Shown here: positions 1 through 60,449 of the stretch, piece by piece
Position numbering within the stretch: position 1 is the stretch's first letter
Layout of the letters: every line of letters starts with the position of its first letter
From: Sphingobacteriaceae bacterium
Lineage (GTDB): Bacteria > Bacillota > Sulfobacillia > Thermaerobacterales > RSA17
Direction: 5' to 3'
DNA length: 60,449 nucleotides
NCBI GenBank assembly: GCA_035303785.1
Contig: DATGRI010000063.1
Span: 1 to 60,449, forward strand
The notes under the pieces: generated by a model
Told to the model about the DNA's origin: nothing
What the model saw: the letters and a program-made list of their open reading frames with translations, nothing else
Databases searched by the model: none
Position numbers and translations under genes: made by a program

Positions 1-1752
<1,752 letters not shown>

Positions 1753-1773
1753 AGATCAGCCCTCCTGTTGGAC

Positions 1774-1806
1774 AAAACAGGCCCCCGGCCTCCCGCTCCG
1801 GGGGCC
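1774..1806 (-). terminator. Hairpin between rplI and dnaB
   Basis: A perfect 9-bp GC-only stem (1780-1788 with 1798-1806) is followed on the minus strand by TGTTTTG. It would end or attenuate transcription leaving rplI before dnaB. Confidence 0.65.
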
Positions 1807-1832
1807 CTGCCGGGAGCCGCAAGCACGGCCGG

Positions 1833-2285
1833 TCAGCCTTCTACAGCTACTACTTCGACATTGACCTGGGTCCGCACCTCCGGGTGCAGGCGCAATTCCA
1901 CCTGGTGGGTGCCCACCTGGCGCAGGGGTTCCGGCAGGTGCACCCTGCGCCGGTCCAGATTGGTGCCGTAGGCTTGGTTGATGGCCTCGGCCACCTGCTG
2001 GGCGGTGATGGAGCCGAAGAGGCGGCCGCCCGCACCGGCCCGGGCCGTTACGGTGACCGTCTGGTCCGACAACTTGCCGGCCGTCTCCTGGGCCTCGTTC
2101 AACTCCCGCTGGACCCGCTTGGCCGCGGCAGCCAGCTGCTGCTCCAGGTTTTTCAGATTGCTCTTGGTAGCCGGAACGGCCAAGCCTTGAGGAACCAAGT
2201 AGTTGCGGGCATAGCCCGGCTTGACGGTGACCACTTCACCCTGCTTGCCCAATTTTTCATGATCCATCAGCAGGATCACCTTCAT
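1833..2285 (-). CDS. rplI: 50S ribosomal protein L9
   Basis: L9 binds 23S rRNA near the L1 stalk. The protein begins MKVILLMDHEKLGKQGE and carries the N-terminal L9 signature with PGYARNYLVPQGLA at about residues 24-37, a long central helix rich in Ala, Glu and Arg, and a compact C-terminal domain; 150 residues is the normal length. The ATG at 2283-2285 is preferred over an in-frame GTG three codons upstream because GGAGGT lies 7 bases before the ATG. The start overlaps the end of the upstream yybS-like gene by 29 bases, suggesting coupled translation. Confidence 0.96.
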   Translation of the reverse strand: MKVILLMDHEKLGKQGEVVTVKPGYARNYLVPQGLAVPATKSNLKNLEQQLAAAAKRVQRELNEAQETAGKLSDQTVTVTARAGAGGRLFGSITAQQVAEAINQAYGTNLDRRRVHLPEPLRQVGTHQVELRLHPEVRTQVNVEVVAVEG

Positions 2286-3327
2286 TGGTGTCACCTCCCG
2301 ACCGATTTTCCCGCTGCTCCACCCGGACTCTCACCTGGAGCAGCGGCTCCAGAAAGCCCAACCAGAAAAACAGGGCCTGAAACCACGGGTTGAGAAAGCC
2401 GAACACCAGCAAAACCACCGCAAAGCCCTTGCCCAGGCGCCAGCGGCGCAGGAAGAAATAGGCGGTGGCCAGGCCGTTAACCATCACCGCCACCTGCAGG
2501 AGCCAGGCGGTGCTCATCAAGGCCGGCAGCACGGTGGACGGGATCTGGCCCCCCAATTGCTCCACCCCGCGGAGGATGACGAACACGCCCACCAAGGCGT
2601 AGACGGCCGCCGGCGGCAGTTGCCAGCGGGCGAAGGGGGGCAGTTCCGGCACCGGGTTGCCCAGGCGGCGCAAGGGGGCGGCGGCCGCAGCGTAATTGGC
2701 GAAGGACGTCACGGCGGCGGTGCCCACCAAAATGCCCGGCACCAAAAGGGGCAGCAGTTCCATGACCCGTTCCAGCTCGGCTTCAATGGGCGCTATGTCA
2801 ACGTTGGTGCCCATGCGCTCGTAAATCTGCTGCCAAAGCTCCAGGGAGCGCTGGTAGCTGGCCTGGGTGCTGGTGAGGATCATGTCGATCAGGTCGATGC
2901 CGGCCACCTGCAGGCTGATCCACAAGGAGACCAGGATGGCTCCCAGGGAGACCAGGGTGCCCAGCCCCAGCACCGCCTCGATGCTCCAGCGCCGGCGCAG
3001 GCCGTTGCCCAGGCCCACGCCGGTGGCCACCAGGGTGAGCCCGGCCGGCAGGGCCTGGAGGCCCAGAAAGACGGCCAGCAGGACACCCGCCACCGCCCCG
3101 GCCAGCAGCCCCATGCGCAGGCCGTGGCGGACGACGGCCACCACCAAGGGGGCCGGTGCCACAAAGGACAATATGAACAAGGGCGGGATCAAGGTGGCGG
3201 CCACCACCAGCACTACGGCCAGGGCCGCCAGCAGCGCCCCTTCCGCCAGAGCCCGGGTGCGGCTTCCTTCCAAGGGACCGCCGGCATTATGCTCGGTCAA
3301 GACAGGCTCCCGCGGCGATTTTGCCAA
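2257..3327 (-). CDS. yybS: DUF2232 (YybS-type) integral membrane protein
   Basis: This 356-residue protein is dominated by hydrophobic stretches (about eight membrane segments, beginning near residue 25 with ALAEGALLAALAVVLVVAA). The N-terminal half resembles the YybS/DUF2232 family, a predicted transporter-like membrane protein encoded beside rplI and dnaB in many Bacillota; its substrate is unknown. The C-terminal tail is hydrophilic and its coding region overlaps rplI by 29 bases. The start overlaps the end of the MazG-like gene by 31 bases. The family assignment rests on context and hydropathy more than on a single motif. Confidence 0.8.
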   Translation of the reverse strand: MAKSPREPVLTEHNAGGPLEGSRTRALAEGALLAALAVVLVVAATLIPPLFILSFVAPAPLVVAVVRHGLRMGLLAGAVAGVLLAVFLGLQALPAGLTLVATGVGLGNGLRRRWSIEAVLGLGTLVSLGAILVSLWISLQVAGIDLIDMILTSTQASYQRSLELWQQIYERMGTNVDIAPIEAELERVMELLPLLVPGILVGTAAVTSFANYAAAAAPLRRLGNPVPELPPFARWQLPPAAVYALVGVFVILRGVEQLGGQIPSTVLPALMSTAWLLQVAVMVNGLATAYFFLRRWRLGKGFAVVLLVFGFLNPWFQALFFWLGFLEPLLQVRVRVEQRENRSGGDTNEGDPADGS

Positions 3328-3623
3328 TGTTCAGAAAGGGCCGACAAGTCGCCATACCACCGCTCGATCTCGTGTTCCTCTTCGATGTTGGTGCGCAAGT
3401 ATCCCATCAACTTGCTGTCCAGCTGGCTGAAGCTGACCCCCAGCCGCCGGGCCAGCAAATAAGCCGTCATGACGATGACGGCCAAGGACTCCGTCACGGC
3501 ATCGGTGCGCCCGCTCCACATGGCCCGGAAGACGCCGGCCAGGCCGCCGGCCAGTTCGGCCTTGAGCCATTCCACCGTACGGGCATTGCGGGCCACGTCT
3601 ATGGGCTGCTGGTCTCCGGTCAC
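3297..3623 (-). CDS. MazG-like family protein
   Basis: This 108-residue protein begins with a short tail and then DVARNARTVEWLKAELAGG, and ends with a conserved-looking EEEHEIERWYGDLSAL segment (about 82-97). This pattern matches the small MazG-like family found between rpsR and yybS in clostridia. Members are related in fold to all-alpha nucleotide pyrophosphohydrolases, but the full metal-binding EExxE array of true MazG is not obvious here, so enzymatic activity is uncertain. It is probably co-transcribed with rpsR and yybS. Confidence 0.75.
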   Translation of the reverse strand: MTGDQQPIDVARNARTVEWLKAELAGGLAGVFRAMWSGRTDAVTESLAVIVMTAYLLARRLGVSFSQLDSKLMGYLRTNIEEEHEIERWYGDLSALSEHWQNRRGSLS

Positions 3624-3660
3624 GGTTTCCCCGCCTCTCCGAAGGACCCCTTAATGCCGG

Positions 3661-3888
3661 TCAATCAATGACATAAGGGAGCAGGGCCAATTGCCGGGCC
3701 CGCTTGATGGCCCGGGTCAGCTGACGCTGGTGGTTGGCGCAGTTGCCGGAAATCCGGCGAGGCAGGATCTTGCCCCGTTCCGTCAGGAACCGGCGGAGCC
3801 GGCCGGCATCCTTGTAGTCCACCACACGGATCTTGTCGACGCAGAAGGTGCAAACCTTGCGGCGCCGCCGGCGCTCACGTCGTGCCAC
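3661..3888 (-). CDS. rpsR: 30S ribosomal protein S18
   Basis: S18 binds 16S rRNA together with S6 in the platform of the small subunit. The 75-residue product has a basic N terminus, a CTFC Cys pair at residues 13-16, and the family core [17 protein letters not shown] near residues 41-57. The single later Cys in NCANH gives a zinc-ribbon-like set that is often seen in S18 forms of the C+ type. It lies in the classic rpsF-ssb-rpsR operon, just downstream of ssb. Confidence 0.97.
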
Positions 3889-3928
3889 CGCTTCGCCTCC
3901 TCTTCAGTCAATTTCAATCAATGTTCGT

Positions 3929-4372
3929 TCAGAAGGGCACATCGTCGTCCAGGTCGTTGTTCATGCCGTCGTCCCCGGCGAAGGGGTCGAAGGCATCTCC
4001 GCTGAAGGGGTCGTCCTCCATGCCGCCGGCCGGACCGGAAGCAGGGGCTTGATCCCGGGGGCGGTCCAAAAAGCGGACGTCGTCGGCCACCACTTCGGCC
4101 ACCCGGCGCCGCTGGCCGTCGGCGGTCTCGTAGCTACGGATCTGCAGGCGGCCCTTGACCGCCGCCAGCCGGCCCTTGCCCAGATACTGGGCTACCGTCT
4201 CGGCCTGGCGTCCCCACACGACGATGTCGATGAAATCGGTCTCCCGCTCACCCTGCTGGTTGGCGAAGGGCCTGGTCACCGCCAGGGTGAAGTTGCTCAC
4301 GGGCCTGCCGGCAGGCGTATGGCGCAATTCGGGATCCTGGGCCAGCCTGCCGACCAGCACTACCACGTTCAT
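3929..4372 (-). CDS. ssb: Single-stranded DNA-binding protein
   Basis: SSB coats single-stranded DNA during replication, repair and recombination. The product (147 residues from the chosen start) begins [19 protein letters not shown], the standard OB-fold start, with [18 protein letters not shown] near residues 46-63. It ends in an acidic tail with the tip DDDVPF, which recruits partner proteins. The ATG at 4370-4372 is chosen because the OB fold starts there and AGAGGA lies about 10 bases upstream; the longer reading frame adds residues unlike SSB. It lies between rpsF and rpsR, the usual operon order. Confidence 0.95.
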
Positions 4373-4409
4373 AACGGTCCACATCCTCTCCCCGGTGGGC
4401 AGACGGAGA

Positions 4410-4703
4410 CTAAACGGCCTCATCCCGCCGGACCGTCAGGTAGCGCACTACATCCTCCGACAGCTGCAGGACCCGTTCCAATTCTTGCGTTACAGATTGG
4501 TCGGATTGGAATTGAAGGACGGTATAGTTGCCCTCACGGTAGCCTTGGATTTCATAGGCCAGCCGCCGTTTGCCCCACCGGTCGATGTTTTCCACCTGGC
4601 CGCCGCCCTGTTCGATGATCTGGGCCATGCGATCGATGGTGGCTTGGACGGCGTCCTCTTCCAGGTCGGGACGCAGGATAAAGACCAGTTCGTAAGGCCG
4701 CAT
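4410..4703 (-). CDS. rpsF: 30S ribosomal protein S6
   Basis: S6 is the platform protein that pairs with S18. The 97-residue product begins [17 protein letters not shown] and contains [23 protein letters not shown], both family hallmarks. The ATG at 4701-4703 is chosen over an upstream in-frame start because GGAAGGAGGTGA sits just before it. It is the first gene of the rpsF-ssb-rpsR unit and has a likely promoter upstream at 4793-4821. Confidence 0.97.
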
Positions 4704-4792
4704 GGGCTCACCTCCTTCCCCCGGACTAGCCACCCGGTTGTGGCAGGCCCCGCGGCTGCGCCGCGGAGCAGGAAGGCACAGTAACGGCGCTA

Positions 4793-4821
4793 ATTATACA
4801 TGAACCCCGCCTGCACCGAAA
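4793..4821 (-). promoter_or_regulatory. Likely promoter of the rpsF-ssb-rpsR operon
   Basis: On the minus strand TTTCGG (4816-4821), a 17-base spacer and a perfect TATAAT (4793-4798) precede rpsF by about 90 bases. The -35 is the same hexamer as that proposed for the SRP RNA promoter at 54395. A short GC-rich hairpin lies in the leader near 4750-4766. Confidence 0.6.
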
Positions 4822-4824
4822 GAT

Positions 4825-5085
4825 TCACTTTTTGCGGCCGGCCGCCCGGCCGCGGTCCACGTCCTGCTGGCTTTCCGCCAGGTAGCCGTCCTGGACCGAG
4901 CCCAAAACGGCCTTGACGGACCGCTCAAAGCGGCTCCGCGGGACCATCACTACCCGGTTGCAGCCCAGGCATCGCATGCGGAAGTCGGCGCCCGTCCGCA
5001 ACACCTCCCAGCGGTCATCACCGCAGGGGTGGGCTTTTCGCAACCTGACCACATCGCCCAGCCTGAACTTATGTTCTCCCGGCAT
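4825..5085 (-). CDS. DUF951 family small protein
   Basis: The 86-residue product starts MPGEHKFRLGDVVRLRKAHPC and contains WEVLRTGADFRMRCLGCNRVV, which matches DUF951, a small Cys-containing family typical of Bacillota and located near rpsF. The conserved part (to about residue 60) includes an HPC motif and a CLGC pair that may bind metal. The C-terminal 25 residues are basic and unlike the family. The ATG at 5083-5085 is chosen because the domain starts there. It overlaps the end of mscS by 17 bases. Its function is unknown; an RNA-binding role has been guessed from the fold but cannot be shown here. Confidence 0.85.
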   Translation of the reverse strand: MPGEHKFRLGDVVRLRKAHPCGDDRWEVLRTGADFRMRCLGCNRVVMVPRSRFERSVKAVLGSVQDGYLAESQQDVDRGRAAGRKK

Positions 5086-5962
5086 CACGGTCCGTGCCCT
5101 CCTTCCTGACGATTTCCGGCGGCTCCAGCCAGATCTGGCGGGGGTATGGGGCGGCGATGCCCACGGCATCCAGCGCCTCCTTCACCGCCTGCCGCAGCAT
5201 CCGGGTGGTGGCCCACTGGGTGCCGGGCTTGACCCGCCCCCAGATGAGCAGATCGGCGCCCCCGGCGGTCAAGTCCTGGACGCCCAGCACCCGGGGTGGC
5301 TCTACAATATCATCAACGTCGGCCGAGACTTTGGCCAAGGCTTCGTCGATGGCGGCCACGGCCTTTTCCAGGTCTTCTTCATACGGAATGGTGACCGTAA
5401 AGGAAACCCGCAGGGGTCCTTGGGAAAAGTTCGTAATGAGTTCCAAGCTGCCGTTGGGCACGATATGCACCTGGCCGCCGAGGTCACGAATTTTCGTGAT
5501 CCGGAGGCCCATTTCCTCTACGAAGCCTTCCACGCCCGCCGCCTGGATGTAGTCGCCCACATCGAACTGGTCCTCATAAAGAATGAAGAAGCCGGCGATC
5601 AAGTCCCGCACCAGGTGCTGGGCGCCGAAGCCGATGGCCAGGGAAGCCACCCCCGCCCCGGCCAGCATGGGGCCGATGGGCACGCCGATGGTGTCCAGCA
5701 CTGCCAGGCCGGCCACCAAATCTACGGCGTAGCGGATGACGCTGCGCATCAGGCCAGTCAAGGTGCGGGCCCGGGACTGGGCCACGATTTCGTGCTCGGC
5801 CTCGATGGCCAGGAACCGGGTTACGGCGGCCGTCAGCAGGCGGATGGCGAAATGGGCCGCCACCAAAATGAGTACGATGCGGCCCCCTTTGGCCAGCAGA
5901 TTGGATAGGTTTTCGGGCGCCACCCAATTTTGCCAAACTTCTTGGAGGGGCAACCCTGTCAT
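5069..5962 (-). CDS. mscS: Small-conductance mechanosensitive channel (MscS family)
   Basis: This 297-residue membrane protein has about three N-terminal membrane segments followed by the MscS pore-lining signature, AGVASLAIGFGAQHLVRDLIAG at about 103-124, and the cytoplasmic beta domain beginning EDQFDVGDYI with VHIVPNGSLELITNFS. MscS channels open under membrane tension to release solutes during osmotic downshock. The length matches the short YkuT-like forms of Bacillota. It overlaps DUF951 by 17 bases and follows cvpA with a gap of 33 bases. Confidence 0.93.
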   Translation of the reverse strand: MTGLPLQEVWQNWVAPENLSNLLAKGGRIVLILVAAHFAIRLLTAAVTRFLAIEAEHEIVAQSRARTLTGLMRSVIRYAVDLVAGLAVLDTIGVPIGPMLAGAGVASLAIGFGAQHLVRDLIAGFFILYEDQFDVGDYIQAAGVEGFVEEMGLRITKIRDLGGQVHIVPNGSLELITNFSQGPLRVSFTVTIPYEEDLEKAVAAIDEALAKVSADVDDIVEPPRVLGVQDLTAGGADLLIWGRVKPGTQWATTRMLRQAVKEALDAVGIAAPYPRQIWLEPPEIVRKEGTDRDAGRT

Positions 5963-5995
5963 GGGAGCATCCTTCTTTTTCCTTCTTTATTAATA

Positions 5996-6706
5996 TTAGC
6001 CGATCAGGGCCTGGAGGCCCCTGAGGAGCCACGGGCTCAACCAGTAGAATAGGACTGTCAATTTCTGACCATACACCGAATCGGCCAGGGATGCACGGAC
6101 CAAGGCCCCCGGCCCGATGGGGGGGAGCATGAGAAGGAAGCCCGTCACCAGGGCCAGGAGGACCGCCGACCGGAGGGCGCCCAGGGCGGCGCCCAGCAGG
6201 CGGTCGCCCAAAGCGGTGATGAAGGTGAAGCGGGCCATCCGCCCCAACCGGTCGGCCACCACGTTCACCAGCACCAGCAGGACGATGAGCAGCGCCAGGA
6301 ACACCGCCATCAACAGGACGGTGCCGCCCCAGGTGACGGCGGCAGCGGGAAGAGCGACGCCGCTGAGCCAAGGCAGAACTTGCTGCCAGGGGACGGAGCC
6401 GTTCAAGCCGGGCAAGTCCGGCAGGAATTCACCGTTCCCGGGGAACTGGAGGTCGCCCAGCGCCGGCACCGCCGGGGTCCAAAGCTCGGCCCAGGCGGTC
6501 AGCCGGTCCGTCACCCCGTAGCGCTGGTCCAGCCAGAGGGCGCCCACGGGGGCCAGGCGGCCCGCCACCAACCAGGCGGCGATGAAGCCCGCCAAGGAGA
6601 CGGCGGTGCGGACGAAGCCGGCGGAAAAGCCCCGGACAAGGCCAAGGATGATCAAAGTCAGCAGGATGTAGTCGAGGATCCCAGCGGGCAACAAGCCTTG
6701 CAGCAT
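5996..6706 (-). CDS. cvpA: CvpA family membrane protein
   Basis: The 236-residue product starts LLPAGILDYILLTLIILGLVRGFSAGFVRTAVSLAGFIAAWLV after the initial Met-Leu-Gln-Gly, which is the characteristic CvpA first helix (D-x-x-L and GxxRGF-x-G). It has four or so membrane segments, with a longer extracytoplasmic loop near residues 55-105 than the minimal family. CvpA was named for colicin V production in E. coli; in Bacillota its role is unknown. AAGGTGG precedes the ATG closely. Confidence 0.85.
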   Translation of the reverse strand: MLQGLLPAGILDYILLTLIILGLVRGFSAGFVRTAVSLAGFIAAWLVAGRLAPVGALWLDQRYGVTDRLTAWAELWTPAVPALGDLQFPGNGEFLPDLPGLNGSVPWQQVLPWLSGVALPAAAVTWGGTVLLMAVFLALLIVLLVLVNVVADRLGRMARFTFITALGDRLLGAALGALRSAVLLALVTGFLLMLPPIGPGALVRASLADSVYGQKLTVLFYWLSPWLLRGLQALIG

Positions 6707-6760
6707 TATCTATCCACCTTCACCCGCGCAGCAGGCGGAGGCCCTTGGGGGCTTCCACCC

Positions 6761-7120
6761 TCAGCCTACGGGCTCCCAAAAAGTATAGGTCACATAAGCC
6801 GCGACGGCGGGCCAGAGGGGTGACAGGGCTTGGCCCGCCAGCATGGCGCCCCAGCCCAGGAGGGGCACCGCCGCTGCTCCCAGGAGCAGGAATACGACGG
6901 TCTTGCGACCGGCCTCTGCGGGGGAGAGCAGCCCCGGCCGGCCCAGCAGCACCGACAGCAAGGCATCGCCCAGCCACTGGACGGCGGCGAAGAAGACGGG
7001 CACCGCCAGCCACGGCGACTGCATCGCCAATAGGCCCGTCAAGAGGCGGCGGGCGATGAGCCCGGCGACGATGAAGCCGCAGCCGAAAAGCAGCCATAGC
7101 CACCGCTTATGGCGCTGCAA
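6761..7120 (-). CDS. Small predicted membrane protein, unknown function
   Basis: No family was recognised. The reading frame encodes about 119 residues from a TTG at 7118-7120, with a basic start (LQRHKRWLWLLFGCGFIVAG) and about four hydrophobic segments. The TTG is favoured because it lies just after the stop of the upstream gene (7138) and follows GGGGGGTG by 5 bases; a GTG at 7145-7147 overlapping the upstream stop is an alternative. The longer open frame reaches into the 450-residue gene and is probably not used. It appears to share an operon with the exported protein at 7138-8490. Confidence 0.55.
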   Translation of the reverse strand: MQRHKRWLWLLFGCGFIVAGLIARRLLTGLLAMQSPWLAVPVFFAAVQWLGDALLSVLLGRPGLLSPAEAGRKTVVFLLLGAAAVPLLGWGAMLAGQALSPLWPAVAAYVTYTFWEPVG

Positions 7121-7137
7121 CCTTGCACCCCCCGCTC

Positions 7138-8490
7138 CTAGGGCCACCGGTACCGCCGGATGAAATCCTCGTCGATGAGCAGCAATCCGGCCGGGTGGGC
7201 GGCCAGAGCCCGCAGCCGCCCGGCGGTTATGCTCCACTGGGGGCGGCCGCCGGCGTCATAGGCGGTCAGCCGGTTTTGGCCCTGGCCGAAAAACCCTGCT
7301 CCGGGCCACGGCCAAAGGCTCTCGCCGAAATCTTCGGCAGAGGCAGCCATTTCCACCCCGCTGTTATGGTATATGGCCCAGTCTCCATCGGCCAAGGCGA
7401 CCAGGGCCCGCCGGCCCCAAAAGTCCAGGGGGGCGAGGAATTCCACGGGGGCTGCCAGATCCGCCGACCACAGCACCCCTTGGCTGCCCAGCATGCCCAC
7501 CTGGCGGCCCCGGGTGGCCCACACCCGGGCGCCCCGGGCCACCCACCAAGGGCGCCAGGGGGATGCGTCGCCCTCGTAATGCCACAGGACTTTTACCCCC
7601 GGGGAAGGGGCATCGGCATCACCGGCGGCGACGGGCAATTGCAGCACCGTCAACTCCCAGGCGGGCATCTCGGGCAGGGGCAGGCTCACCTGGGCCAAGG
7701 CGGGGGCAGGCCGGACGGGGGAGGGTCCGTCCCGGGGGAGCGGCGCCAGCCCGGGGGCTTGAGCCAGGACGGGGCTGTCCAAAACCAGGCGGCTGAAGGG
7801 GGCCGCATCCTGCCCGGCGCCGCCGCTGCCGCCGGCCCCAATGGCCTCCCGGGGCAGGGCGGGCCACATATAAGTCCATTCATGCCAGAAGGCGGCCTCT
7901 TCGCCGGCATCGGCGCCGGGACCACCGGCGACGACGGCCAGGCCATGGTCCAAGGGCAAGGCGGTGATGAAGCCGGCGGGGGCCGGAAGATCCATTAGCA
8001 GCGTGCCTTGGGGCCGGTTTTGGGGTGTCACCAGGTAGAGCCCCAGACCTTTGTCACCGGGGCGGGCCACCACCAGAGCCGATCCTACGGGTTGGAAGGC
8101 CGTTACATCATCGGCCTCCCAGGCAGCCGCCTCATGGCCGGCAGTGTCGAACCAGGCGGCCCACACCCGCTCGCCCCGGCGGGCAGCCACCAAAGTGTAC
8201 CGGTCATCCATGGCGCCATGCCATTCCACATCGGGATCATCGGTCAAAGCCCAAGGGGGCGCTGCGGCCGACAGGGGGAACTGCCACAAAGGCTGCGGGG
8301 GAGCGACGGGCAGGACCGGGCCGGGGTCACTGCCCAGCAGGGCCGGATCTTCCAGGAAGATAAAAGCCGCACCCAGCACGAGCAGCAGGAGGGCCAGGGT
8401 CAGCAGGGTGGCACGACGGTTGCGGGTGCGGTGGGCCCGGCGCCGCGCCAGGCGGGATGCCGGGGAAGGATTGCCGGTCAAAGAACCCAT
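7138..8490 (-). CDS. Predicted exported or membrane-anchored beta-propeller-like protein
   Basis: This 450-residue protein has a short Arg-rich N terminus (about residues 13-27), then one hydrophobic anchor (TLLTLALLLLVLGAAFIFL, about 29-47), and the rest would lie outside the membrane. The outer part has many repeats of short Trp- and Gly-rich strands (for example VLWHYEGD, VLWSADLA, RPQWSITAG), which resembles PQQ- or WD-like propellers without a confident family match. Its function is unknown. It lies between a YkvI-type transporter and the small membrane protein at 6761-7120. Confidence 0.6.
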   Translation of the reverse strand: MGSLTGNPSPASRLARRRAHRTRNRRATLLTLALLLLVLGAAFIFLEDPALLGSDPGPVLPVAPPQPLWQFPLSAAAPPWALTDDPDVEWHGAMDDRYTLVAARRGERVWAAWFDTAGHEAAAWEADDVTAFQPVGSALVVARPGDKGLGLYLVTPQNRPQGTLLMDLPAPAGFITALPLDHGLAVVAGGPGADAGEEAAFWHEWTYMWPALPREAIGAGGSGGAGQDAAPFSRLVLDSPVLAQAPGLAPLPRDGPSPVRPAPALAQVSLPLPEMPAWELTVLQLPVAAGDADAPSPGVKVLWHYEGDASPWRPWWVARGARVWATRGRQVGMLGSQGVLWSADLAAPVEFLAPLDFWGRRALVALADGDWAIYHNSGVEMAASAEDFGESLWPWPGAGFFGQGQNRLTAYDAGGRPQWSITAGRLRALAAHPAGLLLIDEDFIRRYRWP

Positions 8491-8541
8491 TGCTTGACGG
8501 TCTGCACTGGTCGCCCCATGGCCCTACCTCCAGGTGGGCCG

Positions 8542-9615
8542 TTATTCGCCCCGGGCCGGCGGGAATCCTGCGGGGCCCAGCAGGTGGGCCCGCACCAGGG
8601 CCGCCACCATGAGCATGCCGGCGGAGCCCATGATGGGGTAGACCACGTCGATGAACAGGGCGAAGGTGCCCCGGGCGGCGGTGATGGCGGCGGCCACGGC
8701 CATCAGGACCAGGCCCCGGCCGCTGGGGTACCGTTGGTGCAGGGCCCAGAGGACGGCCACCGCCGTCGTCAGCATGGCCCCCGCCAGCAGCAGGCTGTAC
8801 AGCAAGGACCACCCGGCGCCCAGGCGCTGGGCGGCATAGCTCAAGGGGAAAGGGGACAGGGCGGCCCCCGGCAGCAGGAGGAGAATGGCCACCGTGGCGG
8901 CGGCCAGCATGAAGCCCAGCATGATGCCTCCCAAGGCGGCGCCCCGGACGGCATGCCGCCGGGGAGACAGGCGGGCGGCACCCGTGAGGATGGATAGGGA
9001 CAAGGCGTGATTGTAGGCGAAGTACAGCAGGGCCGCCACCCACCAGGGAGGCATGATGGTCACCGCCGCGCCTCCCGGCCACGGGCCGGCGGCGGGGTTG
9101 GGCCCCATGGCCCTCCAGGTGAGCAGGCTGAGGAGCAGCACCAGCCCCAGCTGGACCGGCCCCAGGGCCCGACCCACGGCCAAGGCGGTGGTGGGCCCCG
9201 CCAGCACCAGGGCCACCAGCAGGCCGGCGGCGGCATAGGGGGCGGCCCCCGCCGTTGCCGGGGCTGAATCGGCCGCCAGTTGGGCCATCCCCGCCAGGGA
9301 CACCACCAAGACCAGGAAGAAGAACACCGAGGTCAGGCCGTCCATGAGACCGGCCCAGGCCGGCGGCAGGATGGCGCCGTAGTACTCCCGGTAGTTGCGG
9401 GCCCCGACCCGGCCGGCGATTTGGGCCACAGCGGCCCCGGCCAGGGCGAACAGGATCCCCGCCACCAAGGTGCCGCCCAGCCCCCAAGGGCCGTAGGCGG
9501 CAAAAAAACGCAACACCTCTCGGCCCGTGGCGAAACCGGCGCCCACCAAGGTGCCCAAATAGAGCCAGGCTACATACCAGCTGCCCCGGCGGGATGATGT
9601 GCGGACCTCCGGCAC
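8542..9615 (-). CDS. ykvI: YkvI-type membrane transporter
   Basis: This 357-residue integral membrane protein has ten or so hydrophobic segments. The start YLGTLVGAGFATGREVLRFF (about residues 19-38) matches the first helix of the YkvI family, a branch of the amino acid-polyamine-organocation fold in Bacillota with no proven substrate. The start is taken as the GTG at 9613-9615; a close Shine-Dalgarno is weak. It is divergent from yyaC. Confidence 0.75.
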   Translation of the reverse strand: MPEVRTSSRRGSWYVAWLYLGTLVGAGFATGREVLRFFAAYGPWGLGGTLVAGILFALAGAAVAQIAGRVGARNYREYYGAILPPAWAGLMDGLTSVFFFLVLVVSLAGMAQLAADSAPATAGAAPYAAAGLLVALVLAGPTTALAVGRALGPVQLGLVLLLSLLTWRAMGPNPAAGPWPGGAAVTIMPPWWVAALLYFAYNHALSLSILTGAARLSPRRHAVRGAALGGIMLGFMLAAATVAILLLLPGAALSPFPLSYAAQRLGAGWSLLYSLLLAGAMLTTAVAVLWALHQRYPSGRGLVLMAVAAAITAARGTFALFIDVVYPIMGSAGMLMVAALVRAHLLGPAGFPPARGE

Positions 9616-9706
9616 CCCCCGGCCTTATGCATACGCCCCCCGGGAGGCCCATAGACTGCTAGCAGCATCGGGGGTTCCGGCGCCGTTGTAGGCCCGGAAC
9701 GGCGGG

Positions 9707-10363
9707 ATGGGGGCGGTGACCGGGATGATGCAGGAATGGCGGGGCGGAGCAGCGGGACCTCCCCCGGCGGCCTCCCGGCCGGCCCAGGCCTTGACCAGGG
9801 ATGAATGGCGGGTCCACTACGGGGCGCCCGGTGCGGCGGACGCTTTGGCCCACGAGTTTCGCCGGCGGCTGCTGCCCCTGATGGAAGCCGGCGGCCCCAA
9901 CCCTGAAACCCTCTTCGTCTGCATCGGCACCGATCGCTCCACGGGGGACGCCTTAGGCCCCCTGGTGGGCTCCCTCCTGCTGGAGGGGGGCCTGCCCGAG
10001 GCATGGGTGGTGGGCACCTTGGCCAACCCGGTTCATGCCACCAACATGGGCACGGTGCTGGCCATGCTGCGGCACCGCCGGCCCCGGCCGGTGACCGTGG
10101 CCGTTGACGCCTGCCTGGGCCGGGCCGACAACGTGGGCATGGTGGCCCTGGGCACCGGCGCCCTGCGCCCCGGGGCAGGGGTAAAAAAAGAACTGCCGCC
10201 CGTAGGCGACCTTTACATTACCGGCAATGTCAACGTGGGCGGCTTCATGGAGTATTTCGTGCTGCAGAACACCCGTCTTAGCCTGGTGATGGATATGGCG
10301 CGGGTTATTGCTGCTGGACTGCTGCAGGCTTTGATCCCGCCTGGCCCAGATACAGGTCGATGA
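9707..10363 (+). CDS. yyaC: YyaC-type spore protease
   Basis: The 218-residue product contains LFVCIGTDRSTGDALGPLVG at about 69-88, then NPVHATNMGTVL and DACLG, which match YyaC. YyaC is a relative of the germination protease GPR and is found only in spore formers. The first 35 or so residues are not conserved-looking, and a later ATG (9725 or 9728) may be the true start. It is one of few plus-strand genes in the left arm and ends by overlapping the 3' end of livF by 59 bases in convergent orientation. Confidence 0.9.
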   Translation: MGAVTGMMQEWRGGAAGPPPAASRPAQALTRDEWRVHYGAPGAADALAHEFRRRLLPLMEAGGPNPETLFVCIGTDRSTGDALGPLVGSLLLEGGLPEAWVVGTLANPVHATNMGTVLAMLRHRRPRPVTVAVDACLGRADNVGMVALGTGALRPGAGVKKELPPVGDLYITGNVNVGGFMEYFVLQNTRLSLVMDMARVIAAGLLQALIPPGPDTGR

Positions 10364-11047
10364 CCCGGGGATCCGACAGGAGGTTCTCGCCGGTGTCCTC
10401 CATGGCGTTGCGCCCCATGTCCAGAACGTAGCCCCGGCGGGACATGGCCAAAGCCCGGCGGGCGTTCTGCTCCACCATGAGGATGGTGCAGCCCGCGGCG
10501 TTGATTTCCTGAATTTTCGTAAAAATGTGCTCCACCATCTTGGGGGACAGGCCGGCCGAGGGCTCGTCCAAGACCAGGAGCTTGGGGTCCAGGATCAAGG
10601 CCCGGCCCATGGCCAGCATCTGCCGCTGGCCGCCGGACAAGGTCCCGGCCTTGTCCCGATCCTTGGCGGCCAGGTCGGGGAACATCTCGTAGATGCGTTG
10701 GATGGCCTGGGCCGCCCGCCGGCCCAGGAGATAGCCCCCTACTTCCAGGTTTTCCCGCACCGTCAAGTTGGGAAACACGTTGCGCACCTGGGGCACGTAG
10801 CTGATGCCGTAGCGCACGATTTGGGAGGGCGACATGCCGGCCAGTTCGTTGCCGTCGAACAGGATGCTGCCCCGGCGGGGCCGGAGCAGGCCCACCACCG
10901 TCTTGGCCAAGGTGGACTTGCCGGCGCCGTTGGGGCCGATGATGGTGACGATCTCCCCCCGGTGGACCGTCAGGTGGACCCCATGCAGGATGTTCAAGTC
11001 GGTGTAGCCCACCACCAGATCCCGGGCCTGGAGCAGCGCCTCGCCCG

Positions 11048-11051
<4 letters not shown>
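10305..11051 (-). CDS. livF: Branched-chain (LIV) type ABC transporter ATP-binding protein
   Basis: This is the second ATPase of the first LIV-type transporter, powering uptake through LivHM. It has Walker A GPNGAGKST at residues 39-47, the signature LSGGQRQM, Walker B LLVLDEPSAGLSP and the switch His in LMVEQNAR. The 248 residues match LivF, with the YTDLNILHGVHLTV start. It overlaps livG by 4 bases and is the last gene of livKHMGF. Confidence 0.95.
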
Positions 11052-11882
<831 letters not shown>

Positions 11883-11893
<11 letters not shown>

Positions 11894-12791
11894 GGCTCAA
11901 CTCCTCCTTGCGGCCCGTCAAGCCTTGGGGCCGGTACATCATGAGCAGGATCAAGGCCAAGCCCACCAGCATGATGCGCATGGCGGCGATCTGCTGGCCC
12001 GACAGGCCGCCCAGGCCCACCTGTTCGAAGGGCCGGGTGATGCGGAACAGGCCGAAGTATAGGATGGAGCCCAAGGCCATGGCCCAATGGTTGCCGGTGC
12101 CCCCCAGCACCATGATCATCCACCCCTCGAAGGTGGTGAGGGGCTGGAACTGGTGGGGGTTGATGAAGCGCAGGTGGAAGGCCATGAGAGCCCCGGCCAG
12201 GCCGGCGAAGGCCGAGCCCAAGGCCAGGGATTGGATCTTGAAGACCCGGGTGTTCTTGCCCAGGGACATGGCTACGTCTTCGTCCTCGCGAATGCCTTTC
12301 AGGACCCGTCCCCACGGGGAGTTGGTGGCGAAGGTGATGACGGCCAGCACGGCCAGCATGACCGAGACGCACAAGATGAGGAAGGCCACCCGGTACTCGT
12401 GCACCGACAGGCCCAAGCCGTCCAAGGGGGTGGCGAAGCCGAACATGCCCTGGGGGCCCCGGGTGAGCCACACCTCGTTGTTGGCCACCATGCGCACGAT
12501 TTCGGCCACGCCGATGGTGACGATGGCCAGGTAGTCTTCCCGGAGGCGCAGGGCAGCCAAGCCGATGAACAGGCTGAACAGGGCCGCCACGGCGATGCCC
12601 CCCAGGCCGGCGGGCAGCCAGTGCCAGCCGGCCCTGAGCATCAGGATGACCATGGTGTAGGAGCCGATGGCCATGAAGCCCACGTGGCCGAAGTTGATGA
12701 GCCCGGTGATGCCGAACTGCAGGTTCAGGCCCAGGACGAATACGGTGAAGATTGCCGCCAAGGTGAGAAAGTCCGCTATGTATGCAATCAC
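11883..12791 (-). CDS. livM: LIV-type ABC transporter permease LivM
   Basis: This 302-residue membrane protein has eight to nine hydrophobic segments and the LivM motifs LQFGITGLINFGHVGFMAIG (about 24-43) and SPWGRVLKGIREDEDVAMSLG (about 163-183), the latter being the cytoplasmic coupling loop that contacts the ATPases. It overlaps livH by 4 bases and livG by 11 bases. The substrate class is branched-chain amino acids or related small carboxylates by family; the sequence alone does not decide. Confidence 0.94.
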
Positions 12792-13657
12792 CGGTAAGTC
12801 TCCTCCCCCAGCAACCCTTGGGGGCGCAGGAACAACGTCAGGATGAGAACCACGAAGCCGACGGCCATCTTGTATTCATTCCGCACCACCATTACGGACG
12901 CCTCCTGGGCGATGCCGATGAGCAGGCCTCCCAGGATGGCCCCGTAAGGGTTGCGGATGCCGCCCAGGATGATGGCGGCGAACATGGGCAGGAGGAGATG
13001 CCAGCCCAGCTCCGGGTATACCGGCCGGGTCATGGCGTAAAGGACGCCGCCGGCGGCGGCGAGACCGCCGGCGGCGACCCATGCCCAGAGAACGATGCGA
13101 TCCACGTCCACACCGCAGGTCCAGGCCAGGTCCATGTTGTCGGACATGGCCCGCATGGCCTTGCCGATGACGGTGTACCGCAGCATCAGGTGGAGAAGGA
13201 CCACCAGAAGCAGGGCGACGATGATGATGAATTTCTGGTCGCCGGTTAGGCGCACCGGCAGGCCGAGGATGGCCTCCGCCCGATGGATGGGCACCTTGTA
13301 GGCCCGGTGGGCGGGGCTGAAGAGGAACACCAGGCCGTTGCGCAAGAAGAGGGCCAAGCCGATGGACGCCACGATGAGGGCCACCGGGCCGGCCCGGCGG
13401 CGCCGCATGCGGCGCCAGAGGACCAGCTCGAGGACCACCGCCGTGACCGCTCCCATGATGATGGCCACGGGCAGGGCCTGGCGCGGGGATATGCCGTAGG
13501 ACATGTTCAGGAACAAAGCAGTGTATGCCCCGATTGCTACATAGTCGCCGTGGGCGAAGTTTGTTATGCGCAAGATGCTGTATACGAGGGTCAGTCCCAC
13601 GGCGGTGAGGGCTATGATGGAGCCCACCACGACCCCATTGGCCAGGTATTGTAGCAC
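12788..13657 (-). CDS. livH: LIV-type ABC transporter permease LivH
   Basis: This permease (289 residues from the chosen start) carries the LivH motifs GSIIALTAVGLTLVYSILRI and TNFAHGDYVAIGAYTALF near the N terminus and the coupling loop TVIGKAMRAMSDNMDLAW. The GTG at 13655-13657 is chosen because AGAGGGG lies 6 bases upstream and homologues begin at about this point. Longer in-frame starts would add residues rich in Cys and Pro with no ribosome site. It is separated from livK by about 90 bases holding a hairpin. Confidence 0.93.
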   Translation of the reverse strand: MLQYLANGVVVGSIIALTAVGLTLVYSILRITNFAHGDYVAIGAYTALFLNMSYGISPRQALPVAIIMGAVTAVVLELVLWRRMRRRRAGPVALIVASIGLALFLRNGLVFLFSPAHRAYKVPIHRAEAILGLPVRLTGDQKFIIIVALLLVVLLHLMLRYTVIGKAMRAMSDNMDLAWTCGVDVDRIVLWAWVAAGGLAAAGGVLYAMTRPVYPELGWHLLLPMFAAIILGGIRNPYGAILGGLLIGIAQEASVMVVRNEYKMAVGFVVLILTLFLRPQGLLGEETYR

Positions 13658-13679
13658 TCGATACCCCTCTTCAATCATA

Positions 13680-13708
13680 CAGGGCGGACAGGCAACCCAT
13701 CCGCCCTG
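13680..13708 (-). terminator. Hairpin between livK and livH
   Basis: A perfect 9-bp stem (13680-13688 with 13700-13708) lies between the binding-protein gene and the permease genes, with no T-run. It could stabilise the livK message so that more binding protein than permease is made, a layout common in ABC operons. Confidence 0.5.
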
Positions 13709-13750
13709 CATTCGGCATTCTGGTGATCCCCTGACTGATTTCGATGCTTG

Positions 13751-15028
13751 TTACTCGGGCAGCGCTACATCGCCGAGGATCTCGATGGAGCCGTCGGCGG
13801 TGATCCGCCACATTTCGTATTCGGCGGTCACGTCACCGACTTCGTCCATGTCGACGCTGCCGGAAGCACCCTCGTAGTTGATCTCCTCGCCGGCCCGGAT
13901 CAGTTCCAGAGCGCGGGCCACTTCGGACACAGCCTCGCCTTCGGGGCTGGCCACGGAGGCGATGTGGTCCCGGATGGCCGCACCGTCGTAGACGCCGGCC
14001 TGCTCGATGGCGAACAGGATCAACAGGGCCGCATCGAAGGTATGGGCCTCAAAGGGACCCGTGGGCGGTTCGCCGTATTCGGCTTCGTATGCTGCTACGA
14101 AAGCATCGTAAGTATCGCCGCCTACAGACTTGGGCTGGGTGCCCCTAATGCCCTCGATGACATACTTGCCTTCATCATCCTGGCCCACCAGGTCCGCCAA
14201 CTCGTCGGACTGGAGGCCTTCGCTCAGGAACCAGCGGTCCACGTCCAGTATCCCTTGGGTGTAGGCTTCCCGCAAGATGATGGAGCCCGTTTCGGGATAG
14301 GCGATGACGATCACGCAGTCGGCGCCGGCATCGGCGATCTGCTGGACCTCACTGGTGAAGGTGGTGCCGGCGGGGTCGAACAGGATGTCCGCAGCCACCT
14401 CGCCGCCCAGGGCAGCATAGGTCTCGGCGAACACGTTCTTGAAGCCCACGCCGTAGGGGTTGTTCAGAGCGATGGTTGTGGCCGTGCTGCAGCTCTCATC
14501 CCAAGCCAGCTTGGCCATGACGGCACCTTGCAGGGCGTCGGAGGGCGCCGTGCGGAAGAAGAAGCCGTCGTCCTCATAGGTGGTGAAATCCGGCGACGTG
14601 GCGCTGGGGGAAACCATTACGACCTGGCCGGGCACTGCCTGGGCCAAGGCGGCCATGGTTTCACCGGAGCCGGCGGCGCCGACCACCGCCTGGACGCCTT
14701 CAACGTTAATCAAGTATTCGATGCCGTCGCGGGCGGCTACGTCATCGGTCTGGGTGTCGACGGCCACTGCCACGACTTCGCGGCCGAGAATGCCGCCGTT
14801 TTCGTTGACAATCTTAACCGCCAGCTTGGCGGCCTGAACCATGGGCGCACCCAACCAGCCCAGGTCGCCCGTTTCCGGCAGGAGGATGCCCAGCTTGATG
14901 GCATCGGAGTCCACCGGAGCGCCGTCCCCCTCATCGTCCGCCGGCTGCTGGCCGCCGCCGCCGCAGGCAGCCAAGATCAAGGCGGCGATAAGAAGCACGG
15001 GCAACAATGTAAGCCACCGTTTTCTCAC
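13751..15028 (-). CDS. livK: LIV-type ABC transporter substrate-binding lipoprotein
   Basis: The 425-residue protein has a lipoprotein signal (MRKRWLTLLP then a hydrophobic run) with lipobox LAAC and acylated Cys22, followed by an acidic Gly-rich linker. The periplasmic-type binding fold begins AIKLGILLPETGDLGWLGAP and includes the usual GAAGSGETMA ligand-loop region. It delivers ligand to LivHM. The start is a GTG at 15026-15028 with AGGAGGGG upstream. It is the first gene of livKHMGF. Confidence 0.95.
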   Translation of the reverse strand: MRKRWLTLLPVLLIAALILAACGGGGQQPADDEGDGAPVDSDAIKLGILLPETGDLGWLGAPMVQAAKLAVKIVNENGGILGREVVAVAVDTQTDDVAARDGIEYLINVEGVQAVVGAAGSGETMAALAQAVPGQVVMVSPSATSPDFTTYEDDGFFFRTAPSDALQGAVMAKLAWDESCSTATTIALNNPYGVGFKNVFAETYAALGGEVAADILFDPAGTTFTSEVQQIADAGADCVIVIAYPETGSIILREAYTQGILDVDRWFLSEGLQSDELADLVGQDDEGKYVIEGIRGTQPKSVGGDTYDAFVAAYEAEYGEPPTGPFEAHTFDAALLILFAIEQAGVYDGAAIRDHIASVASPEGEAVSEVARALELIRAGEEINYEGASGSVDMDEVGDVTAEYEMWRITADGSIEILGDVALPE

Positions 15029-15144
15029 ATTACCCCTCCTGTTCTTGCCATGGCTATGGGCGTTTAAGTTACACCCGGACGGGGCTAATTCCTGCCTTTG
15101 GCGCCTTTCGGGGCGGAGGGGGATTCATGAAAACAGCCCGGCCG

Positions 15145-16134
15145 TCACGCGCCGGGCGGCCGGCGGAGGGCATCCTGCTGCCGGCTTAAAGATAAGGAAG
15201 CTGTTTCGGGCAGGATGAGGCGGAGCCCCTCGGGGATGCAGGCGAATTCCACGGGCAGGCGGCCGATGACCTCGCCGTCGGCATGAACGTGCAGGTGATC
15301 GGGGCCTTCTATTCTCACCTGGGCGGCCCGGTCCAGCTCCACCAAGGGATGATGGACATGGCTGCCGGAAAAGAGGCGGGGCAGGAGGCCCAAGGTGGCC
15401 AATTTGCCCAAATCACCGCCAACGATGATGTCCAGGCGGCCGTCCAGGAGGTCGGCCCCCGGCAAAATCCGCAGGCCGCCGCCGTAATATGAGGCGATGC
15501 CCACGGCCACCAGCAGGGCGCGCCGGCGGAGAACTTGCTGGTTGAGGTGGATCTCCAGGGGAGCGTTGCGGTAGGTGACCAGTTTTTTCATCACTGCCCA
15601 GAGATAAGGCAAGGTGCCCCCTACGATCTTGCCGCCCCGGTTGACCTCCGCCGCCACCTCGGCATCGAAGCCGACGCCGGCCACGTTGACGAAATAGCTG
15701 TTGCCGGCCCGCCCCAAATCCACATTCACTGTGCGGCTGCGGGCCATGGCCTGGGCTACGCGGATTGGATCCAGGGGCAGGCCCAAAGAGCGGGCGAAGT
15801 CGTTGCCGGTGCCTGCCGGCAGCAGCATGAGGGCGCCGGGCCCGGCGGCGGCGCCGGCCCTGGCCAGCCCGTTGACCGTTTCGTGGAGGGTGCCGTCGCC
15901 GCCGCAGGCGGCCACGATGTCGTAGCCCTTCTCTACGGCCCACCGGGCCAGATCTACCGCCTCGCCGGGGGCCTGGGTCTCCACCACCTGAAGATCAGCG
16001 GGGTTCATGGCCGCCCGCAATGTTTGGCTGATGCGGGGCCAAAGCTTGCGGGCCCGGCCCCGCCCCGCCTCGGGATTCAGAATGACGAAGATGCGGCGGC
16101 CGGGGTTTTTTTCCGGCTGGTCATCTCTGGACAA
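15145..16134 (-). CDS. dagK: Diacylglycerol/lipid kinase (YegS/DagK family)
   Basis: The product (about 329 residues) has the lipid kinase catalytic domain: LNPEAGRGRA near the start, ACGGDGTLHETVNGL (the GGDGT nucleotide-binding motif), and PAGTGNDFARSLG. It phosphorylates diacylglycerol or a related lipid at the membrane. The C-terminal half has the DGRLDIIVGGDL strand pattern of the family. A TTG at 16132-16134 preceded by GGGAG is preferred; a TTG five codons further upstream is possible. It overlaps parB by 14 bases, an unusual pairing with the partition genes. Confidence 0.9.
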   Translation of the reverse strand: MSRDDQPEKNPGRRIFVILNPEAGRGRARKLWPRISQTLRAAMNPADLQVVETQAPGEAVDLARWAVEKGYDIVAACGGDGTLHETVNGLARAGAAAGPGALMLLPAGTGNDFARSLGLPLDPIRVAQAMARSRTVNVDLGRAGNSYFVNVAGVGFDAEVAAEVNRGGKIVGGTLPYLWAVMKKLVTYRNAPLEIHLNQQVLRRRALLVAVGIASYYGGGLRILPGADLLDGRLDIIVGGDLGKLATLGLLPRLFSGSHVHHPLVELDRAAQVRIEGPDHLHVHADGEVIGRLPVEFACIPEGLRLILPETASLSLSRQQDALRRPPGA

Positions 16135-17023
16135 CCTGGTCGCTCCCAATCCCGGTGAGCAAGTCGTACAAACGGTTCAAGTCTTCGTCGCCGTAGAATT
16201 CGATGACGATGCGGCCCGGCCGCCCCTTGTCGGCCCCTTGGACCGTCACAGGCGTGGAAAGGATTTGCTCCAGTTCGGCGGCCATGCCGGCCAGGACGGG
16301 GTCGCCCCGGCGGGCCCGGTCCCGGCGGGCGGGCCGGGTCTTGCTGCGGCGGCCGGTGATGGCCTGCTGGAGCCGTTCCTCCAATTTGCGCACCGTCAAA
16401 CCTTCGTCCCGGACGGCCCGGGCCAGGGCCACCTGGCGCTGCCCGTCGGCAACACTCAGGAGCACCTTGGCGTGACCCATGGAGATCTCCTGCCGGGCCA
16501 GCATCTCCTGCACCTGGGGCTCCAACTGCAGGAGGCGCAAGGTGTTGGCGATTTGGGGGCGGCTCTTGCCCACCGTCTCGGCGATTTGCTCCTGGGTCAG
16601 GCCGAAGTTCTCCTGCAGGGCCAGGTAGGCTTGGGCTTCCTCCAAGGGGGTCAGGTCTTCCCGCTGGAGGTTCTCGATCAAGGCCACGGCCGTCATGGCC
16701 AGGGGCTCCATTTCCCTGACCACGGCGGGCACGGTGGCCAAGCCGGCCATCTGGGCCGCCCGCCAGCGCCTCTCCCCGGCCACCAGGGTGAAGCCGTCGG
16801 GATCCGCCGTGACCACTACGGGCTGGACGACGCCGTGCTGCCGGATGGAGGCTGCCAATTCTGCCAGGGCCTGCTCATCAAATTCCCGGCGGGGCTGGTT
16901 GGGATTGGGCCGGATTTGATCAACGGGGATCTCCCGCAAGCCCTCCCCCCCTGGAGGTTCATCCCTATGGGCGGGGAGCAGGGCATCCAGGCCTTTACCC
17001 AGCCGCCTCTTGGCCTTTGACAC
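16121..17023 (-). CDS. parB: Chromosome partitioning protein ParB (Spo0J)
   Basis: ParB binds parS, slides as a CTP-dependent clamp and loads condensin near the origin. The 300-residue product starts with the family KRRLGKGLDALLP, followed by the CTPase domain with VAGERRWRAAQMAGL (the GERRxRA motif, about residues 82-96), then ENLQREDLTPLEEA and the helix-turn-helix QEQIAETVGKSRPQIANTLRLL. It overlaps parA by 29 bases. Noc, a paralogue, is encoded on the other side of parA. Confidence 0.97.
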   Translation of the reverse strand: MSKAKRRLGKGLDALLPAHRDEPPGGEGLREIPVDQIRPNPNQPRREFDEQALAELAASIRQHGVVQPVVVTADPDGFTLVAGERRWRAAQMAGLATVPAVVREMEPLAMTAVALIENLQREDLTPLEEAQAYLALQENFGLTQEQIAETVGKSRPQIANTLRLLQLEPQVQEMLARQEISMGHAKVLLSVADGQRQVALARAVRDEGLTVRKLEERLQQAITGRRSKTRPARRDRARRGDPVLAGMAAELEQILSTPVTVQGADKGRPGRIVIEFYGDEDLNRLYDLLTGIGSDQVVQR

Positions 17024-17780
17024 GCCGGATCACCTCCTGGGCCAATTCTTTATACACCTCGGCGCCCCGGGACCGCACATCGTACAAGGTTATGGGCTGA
17101 CCATGGCTGGGGGCCTCGCTGAGGCGCACGTTCCGGGGAATGATGGTGCGAAAAACTTGGTTCCTGAAATGCCTCTTCACTTCATCGGCCACTTGAATGG
17201 ACAAATTGGTCCGGCCGTCAAACATGGTCAAGAGCACCCCCTCCAAGCGAAGCCCGGGGTTCAGATGGGTGCGGACCAAAGCCAGGGTATTCATCAGCTG
17301 ACCCAGGCCTTCCAGGGCATAGTATTCACACTGGATGGGCACCAAGACCGAATGGGCCGCCGCCAGGGCGTTGATGGTCAACAGCCCCAGGGACGGCGGG
17401 CAGTCGATGAGGATGAAATCGTAGTCGCCGGCAATGGCTTCGAGGGCCCGCTTGAGGCGATGCTCCCGGGCCATCATGCCCACCAGTTCCACCTCGGCCC
17501 CGGCCAGGTCGATATTGGCCGGCAGCACGTGCAAATTGGCCACATGGGCCGGCACCACCGCCTGGTCGGCCGGGAGGTCGTCCACGATAACCTCGTATAT
17601 GGTGGCCCCCGGGCGGCCCACCAGCCCCAGGCCGCTGGTGGTGTGGGCCTGGGGGTCGATGTCCACCAACAGGGTGGTTTGTCCCGCCTGGGCCAGGCAT
17701 GCGCCCAGGTTCACCACGGTGGTGGTTTTGCCGACCCCGCCTTTTTGGTTGGCTACAGCGATGATGCGAGCCAGGACCAT
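16995..17780 (-). CDS. parA: Chromosome partitioning ATPase ParA (Soj)
   Basis: This 261-residue P-loop ATPase has the deviant Walker A KGGVGKTT at residues 13-20, Walker B-type FILIDCPPSLGLLT and PIQCEYYALEGLGQL, all typical of Soj/ParA. It acts with ParB in origin segregation and in Bacillota also tunes DnaA. The start is the ATG at 17778-17780, with AAGGGGG very close upstream, and a perfect parS site lies 10 bases before the start codon. Confidence 0.97.
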   Translation of the reverse strand: MVLARIIAVANQKGGVGKTTTVVNLGACLAQAGQTTLLVDIDPQAHTTSGLGLVGRPGATIYEVIVDDLPADQAVVPAHVANLHVLPANIDLAGAEVELVGMMAREHRLKRALEAIAGDYDFILIDCPPSLGLLTINALAAAHSVLVPIQCEYYALEGLGQLMNTLALVRTHLNPGLRLEGVLLTMFDGRTNLSIQVADEVKRHFRNQVFRTIIPRNVRLSEAPSHGQPITLYDVRSRGAEVYKELAQEVIRRVKGQEAAG

Positions 17781-17789
17781 TGCCCCCTT

Positions 17790-17805
17790 TGTTCCACGTG
17801 GAACA
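17790..17805. promoter_or_regulatory. parS: parS centromere site
   Basis: TGTTCCACGTGGAACA is a perfect 16-bp palindrome that matches the Spo0J parS consensus TGTTnCACGTGAAACA at all but one position, and is fully symmetric. It lies in the leader of parA, so ParB loading here could also repress the parA-parB genes. No second good match was found in the window. Confidence 0.9.
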
Positions 17806-17893
17806 TTCCTCGTTGCCTAGCCGGCGTCCTTTTGGGCAGTATGGGTTCAAGTTACCACGAGAACGGGATTTTGACAGCCGTCTTCCCGGCTGT

Positions 17894-18805
17894 TCAGGAG
17901 TTGGGCCGCCCCTTGGGGATGCGAATGGTTATGGTGATGTGCTCGCCGTGATCCTCTGTATCCATCCGGGCGTCCAGACCCGCCCGGCGCAGGGCGTCGA
18001 CCCCTTGGCGAAAGGTATTCATCATGATGCGGACGTCTTTGATGACCCTAAGGCCTCCGCCCTTGCCCCTGCTTTTGGCTGTGGGTGACGATGCAGGCTG
18101 CTGGGCGGCGGCTGCCAGGGCATCGGCCACCAGGGCTTCGGCATCCCGCACGGTCAAGTTGCCCGCTACCATGAGGTCCAGGAGTTCTCCCATCAGCTGG
18201 GGATCTTCCACTTTCAGCAGGGCCCGCACGTGGCGCTCGGTCAGGGCCGCCCGGCGGGCCTTCTCCTTGACGGCCTCGGGCAGGCGCAGCAGGCGCAACT
18301 TGTTGGCGATGGTGGATTGGCTCCGGCCTACCGCCGCCGCCAGTTCTTCCTGGGTGATGCCGAAGCGATCCAAGATTTTCTGATAGCCTTCGGCCTCTTC
18401 CCAAAAGCTCAGGTCGGCCCGCTGCACGTTCTCCACCAGGGCCAGCACGGCCGCCTTCTCATCGTCGACGGCCTGCACCAAGGCGGGAATTTCCTGCAGG
18501 CCGGCCACCATGGCCGCCCGCCAGCGGCGCTCGCCCATGATGATTTCGAAGCCGTCGTCCACCGGCCGGACAACTATGGGCTGGAGCACGCCCACCTGGC
18601 GGATGGAAGCGGCCAGGGAGCCCAGTTCGTCGGGGTCGAAGTCCTGGCGGGGCTGAAAGCGGTTGGGCCTGATGGCTTCCACCGGCAGGGCTATGGGCTG
18701 CCCGGGCTGGGGCTCGTCCTTGGGGGCCGGCCCGCCGGCGTCATCCTGGCCCGCGGACCCTCCCCGCAACCAGGCCAGGGCCCGTTGCATAACACTGTCC
18801 GTCAA
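17894..18805 (-). CDS. noc: Nucleoid occlusion protein (ParB family)
   Basis: This 303-residue ParB paralogue has the CTPase core with IRPNRFQPRQDFDPDELGSL, IIMGERRWRAAMVAGLQEIP and VENVQRADLSFWEEAEGYQ, and the helix-turn-helix TQEELAAAVGRSQSTIANKL. The spacing and the FWEEAEGYQ segment fit Noc, and so does its place between rsmG and parA, as in Bacillus. Noc links DNA to the membrane and blocks septation over the chromosome. The N terminus (MQRALAWLRG) could form the amphipathic membrane helix known from Noc. The start is taken as TTG at 18805; an ATG five codons later is possible. Confidence 0.9.
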   Translation of the reverse strand: MTDSVMQRALAWLRGGSAGQDDAGGPAPKDEPQPGQPIALPVEAIRPNRFQPRQDFDPDELGSLAASIRQVGVLQPIVVRPVDDGFEIIMGERRWRAAMVAGLQEIPALVQAVDDEKAAVLALVENVQRADLSFWEEAEGYQKILDRFGITQEELAAAVGRSQSTIANKLRLLRLPEAVKEKARRAALTERHVRALLKVEDPQLMGELLDLMVAGNLTVRDAEALVADALAAAAQQPASSPTAKSRGKGGGLRVIKDVRIMMNTFRQGVDALRRAGLDARMDTEDHGEHITITIRIPKGRPNS

Positions 18806-18865
18806 CCTGCTGCCCCCCTAAACCCAGGGTTTTCAGGCCGGCAATAAAGCAAAGATCCTCCGCCG

Positions 18866-19636
18866 CTACAAAGGCCGCCGGGATGGAACCCCGGGGCGGC
18901 GGGGATACTTCTGGTCGGTAGGACCTATTTTACGTATAACAACCAGCTCCCGCCGGGCGCCGGAAAAGGGGAGCCGGAAACTATCCCGGGCCGCCACCTC
19001 ACCGGCCAGCAGGGACAAGGCCCGCCGGGCGGCGGGCAGTTCTTCTTCTACGGCGGGCCCCTTCATGGCCACCATTACGCCTCCCGGCCGGACGAAGGGC
19101 AGGCACAGTTCCAACAAGACGGCCATGGGAGCCACCGCCCTGGCCACGGCCACATCCATGCTGTCCCGGAAGGACTCCCGGCGGGCCAATTCTTCCGCCC
19201 GGCCGTGGAGCGCCTGAATGCCCTGCAATTGCAGGGCGGCGCACATGCCGGCCATAACCTGCACCTTTTTGGCGGAACTGTCCAGCAGGCAGACATGCCA
19301 GCGGGGGCGCATGATTTTCACCGGTATCCCCGGCAGGCCCCCGCCGCTGCCTACATCTATTACATCGGCCTCGTCCCGGCCGTCCAACACTCTAAAAAGG
19401 CTGATGCTGTCGAGGATGTGCTTTTCCAGGGCTTCGGCGGCATCGTGAACGGCGGTAAGGTTCAACCGGCCGGCGGCTGCCAAGAGGAGTTCCTGGTAGG
19501 CCAACAGTTGACGGGCCTGTCCTTGGGTCACCGCCACCCCCAGCCGGGCGGCCCCCTCCAGCAGCCGGGCCTCCAGATCCTGGCCGCCGCCGCCGGCAGT
19601 CCGGTGCAGATCGCCGCCGGAGCCCATGGGGTTCAC
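18866..19636 (-). CDS. rsmG: 16S rRNA (guanine527-N7)-methyltransferase
   Basis: RsmG methylates N7 of G527 in 16S rRNA. The 256-residue product contains LLAYQELLLAAAGRLNLTAV (the family substrate region), DVGSGGGLPGIPVKI (SAM-binding motif I) and VAVARAVAPMAVLLELCLP. The start is a GTG at 19634-19636 whose bases overlap the jag stop as GTGA; an ATG three codons on is possible. In most Bacillota mnmG precedes rsmG, but here jag does. Confidence 0.95.
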   Translation of the reverse strand: MNPMGSGGDLHRTAGGGGQDLEARLLEGAARLGVAVTQGQARQLLAYQELLLAAAGRLNLTAVHDAAEALEKHILDSISLFRVLDGRDEADVIDVGSGGGLPGIPVKIMRPRWHVCLLDSSAKKVQVMAGMCAALQLQGIQALHGRAEELARRESFRDSMDVAVARAVAPMAVLLELCLPFVRPGGVMVAMKGPAVEEELPAARRALSLLAGEVAARDSFRLPFSGARRELVVIRKIGPTDQKYPRRPGVPSRRPL

Positions 19637-20379
19637 GCGTCCTTTTGGGGGCCCTGCCCTTCCTGGCTGCGCCGGGGACGGCGGCCCCGCCCACCGGGGC
19701 GCCCGCCCTGGTGGCGACGCCGCCCGCCGGCCCGCCCCCGGCCCGGGGATTGGCTCCCGTCGCCGGCCGGCAGCACCAGCACCCGGCGGAAGGGCTCCCG
19801 TCCGATGCTTTCGGTCCGGATGTCGCGGTCGTCTTTCAAAATTACATGGACCAATTTCCGCTCGGCGGCGGTCATGGGCGACAAGGCGACGGAGCGGCCT
19901 TCCCGCCGTACTCTTTGGGCCGCCCGGCGGGCTTCCCGCTCGACAAGCTCGCTGCGGCGCTGGCGGTAGCCTTCCACGTCCACCACAACGGGCTTGCCGG
20001 GGCCGTCGAATCGGGCCGCCCCGGCGTTGACCAGATCCTGCAGGGCGTTCAAGGTCTGCCCGTGGCGGCCGATGAGCAGCCCCAGGTCACTGCCCTGAAC
20101 GTTGATGTGGATGGCCTCATCGTCTTCCGTCACGGTTACGTGGGCATCGGGCAGGAGAGATTGGGCCACCCGCTCCACGAACTGCCGGCTCCATTCGGCC
20201 CGGTCCAATTTCACGGTGACCCGCACCCGGGCATGGCGCTGGGCAAAAAAACGGAAGATGCCCCGGGCCGGCGCCGCCAAAATCTCTATTTCAGCGTCGG
20301 CCCTGCCTACGCCTAGGCGCTGCAGGGCCTCCTCGACGGCTTCCTCTACGGTCTCGCCGGTGATTTCCACGGAACGCAT
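19633..20379 (-). CDS. jag: RNA-binding protein Jag/KhpB (SpoIIIJ-associated)
   Basis: The 248-residue product has a Jag_N domain (about residues 1-55, ending GIFRFFAQRHARVRV), a KH domain with GxxG-type loop GRHG at 104-107, and an R3H domain (about 140-205) with TAAERKLVHVIL. KhpB binds small and other RNAs with KhpA, and in spore formers it is encoded beside spoIIIJ (yidC). The C-terminal tail of some 40 residues is very basic and Gly/Arg-rich, longer than usual, which should add RNA affinity. Confidence 0.94.
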   Translation of the reverse strand: MRSVEITGETVEEAVEEALQRLGVGRADAEIEILAAPARGIFRFFAQRHARVRVTVKLDRAEWSRQFVERVAQSLLPDAHVTVTEDDEAIHINVQGSDLGLLIGRHGQTLNALQDLVNAGAARFDGPGKPVVVDVEGYRQRRSELVEREARRAAQRVRREGRSVALSPMTAAERKLVHVILKDDRDIRTESIGREPFRRVLVLPAGDGSQSPGRGRAGGRRRHQGGRPGGRGRRPRRSQEGQGPQKDA

Positions 20380-20381
20380 GC

Positions 20382-21017
20382 TTAATTAGTCTCCTCCTTG
20401 ACCCCTTGCCGGTCCAACCGGTTCACGGCGTACTGCTGGGCTACGCCGAAGAGGTTCTGCACCACCCAGTAAAGGGCGACCCCGGCCGGGAAGCTCCTGC
20501 TGATCCAGGCGAAAAAGACGGGCATAACGTAAAGCATGATCTTCTGGGTCGGGTCGCCGGTGCTGGGCGTGGTGACGCGGGTCTGCCAGAAGGTGGTGAG
20601 CCCGGCCAGGATGGGCAGGATGAAGGGGTCGGGATTAGCCAGATTGCCGATCCACAAGAAGTCGGCCTGGGCGCCGAATTCCATCCGGTTGATGGTCTGG
20701 AAAAAGCCGAAGAGGATGGGCATCTGCACCAGGAGGGGCAGACAGCCCGACATGGGGTTGACCTTGTGCTTTTGCCACAACTCCATGATTTCCCGGTTGA
20801 GGCGCTCTTTGTCGTCCCCGTATTTCTTCTGCAGGCGCTCCATCTCCGGCTGGAGGGCCTGCATGCGGCGCATGCTGCGCATCTGGGTGATGGTTAAGGG
20901 CATCAGAACCAATCGGATGGCGACGGTGAGGATGATGATGGCCAAGCCGTAGTTGCCGGTGTAGTTATAGAGACTTTCCATGGCCGAAGCCAGGAATCCG
21001 ATGAACGCCTCCCACAA
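20382..21017 (-). CDS. yidC: Membrane protein insertase YidC/SpoIIIJ
   Basis: YidC inserts proteins into the membrane; its spore-former version also supports the SpoIIIA-SpoIIQ channel. The 211-residue product is the short Gram-positive form. It has hydrophobic segments at about 22-42, 90-115, 150-175 and 178-200, and the family regions MQALQPEMERLQKKY and VNPMSGCLPLLVQMPILFGF. It lacks the usual N-terminal lipoprotein signal Cys at this start. The start is TTG at 21015-21017, with GGGGAGGA 7 bases upstream. Confidence 0.94.
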   Translation of the reverse strand: MWEAFIGFLASAMESLYNYTGNYGLAIIILTVAIRLVLMPLTITQMRSMRRMQALQPEMERLQKKYGDDKERLNREIMELWQKHKVNPMSGCLPLLVQMPILFGFFQTINRMEFGAQADFLWIGNLANPDPFILPILAGLTTFWQTRVTTPSTGDPTQKIMLYVMPVFFAWISRSFPAGVALYWVVQNLFGVAQQYAVNRLDRQGVKEETN

Positions 21018-21092
21018 CGTAAGGTCCTCCCCTTTGCTGACCGCCGGGCCTCGCCTGCGCCCTGCTGCCCTGGACTGCCGGCTGGATGCCGG

Positions 21093-21302
21093 TCACGGCA
21101 CGGGATCGAAGCCGCCGGGATGGAAAGGATGGCAGCGCAAAATCCGGCGCACGGCCAGGAACGAACCATGCAATACGCCGTAGCGCTCCACGGCATCTAC
21201 GGCGTACTGGGAACAGGACGGGATGAAACGGCAGGTTGGGCCCTTCCAAGGCGAAATGGCTCGTTGATAAAAGCGTATGACGGCGATGAAAATTCTCTTC
21301 AT
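21093..21302 (-). CDS. yidD: Membrane protein insertion efficiency factor YidD
   Basis: The 69-residue product starts [21 protein letters not shown] and has [11 protein letters not shown] and [12 protein letters not shown], the complete YidD signature. YidD is a small membrane-associated protein that helps YidC-dependent insertion. The ATG at 21300-21302 overlaps the rnpA stop by one base (TGATG). It lies between rnpA and yidC as usual. Confidence 0.95.
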
Positions 21303-21688
21303 CACGGCCGGATCTCCTCGGACCGACCTCCATGCCCCGGCTCCCGGGGCGCCATCAGTCCCGCCCGGAGCAAGAGGTCATCTACGGCCCGGCAAATCTT
21401 CCGGAAATCGGCATCGACGGCCTTGCCGCGGACGACGAAGACCAGATGCAGACCACCCGGAATATCGTTCATGCGCCGGCGGAAGGCCTCCTTGAATAGG
21501 CGCCTCAGCCGGTTGCGCACCACCGCGCCGCCCAGCCGGCGCCCCGCTACCACGGCTGCCCGCGCCGGCCCGCCGCCGGCCACAGGGTGCCAGTACAGAA
21601 CTGCCAGAGGGCCCACCACCTTGCGGCCCGAGTTGAGGATCCTTTGGACCATGGAGCCGCGCAGGCGCCTATTCCGGGGTAAGGTCAT
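21302..21688 (-). CDS. rnpA: Ribonuclease P protein component
   Basis: RnpA is the protein partner of the RNase P ribozyme that trims tRNA 5' ends. From the ATG at 21686-21688 the product has 128 residues, begins [18 protein letters not shown] and carries the RNR signature region [19 protein letters not shown]. The longer open frame upstream reads into the rpmH trailer and is not used. The C-terminal tail after about residue 110 is charged and poorly conserved. Confidence 0.95.
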
Positions 21689-21731
21689 TTCCAGCCCCCG
21701 TTTGATGCAGTGGGGAAACGGGCGACAATGG

Positions 21732-21760
21732 GGAAACCCGCCCACAGGCGGCGGGTTTCC
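21732..21760 (-). terminator. Perfect hairpin between rpmH and rnpA
   Basis: Arms at 21732-21742 and 21750-21760 form an 11-bp perfect stem with a 7-base loop. It begins at the last base of the rpmH stop codon on the minus strand. There is no T-run, so it may act as a partial terminator or RNA-processing site that lowers rnpA expression relative to rpmH. Confidence 0.5.
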
Positions 21761-21894
21761 TATACGGTTAGACGATGTCGCCCCTTCAGTCGACGGTTCT
21801 TCAGAACCCGCCGGCCCCCGGGCGTTGACATGCGGGCACGGAACCCGTGCTTACGCATGCGGCGCCGAACCTTGGGCTGCCAAGTGCGCTTCAT
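21760..21894 (-). CDS. rpmH: 50S ribosomal protein L34
   Basis: This short gene encodes 44 residues, [20 protein letters not shown] followed by [20 protein letters not shown] and RLTV. That is the full L34 pattern, with the family start KRTWQPKxRRRxRxHGFRxRM. GGAGG lies 7 bases before the ATG at 21892-21894. It is the first gene of the rpmH-rnpA-yidD-yidC-jag unit and has a near-perfect promoter at 22009-22038. Confidence 0.97.
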
Positions 21895-22008
21895 GACTAC
21901 GCCTCCTGATCCGACTGGAGCGGCTGTGCCGGCCAAAAAAAAATGGTCGCCGCCCGCGAAAAACTTTTACACATCAAAATCCATGAAAATTGGCGTAGAT
22001 ACGGGAAA

Positions 22009-22038
22009 ATTATAGGAGTGACGGGGTTGGCCTGTCAA
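22009..22038 (-). promoter_or_regulatory. Consensus promoter of rpmH
   Basis: On the minus strand TTGACA (22033-22038), an 18-base spacer and TATAAT (22009-22014) form a perfect sigma-A match about 115 bases upstream of rpmH. Confidence 0.75.
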
Positions 22039-22324
22039 GGAAGCCCAGAGTGGCCCCATTTCAGCCATTGATTGTCGTCAAAGCCATTTGCTATCATATC
22101 GTCACGCTTGTCAACCGCCGGTCCGGGCGCCGGAAAGCCCTGTGTAGCAAGGTTTTATTCACATTTGTGGATAACTTGTGTACAACGTTTTCGTTTTATG
22201 CACTTGACATTACAATTCACCCGCTGAAGGCAGGACCCGGCGCCGGTTGTTGATTACAACCCTTCCTGGCGGGTTACCGGTTACCATAACAAGTTCCTAG
22301 GTCAGACGCCTTTTTCGGCAGCAT

Positions 22325-22353
22325 TTAACCCAGATTTCCTGGGGTTTCATAAT
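22325..22353 (+). promoter_or_regulatory. Possible dnaA promoter
   Basis: TTAACC (22325-22330), a 17-base spacer and CATAAT (22348-22353) precede dnaA by about 90 bases. DnaA boxes at 22388-22407 lie just downstream of the expected start site, which would allow DnaA to repress its own gene. Confidence 0.45.
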
Positions 22354-22445
22354 TTTCGGGCCAAACAACAGAAATCCACAGCCTTTCTGTGGACAACTTG
22401 TGTGTAACCCCGCCATCACTCGAGCTTCGGGGGGCAAAAACCAGA

Positions 22446-23819
22446 ATGTCGGTGGCAAATTTGCATGAGATTTGGTCGGACACCCTCCGGGTGTTGTCGG
22501 AGGATCTTCCCCATCCCAGCGCGTCGGTTTGGTTGAAGCAGACGGTACCTTTGCAAATCCAGGACGGCGCCCTCATCGTGGCCGTACCCAACCGCTTCGT
22601 GGGCGAGTGGGTTGAGGATCGACTGGGGGAGCCCCTCCGCCGCGCTTTGCACTCCACCTTGGCTGCTCCGGTTGACTTGAAGTTTGTGATCAATGAAAGG
22701 GCCGTCGCCCAGGTCGATGACCCGGAAGATGACGGGGACAACGGCTACAAGGGCTCGGGTGCCGGCCGGGATCCGGGAATCAACGATGCCGGCCAGCCTT
22801 TGAACCCCAAGTACACTTTCGAAACTTTCGTGCCCGGCAGCGGCAACCGCCTGGCCCACGCCGCAGCCCTGGCGGTGGCCGAGGCCCCGGCCCGGGCCTA
22901 CAACCCTTTATTTCTGTACGGGGGCGTGGGCCTGGGCAAGACCCACCTCATGCAGGCCATTGCCCACCATGTGCTCAAGCACAACACGGGCCGCCGGGTG
23001 GTGTACGTATCCTCCGAGCGGTTCACCAACGAGATGATCAATTCCATCCGGGACGGCAACACCGCCAGTTTCCGCAACCGTTTCCGCAGTGTGGACGTCC
23101 TCCTGGTGGATGACATTCAGTTTTTGGCCGGCAAGGAAAGCACCCAAGAGGAGTTTTTCCACACTTTCAACGCCCTGCACGAGGCCAACCGGCAGATCGT
23201 CATCTCCAGCGACCGCCCGCCCAAGGAGATCCCCACCTTGGAGGAGCGGCTCCGCTCCCGCTTCGAATGGGGCCTCATCTCCGACATCCAGCCGCCGGAC
23301 CTGGAGACGCGCATCGCCATCCTGCGCAAAAAGGCCCAGTTGGAAAACCTCCATGTGCCCGATGACGTCACCCGCTATATCGCGGAGAACATCACTTCCA
23401 ACATCCGGGAGCTGGAAGGGGCGCTGATCCGGCTGGTGGCCATCGCCGCCCTGGAGCGGCGCAGCATCGACCTGAACATGGCCATCGAAACGCTGCAGCA
23501 CGTCATCCTGCCTTCCCGGAAGACCCCCACGTCCCTGGTCACCATCATGGAAGCGGTGGCCCAGCACTACGGGCTGCAGGTGGATGATCTGCGGGTGCGG
23601 AAGCGCACCCGGGCCTTGGCCTTCCCCCGACAGGTGGCCATGTACCTTTGCCGGGAGTTGACCGAAGCCTCGCTGCCCCAGATCGGGGAGGAGTTCGGCG
23701 GCAGGGATCACACTACGGTGCTTCATGCCTGCGAGAAGATCGCCCGGGAAGAGAAAGAAAATCCCGAACTGGCCGCCACCTTGTCGGCCCTGCGGGCCAA
23801 CATTCAGAGGCTGGTCTAA
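22446..23819 (+). CDS. dnaA: Chromosomal replication initiator DnaA
   Basis: DnaA binds DnaA boxes and melts the origin. From the ATG at 22446-22448 the product has 457 residues: domain I (about 1-85), an acidic Gly-rich linker (about 90-118), the AAA+ domain starting PKYTFETFVPGSGNRLAHAA with Walker A GGVGLGKTH at 159-167 and Walker B LLVDDIQFLAG, and the DNA-binding domain ending with the signature GGRDHTTVLHACEKI. A longer open frame begins in the DnaA-box region and is unlikely to be used. Confidence 0.97.
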   Translation: MSVANLHEIWSDTLRVLSEDLPHPSASVWLKQTVPLQIQDGALIVAVPNRFVGEWVEDRLGEPLRRALHSTLAAPVDLKFVINERAVAQVDDPEDDGDNGYKGSGAGRDPGINDAGQPLNPKYTFETFVPGSGNRLAHAAALAVAEAPARAYNPLFLYGGVGLGKTHLMQAIAHHVLKHNTGRRVVYVSSERFTNEMINSIRDGNTASFRNRFRSVDVLLVDDIQFLAGKESTQEEFFHTFNALHEANRQIVISSDRPPKEIPTLEERLRSRFEWGLISDIQPPDLETRIAILRKKAQLENLHVPDDVTRYIAENITSNIRELEGALIRLVAIAALERRSIDLNMAIETLQHVILPSRKTPTSLVTIMEAVAQHYGLQVDDLRVRKRTRALAFPRQVAMYLCRELTEASLPQIGEEFGGRDHTTVLHACEKIAREEKENPELAATLSALRANIQRLV

Positions 23820-24085
23820 AGGGACCGGCCCTTCACCGTGGAAAACTGTTTGACAACCCTGTAGAAAAGGCTGTGGAAAACCGGGCCCTGGGTCCCCATT
23901 GTGGGCAAAGTAGGGAAAAGGCGCCGACTTAGGCACAAGGTTTGCACAGGGCCAAATCCTCATGCCGCAAGGCTTTGCGGGGGTTATCCGCACAATCCAC
24001 AGGCCCTACTAATACTACGAATTGAGAAATTATTTGATCAGCAAGAAATAGGGGCCTGTGGACATAGGGAGGGTCATGGAAACCC
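23820..24085. other. oriC: oriC part 2: dnaA-dnaN unwinding region with DnaA-trio-like element
   Basis: This intergenic region holds near-match DnaA boxes at 23872-23880 (inverted, one mismatch) and 23984-23992 (one mismatch), and an ATCCACA half box ending at 24001. The latter is followed by a short GC run and then CTA CTA ATA CTA CGA ATT (24006-24023) leading into an A+T-rich stretch to about 24050. The same order of box, GGCC spacer, CTA triplets and A+T-rich DNA forms the basal unwinding element between dnaA and dnaN in Bacillus subtilis. This is therefore the likely site of strand opening. Confidence 0.8.
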
Positions 24086-25192
24086 ATGCATGTTCAGGTG
24101 GAGCAAGGCCAGCTGCAGCAGGCGCTGCAAAAGGTCACCCGGGCCGTATCGGTGCGCACGACGCTGCCGGTGCTGTCGGGCGTGCTGCTGGAAGTGACTG
24201 CCGACGGCCTGCGCTTGACGGCTTACGATCTGGAAGTGGCCATCCAGACGACCATTCCGGCCCAGGTGCAGGAGCCGGGCAGGACCGTTCTGCCGGCCCG
24301 CTACCTGCACGAAGTAGTCCGCCGCATCCCGCCGGGCCTGATAACCCTGCGCCTGGAGCCCGAGAGCCTGCGCACCACCATCACTTGGGGACGATCCAAG
24401 TACGACATCCACGGCTTGCCGCCGGAACAGTTCCCTCCCTTGGGGTCGTTCAACGAAGCCACCTTGGAGATCGCCGGCGATCTGCTGCACACCATTTTCA
24501 GCCAGACGGGCTTCGCCGTGGCTACCGAGGAGACGCGGCCGGCCCTCATGGGCGTTCATGTGAACATCAACAACGGCACCGCCCGGGCCATCGCCACCGA
24601 CGGCTTCCGGGTGGCGGTCAGGGAGACGGAACTGGCGGGATCCGGGCAGGCCGACTTCATCCTGCCGGGGCGCAGCCTCCAGGAAATCAGCCGCCTGCTG
24701 CCCCAGGAGGGCGGCGAGCCCGTGGTTGTCCGCACGGTGGACAACCAGGCGGAGTTCGCCATCGGCGATACCCGGGTCATTTCCCGCTTGATCGAGGGCC
24801 CTTATCCCAACGTGCTGGAACTGCTGCCCACAGAATACCGGCAGACGGCAGTGGTGGACCGCCTGGCCTTGGAGGCTGCCTTGGAACGGGCTTCCTTGCT
24901 GGCCGACGGCCGGTCTTCGGCCCGCTGGCTGGTGGTGTTGACCTTGGCCGACGACCTGCTCACCATAACGGCCGACGATCCCGAAGTGGGCCAGGCTTAC
25001 GAGGAAATCAGCGCCCAGTTGGACGGCGAGGGCATCCGCATCGGCTTCAACGCCCGCTACCTGTTGGAAGGCCTCCGGCATATGGAGGACGACCAGGTGG
25101 AATTGTCCTTCATCGATCCCGTTAAAGCGGTACGGATACGGGGTGTGGGCGCTGACGCCTATCAATACGTGGTCTTCCCCGTGCGGCTGTGA
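24086..25192 (+). CDS. dnaN: DNA polymerase III beta sliding clamp
   Basis: The clamp tethers polymerase to DNA. The 368-residue product has the three-domain beta fold: MHVQVEQGQLQQALQKVTRA at the start, RTTLPVLSGVLLEVTADGLRLTAYDLEV in domain I, and the typical C-terminal hydrophobic pocket end with YQYVVFPVRL. GGGAGGG lies about 12 bases before the ATG. Its stop overlaps the GTG of the S4-domain gene (GTGA), so the two are coupled. Confidence 0.97.
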   Translation: MHVQVEQGQLQQALQKVTRAVSVRTTLPVLSGVLLEVTADGLRLTAYDLEVAIQTTIPAQVQEPGRTVLPARYLHEVVRRIPPGLITLRLEPESLRTTITWGRSKYDIHGLPPEQFPPLGSFNEATLEIAGDLLHTIFSQTGFAVATEETRPALMGVHVNINNGTARAIATDGFRVAVRETELAGSGQADFILPGRSLQEISRLLPQEGGEPVVVRTVDNQAEFAIGDTRVISRLIEGPYPNVLELLPTEYRQTAVVDRLALEAALERASLLADGRSSARWLVVLTLADDLLTITADDPEVGQAYEEISAQLDGEGIRIGFNARYLLEGLRHMEDDQVELSFIDPVKAVRIRGVGADAYQYVVFPVRL

Positions 25193-25413
25193 CACCCCGG
25201 CCCATAGCCGTGGAGCGGCTGCCCATAAAGTTGAGCGCCTTTCTAAAGCTGGCCGGAGTGGTGGGAACGGGCGGCGAGGCGGGCCTGCTGGTGGCCGAAG
25301 GCGCCGTCCTGGTCAACGGCACCCCCGAATACCGGCGGGGGCGAGGCCTCCAAGCCGGCGATGTGGTGACGGTGGCGGACCGGGGCCGGTGGCTGGTAGT
25401 GCCTGCGGGATGA
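25189..25413 (+). CDS. yaaA: S4-domain RNA-binding protein YaaA
   Basis: The 74-residue product is almost entirely an S4 domain: IKLSAFLKLAGVVGTGGEAG, then VLVNGTPEYRRGRGLQAGDVV, matching the YaaA (RlbA) family that lies between dnaN and recF in Bacillota. It is thought to act in ribosome assembly. Translation starts at GTG 25189, overlapping the dnaN stop by 4 bases. Confidence 0.93.
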   Translation: MTPRPIAVERLPIKLSAFLKLAGVVGTGGEAGLLVAEGAVLVNGTPEYRRGRGLQAGDVVTVADRGRWLVVPAG

Positions 25414-25423
25414 TAGGTTCGCC

Positions 25424-26566
25424 ATGCGCATCCACCGCCTGGAGATAGAAGATTTTCGCAACTACCGCCAAGCCCGGCTGACCCTGCCTGCGGGCTTGGT
25501 GCTCATTGTGGGTCCCAACGGGGCCGGCAAGACCAATTTGATGGAAGCCGTGGGACTGGCGGCCACGGGCCGCTCGCCCCGGGGCGCCGCCGACGGCGAC
25601 TTGATCCGGCACGGGGCCGGGCGCTGCCGGGTCCGGGTGGAGGCCCGCCACCGGCGGGGCGCCATAGAAGTTGAAGCCGTCATAGCGGCGCCCGGCACCA
25701 AGCGCCTGCTCCTCAACGGCCGCCCCGTACGACGGCGCAGCGATCTGCTGGGCCATTTGCCTCTGGTAACTTTCTTCCCCGACGATCTGGCCCTGGTGAA
25801 GGGAACCCCCAGCCTCCGGCGCCGCTTTTTGGACTTGCTCATTTCCCAATGCCGGCCCCGGCACGCCGCCGAAGTGCAGCAGTACGCATCGGTGCTGCGG
25901 CAACGGAACAGCCTCCTGGGGGACATTCGCCGGGGCAGTGCTAGCAAGGAATTGGCCGACCTGTTTGACGAACAACTGGTGCGGGCCGGTGTGTCCATCA
26001 TCGCCCGGCGGCTGCACTTCGTGAAGGAGTTGGAAAAGGTCGGGGCTCCCATCCAGGAGGCCGTGGGCGAGGAAAAACTGGGGCTGGCCTACTCCTTGGC
26101 CGGCAGGGAACCCCGCACCTTGGAAACCGTCGACCTGCCGGCGGAGGACCAACTGGCGGGATGGGCCCAAGAGCAGATCGAGCACCTGCGGCAGGAAGAA
26201 ATCCGGCGGGGCTACACCCTTTGGGGTCCCCACCGGGATGACCTGGTCATCCGGCTGGACGGGCGGGACGCCCGCATGTACGCCTCCCAAGGCCAGCAAC
26301 GCACCGTGGTCCTGGCCTTGAAGATGAGCGAGATCCGGCTGCTGACCGGGTTGCACGGGGAGACGCCCCTGGTAATCCTGGATGACGTGCTGTCGGAATT
26401 GGATCAGCGGCGCACCGACGCTTTGCTGCACCATCTAGCCCAGGTGGAGCAAGTGTTCTTAACAGCCACCCGGCAGCCCGACGGGGTGGCCGCCGGTGCC
26501 GCCGTGCTGGCTGTGGCCGGCGGGCAGGTGCTGCAGGGTATCAACGGAACTGGGAGCAATCACTGA
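25424..26566 (+). CDS. recF: DNA replication and repair protein RecF
   Basis: RecF is an SMC-like ATPase of the RecFOR pathway that loads RecA at gaps. The 380-residue product begins MRIHRLEIEDFRNYRQARLT, has Walker A GPNGAGKTN at residues 30-38, YASQGQQRTVVLALKM (the ABC signature region) and Walker B VILDDVLSELDQRR. It is part of the dnaN-yaaA-recF unit and is 10 bases from yaaA. RecR, a partner, is encoded at 56948. Confidence 0.96.
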   Translation: MRIHRLEIEDFRNYRQARLTLPAGLVLIVGPNGAGKTNLMEAVGLAATGRSPRGAADGDLIRHGAGRCRVRVEARHRRGAIEVEAVIAAPGTKRLLLNGRPVRRRSDLLGHLPLVTFFPDDLALVKGTPSLRRRFLDLLISQCRPRHAAEVQQYASVLRQRNSLLGDIRRGSASKELADLFDEQLVRAGVSIIARRLHFVKELEKVGAPIQEAVGEEKLGLAYSLAGREPRTLETVDLPAEDQLAGWAQEQIEHLRQEEIRRGYTLWGPHRDDLVIRLDGRDARMYASQGQQRTVVLALKMSEIRLLTGLHGETPLVILDDVLSELDQRRTDALLHHLAQVEQVFLTATRQPDGVAAGAAVLAVAGGQVLQGINGTGSNH

Positions 26567-26568
26567 CC

Positions 26569-29407
<2,839 letters not shown>

Positions 29408-29437
29408 CGGGCATATGGGGATAGGGATTTCCACAGC

Positions 29438-29511
29438 TGTGGATAAAGTTCCCCAAAACCTTGTGCCACAACGGTTTCCAGACCCTTGGGTTATGCACAT
29501 CATGTGGATAA
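29438..29511. promoter_or_regulatory. Three perfect DnaA boxes between gyrB and gyrA
   Basis: TGTGGATAA occurs at 29438-29446, TTATGCACA at 29491-29499 and TGTGGATAA at 29503-29511. All three match TTATnCACA on one strand or the other. They lie in the short gap before gyrA, about 5.5 kb from the dnaA-dnaN unwinding region. Confidence 0.8.
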
Positions 29512-29544
29512 GTGTGGGCCCGGCGGGATTGCCCGGGAAGGGTG

Positions 29545-31986
<2,442 letters not shown>

Positions 31987-31988
31987 TC

Positions 31989-32483
31989 ATGACCGGCAAG
32001 GCTGGGTACGAAGCAGGCGGGGCCGGCGAGCCGACGGCAGCGGGCTTCCGCTTGTTTGCCCATACGGCCGATGCGGGCATCGAAGCGTGGGGCCGGGACC
32101 CGGCCACGGCCTTCGCCGGGGCCGCCCAGGCCCTGTTCACCATGATCTGCCCGCCGGAAAGCGTGGAAGGGCGGCGGCAGTGGCCGGTGGAGGCCCGGGC
32201 GCCGGCGCCGGACCTGCTGCTGGTGGATTATTTGGAAGAAATCATCTACCTCCATGAAGTAGAAGGGGCTGTGTTCCGGGAGGCCCGGATCGACCAAATG
32301 GGCCGGGAGCCTGCCGGCCCCGGCGGCCGGGCGGCCTGGTTTCTCCGGGGCGTGCTGGTGGGCGAGCCGGTGGACAAGAACCGGCACGTCATCCACGGCC
32401 ATGTCAAGGCCGTGACCCTGCACGATTTGCTGGTGGAGGAAAGGCCCGCCGGCTGGTACTTGCGGGTTATTGTCGACCTTTGA
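31989..32483 (+). CDS. Archease (RtcB activation factor)
   Basis: The product (164 residues) has the archease pattern: FRLFAHTADAGIEAWGRDPATAFAGAAQALFTMI near residues 20-53, LLVDYLEEIIYLHEVEG, and the end VKAVTLHDLLVEERPAGWYLRVIVDL. The Asp in HTADAG is the usual metal-binding residue. Archease speeds guanylylation of RtcB, which is encoded just downstream. The ATG at 31989 is preferred; a GTG at 31983 overlapping the gyrA stop is possible. Confidence 0.92.
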   Translation: MTGKAGYEAGGAGEPTAAGFRLFAHTADAGIEAWGRDPATAFAGAAQALFTMICPPESVEGRRQWPVEARAPAPDLLLVDYLEEIIYLHEVEGAVFREARIDQMGREPAGPGGRAAWFLRGVLVGEPVDKNRHVIHGHVKAVTLHDLLVEERPAGWYLRVIVDL

Positions 32484-32499
32484 GAAAGAGGGGCTGAAA

Positions 32500-33954
32500 G
32501 TGGCGCAAGGGTGGAGCGGTCCCCTGGAGCGGGTGGACGAGTTTCGCTGGCGCATTCCCCGCAGCTACAAGCAGGGCATGAGGACCGACGGCTTGGTCTA
32601 TGCCGATGACACATTGCTGGCGGGGATTCGTGCCGATCAGGCCTTGGAGCAGGTGGCCAACGTGGCCTTCCTGCCGGGCATTGTGGGCTCCTCCCTGGCC
32701 ATGCCCGACATCCACTGGGGCTATGGCTTCCCCGTGGGCGGTGTAGCCGCCGTGGATGCCCGCACCGGGGTCATCTCCCCGGGGGGCATCGGCTTCGACT
32801 GCAATTGCGGCATCCGCCTCATTACTTCCCAATTGACCGAAGAGAAGGTGCGGGAACGGCTCCGCCCTCTGATGGACGCCATCGCCGCCCATGTGCCCAC
32901 CGGTGTAGGCTCCGAGGGGCGGCTGAATCTGTCCGATAAGGATTTGGACGGGGTGCTGAAGGACGGCATGGCCTGGACGGTGGCCGCCGGCCTGGGCTGG
33001 GAGGAAGACCTGCAGCGGGCCGAAGAGGGGGGCCGCATGCCGGGAGCCGACCCCAAGGCCTTGAGCCGCAAGGCCCGGGAGCGGGGTCGCCGGCAATTGG
33101 GCACCTTGGGCTCGGGCAATCACTTTGTCGAAGTGGGCGTGGTGCGCCAGGTTTACGACCAGGAGGCCGCCGAGGCCTTCGGCCTGCGGGAAGGCCTGGT
33201 CACCGTGATGATCCACTCGGGCTCCCGGGGCCTGGGCCATCAGGTGGCCACCGATGCCATCAAGACCGCCGAACAAGTTTCCTACCGGGAAGGCTACGAT
33301 TTGCCCGACCGGCAACTGGCCTGCACCCCCATCGAAAGCCCCGAGGGGCGGCAGTACCGGGCGGCCCTGGCGGCGGCGTCCAATTTCGCCTGGGCCAACC
33401 GCCAGGCCATGACCCACTGGGTGCGGCAAGCCTTCGGGCAGGTTTTCCGCAGCGACCCGCGGGACTTGGGCCTCCATTTGGTGTACGACCACGCCCACAA
33501 CATCGCCAAGCTGGAGGAGCACCAGGTGGGGTCCGTGCGCCGGCGGGTGCTGGTCCACCGGAAGGGCGCCTGCCGCGCCTTTCCCGCCGGGCATCCCGAT
33601 GTACCTGCCCCGTACCGGGCCTTCGGCCATCCGGTGCTGGTGCCCGGCGATATGGGGCGCACCTCCTTTGTACTGGTTGGCACGCAAAAGGCCATGCAAG
33701 AGACCTTCGGCTCCGTCTGCCACGGCGCCGGCCGGCAGATGAGCCGCACCGAGGCCCGCCGCCGGGTGGACCTGGTGGAGCTGCGCCACCGGCTGAAGGC
33801 CGAGGGCATCGACGTGCGGGGCGTGGACCGGGGCATGCTGGAGGAGGCGCCCGAAGCCTATAAAGACGTGAACCAAGTGGTGAATGTGGTTTGCAGCGCC
33901 GGGCTGGCCCGGCGGGTCGCCCGGCTGGAGCCCATGGGCGTGTTGAAAGGCTAG
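32500..33954 (+). CDS. rtcB: RNA-splicing ligase RtcB
   Basis: RtcB joins RNA 2',3'-cyclic phosphate or 3'-phosphate ends to 5'-OH ends using GTP and Mn2+. The 484-residue product contains PDIHWGYGFPVGGVAA, GGIGFDCNCGIRL (the Cys and Asp metal site), LGSGNHFVEV, IHSGSRGLGHQ and CHGAGRQMSR, where the His accepts GMP. All hallmarks are present. The GTG at 32500 is chosen because AGAGGGG lies 6 bases upstream. With the adjacent archease it forms a complete RNA repair or ligation pair. Confidence 0.96.
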   Translation: MAQGWSGPLERVDEFRWRIPRSYKQGMRTDGLVYADDTLLAGIRADQALEQVANVAFLPGIVGSSLAMPDIHWGYGFPVGGVAAVDARTGVISPGGIGFDCNCGIRLITSQLTEEKVRERLRPLMDAIAAHVPTGVGSEGRLNLSDKDLDGVLKDGMAWTVAAGLGWEEDLQRAEEGGRMPGADPKALSRKARERGRRQLGTLGSGNHFVEVGVVRQVYDQEAAEAFGLREGLVTVMIHSGSRGLGHQVATDAIKTAEQVSYREGYDLPDRQLACTPIESPEGRQYRAALAAASNFAWANRQAMTHWVRQAFGQVFRSDPRDLGLHLVYDHAHNIAKLEEHQVGSVRRRVLVHRKGACRAFPAGHPDVPAPYRAFGHPVLVPGDMGRTSFVLVGTQKAMQETFGSVCHGAGRQMSRTEARRRVDLVELRHRLKAEGIDVRGVDRGMLEEAPEAYKDVNQVVNVVCSAGLARRVARLEPMGVLKG

Positions 33955-33980
33955 CAGCAAAGCCTTGAGGAGGTATGGGG

Positions 33981-35114
33981 TTGATTCAACCCTTGCGCTG
34001 GCACGGCCGCCGATTGGATATTTTGGACCAGCGGCTGCTTCCCGGGGAAGAAGTTTGGATCCCCTGCACCGATGAGGAGGCGGTGGCGGAGGCCATCCGG
34101 GGGATGGCCGTCCGGGGCGCCCCGGCCATCGGGGTGGCCGCCGCCTATGGTCTGGCCTTGGCCGCCGGGCTTGCCGCTGAGGAAGCCGGCGGCGACGCCG
34201 GCCGGCGGGCCGCCCGGGTGCTGGACCGTCTGGACCGGGCCGCCCGTCTCCTGGCCGGGACCCGCCCTACCGCTGTGAACTTGTTCTGGGCCTTGGACCG
34301 GGTCAAGGCCAAAGCCCAAGAGACGGCCGCCGCCCTGCAAGGGGAGGGCGGGGGTTCCGGCGGCGGGTCAACCGACGGCCAAGACCCGGCCCGGGCCATC
34401 GCCCAGGCGGTGGCGGCGGAAGCCGCAGCCATCGAAGCAGAGGATCGGGCGGCCAACCGGGAGATCGGCCGCTGGGGGAGCCGGCTCCTCCGGGGCGTGA
34501 AGGGAATTTACACCCATTGCAATACCGGCGCCCTGGCCACCGCCGGGTACGGCACCGCCCTGGGCGTCATCCGGGCCCTCCATGAGGAGAACCCCGACCT
34601 GCACGTTTATGCCGGGGAGACCAGGCCGTACCTGCAGGGCTCCCGTCTGACCGCCTGGGAGCTGAAGCAGGAGAACATCCCCTTTTCCTTGTGTGTGGAT
34701 GCGGCCGCCGGGCACTTGATGGCCCAGGGAGCCGTGGAGGCCGTGGTGACGGGCGCCGACCGGATCACGGCCAACGGGGACGTGGTCAACAAAATCGGCA
34801 CCTACGGCCTGGCCGTATTGGCCCGCCACCACCGCATCCCCTTTTACGTGGCGGCTCCCTTGTCCACGGTGGACATGTCCCTGGCCGACGGCCGGTCGGT
34901 TACCATTGAAGAGCGGCCCGCCGCCGAGGTCACCCATGTAGCCTCCGTGCCGGTGGCCCCCGAGGGGACAAATGTGGTTAACCCCGCTTTCGACATCACC
35001 CCGGCCTCCTTGGTGACGGCCTTCATCACCGAGGTGGGCATCGCCCGGCCGCCCTACGAGGATGCATTGCGCCGCCTAACCCAGTTAGAGGAAGAAGGTG
35101 CCCAGCGTGCTTGA
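33981..35114 (+). CDS. mtnA: Methylthioribose-1-phosphate isomerase
   Basis: MtnA converts 5-methylthioribose-1-phosphate to the ribulose form in methionine salvage. The 377-residue product has [19 protein letters not shown], the catalytic Cys in [19 protein letters not shown], the catalytic Asp in [21 protein letters not shown], and [11 protein letters not shown]. An Ala/Gly-rich insert (about residues 115-150) lengthens the protein. The TTG at 33981 is chosen because GAGGAGGT lies 6 bases upstream; the ATG at 33975 would sit directly against that site. Other methionine-salvage genes are not in the window. Its end overlaps serS by 8 bases. Confidence 0.93.
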
Positions 35115-36378
35115 CCTCAAGCTGATCCGCCAGGACCCTGAGCGAGTACGGCAGGCCATCGCGGCCAAAGGTGAGCAGGATGTGGACTTGGACGGCCTGC
35201 TGGCCCTGGATGCCCAATGGCGGGCCAACCGCCACCGCATGGAGCAGATGCAGGCGGAGCGGAACAAAGTTTCCGACGAAATCGGGCAGCGGCGCCGGCA
35301 AGGCGAGAGCGCCGACGACCTCATCCAGGCCATGCAGCGGCTGGGCCAGGAACTGAAGGAACTGGAGAACGAGGTGCGCCGGCAGGAAGGCGAACTGCGC
35401 CGGCTGCAGCTTTTGGTGCCCAACCTGCCCCATCCCAGCGTGCCCTTGGGCGCTGATGAAGAAGAAAACGTGGAAGTGCGCCGCTGGGGCGAGCCCCGGG
35501 ATTTCGACTTCGAGCCTCAGGCCCATTGGGATCTGGGCCCCCGGGCCAATGTACTGGACTTTGAGCGGGCGGCCCGCATCAGCGGGTCCCGCTTCACCGT
35601 CTTCAAGGGCGCCGGCGCCCAGATGGTGCGGGCCCTGGCGGCCTTCATGATCGATCTCCACGTGCAGGAGCACGGCTACGAAGAAGTGTACCCGCCCCTG
35701 CTGGTGCACCGGGACAGCATGACGGGCACAGGGCAATTGCCAAAGTTCGAGGAAGACGCCTTTCGCGTCGACAGCCACGATCTTTTCCTCATCCCCACGG
35801 CGGAGGTGCCCGTCACCAACTTGTTCCGGGGGGAGATCCTGGACGGCCGGCAACTGCCCATCGCCATGGTGGCCTACACTCCCTGCTTCCGGGCCGAGGC
35901 CGGCGCCGCCGGCCGCGATACCCGGGGGCTCATCCGGCAGCACCAGTTCGACAAGGTGGAGCTGGTGCGCTTCACCCGGCCCGACCAGTCGTACGATCAA
36001 CTGGAACTGCTGGTGGGCCATGCGGAAAAGGTGCTGCAGCGGCTGGAACTGCCCTACCGGGTGACCTTGATGTGCACCGGCGATCTGGGCTTTGCCGCCA
36101 GCAAGAAGTATGATCTGGAAGTCTGGATGCCCAGCTACGGGCGGTACGTGGAAGTATCATCCTGCAGCAACTTCGAGGACTTTCAGGCCCGGCGGGCCGG
36201 CATCCGCTTCCGGCCGGAGCCCGGGAAGCCGGCGGAATACGTTCACACCTTGAACGGTTCGGGCCTGGCCATCGGCCGCACCATGGCGGCCATCATGGAA
36301 AACTACCAGCAGGCCGACGGCCGCATCGTGATCCCGCCCGCCCTGCGGCCTTACATGGGCGGCCGGGAGCACCTTTAG
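35107..36378 (+). CDS. serS: Seryl-tRNA synthetase
   Basis: SerRS charges tRNA-Ser. The product (423 residues) starts [20 protein letters not shown] and has the N-terminal antiparallel coiled coil (about 25-105) that contacts the long variable arm of tRNA-Ser. The class II core follows with [41 protein letters not shown] (motif 2 region) and [19 protein letters not shown] (motif 3). GTG at 35107 is preferred, GTG 35098 is an alternative. A tRNA-Ser gene follows 39 bases after the stop. Confidence 0.97.
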
Positions 36379-36417
36379 GCCGGCCGGCGGGTTCATGCTA
36401 CAATCATGATGTGCATA

Positions 36418-36505
36418 GGAGGGGTGGCCGAGCGGCTTAAGGCGCTGGTCTTGAAAACCAGTGAGGCGCGGGAGCGCCCCGTGGGTTCGAATCCCACCCC
36501 CTCCG
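36418..36505 (+). tRNA. tRNA-Ser (TGA)
   Basis: The 88-base sequence folds as a class II tRNA with acceptor GGAGGGG paired to CCCCTCC, anticodon loop CTTGAAA giving anticodon TGA, and a long variable arm near 36463-36480. The T-arm has GGTTCGAATCC. CCA is not encoded. An extended -10 TGCTACAAT lies at 36396-36404. Confidence 0.95.
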
Positions 36506-36559
36506 CAACCCCTTCCCGCCGCCGGCCTGGAGTCGCGGCAGCCCCGGCCACAGCCGGCC

Positions 36560-36874
36560 TCAGCTGCTGCGGGTGCCGGCCATGATCAAGGCTACACCCA
36601 CCAATATGGTGAACAACTTCCACGGCGAGACCCGCCCGGCCAGGCCCACCACGCCCACGGCCGTCACCGCCAGCAGGATGAGGGGGCCCACCAGGCCCAG
36701 CAGGCCGTTGATGCGCAAAGCCGTGTCCAGGCGGTTGAACTTCAGCATGAGGAGGGCGGCCGTAATTTCGATGGCCGCCGACAGCATCCGGATCCCCGCC
36801 ATTTGCTTGACGAACGTATCGGGTGACACCGTGGATCCGCTCCCCCGGGTGGGCCTGGCGTTGATTCCGTTCAT
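36560..36874 (-). CDS. yqhV: YqhV family (DUF2619) membrane protein
   Basis: The 104-residue product has three hydrophobic segments and the YqhV-like sequence VKQMAGIRMLSAAIEITAALLMLKFN (about residues 22-47) followed by INGLLGLVGPLILLAVTAVG. YqhV is a small membrane protein found in spore formers, in Bacillus encoded near spoIIIA; its role is not established. Here it stands alone between tRNA-Ser genes on the opposite strand. Confidence 0.8.
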   Translation of the reverse strand: MNGINARPTRGSGSTVSPDTFVKQMAGIRMLSAAIEITAALLMLKFNRLDTALRINGLLGLVGPLILLAVTAVGVVGLAGRVSPWKLFTILVGVALIMAGTRSS

Positions 36875-36951
36875 TCCTACGCCGGGGCGGGGGCAATGAG
36901 ACCGCCGGCGCGGCCTTTCCCCGGGGGCCCCCTGCCGCCTCGGTGCCGGAC

Positions 36952-36981
36952 TTGTTTGTCCTTTCGGGCCTGTGCTATCAT
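36952..36981 (+). promoter_or_regulatory. Promoter for tRNA-Ser(GCT) and tRNA-Arg(ACG)
   Basis: TTGTTT (36952-36957), an 18-base spacer and TATCAT (36976-36981), with TGC immediately before the -10. It lies about 45 bases upstream of the tRNA. Confidence 0.6.
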
Positions 36982-37027
36982 TAACGGTACCTGGTCGACG
37001 GCAGGTGGCCGGTCGACCCGTTGCTTT

Positions 37028-37117
37028 GGAGGGGTACCCAAGAGGCTGAAGGGGCGGGTTTGCTAAACCTGTAGGGGGGCGTAAGCCCCCGCGAGGGTTC
37101 GAATCCCTCCCCCTCCG
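37028..37117 (+). tRNA. tRNA-Ser (GCT)
   Basis: This 90-base class II tRNA has acceptor GGAGGGG with CCCCTCC, anticodon stem CGGGT/ACCTG with loop TTGCTAA (anticodon GCT), and a long variable arm. CCA is not encoded. It reads AGC/AGT codons. Confidence 0.95.
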
Positions 37118-37184
37118 CAGCGAGCGGGCCTCACCGGGTCATCGGGGGGCCGTCCCCGGCCTGAGAGGGCCGCTCACAGCCAGG

Positions 37185-37261
37185 GCGCCGTTAGCTCAAT
37201 TGGATAGAGCGTCGGACTACGGATCCGAAGGTTGGGGGTTCGACTCCTCCACGGCGCACCA
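37185..37261 (+). tRNA. tRNA-Arg (ACG)
   Basis: The acceptor GCGCCGT pairs with ACGGCGC, and the anticodon stem TCGGA/TCCGA holds loop CTACGGA (anticodon ACG). The bases after discriminator A (37258) happen to read CCA, so CCA may be encoded. A34 needs deamination to inosine by TadA, which is encoded at 52680. A strong terminator follows. Confidence 0.95.
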
Positions 37262-37280
37262 ATTCCTAGGGAACCGCAAG

Positions 37281-37309
37281 AAAGCCCCGCCGCGACGGCG
37301 GGGCTTTTT
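37281..37309 (+). terminator. Rho-independent terminator after tRNA-Arg
   Basis: A 9-bp perfect GC-rich stem (37284-37292 with 37296-37304), a 3-base loop and TTTTT (37305-37309), with AAA before the stem, so it could also stop transcription from the minus-strand gene at 37350. Confidence 0.9.
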
Positions 37310-37349
37310 CGTCTTCTGAGGCTCTTTGTCCCTTTCGCCCGGCGGGCCG

Positions 37350-37694
37350 TTACAGATCCGGCCAGTCCCCCTGGAATTCGTATTCGGCAAGGACGGTCCG
37401 GGGCAGGGACTTGATCACGTCGATGAACATGTCTTCACCGGGGGCCGGGTAGTCCACCTCGGCTATGACGCCGTGCAGATCCAAGCCGGCCTCGGCGAAC
37501 AGCTTCTCCAGCGGAATAGCCGGTATGTCATCTTCGGCCCAGCCCAAGGCCAGGGCCGCGGCGACCCGCTCATTGCCGGCGACGACATAGCCGTCATGAA
37601 CAACGGCGGGGGGTCCTTCCCAGCCGGAATTTTGCAAACCTTCCTTTATATTATCGAGCCTGGCCTGGTCCTGGGGTTCCCGCAGCAGCCGCAC
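37350..37694 (-). CDS. Small ParB/sulfiredoxin-fold-like protein
   Basis: The product (114 residues) starts at GTG 37694, placed by GGGAGGTG 6 bases upstream. Its first half reads LDNIKEGLQNSGWEGPPAVV then DGYVVAGNERVAAALALGW and IPAIPLEKLF. This is the pattern of the small ParB-like nuclease or sulfiredoxin fold, where a GxHR or GNER motif lies at the nucleotide site. The C-terminal half is acidic and does not match a known domain. There is no DNA-binding domain. It follows the LytTR regulator gene after 27 bases in the same direction, so the two are probably one operon. Function is unknown. Confidence 0.6.
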   Translation of the reverse strand: MRLLREPQDQARLDNIKEGLQNSGWEGPPAVVHDGYVVAGNERVAAALALGWAEDDIPAIPLEKLFAEAGLDLHGVIAEVDYPAPGEDMFIDVIKSLPRTVLAEYEFQGDWPDL

Positions 37695-37721
37695 CCAATC
37701 ACCTCCCAAGCCCGTATCCCG

Positions 37722-38549
37722 TTACATGCCCAGCAGCTGGCGCAACCGCTTGGCCCGCCGCCGGCTCACGGGAATGCGGGTCTTTTGGGGGTCATTCAAC
37801 ACCAATTCGAAGGCCCCTTTAAAATCAGGGATCAATTCCTTCACTTTCCGCAGGTTGACCAGGTAGCAGCGGTGGGTCCGGTAAAACACCTTGGGGTTCA
37901 GCCGGTCCTCCAGCTCCTTCAAGGTGTAGCGGGAAAGGAGCCGGTCAGTCTCCAGCTTGATGTACACGTAGCCGCCGTCGGACTTGGCGAAGTAGATGTC
38001 GTGCTCATCCACCAAAATGGTCTTGTCGGCCTTGTGCAGGGGGATCTTGCCCAGATAGTCGTCGCTGTTGTTGTTCAGGGGGCTGCCGGCGGCACCGGGC
38101 CCGGCGCCGGCAGCCACGGCCTGGGAGGAGTTGGTCTGCTTCGCCGCCAGCTTCTGGGCCGCCGCCTGTGTCCGCTTGTTCAAAAAGGAGATTTTGGCCA
38201 GCGCCCGGGACAGTTGGGTTTCATCCAGGGGCTTGAGCAAGTAATCCACCGCGTTGACGGTGAAGGCCTCCAGGGCGTGATCCTGGGTGGCCGAGGTGAA
38301 CACGATCCACGGCGGCGCATCGAAAGTCTTTTGGATCTTGCGGGCCAGGTCCAGTCCCGAGGTGCCGGGAATGGAAACATCCAAGAAGAGCAAGGAGTAG
38401 GGCAGAGAATTGAGGAGTTGGAGAGCCTCGGAGGCATTGGTGGCCTCACCCACCACCTCCACCTCCGGGAAGTGGCGCAGCAAGGTGCGGAGGTGCTCTC
38501 GAGCCGGGTACTCGTGGTCGACGATCAGTGTCTTCAATCTTGGCTCCAT
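37722..38549 (-). CDS. LytTR-family response regulator (orphan)
   Basis: The 275-residue product has a receiver domain (about 5-120) with phosphoacceptor Asp57 in LLFLDVSIPG, conserved acidic D11, and K near 105 in DYLLKPLDE. A linker (about 130-165, Ala/Gln/Gly-rich with PLNNNSDD) leads to a LytTR DNA-binding domain with IYFAKSDGGYVYIKLE, RTHRCYLVNLRKVKEL and IPVSRRRAKRL. The start is the ATG at 38547-38549 because GGAGGT lies 7 bases upstream. No histidine kinase is encoded nearby, so its partner is unknown. A long non-coding gap lies upstream. Confidence 0.92.
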   Translation of the reverse strand: MEPRLKTLIVDHEYPAREHLRTLLRHFPEVEVVGEATNASEALQLLNSLPYSLLFLDVSIPGTSGLDLARKIQKTFDAPPWIVFTSATQDHALEAFTVNAVDYLLKPLDETQLSRALAKISFLNKRTQAAAQKLAAKQTNSSQAVAAGAGPGAAGSPLNNNSDDYLGKIPLHKADKTILVDEHDIYFAKSDGGYVYIKLETDRLLSRYTLKELEDRLNPKVFYRTHRCYLVNLRKVKELIPDFKGAFELVLNDPQKTRIPVSRRRAKRLRQLLGM

Positions 38550-39418
38550 CCTCATGACCTCCATGGAACAAGGCCTCTTGCTGAACATTATTCTGGCCTC
38601 CGGCGGATAATCCTTTTTGGTAACCAGTGGGTTGATTGCCGCTTACGCTGGTATTTGGCCATATAAAGCATTGTGCCGACCATTCAGGCTTCGTATAGAA
38701 ACGGTTGCGGCCGGAGCCCAGTGGACGCTGTGGGGCGTCTATCGACCGTTCGCCCATCTCACGCAGGGTATTGCCCGGGTTTTCGCTAAAGGATGGTTGC
38801 CGGCACGCCGCGGCGGCCCTTTTCGAAGGACTGGAAGGGGCCCTGCTGCAATTAATCGTCTCTCTTTGCCGCTTGGCCCACGTTTTTAACCGTTAAAGGG
38901 AAAGCGCTTTACGGAATCAGGCGCTCCCCATTACATTGTGAGTAAGAAAAGGGGCTTGTCTCCAATTTCAGTGCCTGAATCCGAAGGCAGCGGCCCCTCC
39001 CACACTGCGCGTTGACCGATGGCGAGCGGTTGACCACGTCAACACGTGTCGCCGGCATATTTATGTGCCTAGAGCACGTTCAGCCGAGAAAAATTTTATA
39101 GCGGCCCGGCGAGGCCAGGGCCCATTTACGGGCGAAACTCACTCTTGCCATGGCTTGCGCCCAGCAGGCGCGCCGGCGAAGGCAAGGCCTCGGTCACCGG
39201 AGCCGGCCCGGCGCCAGCAGCACAGCCGCATAGCGCCCGACCCAGCCGACATATCGTTATGCCGGGCAATAAGGCCAGCAGGTGGAGCCGCTGACCGAAA
39301 CAACAGAAAGGGGGTGCCTGCCGCAGCTTAAAGGGAAAAGATTTTCATAGTTGTGTTCCGTATCGTCGCGCGGGTTCCCCTGCGGGAATTTACTTGAGGA
39401 GAATGGGGGATTGAATCT
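38550..39418. other. Long non-coding gap before the CoA-transferase operon
   Basis: No convincing gene is seen in these 869 bases. The only open frame (38617-38889, plus strand) has no recognisable protein features or ribosome site. The gap must hold the promoters of the LytTR gene (leftward) and of the CoA-transferase operon (rightward). It contains a palindrome AAAGCGCTTT at 38901-38910 and the operator-like repeats at 39011-39043. No clear -35/-10 pair was found for the operon. Confidence 0.5.
39011..39043. promoter_or_regulatory. Operator-like GTTGAC repeats upstream of the CoA-transferase operon
   Basis: GTTGAC at 39011-39016 is repeated 18 bases later at 39029-39034, and the latter forms a perfect inverted repeat with GTCAAC at 39038-39043 across a 3-base spacer. 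This looks like a regulator site about 375 bases upstream of the first gene. The regulator is not known. Confidence 0.4.
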
Positions 39419-40837
39419 ATGGCAATGACCGAAAAAAACCTCGGTACACATCCGGTCCCGTGGCCTGCGGTCCCGATTCCCACTCGCGACGAGGTCTACG
39501 CCGGCCTCAGCGACGCGGCCAAAGAGTATCCTATCTGGCTTGAAGAGAATCTCCACCAGAAGTACAACTTCGATAAGCCCGAGAACCTGTCCCGAATTCG
39601 CGTGCTGGACCTGACCACCGGCATGATGATCGGTCACTGGGCTTCTTCCCAGCTGGCTGAGATGGGCGCCGACGTCATTCAGGTGGAGCCCGTCGGGGGC
39701 GATCCCGCGCGGAAGCTCACGCCCTTCGGCCGCGAAGAGTACATGTTCACCGACAGCGAGCGGGGCGAAAAGGTAGGCGGGCTCTTCCTCCACGAGATGC
39801 GCAACAAGCGGTCCATCACCCTCAACCTGGAAACCGAGCGGGGCCGCGAGATCCTGCGCAACCTTGCCCGTCACGTGGATGTCATCATTGAGAACGCGCC
39901 CCCCGGCGACTTCGATGCCAAGGGCATCGGCTATCGTCAGCTTTCCCAGATCAACCCGCGTCTCGTTTATGCCTGGGTCGGCCAGCGGGGCCAGTGGGGT
40001 CCCCTCAAGGATAAGCCCGGCATGCTCGAGCCTGTTGGGCAGGCTGCCTGCGGCTTCGTCCACGGCACCGGTCAGCCCAAGGAATTCGGCGGCCGGCCCG
40101 TACGCTCCGCCATGTGGATGGCCGACTACGTCGGCGGCACCGTGGCGGCCATCGGCATTCTGACCGCCCTCTTCTACCGCGACAAGGTCTCCGGCCGTGG
40201 CCAGTTCATCGAAGCCACCGCCGCCGAGTCCATCATCCGGATTCTGGACTACACCTGGGTCTGGTACGGGATGGACGGCAGCATCCGGCCCCGCTACGGC
40301 AACTGGGACTTGGCCATCAACATCTACTCCGTAAACCCGGCCAAGGACGGCTACATGATGATCGGTGGCGGCCACGACCGTCTGTGGTACCGGATCTGGG
40401 GCACCGTCGGCAAGGAGCGCCCCGAGGTCGAGCAACTGGTCGTGGAAGACCCCAAGCTGAAGGAAGTTACCGACCGCTTGGACCACGCCGCCAACGTGAA
40501 GGCGTCCACGCTGCTCAGCGAGTGGCTTAAGGACAAGACCCGCGCCGAGGCGGAAGTAGAGCTTCTGAAGGAACAGGTGGCGTCGGGTGGTGTAACCACC
40601 ATCGACGAGGTGGCCGAATACCCCCACTTCAAGTATCGCGGCTTCCTTGACCTGTTCAAGGACCGGCTCTACGGCGAGATCCTGTACGGCACCACGCCCT
40701 GCCTGGAGAGCTATGCTCCCAGCCGGCTCAAGTGGATCGGGCGTCCCGTCGGGTACGACAATGAGGAAGTCTACCTGTACCTCCTGGGTCTGAACGCCCA
40801 AGACCTGAAGCAACTGCAAGCAGAGGGGGTTATCTGA
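39419..40837 (+). CDS. Class III CoA-transferase (CaiB/BaiF family), subunit 1
   Basis: This 472-residue protein belongs to the CaiB/BaiF (class III) family, which moves CoA between carboxylic acids. Family regions are IRVLDLTTGMMIGHWASSQL (about 60-79), ADVIQVEPVGGDPAR, KRSITLNLETERGREI, DVIIENAPPGDF and the later AMWMADYVGGTVAAIGILTA. It has about 60 extra N-terminal residues. At the usual catalytic Asp site the sequence reads PGMLEPVGQA with Glu204 in place of Asp, so this subunit may not be the catalytic one. It overlaps subunit 2 by 1 base. Codon use favours CGC over the CGG common in neighbours. The acid used cannot be named from sequence. Confidence 0.88.
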   Translation: MAMTEKNLGTHPVPWPAVPIPTRDEVYAGLSDAAKEYPIWLEENLHQKYNFDKPENLSRIRVLDLTTGMMIGHWASSQLAEMGADVIQVEPVGGDPARKLTPFGREEYMFTDSERGEKVGGLFLHEMRNKRSITLNLETERGREILRNLARHVDVIIENAPPGDFDAKGIGYRQLSQINPRLVYAWVGQRGQWGPLKDKPGMLEPVGQAACGFVHGTGQPKEFGGRPVRSAMWMADYVGGTVAAIGILTALFYRDKVSGRGQFIEATAAESIIRILDYTWVWYGMDGSIRPRYGNWDLAINIYSVNPAKDGYMMIGGGHDRLWYRIWGTVGKERPEVEQLVVEDPKLKEVTDRLDHAANVKASTLLSEWLKDKTRAEAEVELLKEQVASGGVTTIDEVAEYPHFKYRGFLDLFKDRLYGEILYGTTPCLESYAPSRLKWIGRPVGYDNEEVYLYLLGLNAQDLKQLQAEGVI

Positions 40838-42201
40838 TGGCGACTACCGAAAAGGACCTGATGTCCCTGTCCTTCGAGGAGTATTGCCGCGAGGTCTTCG
40901 ATCCCGAAAAGGTCTTCGAGAAGCCCGAACCTCTCAAGGGTTACCGGGTCATCGACTGCACCCAGTACATCCTGGGTCCCAGCTGCGGCAGCTACCTGGC
41001 TGAGTTGGGCGCCGAGGTCATCAAGTTCGAGATGCCGCGCCGCGGCGAGCCCATGCGGCACACCACGCCGTGGAACGAGCGCTCCCTATACCCCCTGTCG
41101 CGCTGGATGCCCGACCGGGGCACGGGCTTCGGCTTCGTCGGCGCCAACTTCAACAAGTACCACGTCACCTTGGACTTCCATAAGGAAGAGGCCAAGGAGA
41201 TCTTCCGCCGCTTCGCCACCAAGGCGGACATCATGATCGAGAACTACCGGCCCGGCACCTTCGACCGCTGGGGCATCGGTCCCCGCCAGATGATGTCCCA
41301 CAACCCCAACCTGATCTATTGCTGGATGGGCGGCTTCGGCGGTTGGGGCCCCGGTCGTGTGCGGGCGTCCTACGACATTCTGGGTCAGGCCCAGGGCGGT
41401 GCCTTCGGCATCACCGGCCACCCCGAGTTCCTGGGCGGCACCCCCTCCAAGCACACCATCTGGCTCGCCGACTACTGGGGAGGCATGATGGGTGTAATGA
41501 ACATCCTGGCTGCTCTGTATCGCCGGGAGACCGAGGGCGGCGGCGGCACCTTCATCGAAATCTCCCAGGTGCACGGCGTTGCCCGGATGCTGGAGTACTC
41601 CCTGCCCCTCTACAAGGCCTTCGGCGTCGTCCGCCAGCGCTGGGGCAACTGGGATACCCAGCTGTGCGTCCACGGCATCGTCCAGTGCGGTCTGTCCTCC
41701 TACCCCGATTCGGAGAACCCGCAGGAGAACGAGGAAGGCTACATCCTCATCTCCGCCCACACCGATGAGGATTGGGAGAAGCTCTGCGCTGTGATGAACC
41801 GTCCCGATCTGCGCGACAAGTACCCGACCCATGCCGACCGGGTCAAGGCCGAAAGCCAGATCGAGATCTATACCGAGATCGAGAAGTGGACCAAGGACAA
41901 GACCAAGGAAGACGTCCAGGCCATTCTCGACGAGGCCGGCATCGTCAACCAGCCCGTCTGGAACTCCAAGGAAGTGGCGGAGCATCCCCACTACCACATG
42001 CGGGGCACCATCCGCTGGATGCAGGATCCCGTCTTCGGCGAAATGCTGGTCCAGGGTCCGCCCCTGCTGATGTCCGAGACCCCGCCGCGGGTCAAGTGGC
42101 TGCTGAAGCCCGTCGGCATGGACAACGAGTCGGTCTACCAGAACTTGCTGGGCTACAGCCCTGACCAGATCGCTCAGTGGGAGGAGGAGGGGGTTATTTA
42201 A
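40837..42201 (+). CDS. Class III CoA-transferase (CaiB/BaiF family), subunit 2
   Basis: This 454-residue family member has YRVIDCTQYILGPSCGSYLAEL (about 36-57), AEVIKFEMPRRGEPMR, VTLDFHKEEAKEIFRRFA and IMIENYRPGTFDRWGIG. The predicted catalytic Asp180 lies in ASYDILGQAQGGAFG, as in active family members, while subunit 1 has Glu. A two-subunit layout with one catalytic partner is known for some aromatic-acid CoA-transferases such as benzylsuccinate CoA-transferase. The gene starts on the last base of subunit 1's stop with AGGGGG 7 bases upstream. Its stop codon lies in the loop of a strong hairpin. Confidence 0.9.
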   Translation: MATTEKDLMSLSFEEYCREVFDPEKVFEKPEPLKGYRVIDCTQYILGPSCGSYLAELGAEVIKFEMPRRGEPMRHTTPWNERSLYPLSRWMPDRGTGFGFVGANFNKYHVTLDFHKEEAKEIFRRFATKADIMIENYRPGTFDRWGIGPRQMMSHNPNLIYCWMGGFGGWGPGRVRASYDILGQAQGGAFGITGHPEFLGGTPSKHTIWLADYWGGMMGVMNILAALYRRETEGGGGTFIEISQVHGVARMLEYSLPLYKAFGVVRQRWGNWDTQLCVHGIVQCGLSSYPDSENPQENEEGYILISAHTDEDWEKLCAVMNRPDLRDKYPTHADRVKAESQIEIYTEIEKWTKDKTKEDVQAILDEAGIVNQPVWNSKEVAEHPHYHMRGTIRWMQDPVFGEMLVQGPPLLMSETPPRVKWLLKPVGMDNESVYQNLLGYSPDQIAQWEEEGVI

Positions 42202-42211
42202 TACCCCCTCC
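42186..42211 (+). terminator. Hairpin spanning the end of CoA-transferase subunit 2
   Basis: Arms 42186-42194 and 42203-42211 form a perfect 9-bp stem with an A+T-only 8-base loop that contains the stop codon. Without a T-run it more likely stabilises or processes the message before the downstream small genes. Confidence 0.5.
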
Positions 42212-42286
42212 CATTTCCCACCTTGCCGGCCAGGATTGCATTTGCGACTAACCGGCCAGGTCCGGGTAAAGGGGGATTTTGAATAA

Positions 42287-42664
42287 ATGCTCGAGTGCCC
42301 TAAGTGCAAGACGATCAACTACCTTGATCCGTATGCATTCTGGAACTTCGAGGGTAACACCAAGTGCGCCGGGTGCGATACCGTGTTCTACATCAAGAAG
42401 CGCAACGGCCAGTTGGTGGACGGTCCGACGGAAACTCAAGGTGAAGTAGACCTGTTGCCGGGCTTCGCTGAAACGCCCGACTTCCAGCCCATCGAGGGCC
42501 CTGGCAAGACTCGTCCCGGCCCCCGGGCTCGGAAGGACTTCTACGGCAAGCCCACTCCCATCACCCGCAACATTCGCGGCAACCTGATCAGCGGGCGGCC
42601 GCTGCGGCCTGATGAGCTGATCGGCAGCAAGCCCCGCTTCATCGTCACGGGTGAAGGGGAGTAG
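42287..42664 (+). CDS. Small zinc-ribbon protein of the CoA-transferase operon
   Basis: The 125-residue product starts MLECPKCKTINYLDPYAFWN and has two Cys pairs, C4-C7 and C27-C30 (KCAGCDTVFYI), a classic zinc-ribbon or rubredoxin-like knuckle set. The remainder is Pro/Gly-rich and hydrophilic with no recognised domain. It follows the CoA-transferase genes on the same strand by 85 bases. It could be a structural partner or a CoA-transferase accessory protein, but no family was recognised. Confidence 0.7.
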   Translation: MLECPKCKTINYLDPYAFWNFEGNTKCAGCDTVFYIKKRNGQLVDGPTETQGEVDLLPGFAETPDFQPIEGPGKTRPGPRARKDFYGKPTPITRNIRGNLISGRPLRPDELIGSKPRFIVTGEGE

Positions 42665-42770
42665 CCAGCAACTCACCACTCGGCATACCGATGGGTAGAG
42701 GGCCCAGGCGGCTCCGATGAGACCGCCGCGGCTAGGACTCGTCAGGGCCCAAGAGAGGGAGGTATTATCT

Positions 42771-43112
42771 GTGGTCACTCGCAACAGAGACAAGATGGAG
42801 CAACGCTTCGGCGGGCTTGGTGATGGAGCAGAAACCCTCGAAATCAAAGGGCAGACCTACACCCTCTGGGACCTGATGAACAGCCTGGGTCTCGTGACCG
42901 AAGACGTCCAACCCGTCGATGCGTTCCACCTGGCGGATGAAGGCGTATATGCCGTGCGCTACTTCGATGGCCAGGACCGGGCAGTGATCGCCTTCGAGTT
43001 CGACGAGGACTTCCGCTACCTGGGGGAAATCCGAGTGCACCTGGCCGAGTACATGGGCGAGGACGAGTACTTCGAGTTCCCCTGGAACGTCGGGTGTCCG
43101 TGGACGATCTGA
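42771..43112 (+). CDS. Uncharacterised small acidic protein
   Basis: The 113-residue product starts at GTG 42771, fixed by AGGGAGGT 7 bases upstream. It is acidic and aromatic-rich (DAFHLADEGVYAVRYFDGQD, then VHLAEYMGEDEYFEFPWNVG) and ends with GCPWTI, with one Cys near the C terminus. No domain was recognised and no signal peptide or membrane segment is seen. Strong ribosome site and codon use like the flanking genes support it as real. Confidence 0.7.
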   Translation: MVTRNRDKMEQRFGGLGDGAETLEIKGQTYTLWDLMNSLGLVTEDVQPVDAFHLADEGVYAVRYFDGQDRAVIAFEFDEDFRYLGEIRVHLAEYMGEDEYFEFPWNVGCPWTI

Positions 43113-43149
43113 ATCTGCCCGGTACCTTTGAATAAGGAGGAATATTTGC

Positions 43150-43350
43150 ATGGCAGCACAAGAAAATGTCCAGTGCCTGAGCTGTGCCCACTTCGCACCC
43201 GCCTTGGACCCGGTCGTGCAAAAGGCCTTCTTGGGCTATTGCAAGAAGCGCCAGTGGCCGTTCCATGAAATGGTCCCCTTGGGCGGCATGGTTTGGATGA
43301 AGGAGCATGAATGCCCGCTCTATGAGCAGGCCCAAGAAGAGACCGACTGA
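43150..43350 (+). CDS. Small four-cysteine protein (possible Fe-S or zinc protein)
   Basis: The 66-residue product has C9-x2-C12, C31 and C55 (NVQCLSCAHFAP, GYCKKRQWPF, HECPLYEQ). This spacing resembles the small Cys-rich subunits (for example BssB/BssC-type) that carry a [4Fe-4S] cluster beside some anaerobic enzymes, but no glycyl-radical enzyme is encoded nearby, so that is only an analogy. AAGGAGG precedes the ATG by about 8 bases. No other match was recognised. Confidence 0.7.
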   Translation: MAAQENVQCLSCAHFAPALDPVVQKAFLGYCKKRQWPFHEMVPLGGMVWMKEHECPLYEQAQEETD

Positions 43351-43389
43351 TTTCCCTGGGGCAATCCCAGTAATCGAGGAAGAGGAGAG

Positions 43390-43422
43390 AGCAGGGTTTC
43401 CCGGCTGGGCCGGGGCCCTGCT
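43390..43422 (+). terminator. Hairpin upstream of the acyl-CoA ligase gene
   Basis: AGCAGGG (43390-43396) pairs with CCCTGCT (43416-43422), and inner CCCGGC/GCCGGG bases extend the stem. TTCT follows, so a partial terminator or processing site is possible. Confidence 0.5.
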
Positions 43423-43469
43423 TCTCCCTGCCCAAGGCAGCCTGAGACGCAGTTAAGGAGGCTGAAGGG

Positions 43470-45152
43470 ATGGCAGGTCTACCTATTCCCGAAAGTTATC
43501 TGCCGCCTCGCGAGTTATGGCCCGACAAGCTCTACACCCTGCCTGAGTACCAAAACATCCCCGACAAGCTGAACGTCACGGCGGAGATATTGGACCGCAA
43601 TCTAGAGCTGGGGCGGGGCGACAGGGTCGCCATCTACGTGGACGACAAGCGGATCACCTACAACGAACTGGTGGAGCAGGTGAACCGCATCGGCAGCGCC
43701 CTCCAGGGCATCGGGGTGGAGTCCCCCGACCGGGTCATGATCCGCTGCCCCAACATTCCCGAGGCAGTGATTGCCAACTTCGCCATCTTGAAGATCGGCG
43801 GCGTGAGCGTGCCCACGTCGCCCATGCTGGCGGAGAAGGAAGTCGCCTATGTGGCCAACAACTGCGAGGCCAAGGTCATCTTCGTCTTCGCTCCCTTGCT
43901 GGAGCCCGTGGCCAAGGCCCGGCCCAACTTCCAGACGGTAACCCATGTGGTGGTCATTGGCGGCAACCCCGATGAAATCCGGAGCCAGGGCTTCATTCCT
44001 TGGACCGACTTCCTCAATCAAGGCTCCGACAAGCTGGAGCCCGTCCTGCGGAACCGCCTGGATGTAGCCCTCCTGCTGTACACCTCCGGCACCACGGGCA
44101 TGCCCAAGGGCACCGTCAAGTTCGTGGAAGATCCCATTCTGGTGGCCGACGGCTACGGCAAGTATTGCTGGCGCATCACCGAGGACGACGTGGTGGGCGG
44201 TCCCGCACCCCTGGCCTTCGCGGCCGGCTATGCCACCGCGGGCATCATCCCCTACCGCTACGGCGCCGGCGCCTCGCTGATCGCACGGTTCACGCCGGAG
44301 CAGATGTTTGAGAACATCCAGAACCACCGTATGACCATCACCTCCATCCTGCCCACGGCCTACCGCCAGATGCTGCGCATCCCCGATGCTGAGAAGAAGT
44401 ACGACCTCAGCTCCCTGCGCATGTGCACCGGCGGCGGCGAGGCCCTCGGCGAGGAGACCTTCAAGGCCTGGAAGGACCGCTTCGGCCTGGAGATCTACGA
44501 GGGCCTGGGCACCACGGAGATGATGTACGTCTTCATCACCAACGCGGTGAACCTGAAGGCCAAGGGCGGCTCCATGGGCCAGGTGGTCCCCGGCTACGAA
44601 GCCCGGGTCGTGGACGACGAGGGCAACGAAGTGCCGCCCAACACCGAAGGGTATCTGCAGGCCCGTGGGCCGACCGGCACCCTGTACTGGCGTCCCTACG
44701 AGGACGACAACCGCCTGCTGGAAGAGCAGAAGCAAGCGGTGCGCAACGGCTGGTGCCAGACCGGCGACGTGGTCACCATGGACGAGGACGGCTACTTCTG
44801 GTTCGTCTCCCGGGCCAGCGAGATGATCAAGACCTCCGGCTACCGGGTCGGTCCGGAAGAAATCGAAGAAGCCCTCATGCAGCATCCTGCCGTCCTTGAC
44901 TGCGGTGTCATCGGCGTGCCCGATGAACTGCGGGGCGAAGTTGTCAAGGCCTACGTCACGCTCAAGGAAGGCTTCACCTGGAGCGACGAACTGGCCGAGG
45001 AGATCCTGGAGTTCCTCAAGGGCCGCATCGCCATCTACAAGCTGCCCAGGGCCTTCGAGGTGATTGAGCAAATCCCGCGGACGCCCACGGGCAAGATCTT
45101 GCGGCGCATCCTGCGGGATCGGGAAAAGGCCAAGCAAGAGGCTTCGGACTGA
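43470..45152 (+). CDS. AMP-forming acyl-CoA ligase (benzoate-CoA ligase-like)
   Basis: The 560-residue product activates a carboxylic acid with ATP and CoA through an acyl-AMP. Motifs in order are LLYTSGTTGMPKG (P-loop, about 205-217), GAGASLIARFTPEQMFENI, the A5 motif EGLGTTEMMYVF, GWCQTGDVVTMDEDGYFWFVSR and the final PRTPTGKILRRILRD with the catalytic Lys. The layout is closest to benzoate- and aminobenzoate-type ligases, but the substrate pocket cannot be judged by eye. AAGGAGG lies 8 bases before the ATG. It shares a strand and likely a transcript with the CoA-transferase genes. Confidence 0.9.
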   Translation: MAGLPIPESYLPPRELWPDKLYTLPEYQNIPDKLNVTAEILDRNLELGRGDRVAIYVDDKRITYNELVEQVNRIGSALQGIGVESPDRVMIRCPNIPEAVIANFAILKIGGVSVPTSPMLAEKEVAYVANNCEAKVIFVFAPLLEPVAKARPNFQTVTHVVVIGGNPDEIRSQGFIPWTDFLNQGSDKLEPVLRNRLDVALLLYTSGTTGMPKGTVKFVEDPILVADGYGKYCWRITEDDVVGGPAPLAFAAGYATAGIIPYRYGAGASLIARFTPEQMFENIQNHRMTITSILPTAYRQMLRIPDAEKKYDLSSLRMCTGGGEALGEETFKAWKDRFGLEIYEGLGTTEMMYVFITNAVNLKAKGGSMGQVVPGYEARVVDDEGNEVPPNTEGYLQARGPTGTLYWRPYEDDNRLLEEQKQAVRNGWCQTGDVVTMDEDGYFWFVSRASEMIKTSGYRVGPEEIEEALMQHPAVLDCGVIGVPDELRGEVVKAYVTLKEGFTWSDELAEEILEFLKGRIAIYKLPRAFEVIEQIPRTPTGKILRRILRDREKAKQEASD

Positions 45153-45228
45153 TGCCCTTGCGGCGAGCCTCGACTGCACCTAGGGAGCAGTTCGGGCAGC
45201 CTGTCCTGCTGGAATAAGGATGGGTTCT

Positions 45229-45268
45229 GGGGAGGCGGGTCCCGTGGCTGGGAACGCCTCCCCTTTCT
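45229..45268 (+). terminator. Strong hairpin with T-rich tail after the acyl-CoA ligase gene
   Basis: Arms 45229-45237 and 45255-45263 form a 9-bp GC-rich stem with an inner GTCCC/GGGAA pairing, followed by TTTCT. It may end most ligase transcripts, leaving the next small gene at lower level. Confidence 0.65.
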
Positions 45269-45315
45269 ATTGGCGGAACGGTTCCATCGGCAAACTAAGA
45301 CGGGGAGGTATAGCC

Positions 45316-45549
45316 ATGAGCCAGGAACAAGGGGCGGGAGCCACCGATCCCAGGCTGGAGGAAGCCATTCGCAAGGCCGACTCGGCCCTTATTTTGCTGG
45401 AAGGCTTGGTCAACTATCTGCGGGCCATCAACATCGTGGACGTGGATGACTTCAACGACTTCCTGCAGGAGCACGAGGTTACCAGCGGGCCCATGTTCCA
45501 AAACCGGCCCCGGCCCTCGGACATCATGGGGCCCCAGGGCGGCCAGTAA
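45316..45549 (+). CDS. Uncharacterised small protein at the end of the CoA-transferase operon
   Basis: The product (77 residues) starts at ATG 45316, set by GGGGAGGT 8 bases upstream. The longer open frame upstream crosses a terminator-like hairpin and is not used. It has one predicted helical region, LEEAIRKADSALILLEGLVNY, then an acidic segment DVDDFNDFLQEHE and a Pro-rich tail. No family was recognised. It lies between two strong hairpins. Confidence 0.6.
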   Translation: MSQEQGAGATDPRLEEAIRKADSALILLEGLVNYLRAINIVDVDDFNDFLQEHEVTSGPMFQNRPRPSDIMGPQGGQ

Positions 45550-45636
45550 GAGAGGACGAAACCTTACGGGCAACGCAGCCGGCGGCCCGGCGGCACGAAA
45601 AGGGAAGGCCGGCCGCACCACTACCAACGACCATAA

Positions 45637-45672
45637 AAGAAGGACTCCGCCCCACCGGGCGGAGTCCTTCTT
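45637..45672. terminator. Bidirectional terminator between the operon and the OFA transporter gene
   Basis: An 11-bp perfect GC-rich stem (45642-45652 with 45657-45667) is extended by AAGAA/TTCTT on the outside, giving A-rich DNA on one side and T-rich DNA on the other. It serves converging transcription from the operon (plus) and the transporter (minus). Confidence 0.9.
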
Positions 45673-45722
45673 CTTGGGGTTATCGTGGTCCCACTTCGGT
45701 ATCGATAAGGGTGGTAAGGGGG

Positions 45723-46985
45723 CTACGCGTCGGCTGCAGCCGCCGCTGGTGTTTCTACCGCTCTTGGTGCCTTGGTGATCAAGGCCAAGCCGGTGGCAAC
45801 CAGCAGCAGAATGGCGGACACGATGTAGGCCCGCTCGTAGCCGCCGGTAGCGTCGATGATGCGGCCCGCCATCAGGGGACCGAAGAAACCGCCGACGCCC
45901 CAGGCGGTGAAGACGAGACCGTAGTTGACGCCGGCGCTCTTGAGACCGAACCAGTCCCAAGTGGTGGCCGGGAACAGAGCCAGCAACGCACCGTAGGCGG
46001 CACCGGTGATGATGGCGCCCAGGGTGAGGGTCGCAGCGCTCCGGTAGGAGGCGTAGGCGAACATGTTGATGGCCTGGATGACGAAGACCAGGATCATGGT
46101 GGCGGTACGACCGATCTTATCGGACAGGACACCGGTAATGATACGGCCGCCGGCGTTACCGATGGCCAGCAGAGCGGCAAAGAGGAAGCCGGTCTCCAGC
46201 CCGCCCTGAATCTGGGCGATCCTGGCCACGTGACCGATCATCATCAAGCCGGCCGACGCCGAGAAGGCGTACATGAGCCACAGGGACCAGAACTGCCAGG
46301 TCCCCAACATCTCGCCGGGGGTGAAATCCCGCTTGGCGGCGGGAGCAGGAGCAGGCTTGCCGGCAGTAGCCTTAGGCGCCGGCGGCTCGCCACCGACAGG
46401 CTCCCAGCCGGCGGGCGGCTCCTTCACGATGAAGGAAAGGACGACCAAGGTGATGGTGAAGAAGGCGCCCAGATAGTAGAAGGCATTGGCCACACCGAAG
46501 TTCCGAATGAGGTAGTTGGCCAAGGGCGAGACGTATACTGCGGCCAAGCCGTAACCCGACACGACCAGACCTGTGATCAAGCCCTTCATGTGGGGCTTGA
46601 ACCACTTAACGGCCGAGGGGGTCGGCGCGGCGTAGCCGAAGCCCATGGCGGCACCGCCCAGCACACCGAAGCCGATGACCAGGGCGGGGACGCTCAAGGA
46701 CATGCCTGCGATGATGAACCCAACACCGATGAGGATGCCGGAAACAAAGATGACGAGACGGGGCCCTGCACGGTCCAGCAGAATACCTGCGGGAACCATG
46801 AAGAGGGCGAAGAGGATAACCGCCACACTGTAGGGCAGAGACGTCTGGGTCGCGGTATAGCCCAAGTCGTTCTGCAGACCTTGGGCGAAAACGCTCCAGG
46901 CGTACAACACGCCCAAGCACAGGTTGACGGCCGTACCTGCCATGACGACCAGCCACGCCTGGCCGCTACCTTGCTGTTGAGCCAA
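45723..46985 (-). CDS. MFS transporter, OFA (oxalate/formate antiporter) type
   Basis: This 420-residue protein has 12 hydrophobic segments. The start GTAVNLCLGVLYAWSVFAQGLQNDLGYT and the RAGPRLVIFVSGILIGVGF and YGLAAVYVSPLANYLI regions fit the OFA family of the major facilitator superfamily, whose best-known member exchanges oxalate for formate; others move different small organic acids. A Pro/Ala-rich cytoplasmic loop lies near residues 200-225. TTG at 46985 is the start, set by GGGAGGTG 7 bases away. It converges with the CoA-transferase operon. Confidence 0.88.
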   Translation of the reverse strand: MAQQQGSGQAWLVVMAGTAVNLCLGVLYAWSVFAQGLQNDLGYTATQTSLPYSVAVILFALFMVPAGILLDRAGPRLVIFVSGILIGVGFIIAGMSLSVPALVIGFGVLGGAAMGFGYAAPTPSAVKWFKPHMKGLITGLVVSGYGLAAVYVSPLANYLIRNFGVANAFYYLGAFFTITLVVLSFIVKEPPAGWEPVGGEPPAPKATAGKPAPAPAAKRDFTPGEMLGTWQFWSLWLMYAFSASAGLMMIGHVARIAQIQGGLETGFLFAALLAIGNAGGRIITGVLSDKIGRTATMILVFVIQAINMFAYASYRSAATLTLGAIITGAAYGALLALFPATTWDWFGLKSAGVNYGLVFTAWGVGGFFGPLMAGRIIDATGGYERAYIVSAILLLVATGLALITKAPRAVETPAAAAADA

Positions 46986-47060
46986 AAAGCTTCACCTCCC
47001 AGAACTGGAACACTAGGTTTCCCCCAAAATACCGATAAGTGGGTCCGCGACCACCCCCAA

Positions 47061-47090
47061 TAGAAAGAAAGAGATGAAAATGCCATCTCT
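47061..47090 (-). terminator. Terminator-like hairpin in the leader of the OFA transporter
   Basis: AGAGATG (47070-47076) and CATCTCT (47084-47090) form a 7-bp stem, and on the minus strand TTTCTTTCT follows. It lies about 75 bases upstream of the transporter start, where it could attenuate expression. Confidence 0.45.
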
Positions 47091-47815
47091 AATTCTGATA
47101 TTAAGGAGTTTTGCCGCCGGAGGGAATTCCTTTCCGGCAAACGGTAGAAAGAGGCCCTTTAGCGGTACAATTTTTATCTTCTCGGGGGCACCGGGCGCAG
47201 CAGCCAATGCAGACAGGGAATCCCAGAATCCAACGGCCGTGCCCGCCTGAAATCGTAGCCCAAGGCTGTCAGGCCCTCGAATCACCACGAGCGGCCTCGG
47301 GGGCCGCCGGAGATCCGTTTCCCGGCTTCGCTTCCCGGATCAACCGGTTGCCCCATTGGCCTGGCCGGCCGTGCAAGCACAGGAACTGTGCTAATTTCCC
47401 TGTTGCCGGGCCTTTCAACGGACCCCCAAGCCCAGATAGGAGGCTTATTTCAGTGGCATCGGCGCCGGATCGGGGAAAATTCCCCGGATTTAGCCCAGCC
47501 CGTGGGCTTAACCTGCTGTATTGCCGGTCAGTCGGTGGAAATAAGCCACTTTCCTGAGTTTAGCCTGCATGCCTGGCCGGCCCACACCCTTTCCACAGAG
47601 GCCGGAGAAGCCCGGAGCCATGCCCATACCGGGCCGAGGCTGCCGGCAAAGGAATGCAAAGGGTTTCGAGGCCCGAACTACTCTATTCTTGAAATATTAG
47701 ATGGCGGAGGGAGCTGGGTGCAACCTTAATGGCAACCGCTAGAATCCTCCATTGAACCTAAAGAGGCCTGTTCATACCATTGAAGGGGAAACCTTTGCCG
47801 CTCACGAAATATGGC

Positions 47816-47845
47816 TTTACCCTCGGATGGGCCGGGCCATATAAT
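47816..47845 (+). promoter_or_regulatory. Likely promoter of the second LIV transporter operon
   Basis: TTTACC (47816-47821), an 18-base spacer and perfect TATAAT (47840-47845), giving a leader of about 100 bases before the TTG at 47955. Confidence 0.6.
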
Positions 47846-47954
47846 GCCGGCCAGAAAATTGGATTTCTACTACTTATATAGGCGTCATGCCGGAAGCGGC
47901 CTCCGAGCCCGGCGGCCCACCGGCCGAACGGATCTTTGTTGGAGGTGTGGTGAG

Positions 47955-49190
47955 TTGCGACGGGTAGGCACGAAGCGTTCTCGGTTTTTATCGAGGTTTT
48001 GGCTGTTGGCCTTGGTCATGGCGGCGGCCATTGTCCTGGCTGCCTGCGGTGGCGGCGCAGGCCAGCAGCAAGGCGATGACGACGAAACCGGGGCTGCAGA
48101 CGGAGAGCCCATCAAGATCGGCGTGTTGAGCCCCTTCAGCGGTCCTTTTGCCAGCGTGGGCAAGCTGAAGGTGGACATTTTCAACCTGCTGCTGGCGGAT
48201 GTGAACGAGGCCGGCGGCATCAACGGCAGGCCGGTGACCTTCGTGGCCGGCGACAGCCAGGGGACGGCCAACGAAGCCCGGAACCAGGCCCTGCGCCTCA
48301 TCGACCAGGAGCAGGTGGACCTGCTGGTGGGCGCCTATCTAAGCGAAGAAACGGTAGAGATCATGGAAGTGGCGGCCGACCGGGGCATACCCTTGATCAT
48401 CCCCACTTCGGCCTCCAATGAAGTTAATGCCCGCATCGAGCAGGACCCGGAGCGGTACCGGCACGTCTTCCGGGTAGGCTACAACATCACCCAGTGGGCC
48501 CAGATGATGGGCGACTTCATCCTCAGCCGGGATGTGAGCAGCTACGGGTACGTGGGGGCCAACATCCGCTGGAATCAAGAGTTCGCCGAGGAGTTGGCCA
48601 GGTACCTGGCGGAGCACAACGTGCCCCAGGCCTTTGAGGATGGGTTCTATTCCCCCAGCCAGCCGGTCTTTGACCCCATCATCCAGCAGATCCAGGACAC
48701 CCAGCCCGGCATCGTGGTTTTGGGCGACCCGGGCCAAAATGCCGTGGAACTGGCGAAGCGCATCCGGCAGGCCGGCTTGGAAGTGCCCATCTTCTCCGTG
48801 GGCGGCCAGATGGGTGATGAGCGGGCCGCAGCCACCATCCAGCCCCTGGAGGAAGTGTACTTCCAGGCGGCTTCCTGGATGGGCGACGACGGCCCGACGG
48901 ACGAATACTTCCAGCGGTTCAAGGAGGAGTACGGGTACCCCTTGGTGGGTTACACCGACGTATTGACCCACGACAGCATCATGATTGCCGTGGAGGCCAT
49001 GCGCCGGGTGGATGAGGTGACCCCCGATGCCCTGGCGGAGGCCTTGGCGGAGGGTGAATTCCAGGGGCTGGCCGGGACGTATACCTTCGGGCCCGATCAC
49101 CAGCCGCCCTGGGAGGCCGGTTCGGACCTGAGCGGTGTGGTGGTCCAGTGGCTGGCTCCCGAAACTAGTCAAAGGGTTTGGCCCAGGTAA
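47955..49190 (+). CDS. LIV-type ABC transporter substrate-binding lipoprotein (second system)
   Basis: The 412-residue product starts at TTG 47955, fixed by GGAGGTG 7 bases upstream. It has an Arg-rich signal peptide, then a lipobox (VLAAC, Cys31) and an acidic Gly/Gln linker. The mature part begins PIKIGVLSPFSGPFASVGKL and has the type I periplasmic binding fold, with VGAYLSEETVEIMEVAADRGIPLI. It is only distantly similar by eye to the livK product at 13751. Possible ligands are amino acids or carboxylates; the adjacent CoA-activation operon makes an organic acid worth testing. Confidence 0.92.
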   Translation: MRRVGTKRSRFLSRFWLLALVMAAAIVLAACGGGAGQQQGDDDETGAADGEPIKIGVLSPFSGPFASVGKLKVDIFNLLLADVNEAGGINGRPVTFVAGDSQGTANEARNQALRLIDQEQVDLLVGAYLSEETVEIMEVAADRGIPLIIPTSASNEVNARIEQDPERYRHVFRVGYNITQWAQMMGDFILSRDVSSYGYVGANIRWNQEFAEELARYLAEHNVPQAFEDGFYSPSQPVFDPIIQQIQDTQPGIVVLGDPGQNAVELAKRIRQAGLEVPIFSVGGQMGDERAAATIQPLEEVYFQAASWMGDDGPTDEYFQRFKEEYGYPLVGYTDVLTHDSIMIAVEAMRRVDEVTPDALAEALAEGEFQGLAGTYTFGPDHQPPWEAGSDLSGVVVQWLAPETSQRVWPR

Positions 49191-49197
49191 TACGTAA

Positions 49198-50061
49198 ATG
49201 CTGGTTTTTGTCCAAGCCCTGGTCAGCGGGCTGTCCCAAGGTGCCATCTACGCAGTGGTAGCGTCGGGCTTGGCCTTGATCCTTGGCAACCTGAAAGTGG
49301 TCAACCTGGCCCACGGCTCCTTCTTCACCCTGGGCGCCTACCTGACCTATACCTTGTACACGACTTGGGGCTGGTCACCGTTGTATTCGTGGCTGCCGGT
49401 AGGCGGGGTGGTGTTCTTCGTAGCCCTCCTCGCCTACCGGCTGGTCATCGGCCCGCTGCGCCACCGCCGGACGACGGTGGCCGTGGCCACCCTGGGCCTG
49501 GGTATGTTGATGGAAAGCATCTTCATTATTATTTGGAGCCCGCTCCACTACTACTTGCGGACCACGCTGCCCGTCATCAGGGTGGGGGGCGTCCGGATCA
49601 ACCTGCAGGAGGCCTACGTGGGCTTGATAGCCCTGCTGCTCATGGGTCTCCTGTTTGTCTTTCTCAAGACCCGCAGCGGGCGCGCCCTCCGCTTTGCGGC
49701 CCACGACGCCGAAGTGGCCGAGACCGTCGGCATCGACGTGGGGCGGCTGCACATGCTGACCTTCGGCGGCGCCGGGGCCCTGGCCGCCGTGGCCGGCAGC
49801 CTGATGGCTCCCTTGCTGACCATCCACAGCACCATGGGCCGCATGCCCATGGTCATCGGCCTGGCGGTGGTCATCGTGGGCGGCATGGGCAACATCCACG
49901 GCGCCTTGGTGGCGGGCTTGGCGTTGGGGATCATCAGTTCCCTGGTAGGGTTCTACTTGAGCCCGGCCCTGGTTTACATCTTGTCCTTGGCCATCATCGT
50001 CATCGCCCTGGCCCTGCGGCCCACGGGCCTGTACGGCGCCCTGCTGCGGCGGGACCGTTGA
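49198..50061 (+). CDS. LIV-type ABC transporter permease, LivH-like (second system)
   Basis: The 287-residue permease has eight hydrophobic segments with GLSQGAIYAVVASGLALILG and VVNLAHGSFFTLGAYLTY near the N terminus, and the coupling loop TRSGRALRFAAHDAEVAETVG. It is 7 bases from the binding-protein gene, with no strong ribosome site, so its translation may depend on the upstream gene. Confidence 0.93.
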   Translation: MLVFVQALVSGLSQGAIYAVVASGLALILGNLKVVNLAHGSFFTLGAYLTYTLYTTWGWSPLYSWLPVGGVVFFVALLAYRLVIGPLRHRRTTVAVATLGLGMLMESIFIIIWSPLHYYLRTTLPVIRVGGVRINLQEAYVGLIALLLMGLLFVFLKTRSGRALRFAAHDAEVAETVGIDVGRLHMLTFGGAGALAAVAGSLMAPLLTIHSTMGRMPMVIGLAVVIVGGMGNIHGALVAGLALGIISSLVGFYLSPALVYILSLAIIVIALALRPTGLYGALLRRDR

Positions 50062-50127
50062 GGCGCCGGGGCCGCCCCGAAAAGGGATCCGGCCCGTGAG
50101 GCCGCCGGTGTAGGGGAGGCCGGCATA

Positions 50128-51066
50128 ATGGAGAGTACGACATACCCCTTGTTCAGAACGGGGAGGCGCATCGCCGGCACGGCGGCGGCAGTGCTGCTGG
50201 CCATCGGCATCTTCCTGGTGCCCCTGTTCGTGACCAACCAGTTTTGGCTCAACGCCCTGATCATGGCCAACCTGACGGCGGCCTTCGTAGCCACGTGGGA
50301 TTTCCTGGCGGGGCCGGTGGGCCAGTTGTCGGGCGGTCAGGCCTTGTTCCTGGGCGGGGCGGGCTACGTGGCCGCCCTGGCGGGGCTGGCGGGCGTCAAT
50401 CCCTGGCTGGGCATGCTCCTGGGGCTGGTGTTTGCCGCCATCGCCGGCTTGGTGGCGGGGCTCCTCAGCCTGCGGGTGTCGGGCCCCTTCCTGATCTTGG
50501 CCACCTTGGCCCTGGCGGAAATTGCCCACGAATCGGTCCTGGCCATAGGGTTCCTCAGCGAGCAGGGCTATGCCATCGGCGGCGAAGGGGGCATTCCCCT
50601 GCTGCAGATTTTGCCTCGCAGCGCCGAAGGGTTTTTCACCACGGCCTATTTCCTCTCGGCCCTGCTGCTGGTGGGCCTGGTGGCCGGCCTGTACCTGATG
50701 GCCAGGTCCCGGCTGGGATTGCAGTTGAGGGCGGCGGGCCGGGACATATTGTCGGCGGAAGCCGCAGGCATCAATACGACCCTGTACCGCTTGCTGGGCT
50801 TTGCCGTAGCGGCCGGCGCCGCCGGCCTGGTGGGCGTCTTTTGGGGCCAGTACGTAGGCAGGGTGACGCCGTCGCTGCTGGCGCTGCAGTTCAGCTTCAG
50901 CGCCATGGTGCTGGCCGTCATCGGCGGCCGGGGAAGCATCATCGGCCCGGCCATGGTAGCCTATTTGAGCACAGCCGTTTTCTCGTGGCTTTGGGTGGAT
51001 CCCCATTACCAGCAGTTGGTCTACGCCCTGGCCCTGCTGGTGCTGATTCGCTTGCGGTCCCTGTAG
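50128..51066 (+). CDS. LIV-type ABC transporter permease, LivM-like (second system)
   Basis: The 312-residue permease has about nine hydrophobic segments, GPVGQLSGGQALFLGGAGYVAAL near 65-87 (the LivM start motif) and the coupling loop SRLGLQLRAAGRDILSAEAAG. GGGGAGG lies 8 bases before the ATG. It follows the LivH-like gene after 66 bases. Confidence 0.92.
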   Translation: MESTTYPLFRTGRRIAGTAAAVLLAIGIFLVPLFVTNQFWLNALIMANLTAAFVATWDFLAGPVGQLSGGQALFLGGAGYVAALAGLAGVNPWLGMLLGLVFAAIAGLVAGLLSLRVSGPFLILATLALAEIAHESVLAIGFLSEQGYAIGGEGGIPLLQILPRSAEGFFTTAYFLSALLLVGLVAGLYLMARSRLGLQLRAAGRDILSAEAAGINTTLYRLLGFAVAAGAAGLVGVFWGQYVGRVTPSLLALQFSFSAMVLAVIGGRGSIIGPAMVAYLSTAVFSWLWVDPHYQQLVYALALLVLIRLRSL

Positions 51067-51091
51067 GATCGCGGAAAGGCGGTTCCTGAAC

Positions 51092-51814
51092 ATGAGCGAC
51101 CAACGGGAATACCTGTTGCGGGCGGAAAAGGTGTCGATTCACTTCGGCACCCATTTCGCCCTGGAGGACATCAGCTTCGGCGTGAAGCCCGGCGAGGTCC
51201 TGGGCATCACCGGGCCCAACGGCTCGGGGAAGACGACCTTGATCAACATCATCAGCGGGGTTCTCCATCCCGAAAGCGGCGAGGTCTATTTCAGGGGCCG
51301 GCGCATCACCAAAATGAAGCCCCACCAGCGGGTGAGGATGGGGATGGCCCGCACCTTCCAGCATGCCCGGAACATCCCGGAGATGAGCGCCTACGAAAAC
51401 GTGCTCCTGGCGGCCCTTAACAGCCGGGCGGTCAAGGGCTCCCACCGGGACCTGGAGGGGAAGATCGCCGGGGTCCTGGAGAAGACCCGCCTGGTGAAGC
51501 AGCGGGACATCCCGGCAGGGCGCCTGTCGTCCGGGTGCCTGCGACGCCTGGAGATCGCCAGGGCTCTGGCCACCGACCCGGAGCTGCTCATCCTGGATGA
51601 GCCCTTCGCCGCCCTGAGCGCCCGGGAGGAGAAGGATCTGCTGGCTCTCCTGGAAGGCTTGAAGCAAGAAGGCCTTACCATGATCATCGTGTCCCACCGA
51701 TTCGACATCTTGGCCGCCCTGGCGGACCGGGTGCTGTTCCTGAAGGACGGCCGGGAGGCCTTCAGCGGGCCGGCCCAGGACACCTTGGCCTTTGTCGAGG
51801 GACAGCGAACCTGA
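51092..51814 (+). CDS. LIV-type ABC transporter ATP-binding protein, LivG-like, altered signature
   Basis: The 240-residue ATPase has Walker A GPNGSGKTT at 41-49, the Q-loop region and TFQHARNIPEMSAYENV typical of LivG, Walker B ELLILDEPFAAL and the H-loop SHRFDI. The ABC signature reads LSSGC (145-149) instead of LSGGQ, which could change ATP turnover. The second Gly and the Gln are both altered. It starts 25 bases after the permease gene. Confidence 0.92.
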   Translation: MSDQREYLLRAEKVSIHFGTHFALEDISFGVKPGEVLGITGPNGSGKTTLINIISGVLHPESGEVYFRGRRITKMKPHQRVRMGMARTFQHARNIPEMSAYENVLLAALNSRAVKGSHRDLEGKIAGVLEKTRLVKQRDIPAGRLSSGCLRRLEIARALATDPELLILDEPFAALSAREEKDLLALLEGLKQEGLTMIIVSHRFDILAALADRVLFLKDGREAFSGPAQDTLAFVEGQRT

Positions 51815-51816
51815 CC

Positions 51817-52548
51817 ATGGCAGAACCGCTGCTGGTTGTGGAAGACTTATCGGTCCATTTCCGGGCCGTCAAAGCCTTGTCCCACGTGAGCATCACCGTG
51901 GAGGCAGGGCAGTGCGCGGTGCTCATCGGGCCCAACGGCTCGGGCAAGAGCACGCTGATTAAGGCCGTAGCCGGCCTGGTGCGGATCAAGGCGGGGACCA
52001 TCACCTTGGCCGGCCGGCGCATGGAGTTCCTGCCGCCCCACCAGCGGGCCCGGCTGGGGGTGGCCTGGGCACCCGACCGGGGCCGGGTGGCCACCGACAT
52101 GACGGTGCGGGACAACCTGCTGGCGGGCGCCTACTTGTGCACCGACCGGGCGGAGGTAAGGCGCCGCCTGGAAAACACCTTCACCATGTTTCCCCGCCTG
52201 CAAGAACTGCAGCACCGGCTGGCCGGCGATCTCAGCGGCGGCCAGCGGCAGCTGCTGGTTATGGCCAGGGCCTTGATGGCCAAGCCCCGCCTGCTCCTGG
52301 TGGACGAGCCCTTCACCAACTTGAGCCCCGAGGCGACCGACGAAATGATTTCCATCATTAATGAAGTAAAAAGTCGGGGCGTGGGCCTGCTGCTGGCGGA
52401 GCACCAACTGGACGCCGTCCTGCAGGTGGCCGACAAGATCTACGCCTTGGGCGCCGGGCAGCTGGTTTGGGAGGGCACCCGCGACCAGTTCATCCAAGAA
52501 AAGCCCATGGGATTGATTTACTTCGACCGGGCCGCCTCGGACCTTTGA
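51817..52548 (+). CDS. LIV-type ABC transporter ATP-binding protein, LivF-like (second system)
   Basis: The 243-residue ATPase has Walker A GPNGSGKST, a normal signature DLSGGQRQLLVMARAL, Walker B LLLVDEPFTNLSP and a LAEHQLDAV H-loop. With the LivG-like partner it would form a heterodimeric ATPase in which one of the two composite sites has the altered signature. It starts 2 bases after that gene. The promoter of the next tRNA overlaps its end. Confidence 0.93.
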   Translation: MAEPLLVVEDLSVHFRAVKALSHVSITVEAGQCAVLIGPNGSGKSTLIKAVAGLVRIKAGTITLAGRRMEFLPPHQRARLGVAWAPDRGRVATDMTVRDNLLAGAYLCTDRAEVRRRLENTFTMFPRLQELQHRLAGDLSGGQRQLLVMARALMAKPRLLLVDEPFTNLSPEATDEMISIINEVKSRGVGLLLAEHQLDAVLQVADKIYALGAGQLVWEGTRDQFIQEKPMGLIYFDRAASDL

Positions 52549-52574
52549 GGGGCGGGGCCCGGGTCTGCTATAAT
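52545..52574 (+). promoter_or_regulatory. Promoter for tRNA-Arg(CCT)
   Basis: TTGAGG (52545-52550), an 18-base spacer and perfect TATAAT (52569-52574) with TGC directly before it. The -35 overlaps the stop codon of the LivF-like gene. Confidence 0.7.
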
Positions 52575-52601
52575 TTTCGGTGCCGGCGAAACACCGGCCA
52601 A

Positions 52602-52675
52602 GCGCCCGTAGCTCAGGTGGATAGAGCGAGGGTTTCCTAAACCCTGCGTCGGGGGTTCGAGTCCTCCCGGGCGCA
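52602..52675 (+). tRNA. tRNA-Arg (CCT)
   Basis: The acceptor GCGCCCG pairs with CGGGCGC, and stem AGGGT/ACCCT holds loop TTCCTAA (anticodon CCT, reads AGG). The length is 74 bases and CCA is not encoded. The tadA start codon lies 5 bases downstream. Confidence 0.95.
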
Positions 52676-52679
52676 CACG

Positions 52680-53144
52680 ATGGATTTGCAAGCCGGCAAA
52701 GACGAGGAGTTCATGGGGCTTGCCCTGGCCTTGGCCGAAGAAGCGGCCGCCCACGGCGACGTGCCCGTGGGGGCGGTGGTGGTGACTGAAGGCCGGGTGA
52801 TCGGGCGGGGAGCCAACCGCCGGGAGCGGGACGGCGACCCGACGGCCCACGCGGAGATTCTGGCCCTCCGGGATGCCGGCCGGAATTTGGGCCGCTGGCA
52901 CCTGGGCGGGACCACCTTGTACGTCACCTTGGAGCCGTGCCCCATGTGCGCCGGCGCCATGGTTCTGGCCAGGGTGGAGCGTTTGGTTTTCGGCGCCTAC
53001 GATCCTAAGAGCGGCGCCGCCGGGAGCGTCATGAACATCCTCCAGGACCCCCGCCTCAACCACCGGGTGGAAGTTCAAGGGGGTGTCCTGGCTGAAGCTT
53101 GCGGCCAGCTTTTGCGGCGCTTTTTTCATGAGCGCCGTTTATAA
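52680..53144 (+). CDS. tadA: tRNA-specific adenosine deaminase
   Basis: TadA deaminates A34 to inosine in tRNA-Arg(ACG). The 154-residue product has the zinc and catalytic motifs H57-A-E59 (PTAHAEILAL) and PCPMC with C87 and C90, plus VPVGAVVV and the FGAYDPKSGAAGS end region typical of TadA. The initial ATG is only 4 bases past the tRNA-Arg(CCT) 3' end, so the message and tRNA share a transcript, and tRNA 3' processing would free the mRNA 5' end. The target tRNA-Arg(ACG) is encoded at 37185. Confidence 0.94.
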   Translation: MDLQAGKDEEFMGLALALAEEAAAHGDVPVGAVVVTEGRVIGRGANRRERDGDPTAHAEILALRDAGRNLGRWHLGGTTLYVTLEPCPMCAGAMVLARVERLVFGAYDPKSGAAGSVMNILQDPRLNHRVEVQGGVLAEACGQLLRRFFHERRL

Positions 53145-53151
53145 CGTAACT

Positions 53152-53240
53152 GGAGGGGTGCCGGAGTCCGGCTGAACGGGGCGGTCTCGAAAACCGTTGT
53201 AGGCGTGAGCCTACCGTGGGTTCGAATCCCACCCCCTCCG
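53152..53240 (+). tRNA. tRNA-Ser (CGA)
   Basis: This 89-base class II tRNA has acceptor GGAGGGG/CCCCTCC, anticodon stem GCGGT/ACCGT (one G-T pair) with loop CTCGAAA (anticodon CGA), and a long variable arm. CCA is not encoded. It lies 7 bases after tadA. Confidence 0.93.
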
Positions 53241-53271
53241 CAAGAGGCAAAGGTTTCACCGACATGCCGAT

Positions 53272-53305
53272 GGAAAAGGCAGCGCTCCCGGGCGCTGCCT
53301 TTTCC
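53272..53305 (+). terminator. Hairpin terminator after tRNA-Ser(CGA)
   Basis: A 14-bp perfect stem (53272-53285 with 53292-53305) whose 3' arm ends in CCTTTTCC. It lies between the tRNA and the converging lipoprotein gene and could act in both directions. Confidence 0.75.
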
Positions 53306-53340
53306 ATGGCCGCTGTTGTTTGCGAAGGGTCTTTACCGGT

Positions 53341-54147
53341 TCATTCCCAATTGGCGAAGCGTACGGGAATGGTCAGTACGTTCACCGGGCTGCCGTCCTT
53401 GGCGCTGGACTCATAGATCATGAGGATGCCGCTGGGGCTGGTGGGCACCGTCTCCAAGGGCACCTCCACCTCGAAGGCGCCCCATTCGGGAGCGCCGGCA
53501 TCGGCCATGACCGGCATTTCCGCCAAGACCAGGTGGCCGTCTTCCAGGTAGACCATGAACATGGCTTCAAAAACCCGGGCGGTGCCCTTCACCCGCAAGG
53601 TGTCGTCGATGACGGCGAACATCTCCGGCTCCTCGATGCGGAAGGCGCTGTTCTGGAGGAACAAGGCCCCGGCGAAGAGGGGTTCCAATTCGTAGTACAG
53701 GGCCGGCGTCACAGCCACCACGGCGTAGGGATAGGTGACCACCTGGCCGGTGGAATCCTCTTCTTCATCGGGTTCCGTCAATTCCACGTAAATCTGCAGG
53801 CGGCCGGGCTCCACTTCCGCCAGGGCCTCCACGGCCACTGCGTAGCCGGCGGTGCGCTTCTCGCCCCAGGAGACCAAGATGACGGTCTCGTCATCGAAAA
53901 TCTCTTGGAAGATGCCTACTTCTTCTTTACGATCATCGATCCAGGCGGCGATTTCCTCGGTCAGATCCTCCTGGTTGAGGATGCGCCATTCCAAGCCGCC
54001 CTGTTCATCTTGGGGCAAGTCAGTGCCCTGCTGATCGTCGGTCTCGTCGCCGGGCGAGCCGGACCCGCAGGCGGCAGCCACGGCCAGGGTCAGGACCAGC
54101 AGCAGGATCAGGGCTGTCTTGCCGAGATACCATCGTTGACGGAGCAT
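53341..54147 (-). CDS. Lipoprotein with PrcB-like and Gmad2-like domains
   Basis: The 268-residue product has a lipoprotein signal with AAAC and acylated Cys27, then an acidic linker (about 30-50). A PrcB C-terminal-like region (TVILVSWGEKRTAGYAVAVEAL, then LQIYVELTEPDEEEDSTGQV, about 87-140) leads to a Gmad2-like, Ig-type domain (DTLRVKGTARVFEAMFMVYL, then FEVEVPLETVPTSPSGILMIYE, about 175-250). Gmad2 accompanies GerM-type domains in spore germination proteins. It lies alone between tRNA-Ser genes. Function is inferred only. Confidence 0.72.
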   Translation of the reverse strand: MLRQRWYLGKTALILLLVLTLAVAAACGSGSPGDETDDQQGTDLPQDEQGGLEWRILNQEDLTEEIAAWIDDRKEEVGIFQEIFDDETVILVSWGEKRTAGYAVAVEALAEVEPGRLQIYVELTEPDEEEDSTGQVVTYPYAVVAVTPALYYELEPLFAGALFLQNSAFRIEEPEMFAVIDDTLRVKGTARVFEAMFMVYLEDGHLVLAEMPVMADAGAPEWGAFEVEVPLETVPTSPSGILMIYESSAKDGSPVNVLTIPVRFANWE

Positions 54148-54246
54148 AGACGTATCCCTCCTCCGCCCCCTGTGGGGCGGTGATCATTGATGAGCGGTGC
54201 GCAACTTAAGACGCCCCAGGGGCTTGATTTGTTCCCGCCCCCTTTC

Positions 54247-54276
54247 TTGCTCCCGGTCCCGGGGCTCTGCTATCAT
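54247..54276 (+). promoter_or_regulatory. Promoter for tRNA-Ser(GGA)
   Basis: TTGCTC (54247-54252), an 18-base spacer and TATCAT (54271-54276), with TGC immediately before the -10. Confidence 0.6.
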
Positions 54277-54295
54277 GGAGTTTGCCGGTAAACAG

Positions 54296-54384
54296 GGAAG
54301 GGTGCGAGAGTCTGGCTGAATCGGCGCGCCTGGAGAGCGCGTGTGGGCTTCCGCCCACCGTGGGTTCAAATCCCACCCCTTCCG
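54296..54384 (+). tRNA. tRNA-Ser (GGA)
   Basis: This 89-base class II tRNA has acceptor GGAAGGG/CCCTTCC, anticodon stem CGCGC/GCGCG with loop CTGGAGA (anticodon GGA), and a long variable arm. CCA is not encoded. It is the fourth serine isoacceptor in the window. Confidence 0.95.
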
Positions 54385-54394
54385 CAGATGTTCT

Positions 54395-54423
54395 TTTCGG
54401 TACCTGCCGCTTAGTTATATCAT
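54395..54423 (+). promoter_or_regulatory. Possible promoter for SRP RNA
   Basis: TTTCGG (54395-54400), a 17-base spacer and TATCAT (54418-54423), about 30 bases before the SRP RNA 5' end. The -35 hexamer equals that of the rpsF promoter. Confidence 0.45.
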
Positions 54424-54453
54424 GGTCCATCGGACCGAGGGGCTGTACCAAGT

Positions 54454-54726
54454 TTGGCCGTGCTAGATGGGGAGGTAGCGGTGCCCTGTACCCGCAATCC
54501 GCTATAGCGGGATCGAACCCCCACCTGAGGCGGCTTTCTTGTGGGGTCTGCCCCGTGTGAGCAGCGTTGAAGGCCGGGTCCCGCGCAACGGGAACCTGCG
54601 AACCCCGTCAGGCCCGGAAGGGAGCAGCGGTAAGCGGGACCTCTCGTGTGCCGCGGGGGTGCCGGGCCGGAGCCAGCTGCACGGGTTACGCCCGGAAGGA
54701 GTCGTCGACGGTGGGTGCACGGCCAA
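54454..54726 (+). ncRNA. ffs: Signal recognition particle RNA, large Bacillus type
   Basis: The ends pair (TTGGCCGTGC with GCACGGCCAA). The 5' part has the Alu-domain sequence with GGGGAGGTAGCGGTGCCCTG, and the helix 8 region has GTCAGGCCCGGAAGGGAGCA with its conserved loop. At about 273 bases it is the large type of Bacillota with an Alu domain, rather than the 4.5S type. It guides Ffh and FtsY to membrane-protein ribosomes. TTTT follows directly. Confidence 0.93.
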
Positions 54727-54798
54727 TTTTCCCATCCCATTACCCGCAGAATCCGCATCCGGCAGCCACCGAACACGACGCCCCATGGAGGGGTTAGG

Positions 54799-56589
54799 GT
54801 GTCATATGTCGCCTTGTACCGGAAATATCGGCCCCAGACCTTTGCCGATGTGGTGGCGCAAGACCATGTGGTGCGCACCCTTACCAACGCCCTGACCCAG
54901 AACCGCCTGAGCCACGCCTACCTATTGGCGGGGCCCCGGGGCACCGGCAAGACTTCGGTGGCCCGCATCCTGGCCAAAGCCATCAACTGCAGGAACCGGG
55001 CCGAGACCGGCGGCGCCGAGCCGTGCAATGAGTGCGAAAGCTGCACGGCCATCGCCGAGGGCCACGACCTGGACGTTCTGGAAATCGACGCGGCCTCCAA
55101 CCGGGGCATCGACGAAATCCGGGACCTGCGGGAGAAGGTCCGCTACGCCCCGGCCCGCTCGCCCTTCAAGGTGTACATCGTTGATGAAGTGCACATGCTG
55201 ACCAACGAGGCCTTCAACGCCTTCCTGAAGACCTTGGAGGATCCGCCCGCCCATTGCGTGTTTGTCTTTGCCACCACCGATCCCCAGAAGCTGCCGGCCA
55301 CCATCTTGTCCCGCTGCCAGCGGTTCGACTTTCACCAGGTGCCGCCCGAGGAAATCATCGGGCGCCTAAGGCAGATCTGCCAGTGGGAGGATTGCCGGGT
55401 GGAGGAGCAGGCCTTGGTGCTGATGGCCCGCCATGCCCGGGGCGGCATGCGGGACGCCCTGGCTCTGCTGGACCAGGCCCGGTCCATGGCCGGGGGCGGG
55501 CCCATCACGGCGGCCATGTTGATGAACATCCTGGGGGTCGCTTCCGAAGATACTTTGCTGGAACTGACCGAGGCCGCCGTGGCGGGCGATGTGGCCCAAG
55601 GTCTGAACATCATCCACCGCCTGGTCCAGGGGGGCCGGGATCCCCGGCAGCTGCTGCGGGACTGGGTGGACCACCTGCGGAACCTTCTGATCATAGGCAC
55701 CGTGGGCCCGTCCGCCGGCGGGGAACTGGTGGTGGTGAGCCCCGACCTGGCAGAGCCCATGGCCCGCCAGGCCGCCCGGCTGCCTGCTCCCTTGCTGCTG
55801 CGGGCCATCACCTACCTGTCGGAGCGGGATCAAGTGATGCGCTGGGCTCCCGACGGCCGCATCGTGCTGGAGTCGGCGTGGCTCCACTTTTTGAACATGC
55901 TCCATGCCGGCGGTTCCGGCGGCAGGGCGGCCGCCGGCGCCACTGCCGTCAAAGCCCGGAGCGACGCCGTTGTCAAGGAGGGGCCCGCAGCCCCAAGAGC
56001 CCCGGAGCGTCCTGAAGAGCCTGTCCAGCCTGGGGCGCAGCAAGAGGAGCCCCTCCGGGACGTAGCCCAAGTGCAGGCGCGATGGAATGAAATTTGCCGC
56101 TTGGTCCGGTCTAAAGACAAGCTGGCCGGCGTCTACCTGGAGCAAGGGACCCCGGTGGAACTCCACGGGGCCCGCCTGGTGGTGGCCTACCCCGCCGACA
56201 ACTATGCGGGACAGCGCATGGCCGACGCCCGGCAATACCGGGAACTGGCGGCCCAAGTTTTGCAGCAGGTTTTCGACGTAAACTTGACGGTGGATGTTGC
56301 CATCGCTCCCGGCAAGGCCGGCTCCCCCGGCCCGCCGGAGAAAAAGGCGGCGGCCGCCGTCGCGCCCCGGCCGGAGCAGGGCAAAGGGGATGGGGCGGCT
56401 AAGAGGAAGGCAGCCGCTGCGGCGGAGCCGGCCACGGCCGATGGTGGCCCCGCACCGGGCGTTCCCGCGGAGGGCGACGCCGGCGGTGAAAGCCCCATCC
56501 AAGAGGCGCTGCGTATATTTGAGGCGAGACTGCTGGACCCGGAGCCGTCCCTGGACCCCGGGGACGGCCTGACCAATCAGGAGGGTTGA
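54799..56589 (+). CDS. dnaX: DNA polymerase III subunit gamma/tau
   Basis: DnaX is the clamp-loader motor. The product (596 residues) starts at GTG 54799, with GGAGGGG 5 bases before it; a longer frame runs into the SRP RNA and is not used. It has YVALYRKYRPQTFADVVAQ, Walker A GPRGTGKTS at 45-53, a zinc module C64/C76/C79/C82, the DEVHMLTNEAFNAFLKTLED Walker B region and the SRC arginine finger (LSRCQRF). A long Ala/Pro/Lys linker (about 385-430 and 510-560) surrounds a conserved tau-like segment. It begins the dnaX-ebfC-recR unit. Confidence 0.96.
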   Translation: MSYVALYRKYRPQTFADVVAQDHVVRTLTNALTQNRLSHAYLLAGPRGTGKTSVARILAKAINCRNRAETGGAEPCNECESCTAIAEGHDLDVLEIDAASNRGIDEIRDLREKVRYAPARSPFKVYIVDEVHMLTNEAFNAFLKTLEDPPAHCVFVFATTDPQKLPATILSRCQRFDFHQVPPEEIIGRLRQICQWEDCRVEEQALVLMARHARGGMRDALALLDQARSMAGGGPITAAMLMNILGVASEDTLLELTEAAVAGDVAQGLNIIHRLVQGGRDPRQLLRDWVDHLRNLLIIGTVGPSAGGELVVVSPDLAEPMARQAARLPAPLLLRAITYLSERDQVMRWAPDGRIVLESAWLHFLNMLHAGGSGGRAAAGATAVKARSDAVVKEGPAAPRAPERPEEPVQPGAQQEEPLRDVAQVQARWNEICRLVRSKDKLAGVYLEQGTPVELHGARLVVAYPADNYAGQRMADARQYRELAAQVLQQVFDVNLTVDVAIAPGKAGSPGPPEKKAAAAVAPRPEQGKGDGAAKRKAAAAAEPATADGGPAPGVPAEGDAGGESPIQEALRIFEARLLDPEPSLDPGDGLTNQEG

Positions 56590-56592
56590 CCG

Positions 56593-56916
56593 GTGAACTT
56601 CGGCAACATGATGCGGCAGTTCCAGAAGCTCCAGGAAGACATGGAACGGGTTCAAGAAGAATTGGCGGAAATGACGGTGACGGGCACCGCCGGCGGCGGC
56701 GTGGTGAAGGTGGTGTGCACCGGCCGCCTGGAGATCCGCCAGGTGGAATTGGATCCGGCGGCGGTGGACCCCGACGACTTGGAAATGGTGCAGGACATGA
56801 TCGCCGCAGCGGTAAACGACGCCCTGCGCAAGGCCCAGGAACTGGCCCAGGCCGAATTGGCCAAGGTGGCGGGAGGCCTTAAGCTGCCCAACATGCCGGG
56901 CCTGCCCTTTCCTTGA
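56593..56916 (+). CDS. ebfC: Nucleoid-associated protein EbfC/YbaB
   Basis: The 107-residue product has FGNMMRQFQKLQEDMERVQEEL, a long first helix, then EMTVTGTAGGGVVKVVCTGR and a second helical part ending KLPNMPGLPFP. This is the complete YbaB/EbfC pattern; the dimer binds DNA. Translation starts at GTG 56593, 3 bases after dnaX. Order dnaX-ebfC-recR is the usual one. Confidence 0.95.
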   Translation: MNFGNMMRQFQKLQEDMERVQEELAEMTVTGTAGGGVVKVVCTGRLEIRQVELDPAAVDPDDLEMVQDMIAAAVNDALRKAQELAQAELAKVAGGLKLPNMPGLPFP

Positions 56917-56947
56917 CCGTTGACCGCGCTCTGAAGGTTGATGCTGC

Positions 56948-57550
56948 ATGACTTATCCTGAGCGGATTGCCCGGCTCATCACGGAGCTGGGGCGGCTGCC
57001 GGGCATCGGCCCCAAATCGGCCCAGCGCCTGGCCTTCCACCTGCTGGCCCAGCCCAAGGACCAGGTGCGGGCCCTGGCGGAGGCCCTTTGGCAGGCGCGC
57101 ACATCCTTGCGCTACTGCTCGCTTTGCCACGACTTTACCGACCAGGAGCACGACCCGTGCCGCATCTGCGCCGATCCGGAGCGGGACTCGGGGCAGATCC
57201 TGGTGGTGGAGCATCCCCGGGACGTCCGGGCCATCGAGCGCATGGGGGATTACCGGGGGCGCTATCATGTGCTCCACGGCGCCATCTCCCCAATGGCGGG
57301 CATCGGCCCCGACCAGCTGACCATCAAGAGCCTGCTGGAGCGCCTGGGCGCCAACAGCGTGAAAGAAGTGGTCCTGGCCACCAATCCCACGGTGGAAGGC
57401 GAGGCTACAGCCCTCTACTTGGCCCGCCTGCTGAAGCCCATGGGCATCAGGGTGACCCGCATCGCCCGGGGCCTGCCCGAAGGCGGCGACTTGGAGTACG
57501 CCGACGAGATCACCCTGGCCCGGGCTTTGGAAGGCCGCCGCGACATGTAG
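56948..57550 (+). CDS. recR: Recombination protein RecR
   Basis: RecR works with RecO and RecF at gaps and stalled forks. The 200-residue product has the helix-hairpin-helix LPGIGPKSAQRLAFHLL at about 17-33, a zinc finger with C57, C60, C71 and C74, and a TOPRIM domain starting ILVVEHPRDVRAIERMG with NPTVEGEATALYLARLL. Length and order are normal. Confidence 0.96.
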   Translation: MTYPERIARLITELGRLPGIGPKSAQRLAFHLLAQPKDQVRALAEALWQARTSLRYCSLCHDFTDQEHDPCRICADPERDSGQILVVEHPRDVRAIERMGDYRGRYHVLHGAISPMAGIGPDQLTIKSLLERLGANSVKEVVLATNPTVEGEATALYLARLLKPMGIRVTRIARGLPEGGDLEYADEITLARALEGRRDM

Positions 57551-57675
57551 TGTTCTCCCCCCTGCATAAAATCCAACGGAAAAGCCGGCCGGTACAGGCC
57601 ATTCATCGGCTGCCTGTCCCCCGCATAGGTTGAGGGCACCGGGGAAACCCTTTGGTGAACAAGGGGGCGAGCACG

Positions 57676-58011
57676 GTGCTGAAAACCGGCCGGGACAGGC
57701 TCAAGGACCGTCTAGGACGTTTATGGGACAAGGTAGCCCACCGCCGCGACGCCGACGAAGATGGGGCCGGCGACCGGGTTCCGGGCCTGCTGGCCTGCAT
57801 TGAAGAGGCCCATCGGGAGTGGGTGGCCGCCAGGGCCTATTTCGAAAGCGTGGAGCATCCCGACCTGGTGGATCATGCGGTGCACATGCTGTTGGCGGCG
57901 GAGCGGCGCTATGAATTCCTCATCAGGGAAGCCAAGGCCGAGGGCCTTTACGTCCCCGACGTCATGGCAGTGGTGAACCGCCTGCCTCTCGATGCCGGGG
58001 AAGGGGGGTGA
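57676..58011 (+). CDS. yaaL: DUF2508 (YaaL-type) protein
   Basis: The product (111 residues from GTG 57676, chosen for GGGGG 8 bases upstream; TTG 57652 also possible) has IEEAHREWVAARAYFESVEHPDLVDHAVHMLLAAERRYEFLI, the DUF2508/YaaL signature. Its role is unknown. In Bacillus the order is yaaK(ebfC)-recR-yaaL-bofA, the same as here. Confidence 0.85.
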   Translation: MLKTGRDRLKDRLGRLWDKVAHRRDADEDGAGDRVPGLLACIEEAHREWVAARAYFESVEHPDLVDHAVHMLLAAERRYEFLIREAKAEGLYVPDVMAVVNRLPLDAGEGG

Positions 58012-58020
58012 ACCGGGATC

Positions 58021-58296
58021 GTGGAGGGTTTCGATGCAGGCATGCTCCTGCCTTATGCGGTAGGTCTGCTGGTGCTTTATATATTGGTACGAACGGTCGT
58101 CGTGCCCGTGCGGGCGCTGGGCAGCGCAGCCTACCACCTGCTGGTGGGCGGCGCCATGCTGTGGATAGTCAACCTGGTGGGCTCCCTGGCGGGGTTCCAC
58201 CTGGCTTTGAACCCCGTTTCCGCCCTGCTGGCCGGCTACCTGGGCATCCCGGGCCTGGTGCTGCTGGCGGCCATGACATCCTTCCTTGCAGTCTAA
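58021..58296 (+). CDS. bofA: BofA family pro-sigma-K processing inhibitor
   Basis: BofA is a small membrane protein that holds back the SpoIVFB protease until engulfment is complete. The 91-residue product has hydrophobic segments at about 10-25, 38-55 and 65-88, including AYHLLVGGAMLWIVNLVG with the family Asn region (LNPVSALLAGYLGIPG). It starts at GTG 58021. Its presence supports a sporulating host. Confidence 0.88.
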   Translation: MEGFDAGMLLPYAVGLLVLYILVRTVVVPVRALGSAAYHLLVGGAMLWIVNLVGSLAGFHLALNPVSALLAGYLGIPGLVLLAAMTSFLAV

Positions 58297-58375
58297 ACTG
58301 CGGCTTTGTTACACTGCTCGTGAGTCTCCCGGGACAGGCGCTGCCGGTCCCGAACTTTTTTGGTGGAGGTTTCGT

Positions 58376-59854
58376 ATGGCTCCCGGGAAAGTTCGCGTTC
58401 GGTTCGCCCCTTCGCCCACCGGCTACCTCCACGTAGGCGGTGCCCGCACGGCGTTGTTCAACTGGCTCTTTGCCCGCCGCCATGGCGGCGCCTTCATCCT
58501 GCGCTTTGAAGATACCGATGTGGAGCGTTCCCGCGAGGAACTGGTGGCCCCCATGCTGGAAACCTTGCGCTGGCTGGGGTTGGAGTGGGATGAAGGCCCC
58601 GAGGTGGGCGGCCCGGTGGGGCCCTATTTCCAATCCCAGCGCCTGGATCTCTACCGGGAGGCGGCGGCGCGGCTGGAAGAAGCGGGCCGGGCCTACCGCT
58701 GCTACTGCACGCCGGAAGAACTGGCTGCCAAGCGGGAAGAGGCCCAGCGCCAGGGCCGGTCTTTCCGCTATCCCGGCACCTGCCGGAACCTAACGCCTGA
58801 GGAGCGGACCGCCAAGGAAGGGGAGGGCCTCCCTTACGCCCTGCGGCTGGTGACGCCGGACTCGGGGGAAGTGGTGGTGAAGGACCTGATCCACGGCGAC
58901 GTAACCTTCCCCCAGGATTCCTTCGACGATTTCATCATTATGCGGCGGGACGGCATCCCCACCTACAACTTCGCCGTGGTGGTGGACGACCATTTGATGG
59001 GCATCACCCACGTGATCCGGGCCGACGAGCACTTGTCCAACACGCCCCGGCAGATTTTGGCCTACGAGGCCTTGGGCCACGAGCCGCCGGCCTTCGCCCA
59101 TGTGCCCATGGTCCTGGCGCCCGACCGGTCCAAGCTGAGCAAGCGCCACGGCGCTGTGGCGGTGGAAGAGTTCCGCCAGGCCGGGTATCGTCCCGAGGCC
59201 ATCATCAATTACCTGGCCCTGCTGGGCTGGTCTCCCGGCGACGACCGGGAAATCATGCCGGTGGACGAGATGGTGTCCCTGTTCTCCTTGGAGCGGGTCA
59301 GCCGGACCGCCGCCGTCTACGACGTGGACAAGCTCGCCTGGATGAACGGCCAGTACCTGCGCCTGCTGCCCCTGGAGGAGATCGTGGCCGCGGCGCTCCC
59401 CTGGTTCAAGGAAAAGGGCTTGGACGTGGAAGAGGATCCCCGCCTGCCCCGCATTGTGGACGCGGTGCGGCAGCGGGTGCGGACCCTGGCGGAACTGGCC
59501 GACAACTCCGTATACTTCTTCCGGGACGTGGAGGAGTACGATCCCGAAGGGGTGCGCAAGCGGTTTGACCCGCCCGGCACCGATGAGCTGCTGCTGCTGG
59601 CGGCGGAAAAGCTGCGGGATTTGACTCCTTTTAATGAAGAAACTATTGAAAAGGTTTATCGGGATTTGTGCCAAGAGCAGGGCATCGGCACCGGGCGGCT
59701 CTTTCATCCCACCCGGCTGGCCCTGACGGGGCGCACCGTCGGCCCCAGCTTGTTTGAAATCATGGCCCTCCTGGGCCGGGAAGCATGCGTAGACCGCCTG
59801 GAGCGGGCGGCCGCTTTCATTAAAGAACGGGCCGGCGGCCCGGGAGCATCTTAA
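58376..59854 (+). CDS. gltX: Glutamyl-tRNA synthetase
   Basis: GluRS charges tRNA-Glu (and, when non-discriminating, tRNA-Gln). The 492-residue product starts MAPGKVRVRFAPSPTGYLHV, has the HIGH-type motif HVGG at 19-22, a CYC zinc-site pair (109 and 111), KLSKR at 253-257 and the C-terminal anticodon-binding helices. The ATG at 58376 is set by GGTGGAGGT upstream. tRNA-Gln and tRNA-Glu genes follow directly, so a role in charging both is possible, but no GatCAB gene is in the window. Confidence 0.96.
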   Translation: MAPGKVRVRFAPSPTGYLHVGGARTALFNWLFARRHGGAFILRFEDTDVERSREELVAPMLETLRWLGLEWDEGPEVGGPVGPYFQSQRLDLYREAAARLEEAGRAYRCYCTPEELAAKREEAQRQGRSFRYPGTCRNLTPEERTAKEGEGLPYALRLVTPDSGEVVVKDLIHGDVTFPQDSFDDFIIMRRDGIPTYNFAVVVDDHLMGITHVIRADEHLSNTPRQILAYEALGHEPPAFAHVPMVLAPDRSKLSKRHGAVAVEEFRQAGYRPEAIINYLALLGWSPGDDREIMPVDEMVSLFSLERVSRTAAVYDVDKLAWMNGQYLRLLPLEEIVAAALPWFKEKGLDVEEDPRLPRIVDAVRQRVRTLAELADNSVYFFRDVEEYDPEGVRKRFDPPGTDELLLLAAEKLRDLTPFNEETIEKVYRDLCQEQGIGTGRLFHPTRLALTGRTVGPSLFEIMALLGREACVDRLERAAAFIKERAGGPGAS

Positions 59855-59858
59855 AGCA

Positions 59859-59887
59859 TTGCACGGCCGCCGGGCCCATGCTAAAAT
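59859..59887 (+). promoter_or_regulatory. Promoter for tRNA-Gln and tRNA-Glu
   Basis: TTGCAC (59859-59864), a 17-base spacer and TAAAAT (59882-59887), with TGC directly before the -10. It begins just after the gltX stop codon. Confidence 0.65.
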
Positions 59888-59920
59888 AGTCGACGCATCC
59901 TGCTTTGGATGCCAGCCCAC

Positions 59921-59991
59921 TGGGGAGTAGTGTAACGGTAACACGACTGACTCTGGATCAGTTATTCCAGGTTCGAATCCTGGCTCCCCAG
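59921..59991 (+). tRNA. tRNA-Gln (CTG)
   Basis: The acceptor TGGGGAG pairs with CTCCCCA, and stem ACTGA/TCAGT holds loop CTCTGGA (anticodon CTG). It is 71 bases and CCA is not encoded. Confidence 0.93.
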
Positions 59992-60000
59992 CAAAAACTT

Positions 60001-60073
60001 GGGGGTATCGTCTAGAGGCCTAGGATACCGCCCTCTCAAGGCGGAGACACGGGTTCGAATCCCGTTACCCCTA
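60001..60073 (+). tRNA. tRNA-Glu (CTC)
   Basis: The acceptor GGGGGTA pairs with TACCCCT (one G-T pair at the end), and stem CCGCC/GGCGG holds loop CTCTCAA (anticodon CTC). CCA is not encoded. A weak hairpin with CTGCC/GGCAG follows at 60081-60093, then six T at 60107-60112. Confidence 0.92.
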
Positions 60074-60120
60074 CAACGGGCTGCCTTTGGCAGTACCCGC
60101 GGACTCTTTTTTCAGCCCGC

Positions 60121-60149
60121 TTGACACCACAATGGTGCGATGCTAGCAT
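60121..60149 (+). promoter_or_regulatory. rRNA operon promoter
   Basis: A perfect TTGACA (60121-60126), a 17-base spacer and TAGCAT (60144-60149), with TGC before the -10, about 160 bases before the 16S rRNA. The leader 60150-60312 contains TTGAAAACTGAACA, a motif common in Bacillota rRNA leaders. Confidence 0.75.
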
Positions 60150-60312
60150 ATGAGTCCGGTTGCGCCCCTTAGGGGGCGTACTGCTCGGCTGGACCTTGAA
60201 AACTGAACAGCATGATGGAGCCTTGCACAACTGCCTGCTGTTTTCGGCGGGCAGGCCGTTAACAAGCGGACGAACTTTCTGTGGGCAGCTTCGGCTGCTC
60301 AGTCTGAAAAGA

Positions 60313-60449
60313 CTACACGGAGAGTTTGATCCTGGCTCAGGACGAACGCTGGCGGCGTGCCTCACACATGCAAGTCGTGCGGGGTGCATGTTCGGAAGCC
60401 TTCGGGCGGAAGAGCATGGACCTAGCGGCGGACGGGTGAGTAACACGTG
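60313..60449 (+). rRNA. rrs: 16S ribosomal RNA, 5' end (continues beyond the window)
   Basis: The segment AGAGTTTGATCCTGGCTCAG (60321-60340), followed by GACGAACGCTGGCGGCGTGC and ACACATGCAAGTCG, and the GGGTGAGTAACACGTG near the end, are the conserved 16S start. The mature 5' end is placed about 8 bases before AGAGTTTGAT by analogy. Only the first 137 bases lie in the window, too few to place the lineage. Confidence 0.97.

Follow-up and report, generated by a model that had tools for sequence, protein, structure and literature searches.

The class III CoA-transferase CaiB of carnitine metabolism is primed by the AMP-forming ligase CaiC and works with a dedicated transporter, an arrangement that we propose below for the module reported here. 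Unlike that module, however, CaiB is a single-gene transferase without zinc-ribbon or four-Cys partners, and the acyl-CoA is the substrate of a hydratase (CaiD). BbsEF, the benzylsuccinate CoA-transferase of the anaerobic toluene pathway, is also a two-gene, two-subunit class III enzyme, and the chains of 9fn0 match both transferase subunits of the module (alpha and beta); nevertheless, the similarity is distant, BbsEF needs no ligase and has no counterparts of the Cys-rich proteins ZnR125 and cys66, and toluene pathway genes are not found near the module. Another two-part type III CoA-transferase, PtmU4, has its catalytic Asp in the second part and is encoded beside the acyl-CoA synthetase PtmA3 (PMC6006322), but it is one fused protein that occurs with sulfur-carrier proteins in biosynthetic clusters, whereas the module has Cys-rich partners, importers and, in all loci, two separate transferase genes. 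The 'Magic' cluster of anaerobic benzene degraders likewise has a pair of type III CoA-transferases side by side, along with proteins of poor annotation and a synthetase of the AMP-forming kind (PMC13101534). Compared by description, it differs in its flavoprotein/Fe-S trimer and MaoC hydratases, which were not seen near the module, and ZnR125 and cys66 are not reported there.

Gene layout and conserved core

The module lies in a window of 60,449 nucleotides (the whole stretch of DNA analysed) from a small, probably heat-loving bacterium. The initial annotation had described seven genes in a row, faced by an OFA-type transporter with a LIV-type set beyond it, and all of these were recovered. 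The features of the locus are:

37722-38588, minus strand: LytTR response regulator (PF04397 + PF00072)
39419-40837, plus strand: alpha CoA-transferase gene (PF02515)
40837-42201, plus strand: beta CoA-transferase gene (PF02515)
42287-42664, plus strand: ZnR125, zinc-ribbon protein with the Cys pairs CPKC...CAGC
42771-43112, plus strand: acid113, acidic protein of 113 aa, GTG start with a ribosome site
43150-43350, plus strand: cys66, four-Cys protein of 66 aa (CxxC...GxC...C)
43470-45152, plus strand: AMP-forming acyl-CoA ligase of 560 aa (PF00501)
45316-45549, plus strand: p77, protein of 77 aa and final gene of the unit, ATG start with a good ribosome site
45637-45672, no strand: perfect inverted repeat of 16 bp with a 4-nt loop, between p77 and the OFA gene
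45723-46985, minus strand: OFA-family MFS transporter (NF049980)
47811-52548, plus strand: LIV-type ABC importer (binding protein, LivH, LivM, LivG, LivF)

The start codon of beta overlaps the stop codon of alpha (40837), and the hairpin at 45637-45672, likely a bidirectional terminator, marks the end of the unit ahead of the convergently oriented OFA gene. High expression had also been suggested for the unit on the basis of strong ribosome sites and CGC-rich codon use. Purine-rich ribosome sites do precede most of its starts, but the codon preference is mild (47% of the module's Arg codons are CGC, against 37% for housekeeping genes nearby, at an equal GC3 of 0.845 versus 0.849), and high expression is weakly indicated.

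The core order alpha-beta-ZnR125-cys66 is intact in all 25 related loci that are free of contig-end cuts, truncated loci being left out of this count; the clustering is not due to chance. Core-bearing loci come from records of Bacillota, Acidobacteriota, 'Deltaproteobacteria' and Campylobacterales. An aryl-type ligase, acid113 and an OFA or LIV transporter accompany the core in most close relatives, and the ligase is immediately 3' of the core in each of the 13 close relatives whose DNA reaches that far. Since it is missing beside the core in group III loci, the ligase is not obligatory; the type of transporter also varies by lineage (OFA, LIV or NMT1-type). Literature searches returned no description of a pathway matching this gene combination, in agreement with the initial annotation, and neither of the two outcomes that it had set against its own proposal (small proteins unrelated to the CoA genes in other genomes, or a match to an already characterised pathway) was encountered. 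The module is a real, conserved and uncharacterised form of class III CoA-transferase system.

The CoA-transferase pair and its ligase

Pfam searches confirmed the two class III CoA-transferases and the acyl-CoA ligase that had been named from the sequence. Alpha (472 aa, with an N-terminal extension of ~50 residues; PF02515, E 5e-85) and beta (454 aa; PF02515, E 3e-94) both consist for the most part of the CoA_transf_3 fold. Alpha is 60-75% identical to its orthologues in L005-L010, and its plasmid homologues share ~34% identity or less among the best-ranked records. The catalytic Asp expected of class III enzymes is invariant in beta (D180, 27 of 27 sequences), whereas the same column in alpha holds D, E or Y (in 20, 5 and 4 sequences, respectively; E204 in the window). 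With an invariant catalytic Asp in beta alone, the two proteins are not equivalent and are best read, as far as their sequences go, as one heterodimeric enzyme with a single catalytic subunit, beta, in the manner of BbsEF or of the two-domain thioacid enzyme PtmU4. In the tree, alpha and beta form two separate and largely parallel clades, which implies that the pair has been inherited together.

The ligase (AMP-binding, PF00501, E 2e-76) has the anthranilate-CoA ligase 4wv3 as its best PDB match and carries the motif EGLGTTEMM in place of the Trp motif of acetyl-CoA synthetase. The acyl-pocket Trp of the WWxTE motif is absent from the module ligases, which show GLG(T/A/G)TE versus WWMTE in the acetyl-CoA synthetase structure 9g79. 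The ligase scores 346.6 bits against the benzoate-CoA ligase model TIGR02262 benz_CoA_lig (cut-off 375). One relative (39% identical) lies alongside a LIV importer in a kynA/kynU operon, and the neighbours of another (41% identical) comprise a pair of UbiD genes together with an enoyl-CoA hydratase-related gene and an MBL gene. Judged by its motif and its nearest structural match, the ligase is close to the 2-aminobenzoate-CoA/benzoate-CoA ligase family, although its identity to named plasmid relatives is at most ~42% and the module ligases form a family of their own. It appears to be of the benzoate/2-aminobenzoate type, its aryl preference being predicted from motifs and neighbours only.

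These features bear on two other views of the substrate. Activation of acetate or another very short acid, as in acetate-oxidising anaerobes, seems highly improbable: although some hosts are kin to acetate oxidisers, the ligase resembles the acetate-CoA ligase PRK04319 (361 bits) and a histone-deacetylase-fold gene adjoins the ligase in L007, the ligase motif contradicts acetate activation, which was rejected. Furthermore, the acetate CoA-transferase employed by Desulfurella belongs to class I, and no CoA-transferase other than its counterpart has been reported in Hippea maritima and H. jasoniae (PMC9768450). The substrate is likely to be aromatic or otherwise bigger than acetate. The ligase type would also suit activation of benzoate, phthalate or a phenyl acid for entry into a benzoyl-CoA-type aromatic pathway, as would the 'Magic' cluster, in which an AMP ligase also accompanies a pair of type III CoA-transferases, the 13 UbiD genes of one Bacillota relative and the presence of the ring-opening hydrolase Oah above cut-off in both Campylobacterales/Hippea genomes (G447 and G449). 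However, these are the only two of the 11 module genomes with Oah above cut-off, the host genome (G000) not being one of them; UbiD is missing from G000 and G448, and no counterparts of the 'Magic' flavoprotein and MaoC genes were observed around the module. We regard such a role as unlikely. The anaerobic benzoyl-CoA pathway as a general partner was rejected on the distribution of Oah, and phthaloyl-CoA decarboxylation on the lack of UbiD in the host.

Four small proteins

None of the four small proteins matches a Pfam family above threshold, and ZnR125 also has no NCBIfam or PDB match above threshold. Profile searches of ZnR125 and cys66 against PDB gave chance matches only, and fold searches with ZnR125 and acid113 gave no significant PDB match. 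The initial annotation had linked the small proteins to the CoA genes, which holds for ZnR125 and cys66, obligatory in all 25 untruncated loci, and in part for acid113, which is common but not always adjacent, but fails for p77, which was not found elsewhere. ZnR125, for which 21 sequences were aligned, adjoins beta in all loci and has two Cys pairs (CPKC...CAGC). The four Cys of cys66 (CxxC...GxC...C) are invariant in 15 sequences, and its gene directly follows that of ZnR in 24 of 25 loci, while in the window it follows acid113. A candidate HiPIP-like four-Cys role, like that of the small subunits of fumarate-adding enzymes, was considered for cys66.

The GTG at 42771 is taken as the start of acid113 in view of its ribosome site, which the ATG at 42717 lacks. 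The protein belongs to no known family, and its AlphaFold model has a pLDDT of 90. In Acidobacteriota and in Delta group I, homologues are encoded close to the module, and a paralogue is present in the host genome at G000:C61; the genome-contig scan for acid113 found nothing. For p77, neither a family nor a homologue in related loci was found. Its C-terminal end is GGQ, and a sulfur-carrier function was rejected because the protein appears helical by eye rather than beta-grasp and has no homologues in the loci; the GGQ end was taken as coincidence.

Transporters and a possible acid-activation role

The OFA transporter reaches 436.9 bits against the SfMCT model NF049980 (L-lactate MFS; cut-off 320) and is predicted to be of the monocarboxylate (L-lactate, SfMCT) type; ligands of SfMCT include L-lactate and the aromatic thiosalicylate. 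An OFA gene lies 5' of alpha in the acidobacterial loci L006, L113, L114 and L116. In L005, the LIV importer most like that of the window (41-47%) is directly 5' of alpha, and a regulator 41% identical to the LytTR response regulator of the window adjoins it. The latter, divergent from the operon, is a candidate regulator. Together with class III CoA-transferases, an OFA transporter might indicate oxalate/formate metabolism of the formyl-CoA:oxalate CoA-transferase type with an OFA antiporter, and Frc/YfdW are among the structural relatives. This explanation is largely refuted: the transporter passes the lactate-type model but not the oxalate/formate one (171 bits, cut-off 335), the score against the Frc model is far short (189 bits versus 504), and the route via oxalyl-CoA decarboxylase was rejected, as this enzyme is above cut-off in none of the 11 module genomes.

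On balance, we favour by a little the view that the module imports a monocarboxylic, perhaps aromatic acid, which the ligase primes and for which the alpha-beta transferase recycles CoA, with metal-protein partners. The OFA carrier and/or the LIV importer would take up the acid, and the ligase would make the first acyl-CoA at the expense of ATP. Via Asp180 of beta, the transferase would then pass CoA from the product (or from succinyl- or acetyl-CoA) to each new acid, with alpha as a non-catalytic or half-active partner that may shape the acid site. ZnR125 and cys66 could bind metal as permanent subunits of the heterodimer or serve in its assembly as factors, acid113 may be accessory, and the whole set would constitute a transferable acid-activation module. 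From the presence of both ligase and transferase, an exchange with a second acid had been proposed. CoA activation agrees with our data, but a different acid for the ligase is not required, as priming and CoA recycling, by analogy with carnitine metabolism, would fit equally well.

Several observations count against the favoured explanation. No dedicated enzyme for transforming the acyl-CoA is present in the island, and single-family searches, by which downstream catabolism of the host was judged, found no UbiD in G000 and no more than three genes for enoyl-CoA hydratases, of which one belongs to a menaquinone cluster. The differences in transporters between lineages and the ligase gap in group III also weigh against it. 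A rather unlikely alternative is that alpha-beta and the metal proteins carry out non-exchange chemistry on the ligase product, such as formation of a thiocarboxylic acid (as in PtmA3 + PtmU4, which likewise pair a ligase with a two-part type III CoA-transferase having its Asp in the second half) or CoA-dependent cleavage (DddD). The two obligatory Cys-rich partners and an island without a separate next-step enzyme are consistent with this idea. Against it, inspection of the island revealed neither a sulfur-carrier protein nor an activating enzyme or protease, the importers linked to the module point to uptake and not to biosynthesis, and reports of the known thioacid group, which has fused domains, are limited to Actinobacteria, Beta- and Gammaproteobacteria (PMC6006322). 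It is conceivable, though rather unlikely, that a CoA-transferase heterodimer forms the base of a new multi-subunit metal-containing enzyme, alpha-beta-ZnR125-cys66, which both activates the acid and performs the next chemical step; if true, this would reveal a previously unrecognised CoA-dependent pathway across several bacterial phyla.

A four-gene core that extends across distant phyla and includes two obligatory, family-less small proteins marks an enzyme system, which annotation pipelines shrink to 'CoA transferase' and hypotheticals. Identification of the substrate would establish a new route of acid degradation (or modification) in thermophilic and soil bacteria and would reveal why a zinc ribbon and a four-Cys partner are required by a class III CoA-transferase.

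Gene content and chromosomal setting

The initial annotation had claimed seven genes in the operon, all of which proved to be real reading frames in one direction, most of their starts having ribosome sites. Family profile searches assigned both class III CoA-transferase subunits (alpha and beta) to CoA_transf_3 and the ligase to the AMP-binding enzymes, and gave no curated family match above threshold for the four small proteins (zinc-ribbon protein ZnR125, acid113, four-Cys protein cys66, and p77). The AlphaFold model of acid113 was confident (pLDDT 90) and that of ZnR125 moderate (pLDDT 85, pTM 0.58); neither predicted fold had a significant match among solved structures. A 65% identical acid113 paralogue adjoins SbcD/SbcC-like genes outside the operon (G000:C61:16928-17269), so this family is not limited to the module.

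This 60-kb window is one contig from a genome of 1.64 Mb (98% complete); among the closest order-mates of that genome are nearly closed ones (1-3 contigs) of 2.8-3.0 Mb. The module is flanked by chromosomal housekeeping genes identified by eye (dnaA, dnaN, gyrAB, serS, dnaX, and recR), and an accessory island running from a LytTR regulator to the LIV importer is bounded by a tRNA cluster (end 37261) and a tRNA-Arg (52602), a typical integration position.

36418-37261, tRNA-Ser/Ser/Arg cluster, one island edge
45637-45672, perfect hairpin closing the operon
52602-54385, tRNA-Arg/tRNA-Ser genes, other island edge, near dnaA-gyrAB

Conserved core and variable neighbours

An alpha scan of 84,980 named genomes yielded six loci at 60-75% identity, in Bacillota, Terriglobia, two 'Deltaproteobacteria', Campylobacterales, and Hippea MAGs. 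By whole-genome searches, close beta relatives occurred in 2 of 61 near-relative genomes (a count that takes in the window's own genome), and alpha in 1/398 genomes sampled from the window's phylum, 29/297 from that of the Deltaproteobacteria MAG, and 5/396 from that of the Terriglobia MAG. Profile searches of locus DNA found alpha, beta, ZnR, and Cys kept together in 25 of the 25 loci uncut by a contig end, down to approximately 47-50% identity; the exception in order is the window, where acid113 sits between ZnR and Cys. Alpha and beta formed two clades with largely parallel branching, as expected if the pair is inherited together.

Neighbours of this core differ by group. Among close relatives (group I), the ligase lies downstream in all 13 loci whose DNA extends that far, usually preceded by a thioredoxin-like small protein that was searched for and not found in the window genome, and acid113 lies within ~3 kb in 14 loci; acid113 is not near the module in the two Campylobacterales/Hippea loci. 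In Acidobacteriota and L045, the thioredoxin-like protein forms a fusion with the four-Cys protein; two group II genomes encode it away from the module. In L047 and L048, both of group II, the ligase lies ~3 kb away on the opposite strand. In group III, other genes substitute for these neighbours, including a metallo-beta-lactamase/TPR protein. The additions around the core in this group (L052:5265-7283, L055-L057) are that protein, two unknown small proteins (~95 and 145 aa) and, in L052, a sigma-54 regulator. Deltaproteobacteria group I loci carry a ~470-aa protein gene between acid113 and alpha; in L007 this gene lies close to those for ATP synthase and NADH dehydrogenase, and searches of other hosts did not find it.

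L007:13469-13843 and L006:7135-7785, thioredoxin-like small protein, cysteine not conserved
L007:7942-9357 (also L041, L043, L045, L009), uncharacterised ~470-aa protein, no Pfam match

When alpha and beta were aligned to solved family structures, the catalytic Asp was present in 27/27 beta sequences, whereas at that position alpha had Asp in 20 sequences, Glu in 5 (the window's among them), and Tyr in 4. The best reading of these sequences is therefore one catalytic subunit (beta) with a variable partner (alpha). BbsEF is likewise a two-subunit enzyme, and the two-part protein PtmU4 has a conserved Asp in its second domain (PMC6006322), resembling that of beta.

Substrate clues and proposed mechanism

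The closest relative of the ligase among solved structures is an anthranilate-CoA ligase, and the aryl-ligase segment EGLGTTEM is kept while acetyl-CoA synthetase tryptophans are absent. One plasmid relative belongs to a tryptophan-kynurenine operon that also encodes a LIV importer, and another adjoins UbiD genes. The window's OFA carrier passes the model of the lactate carrier SfMCT, which also binds an aromatic monocarboxylate, and fails the oxalate/formate model; four acidobacterial loci have linked OFA genes. The Bacillota locus L005 has a LIV importer and LytTR regulator directly upstream, the importer being 41-47% identical to the window's adjacent LIV set versus 26-39% to its second.

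10308-15028, - strand, second LIV-type ABC importer, only distantly related

Taken together, these features point to uptake of a monocarboxylic acid that may be aromatic.

Oxalyl-CoA decarboxylase was above cut-off in 0 of 11 module genomes, the benzoyl-CoA ring-opening enzyme only in two Campylobacterales/Hippea genomes among them, UbiD was absent from the host genome, and only three crotonase-family genes were present there; thus, no standard downstream route tested is common to the hosts. UbiD-family decarboxylases gave 13 matches in the 2.9-Mb genome of L005, an unusually high number.

The initial annotation did not recognise the gene set as a described pathway, and the literature searched likewise held no matching description. 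Anaerobic benzene degraders have the nearest published gene context, the 'Magic' cluster, with two type III CoA-transferases and an AMP synthetase (PMC13101534), but its remaining partner genes are not those of the module. There is a minority chance that the module is something categorically new. Most likely, the ligase would prime the system by forming the first acyl-CoA from imported acid, and the alpha-beta transferase would recycle CoA onto further molecules of it; ZnR125 and cys66 would be obligatory subunits with a structural or metal role. That the proteins form a complex and bind metal is inferred, as is the substrate. The complex itself may perform the chemical step after activation.
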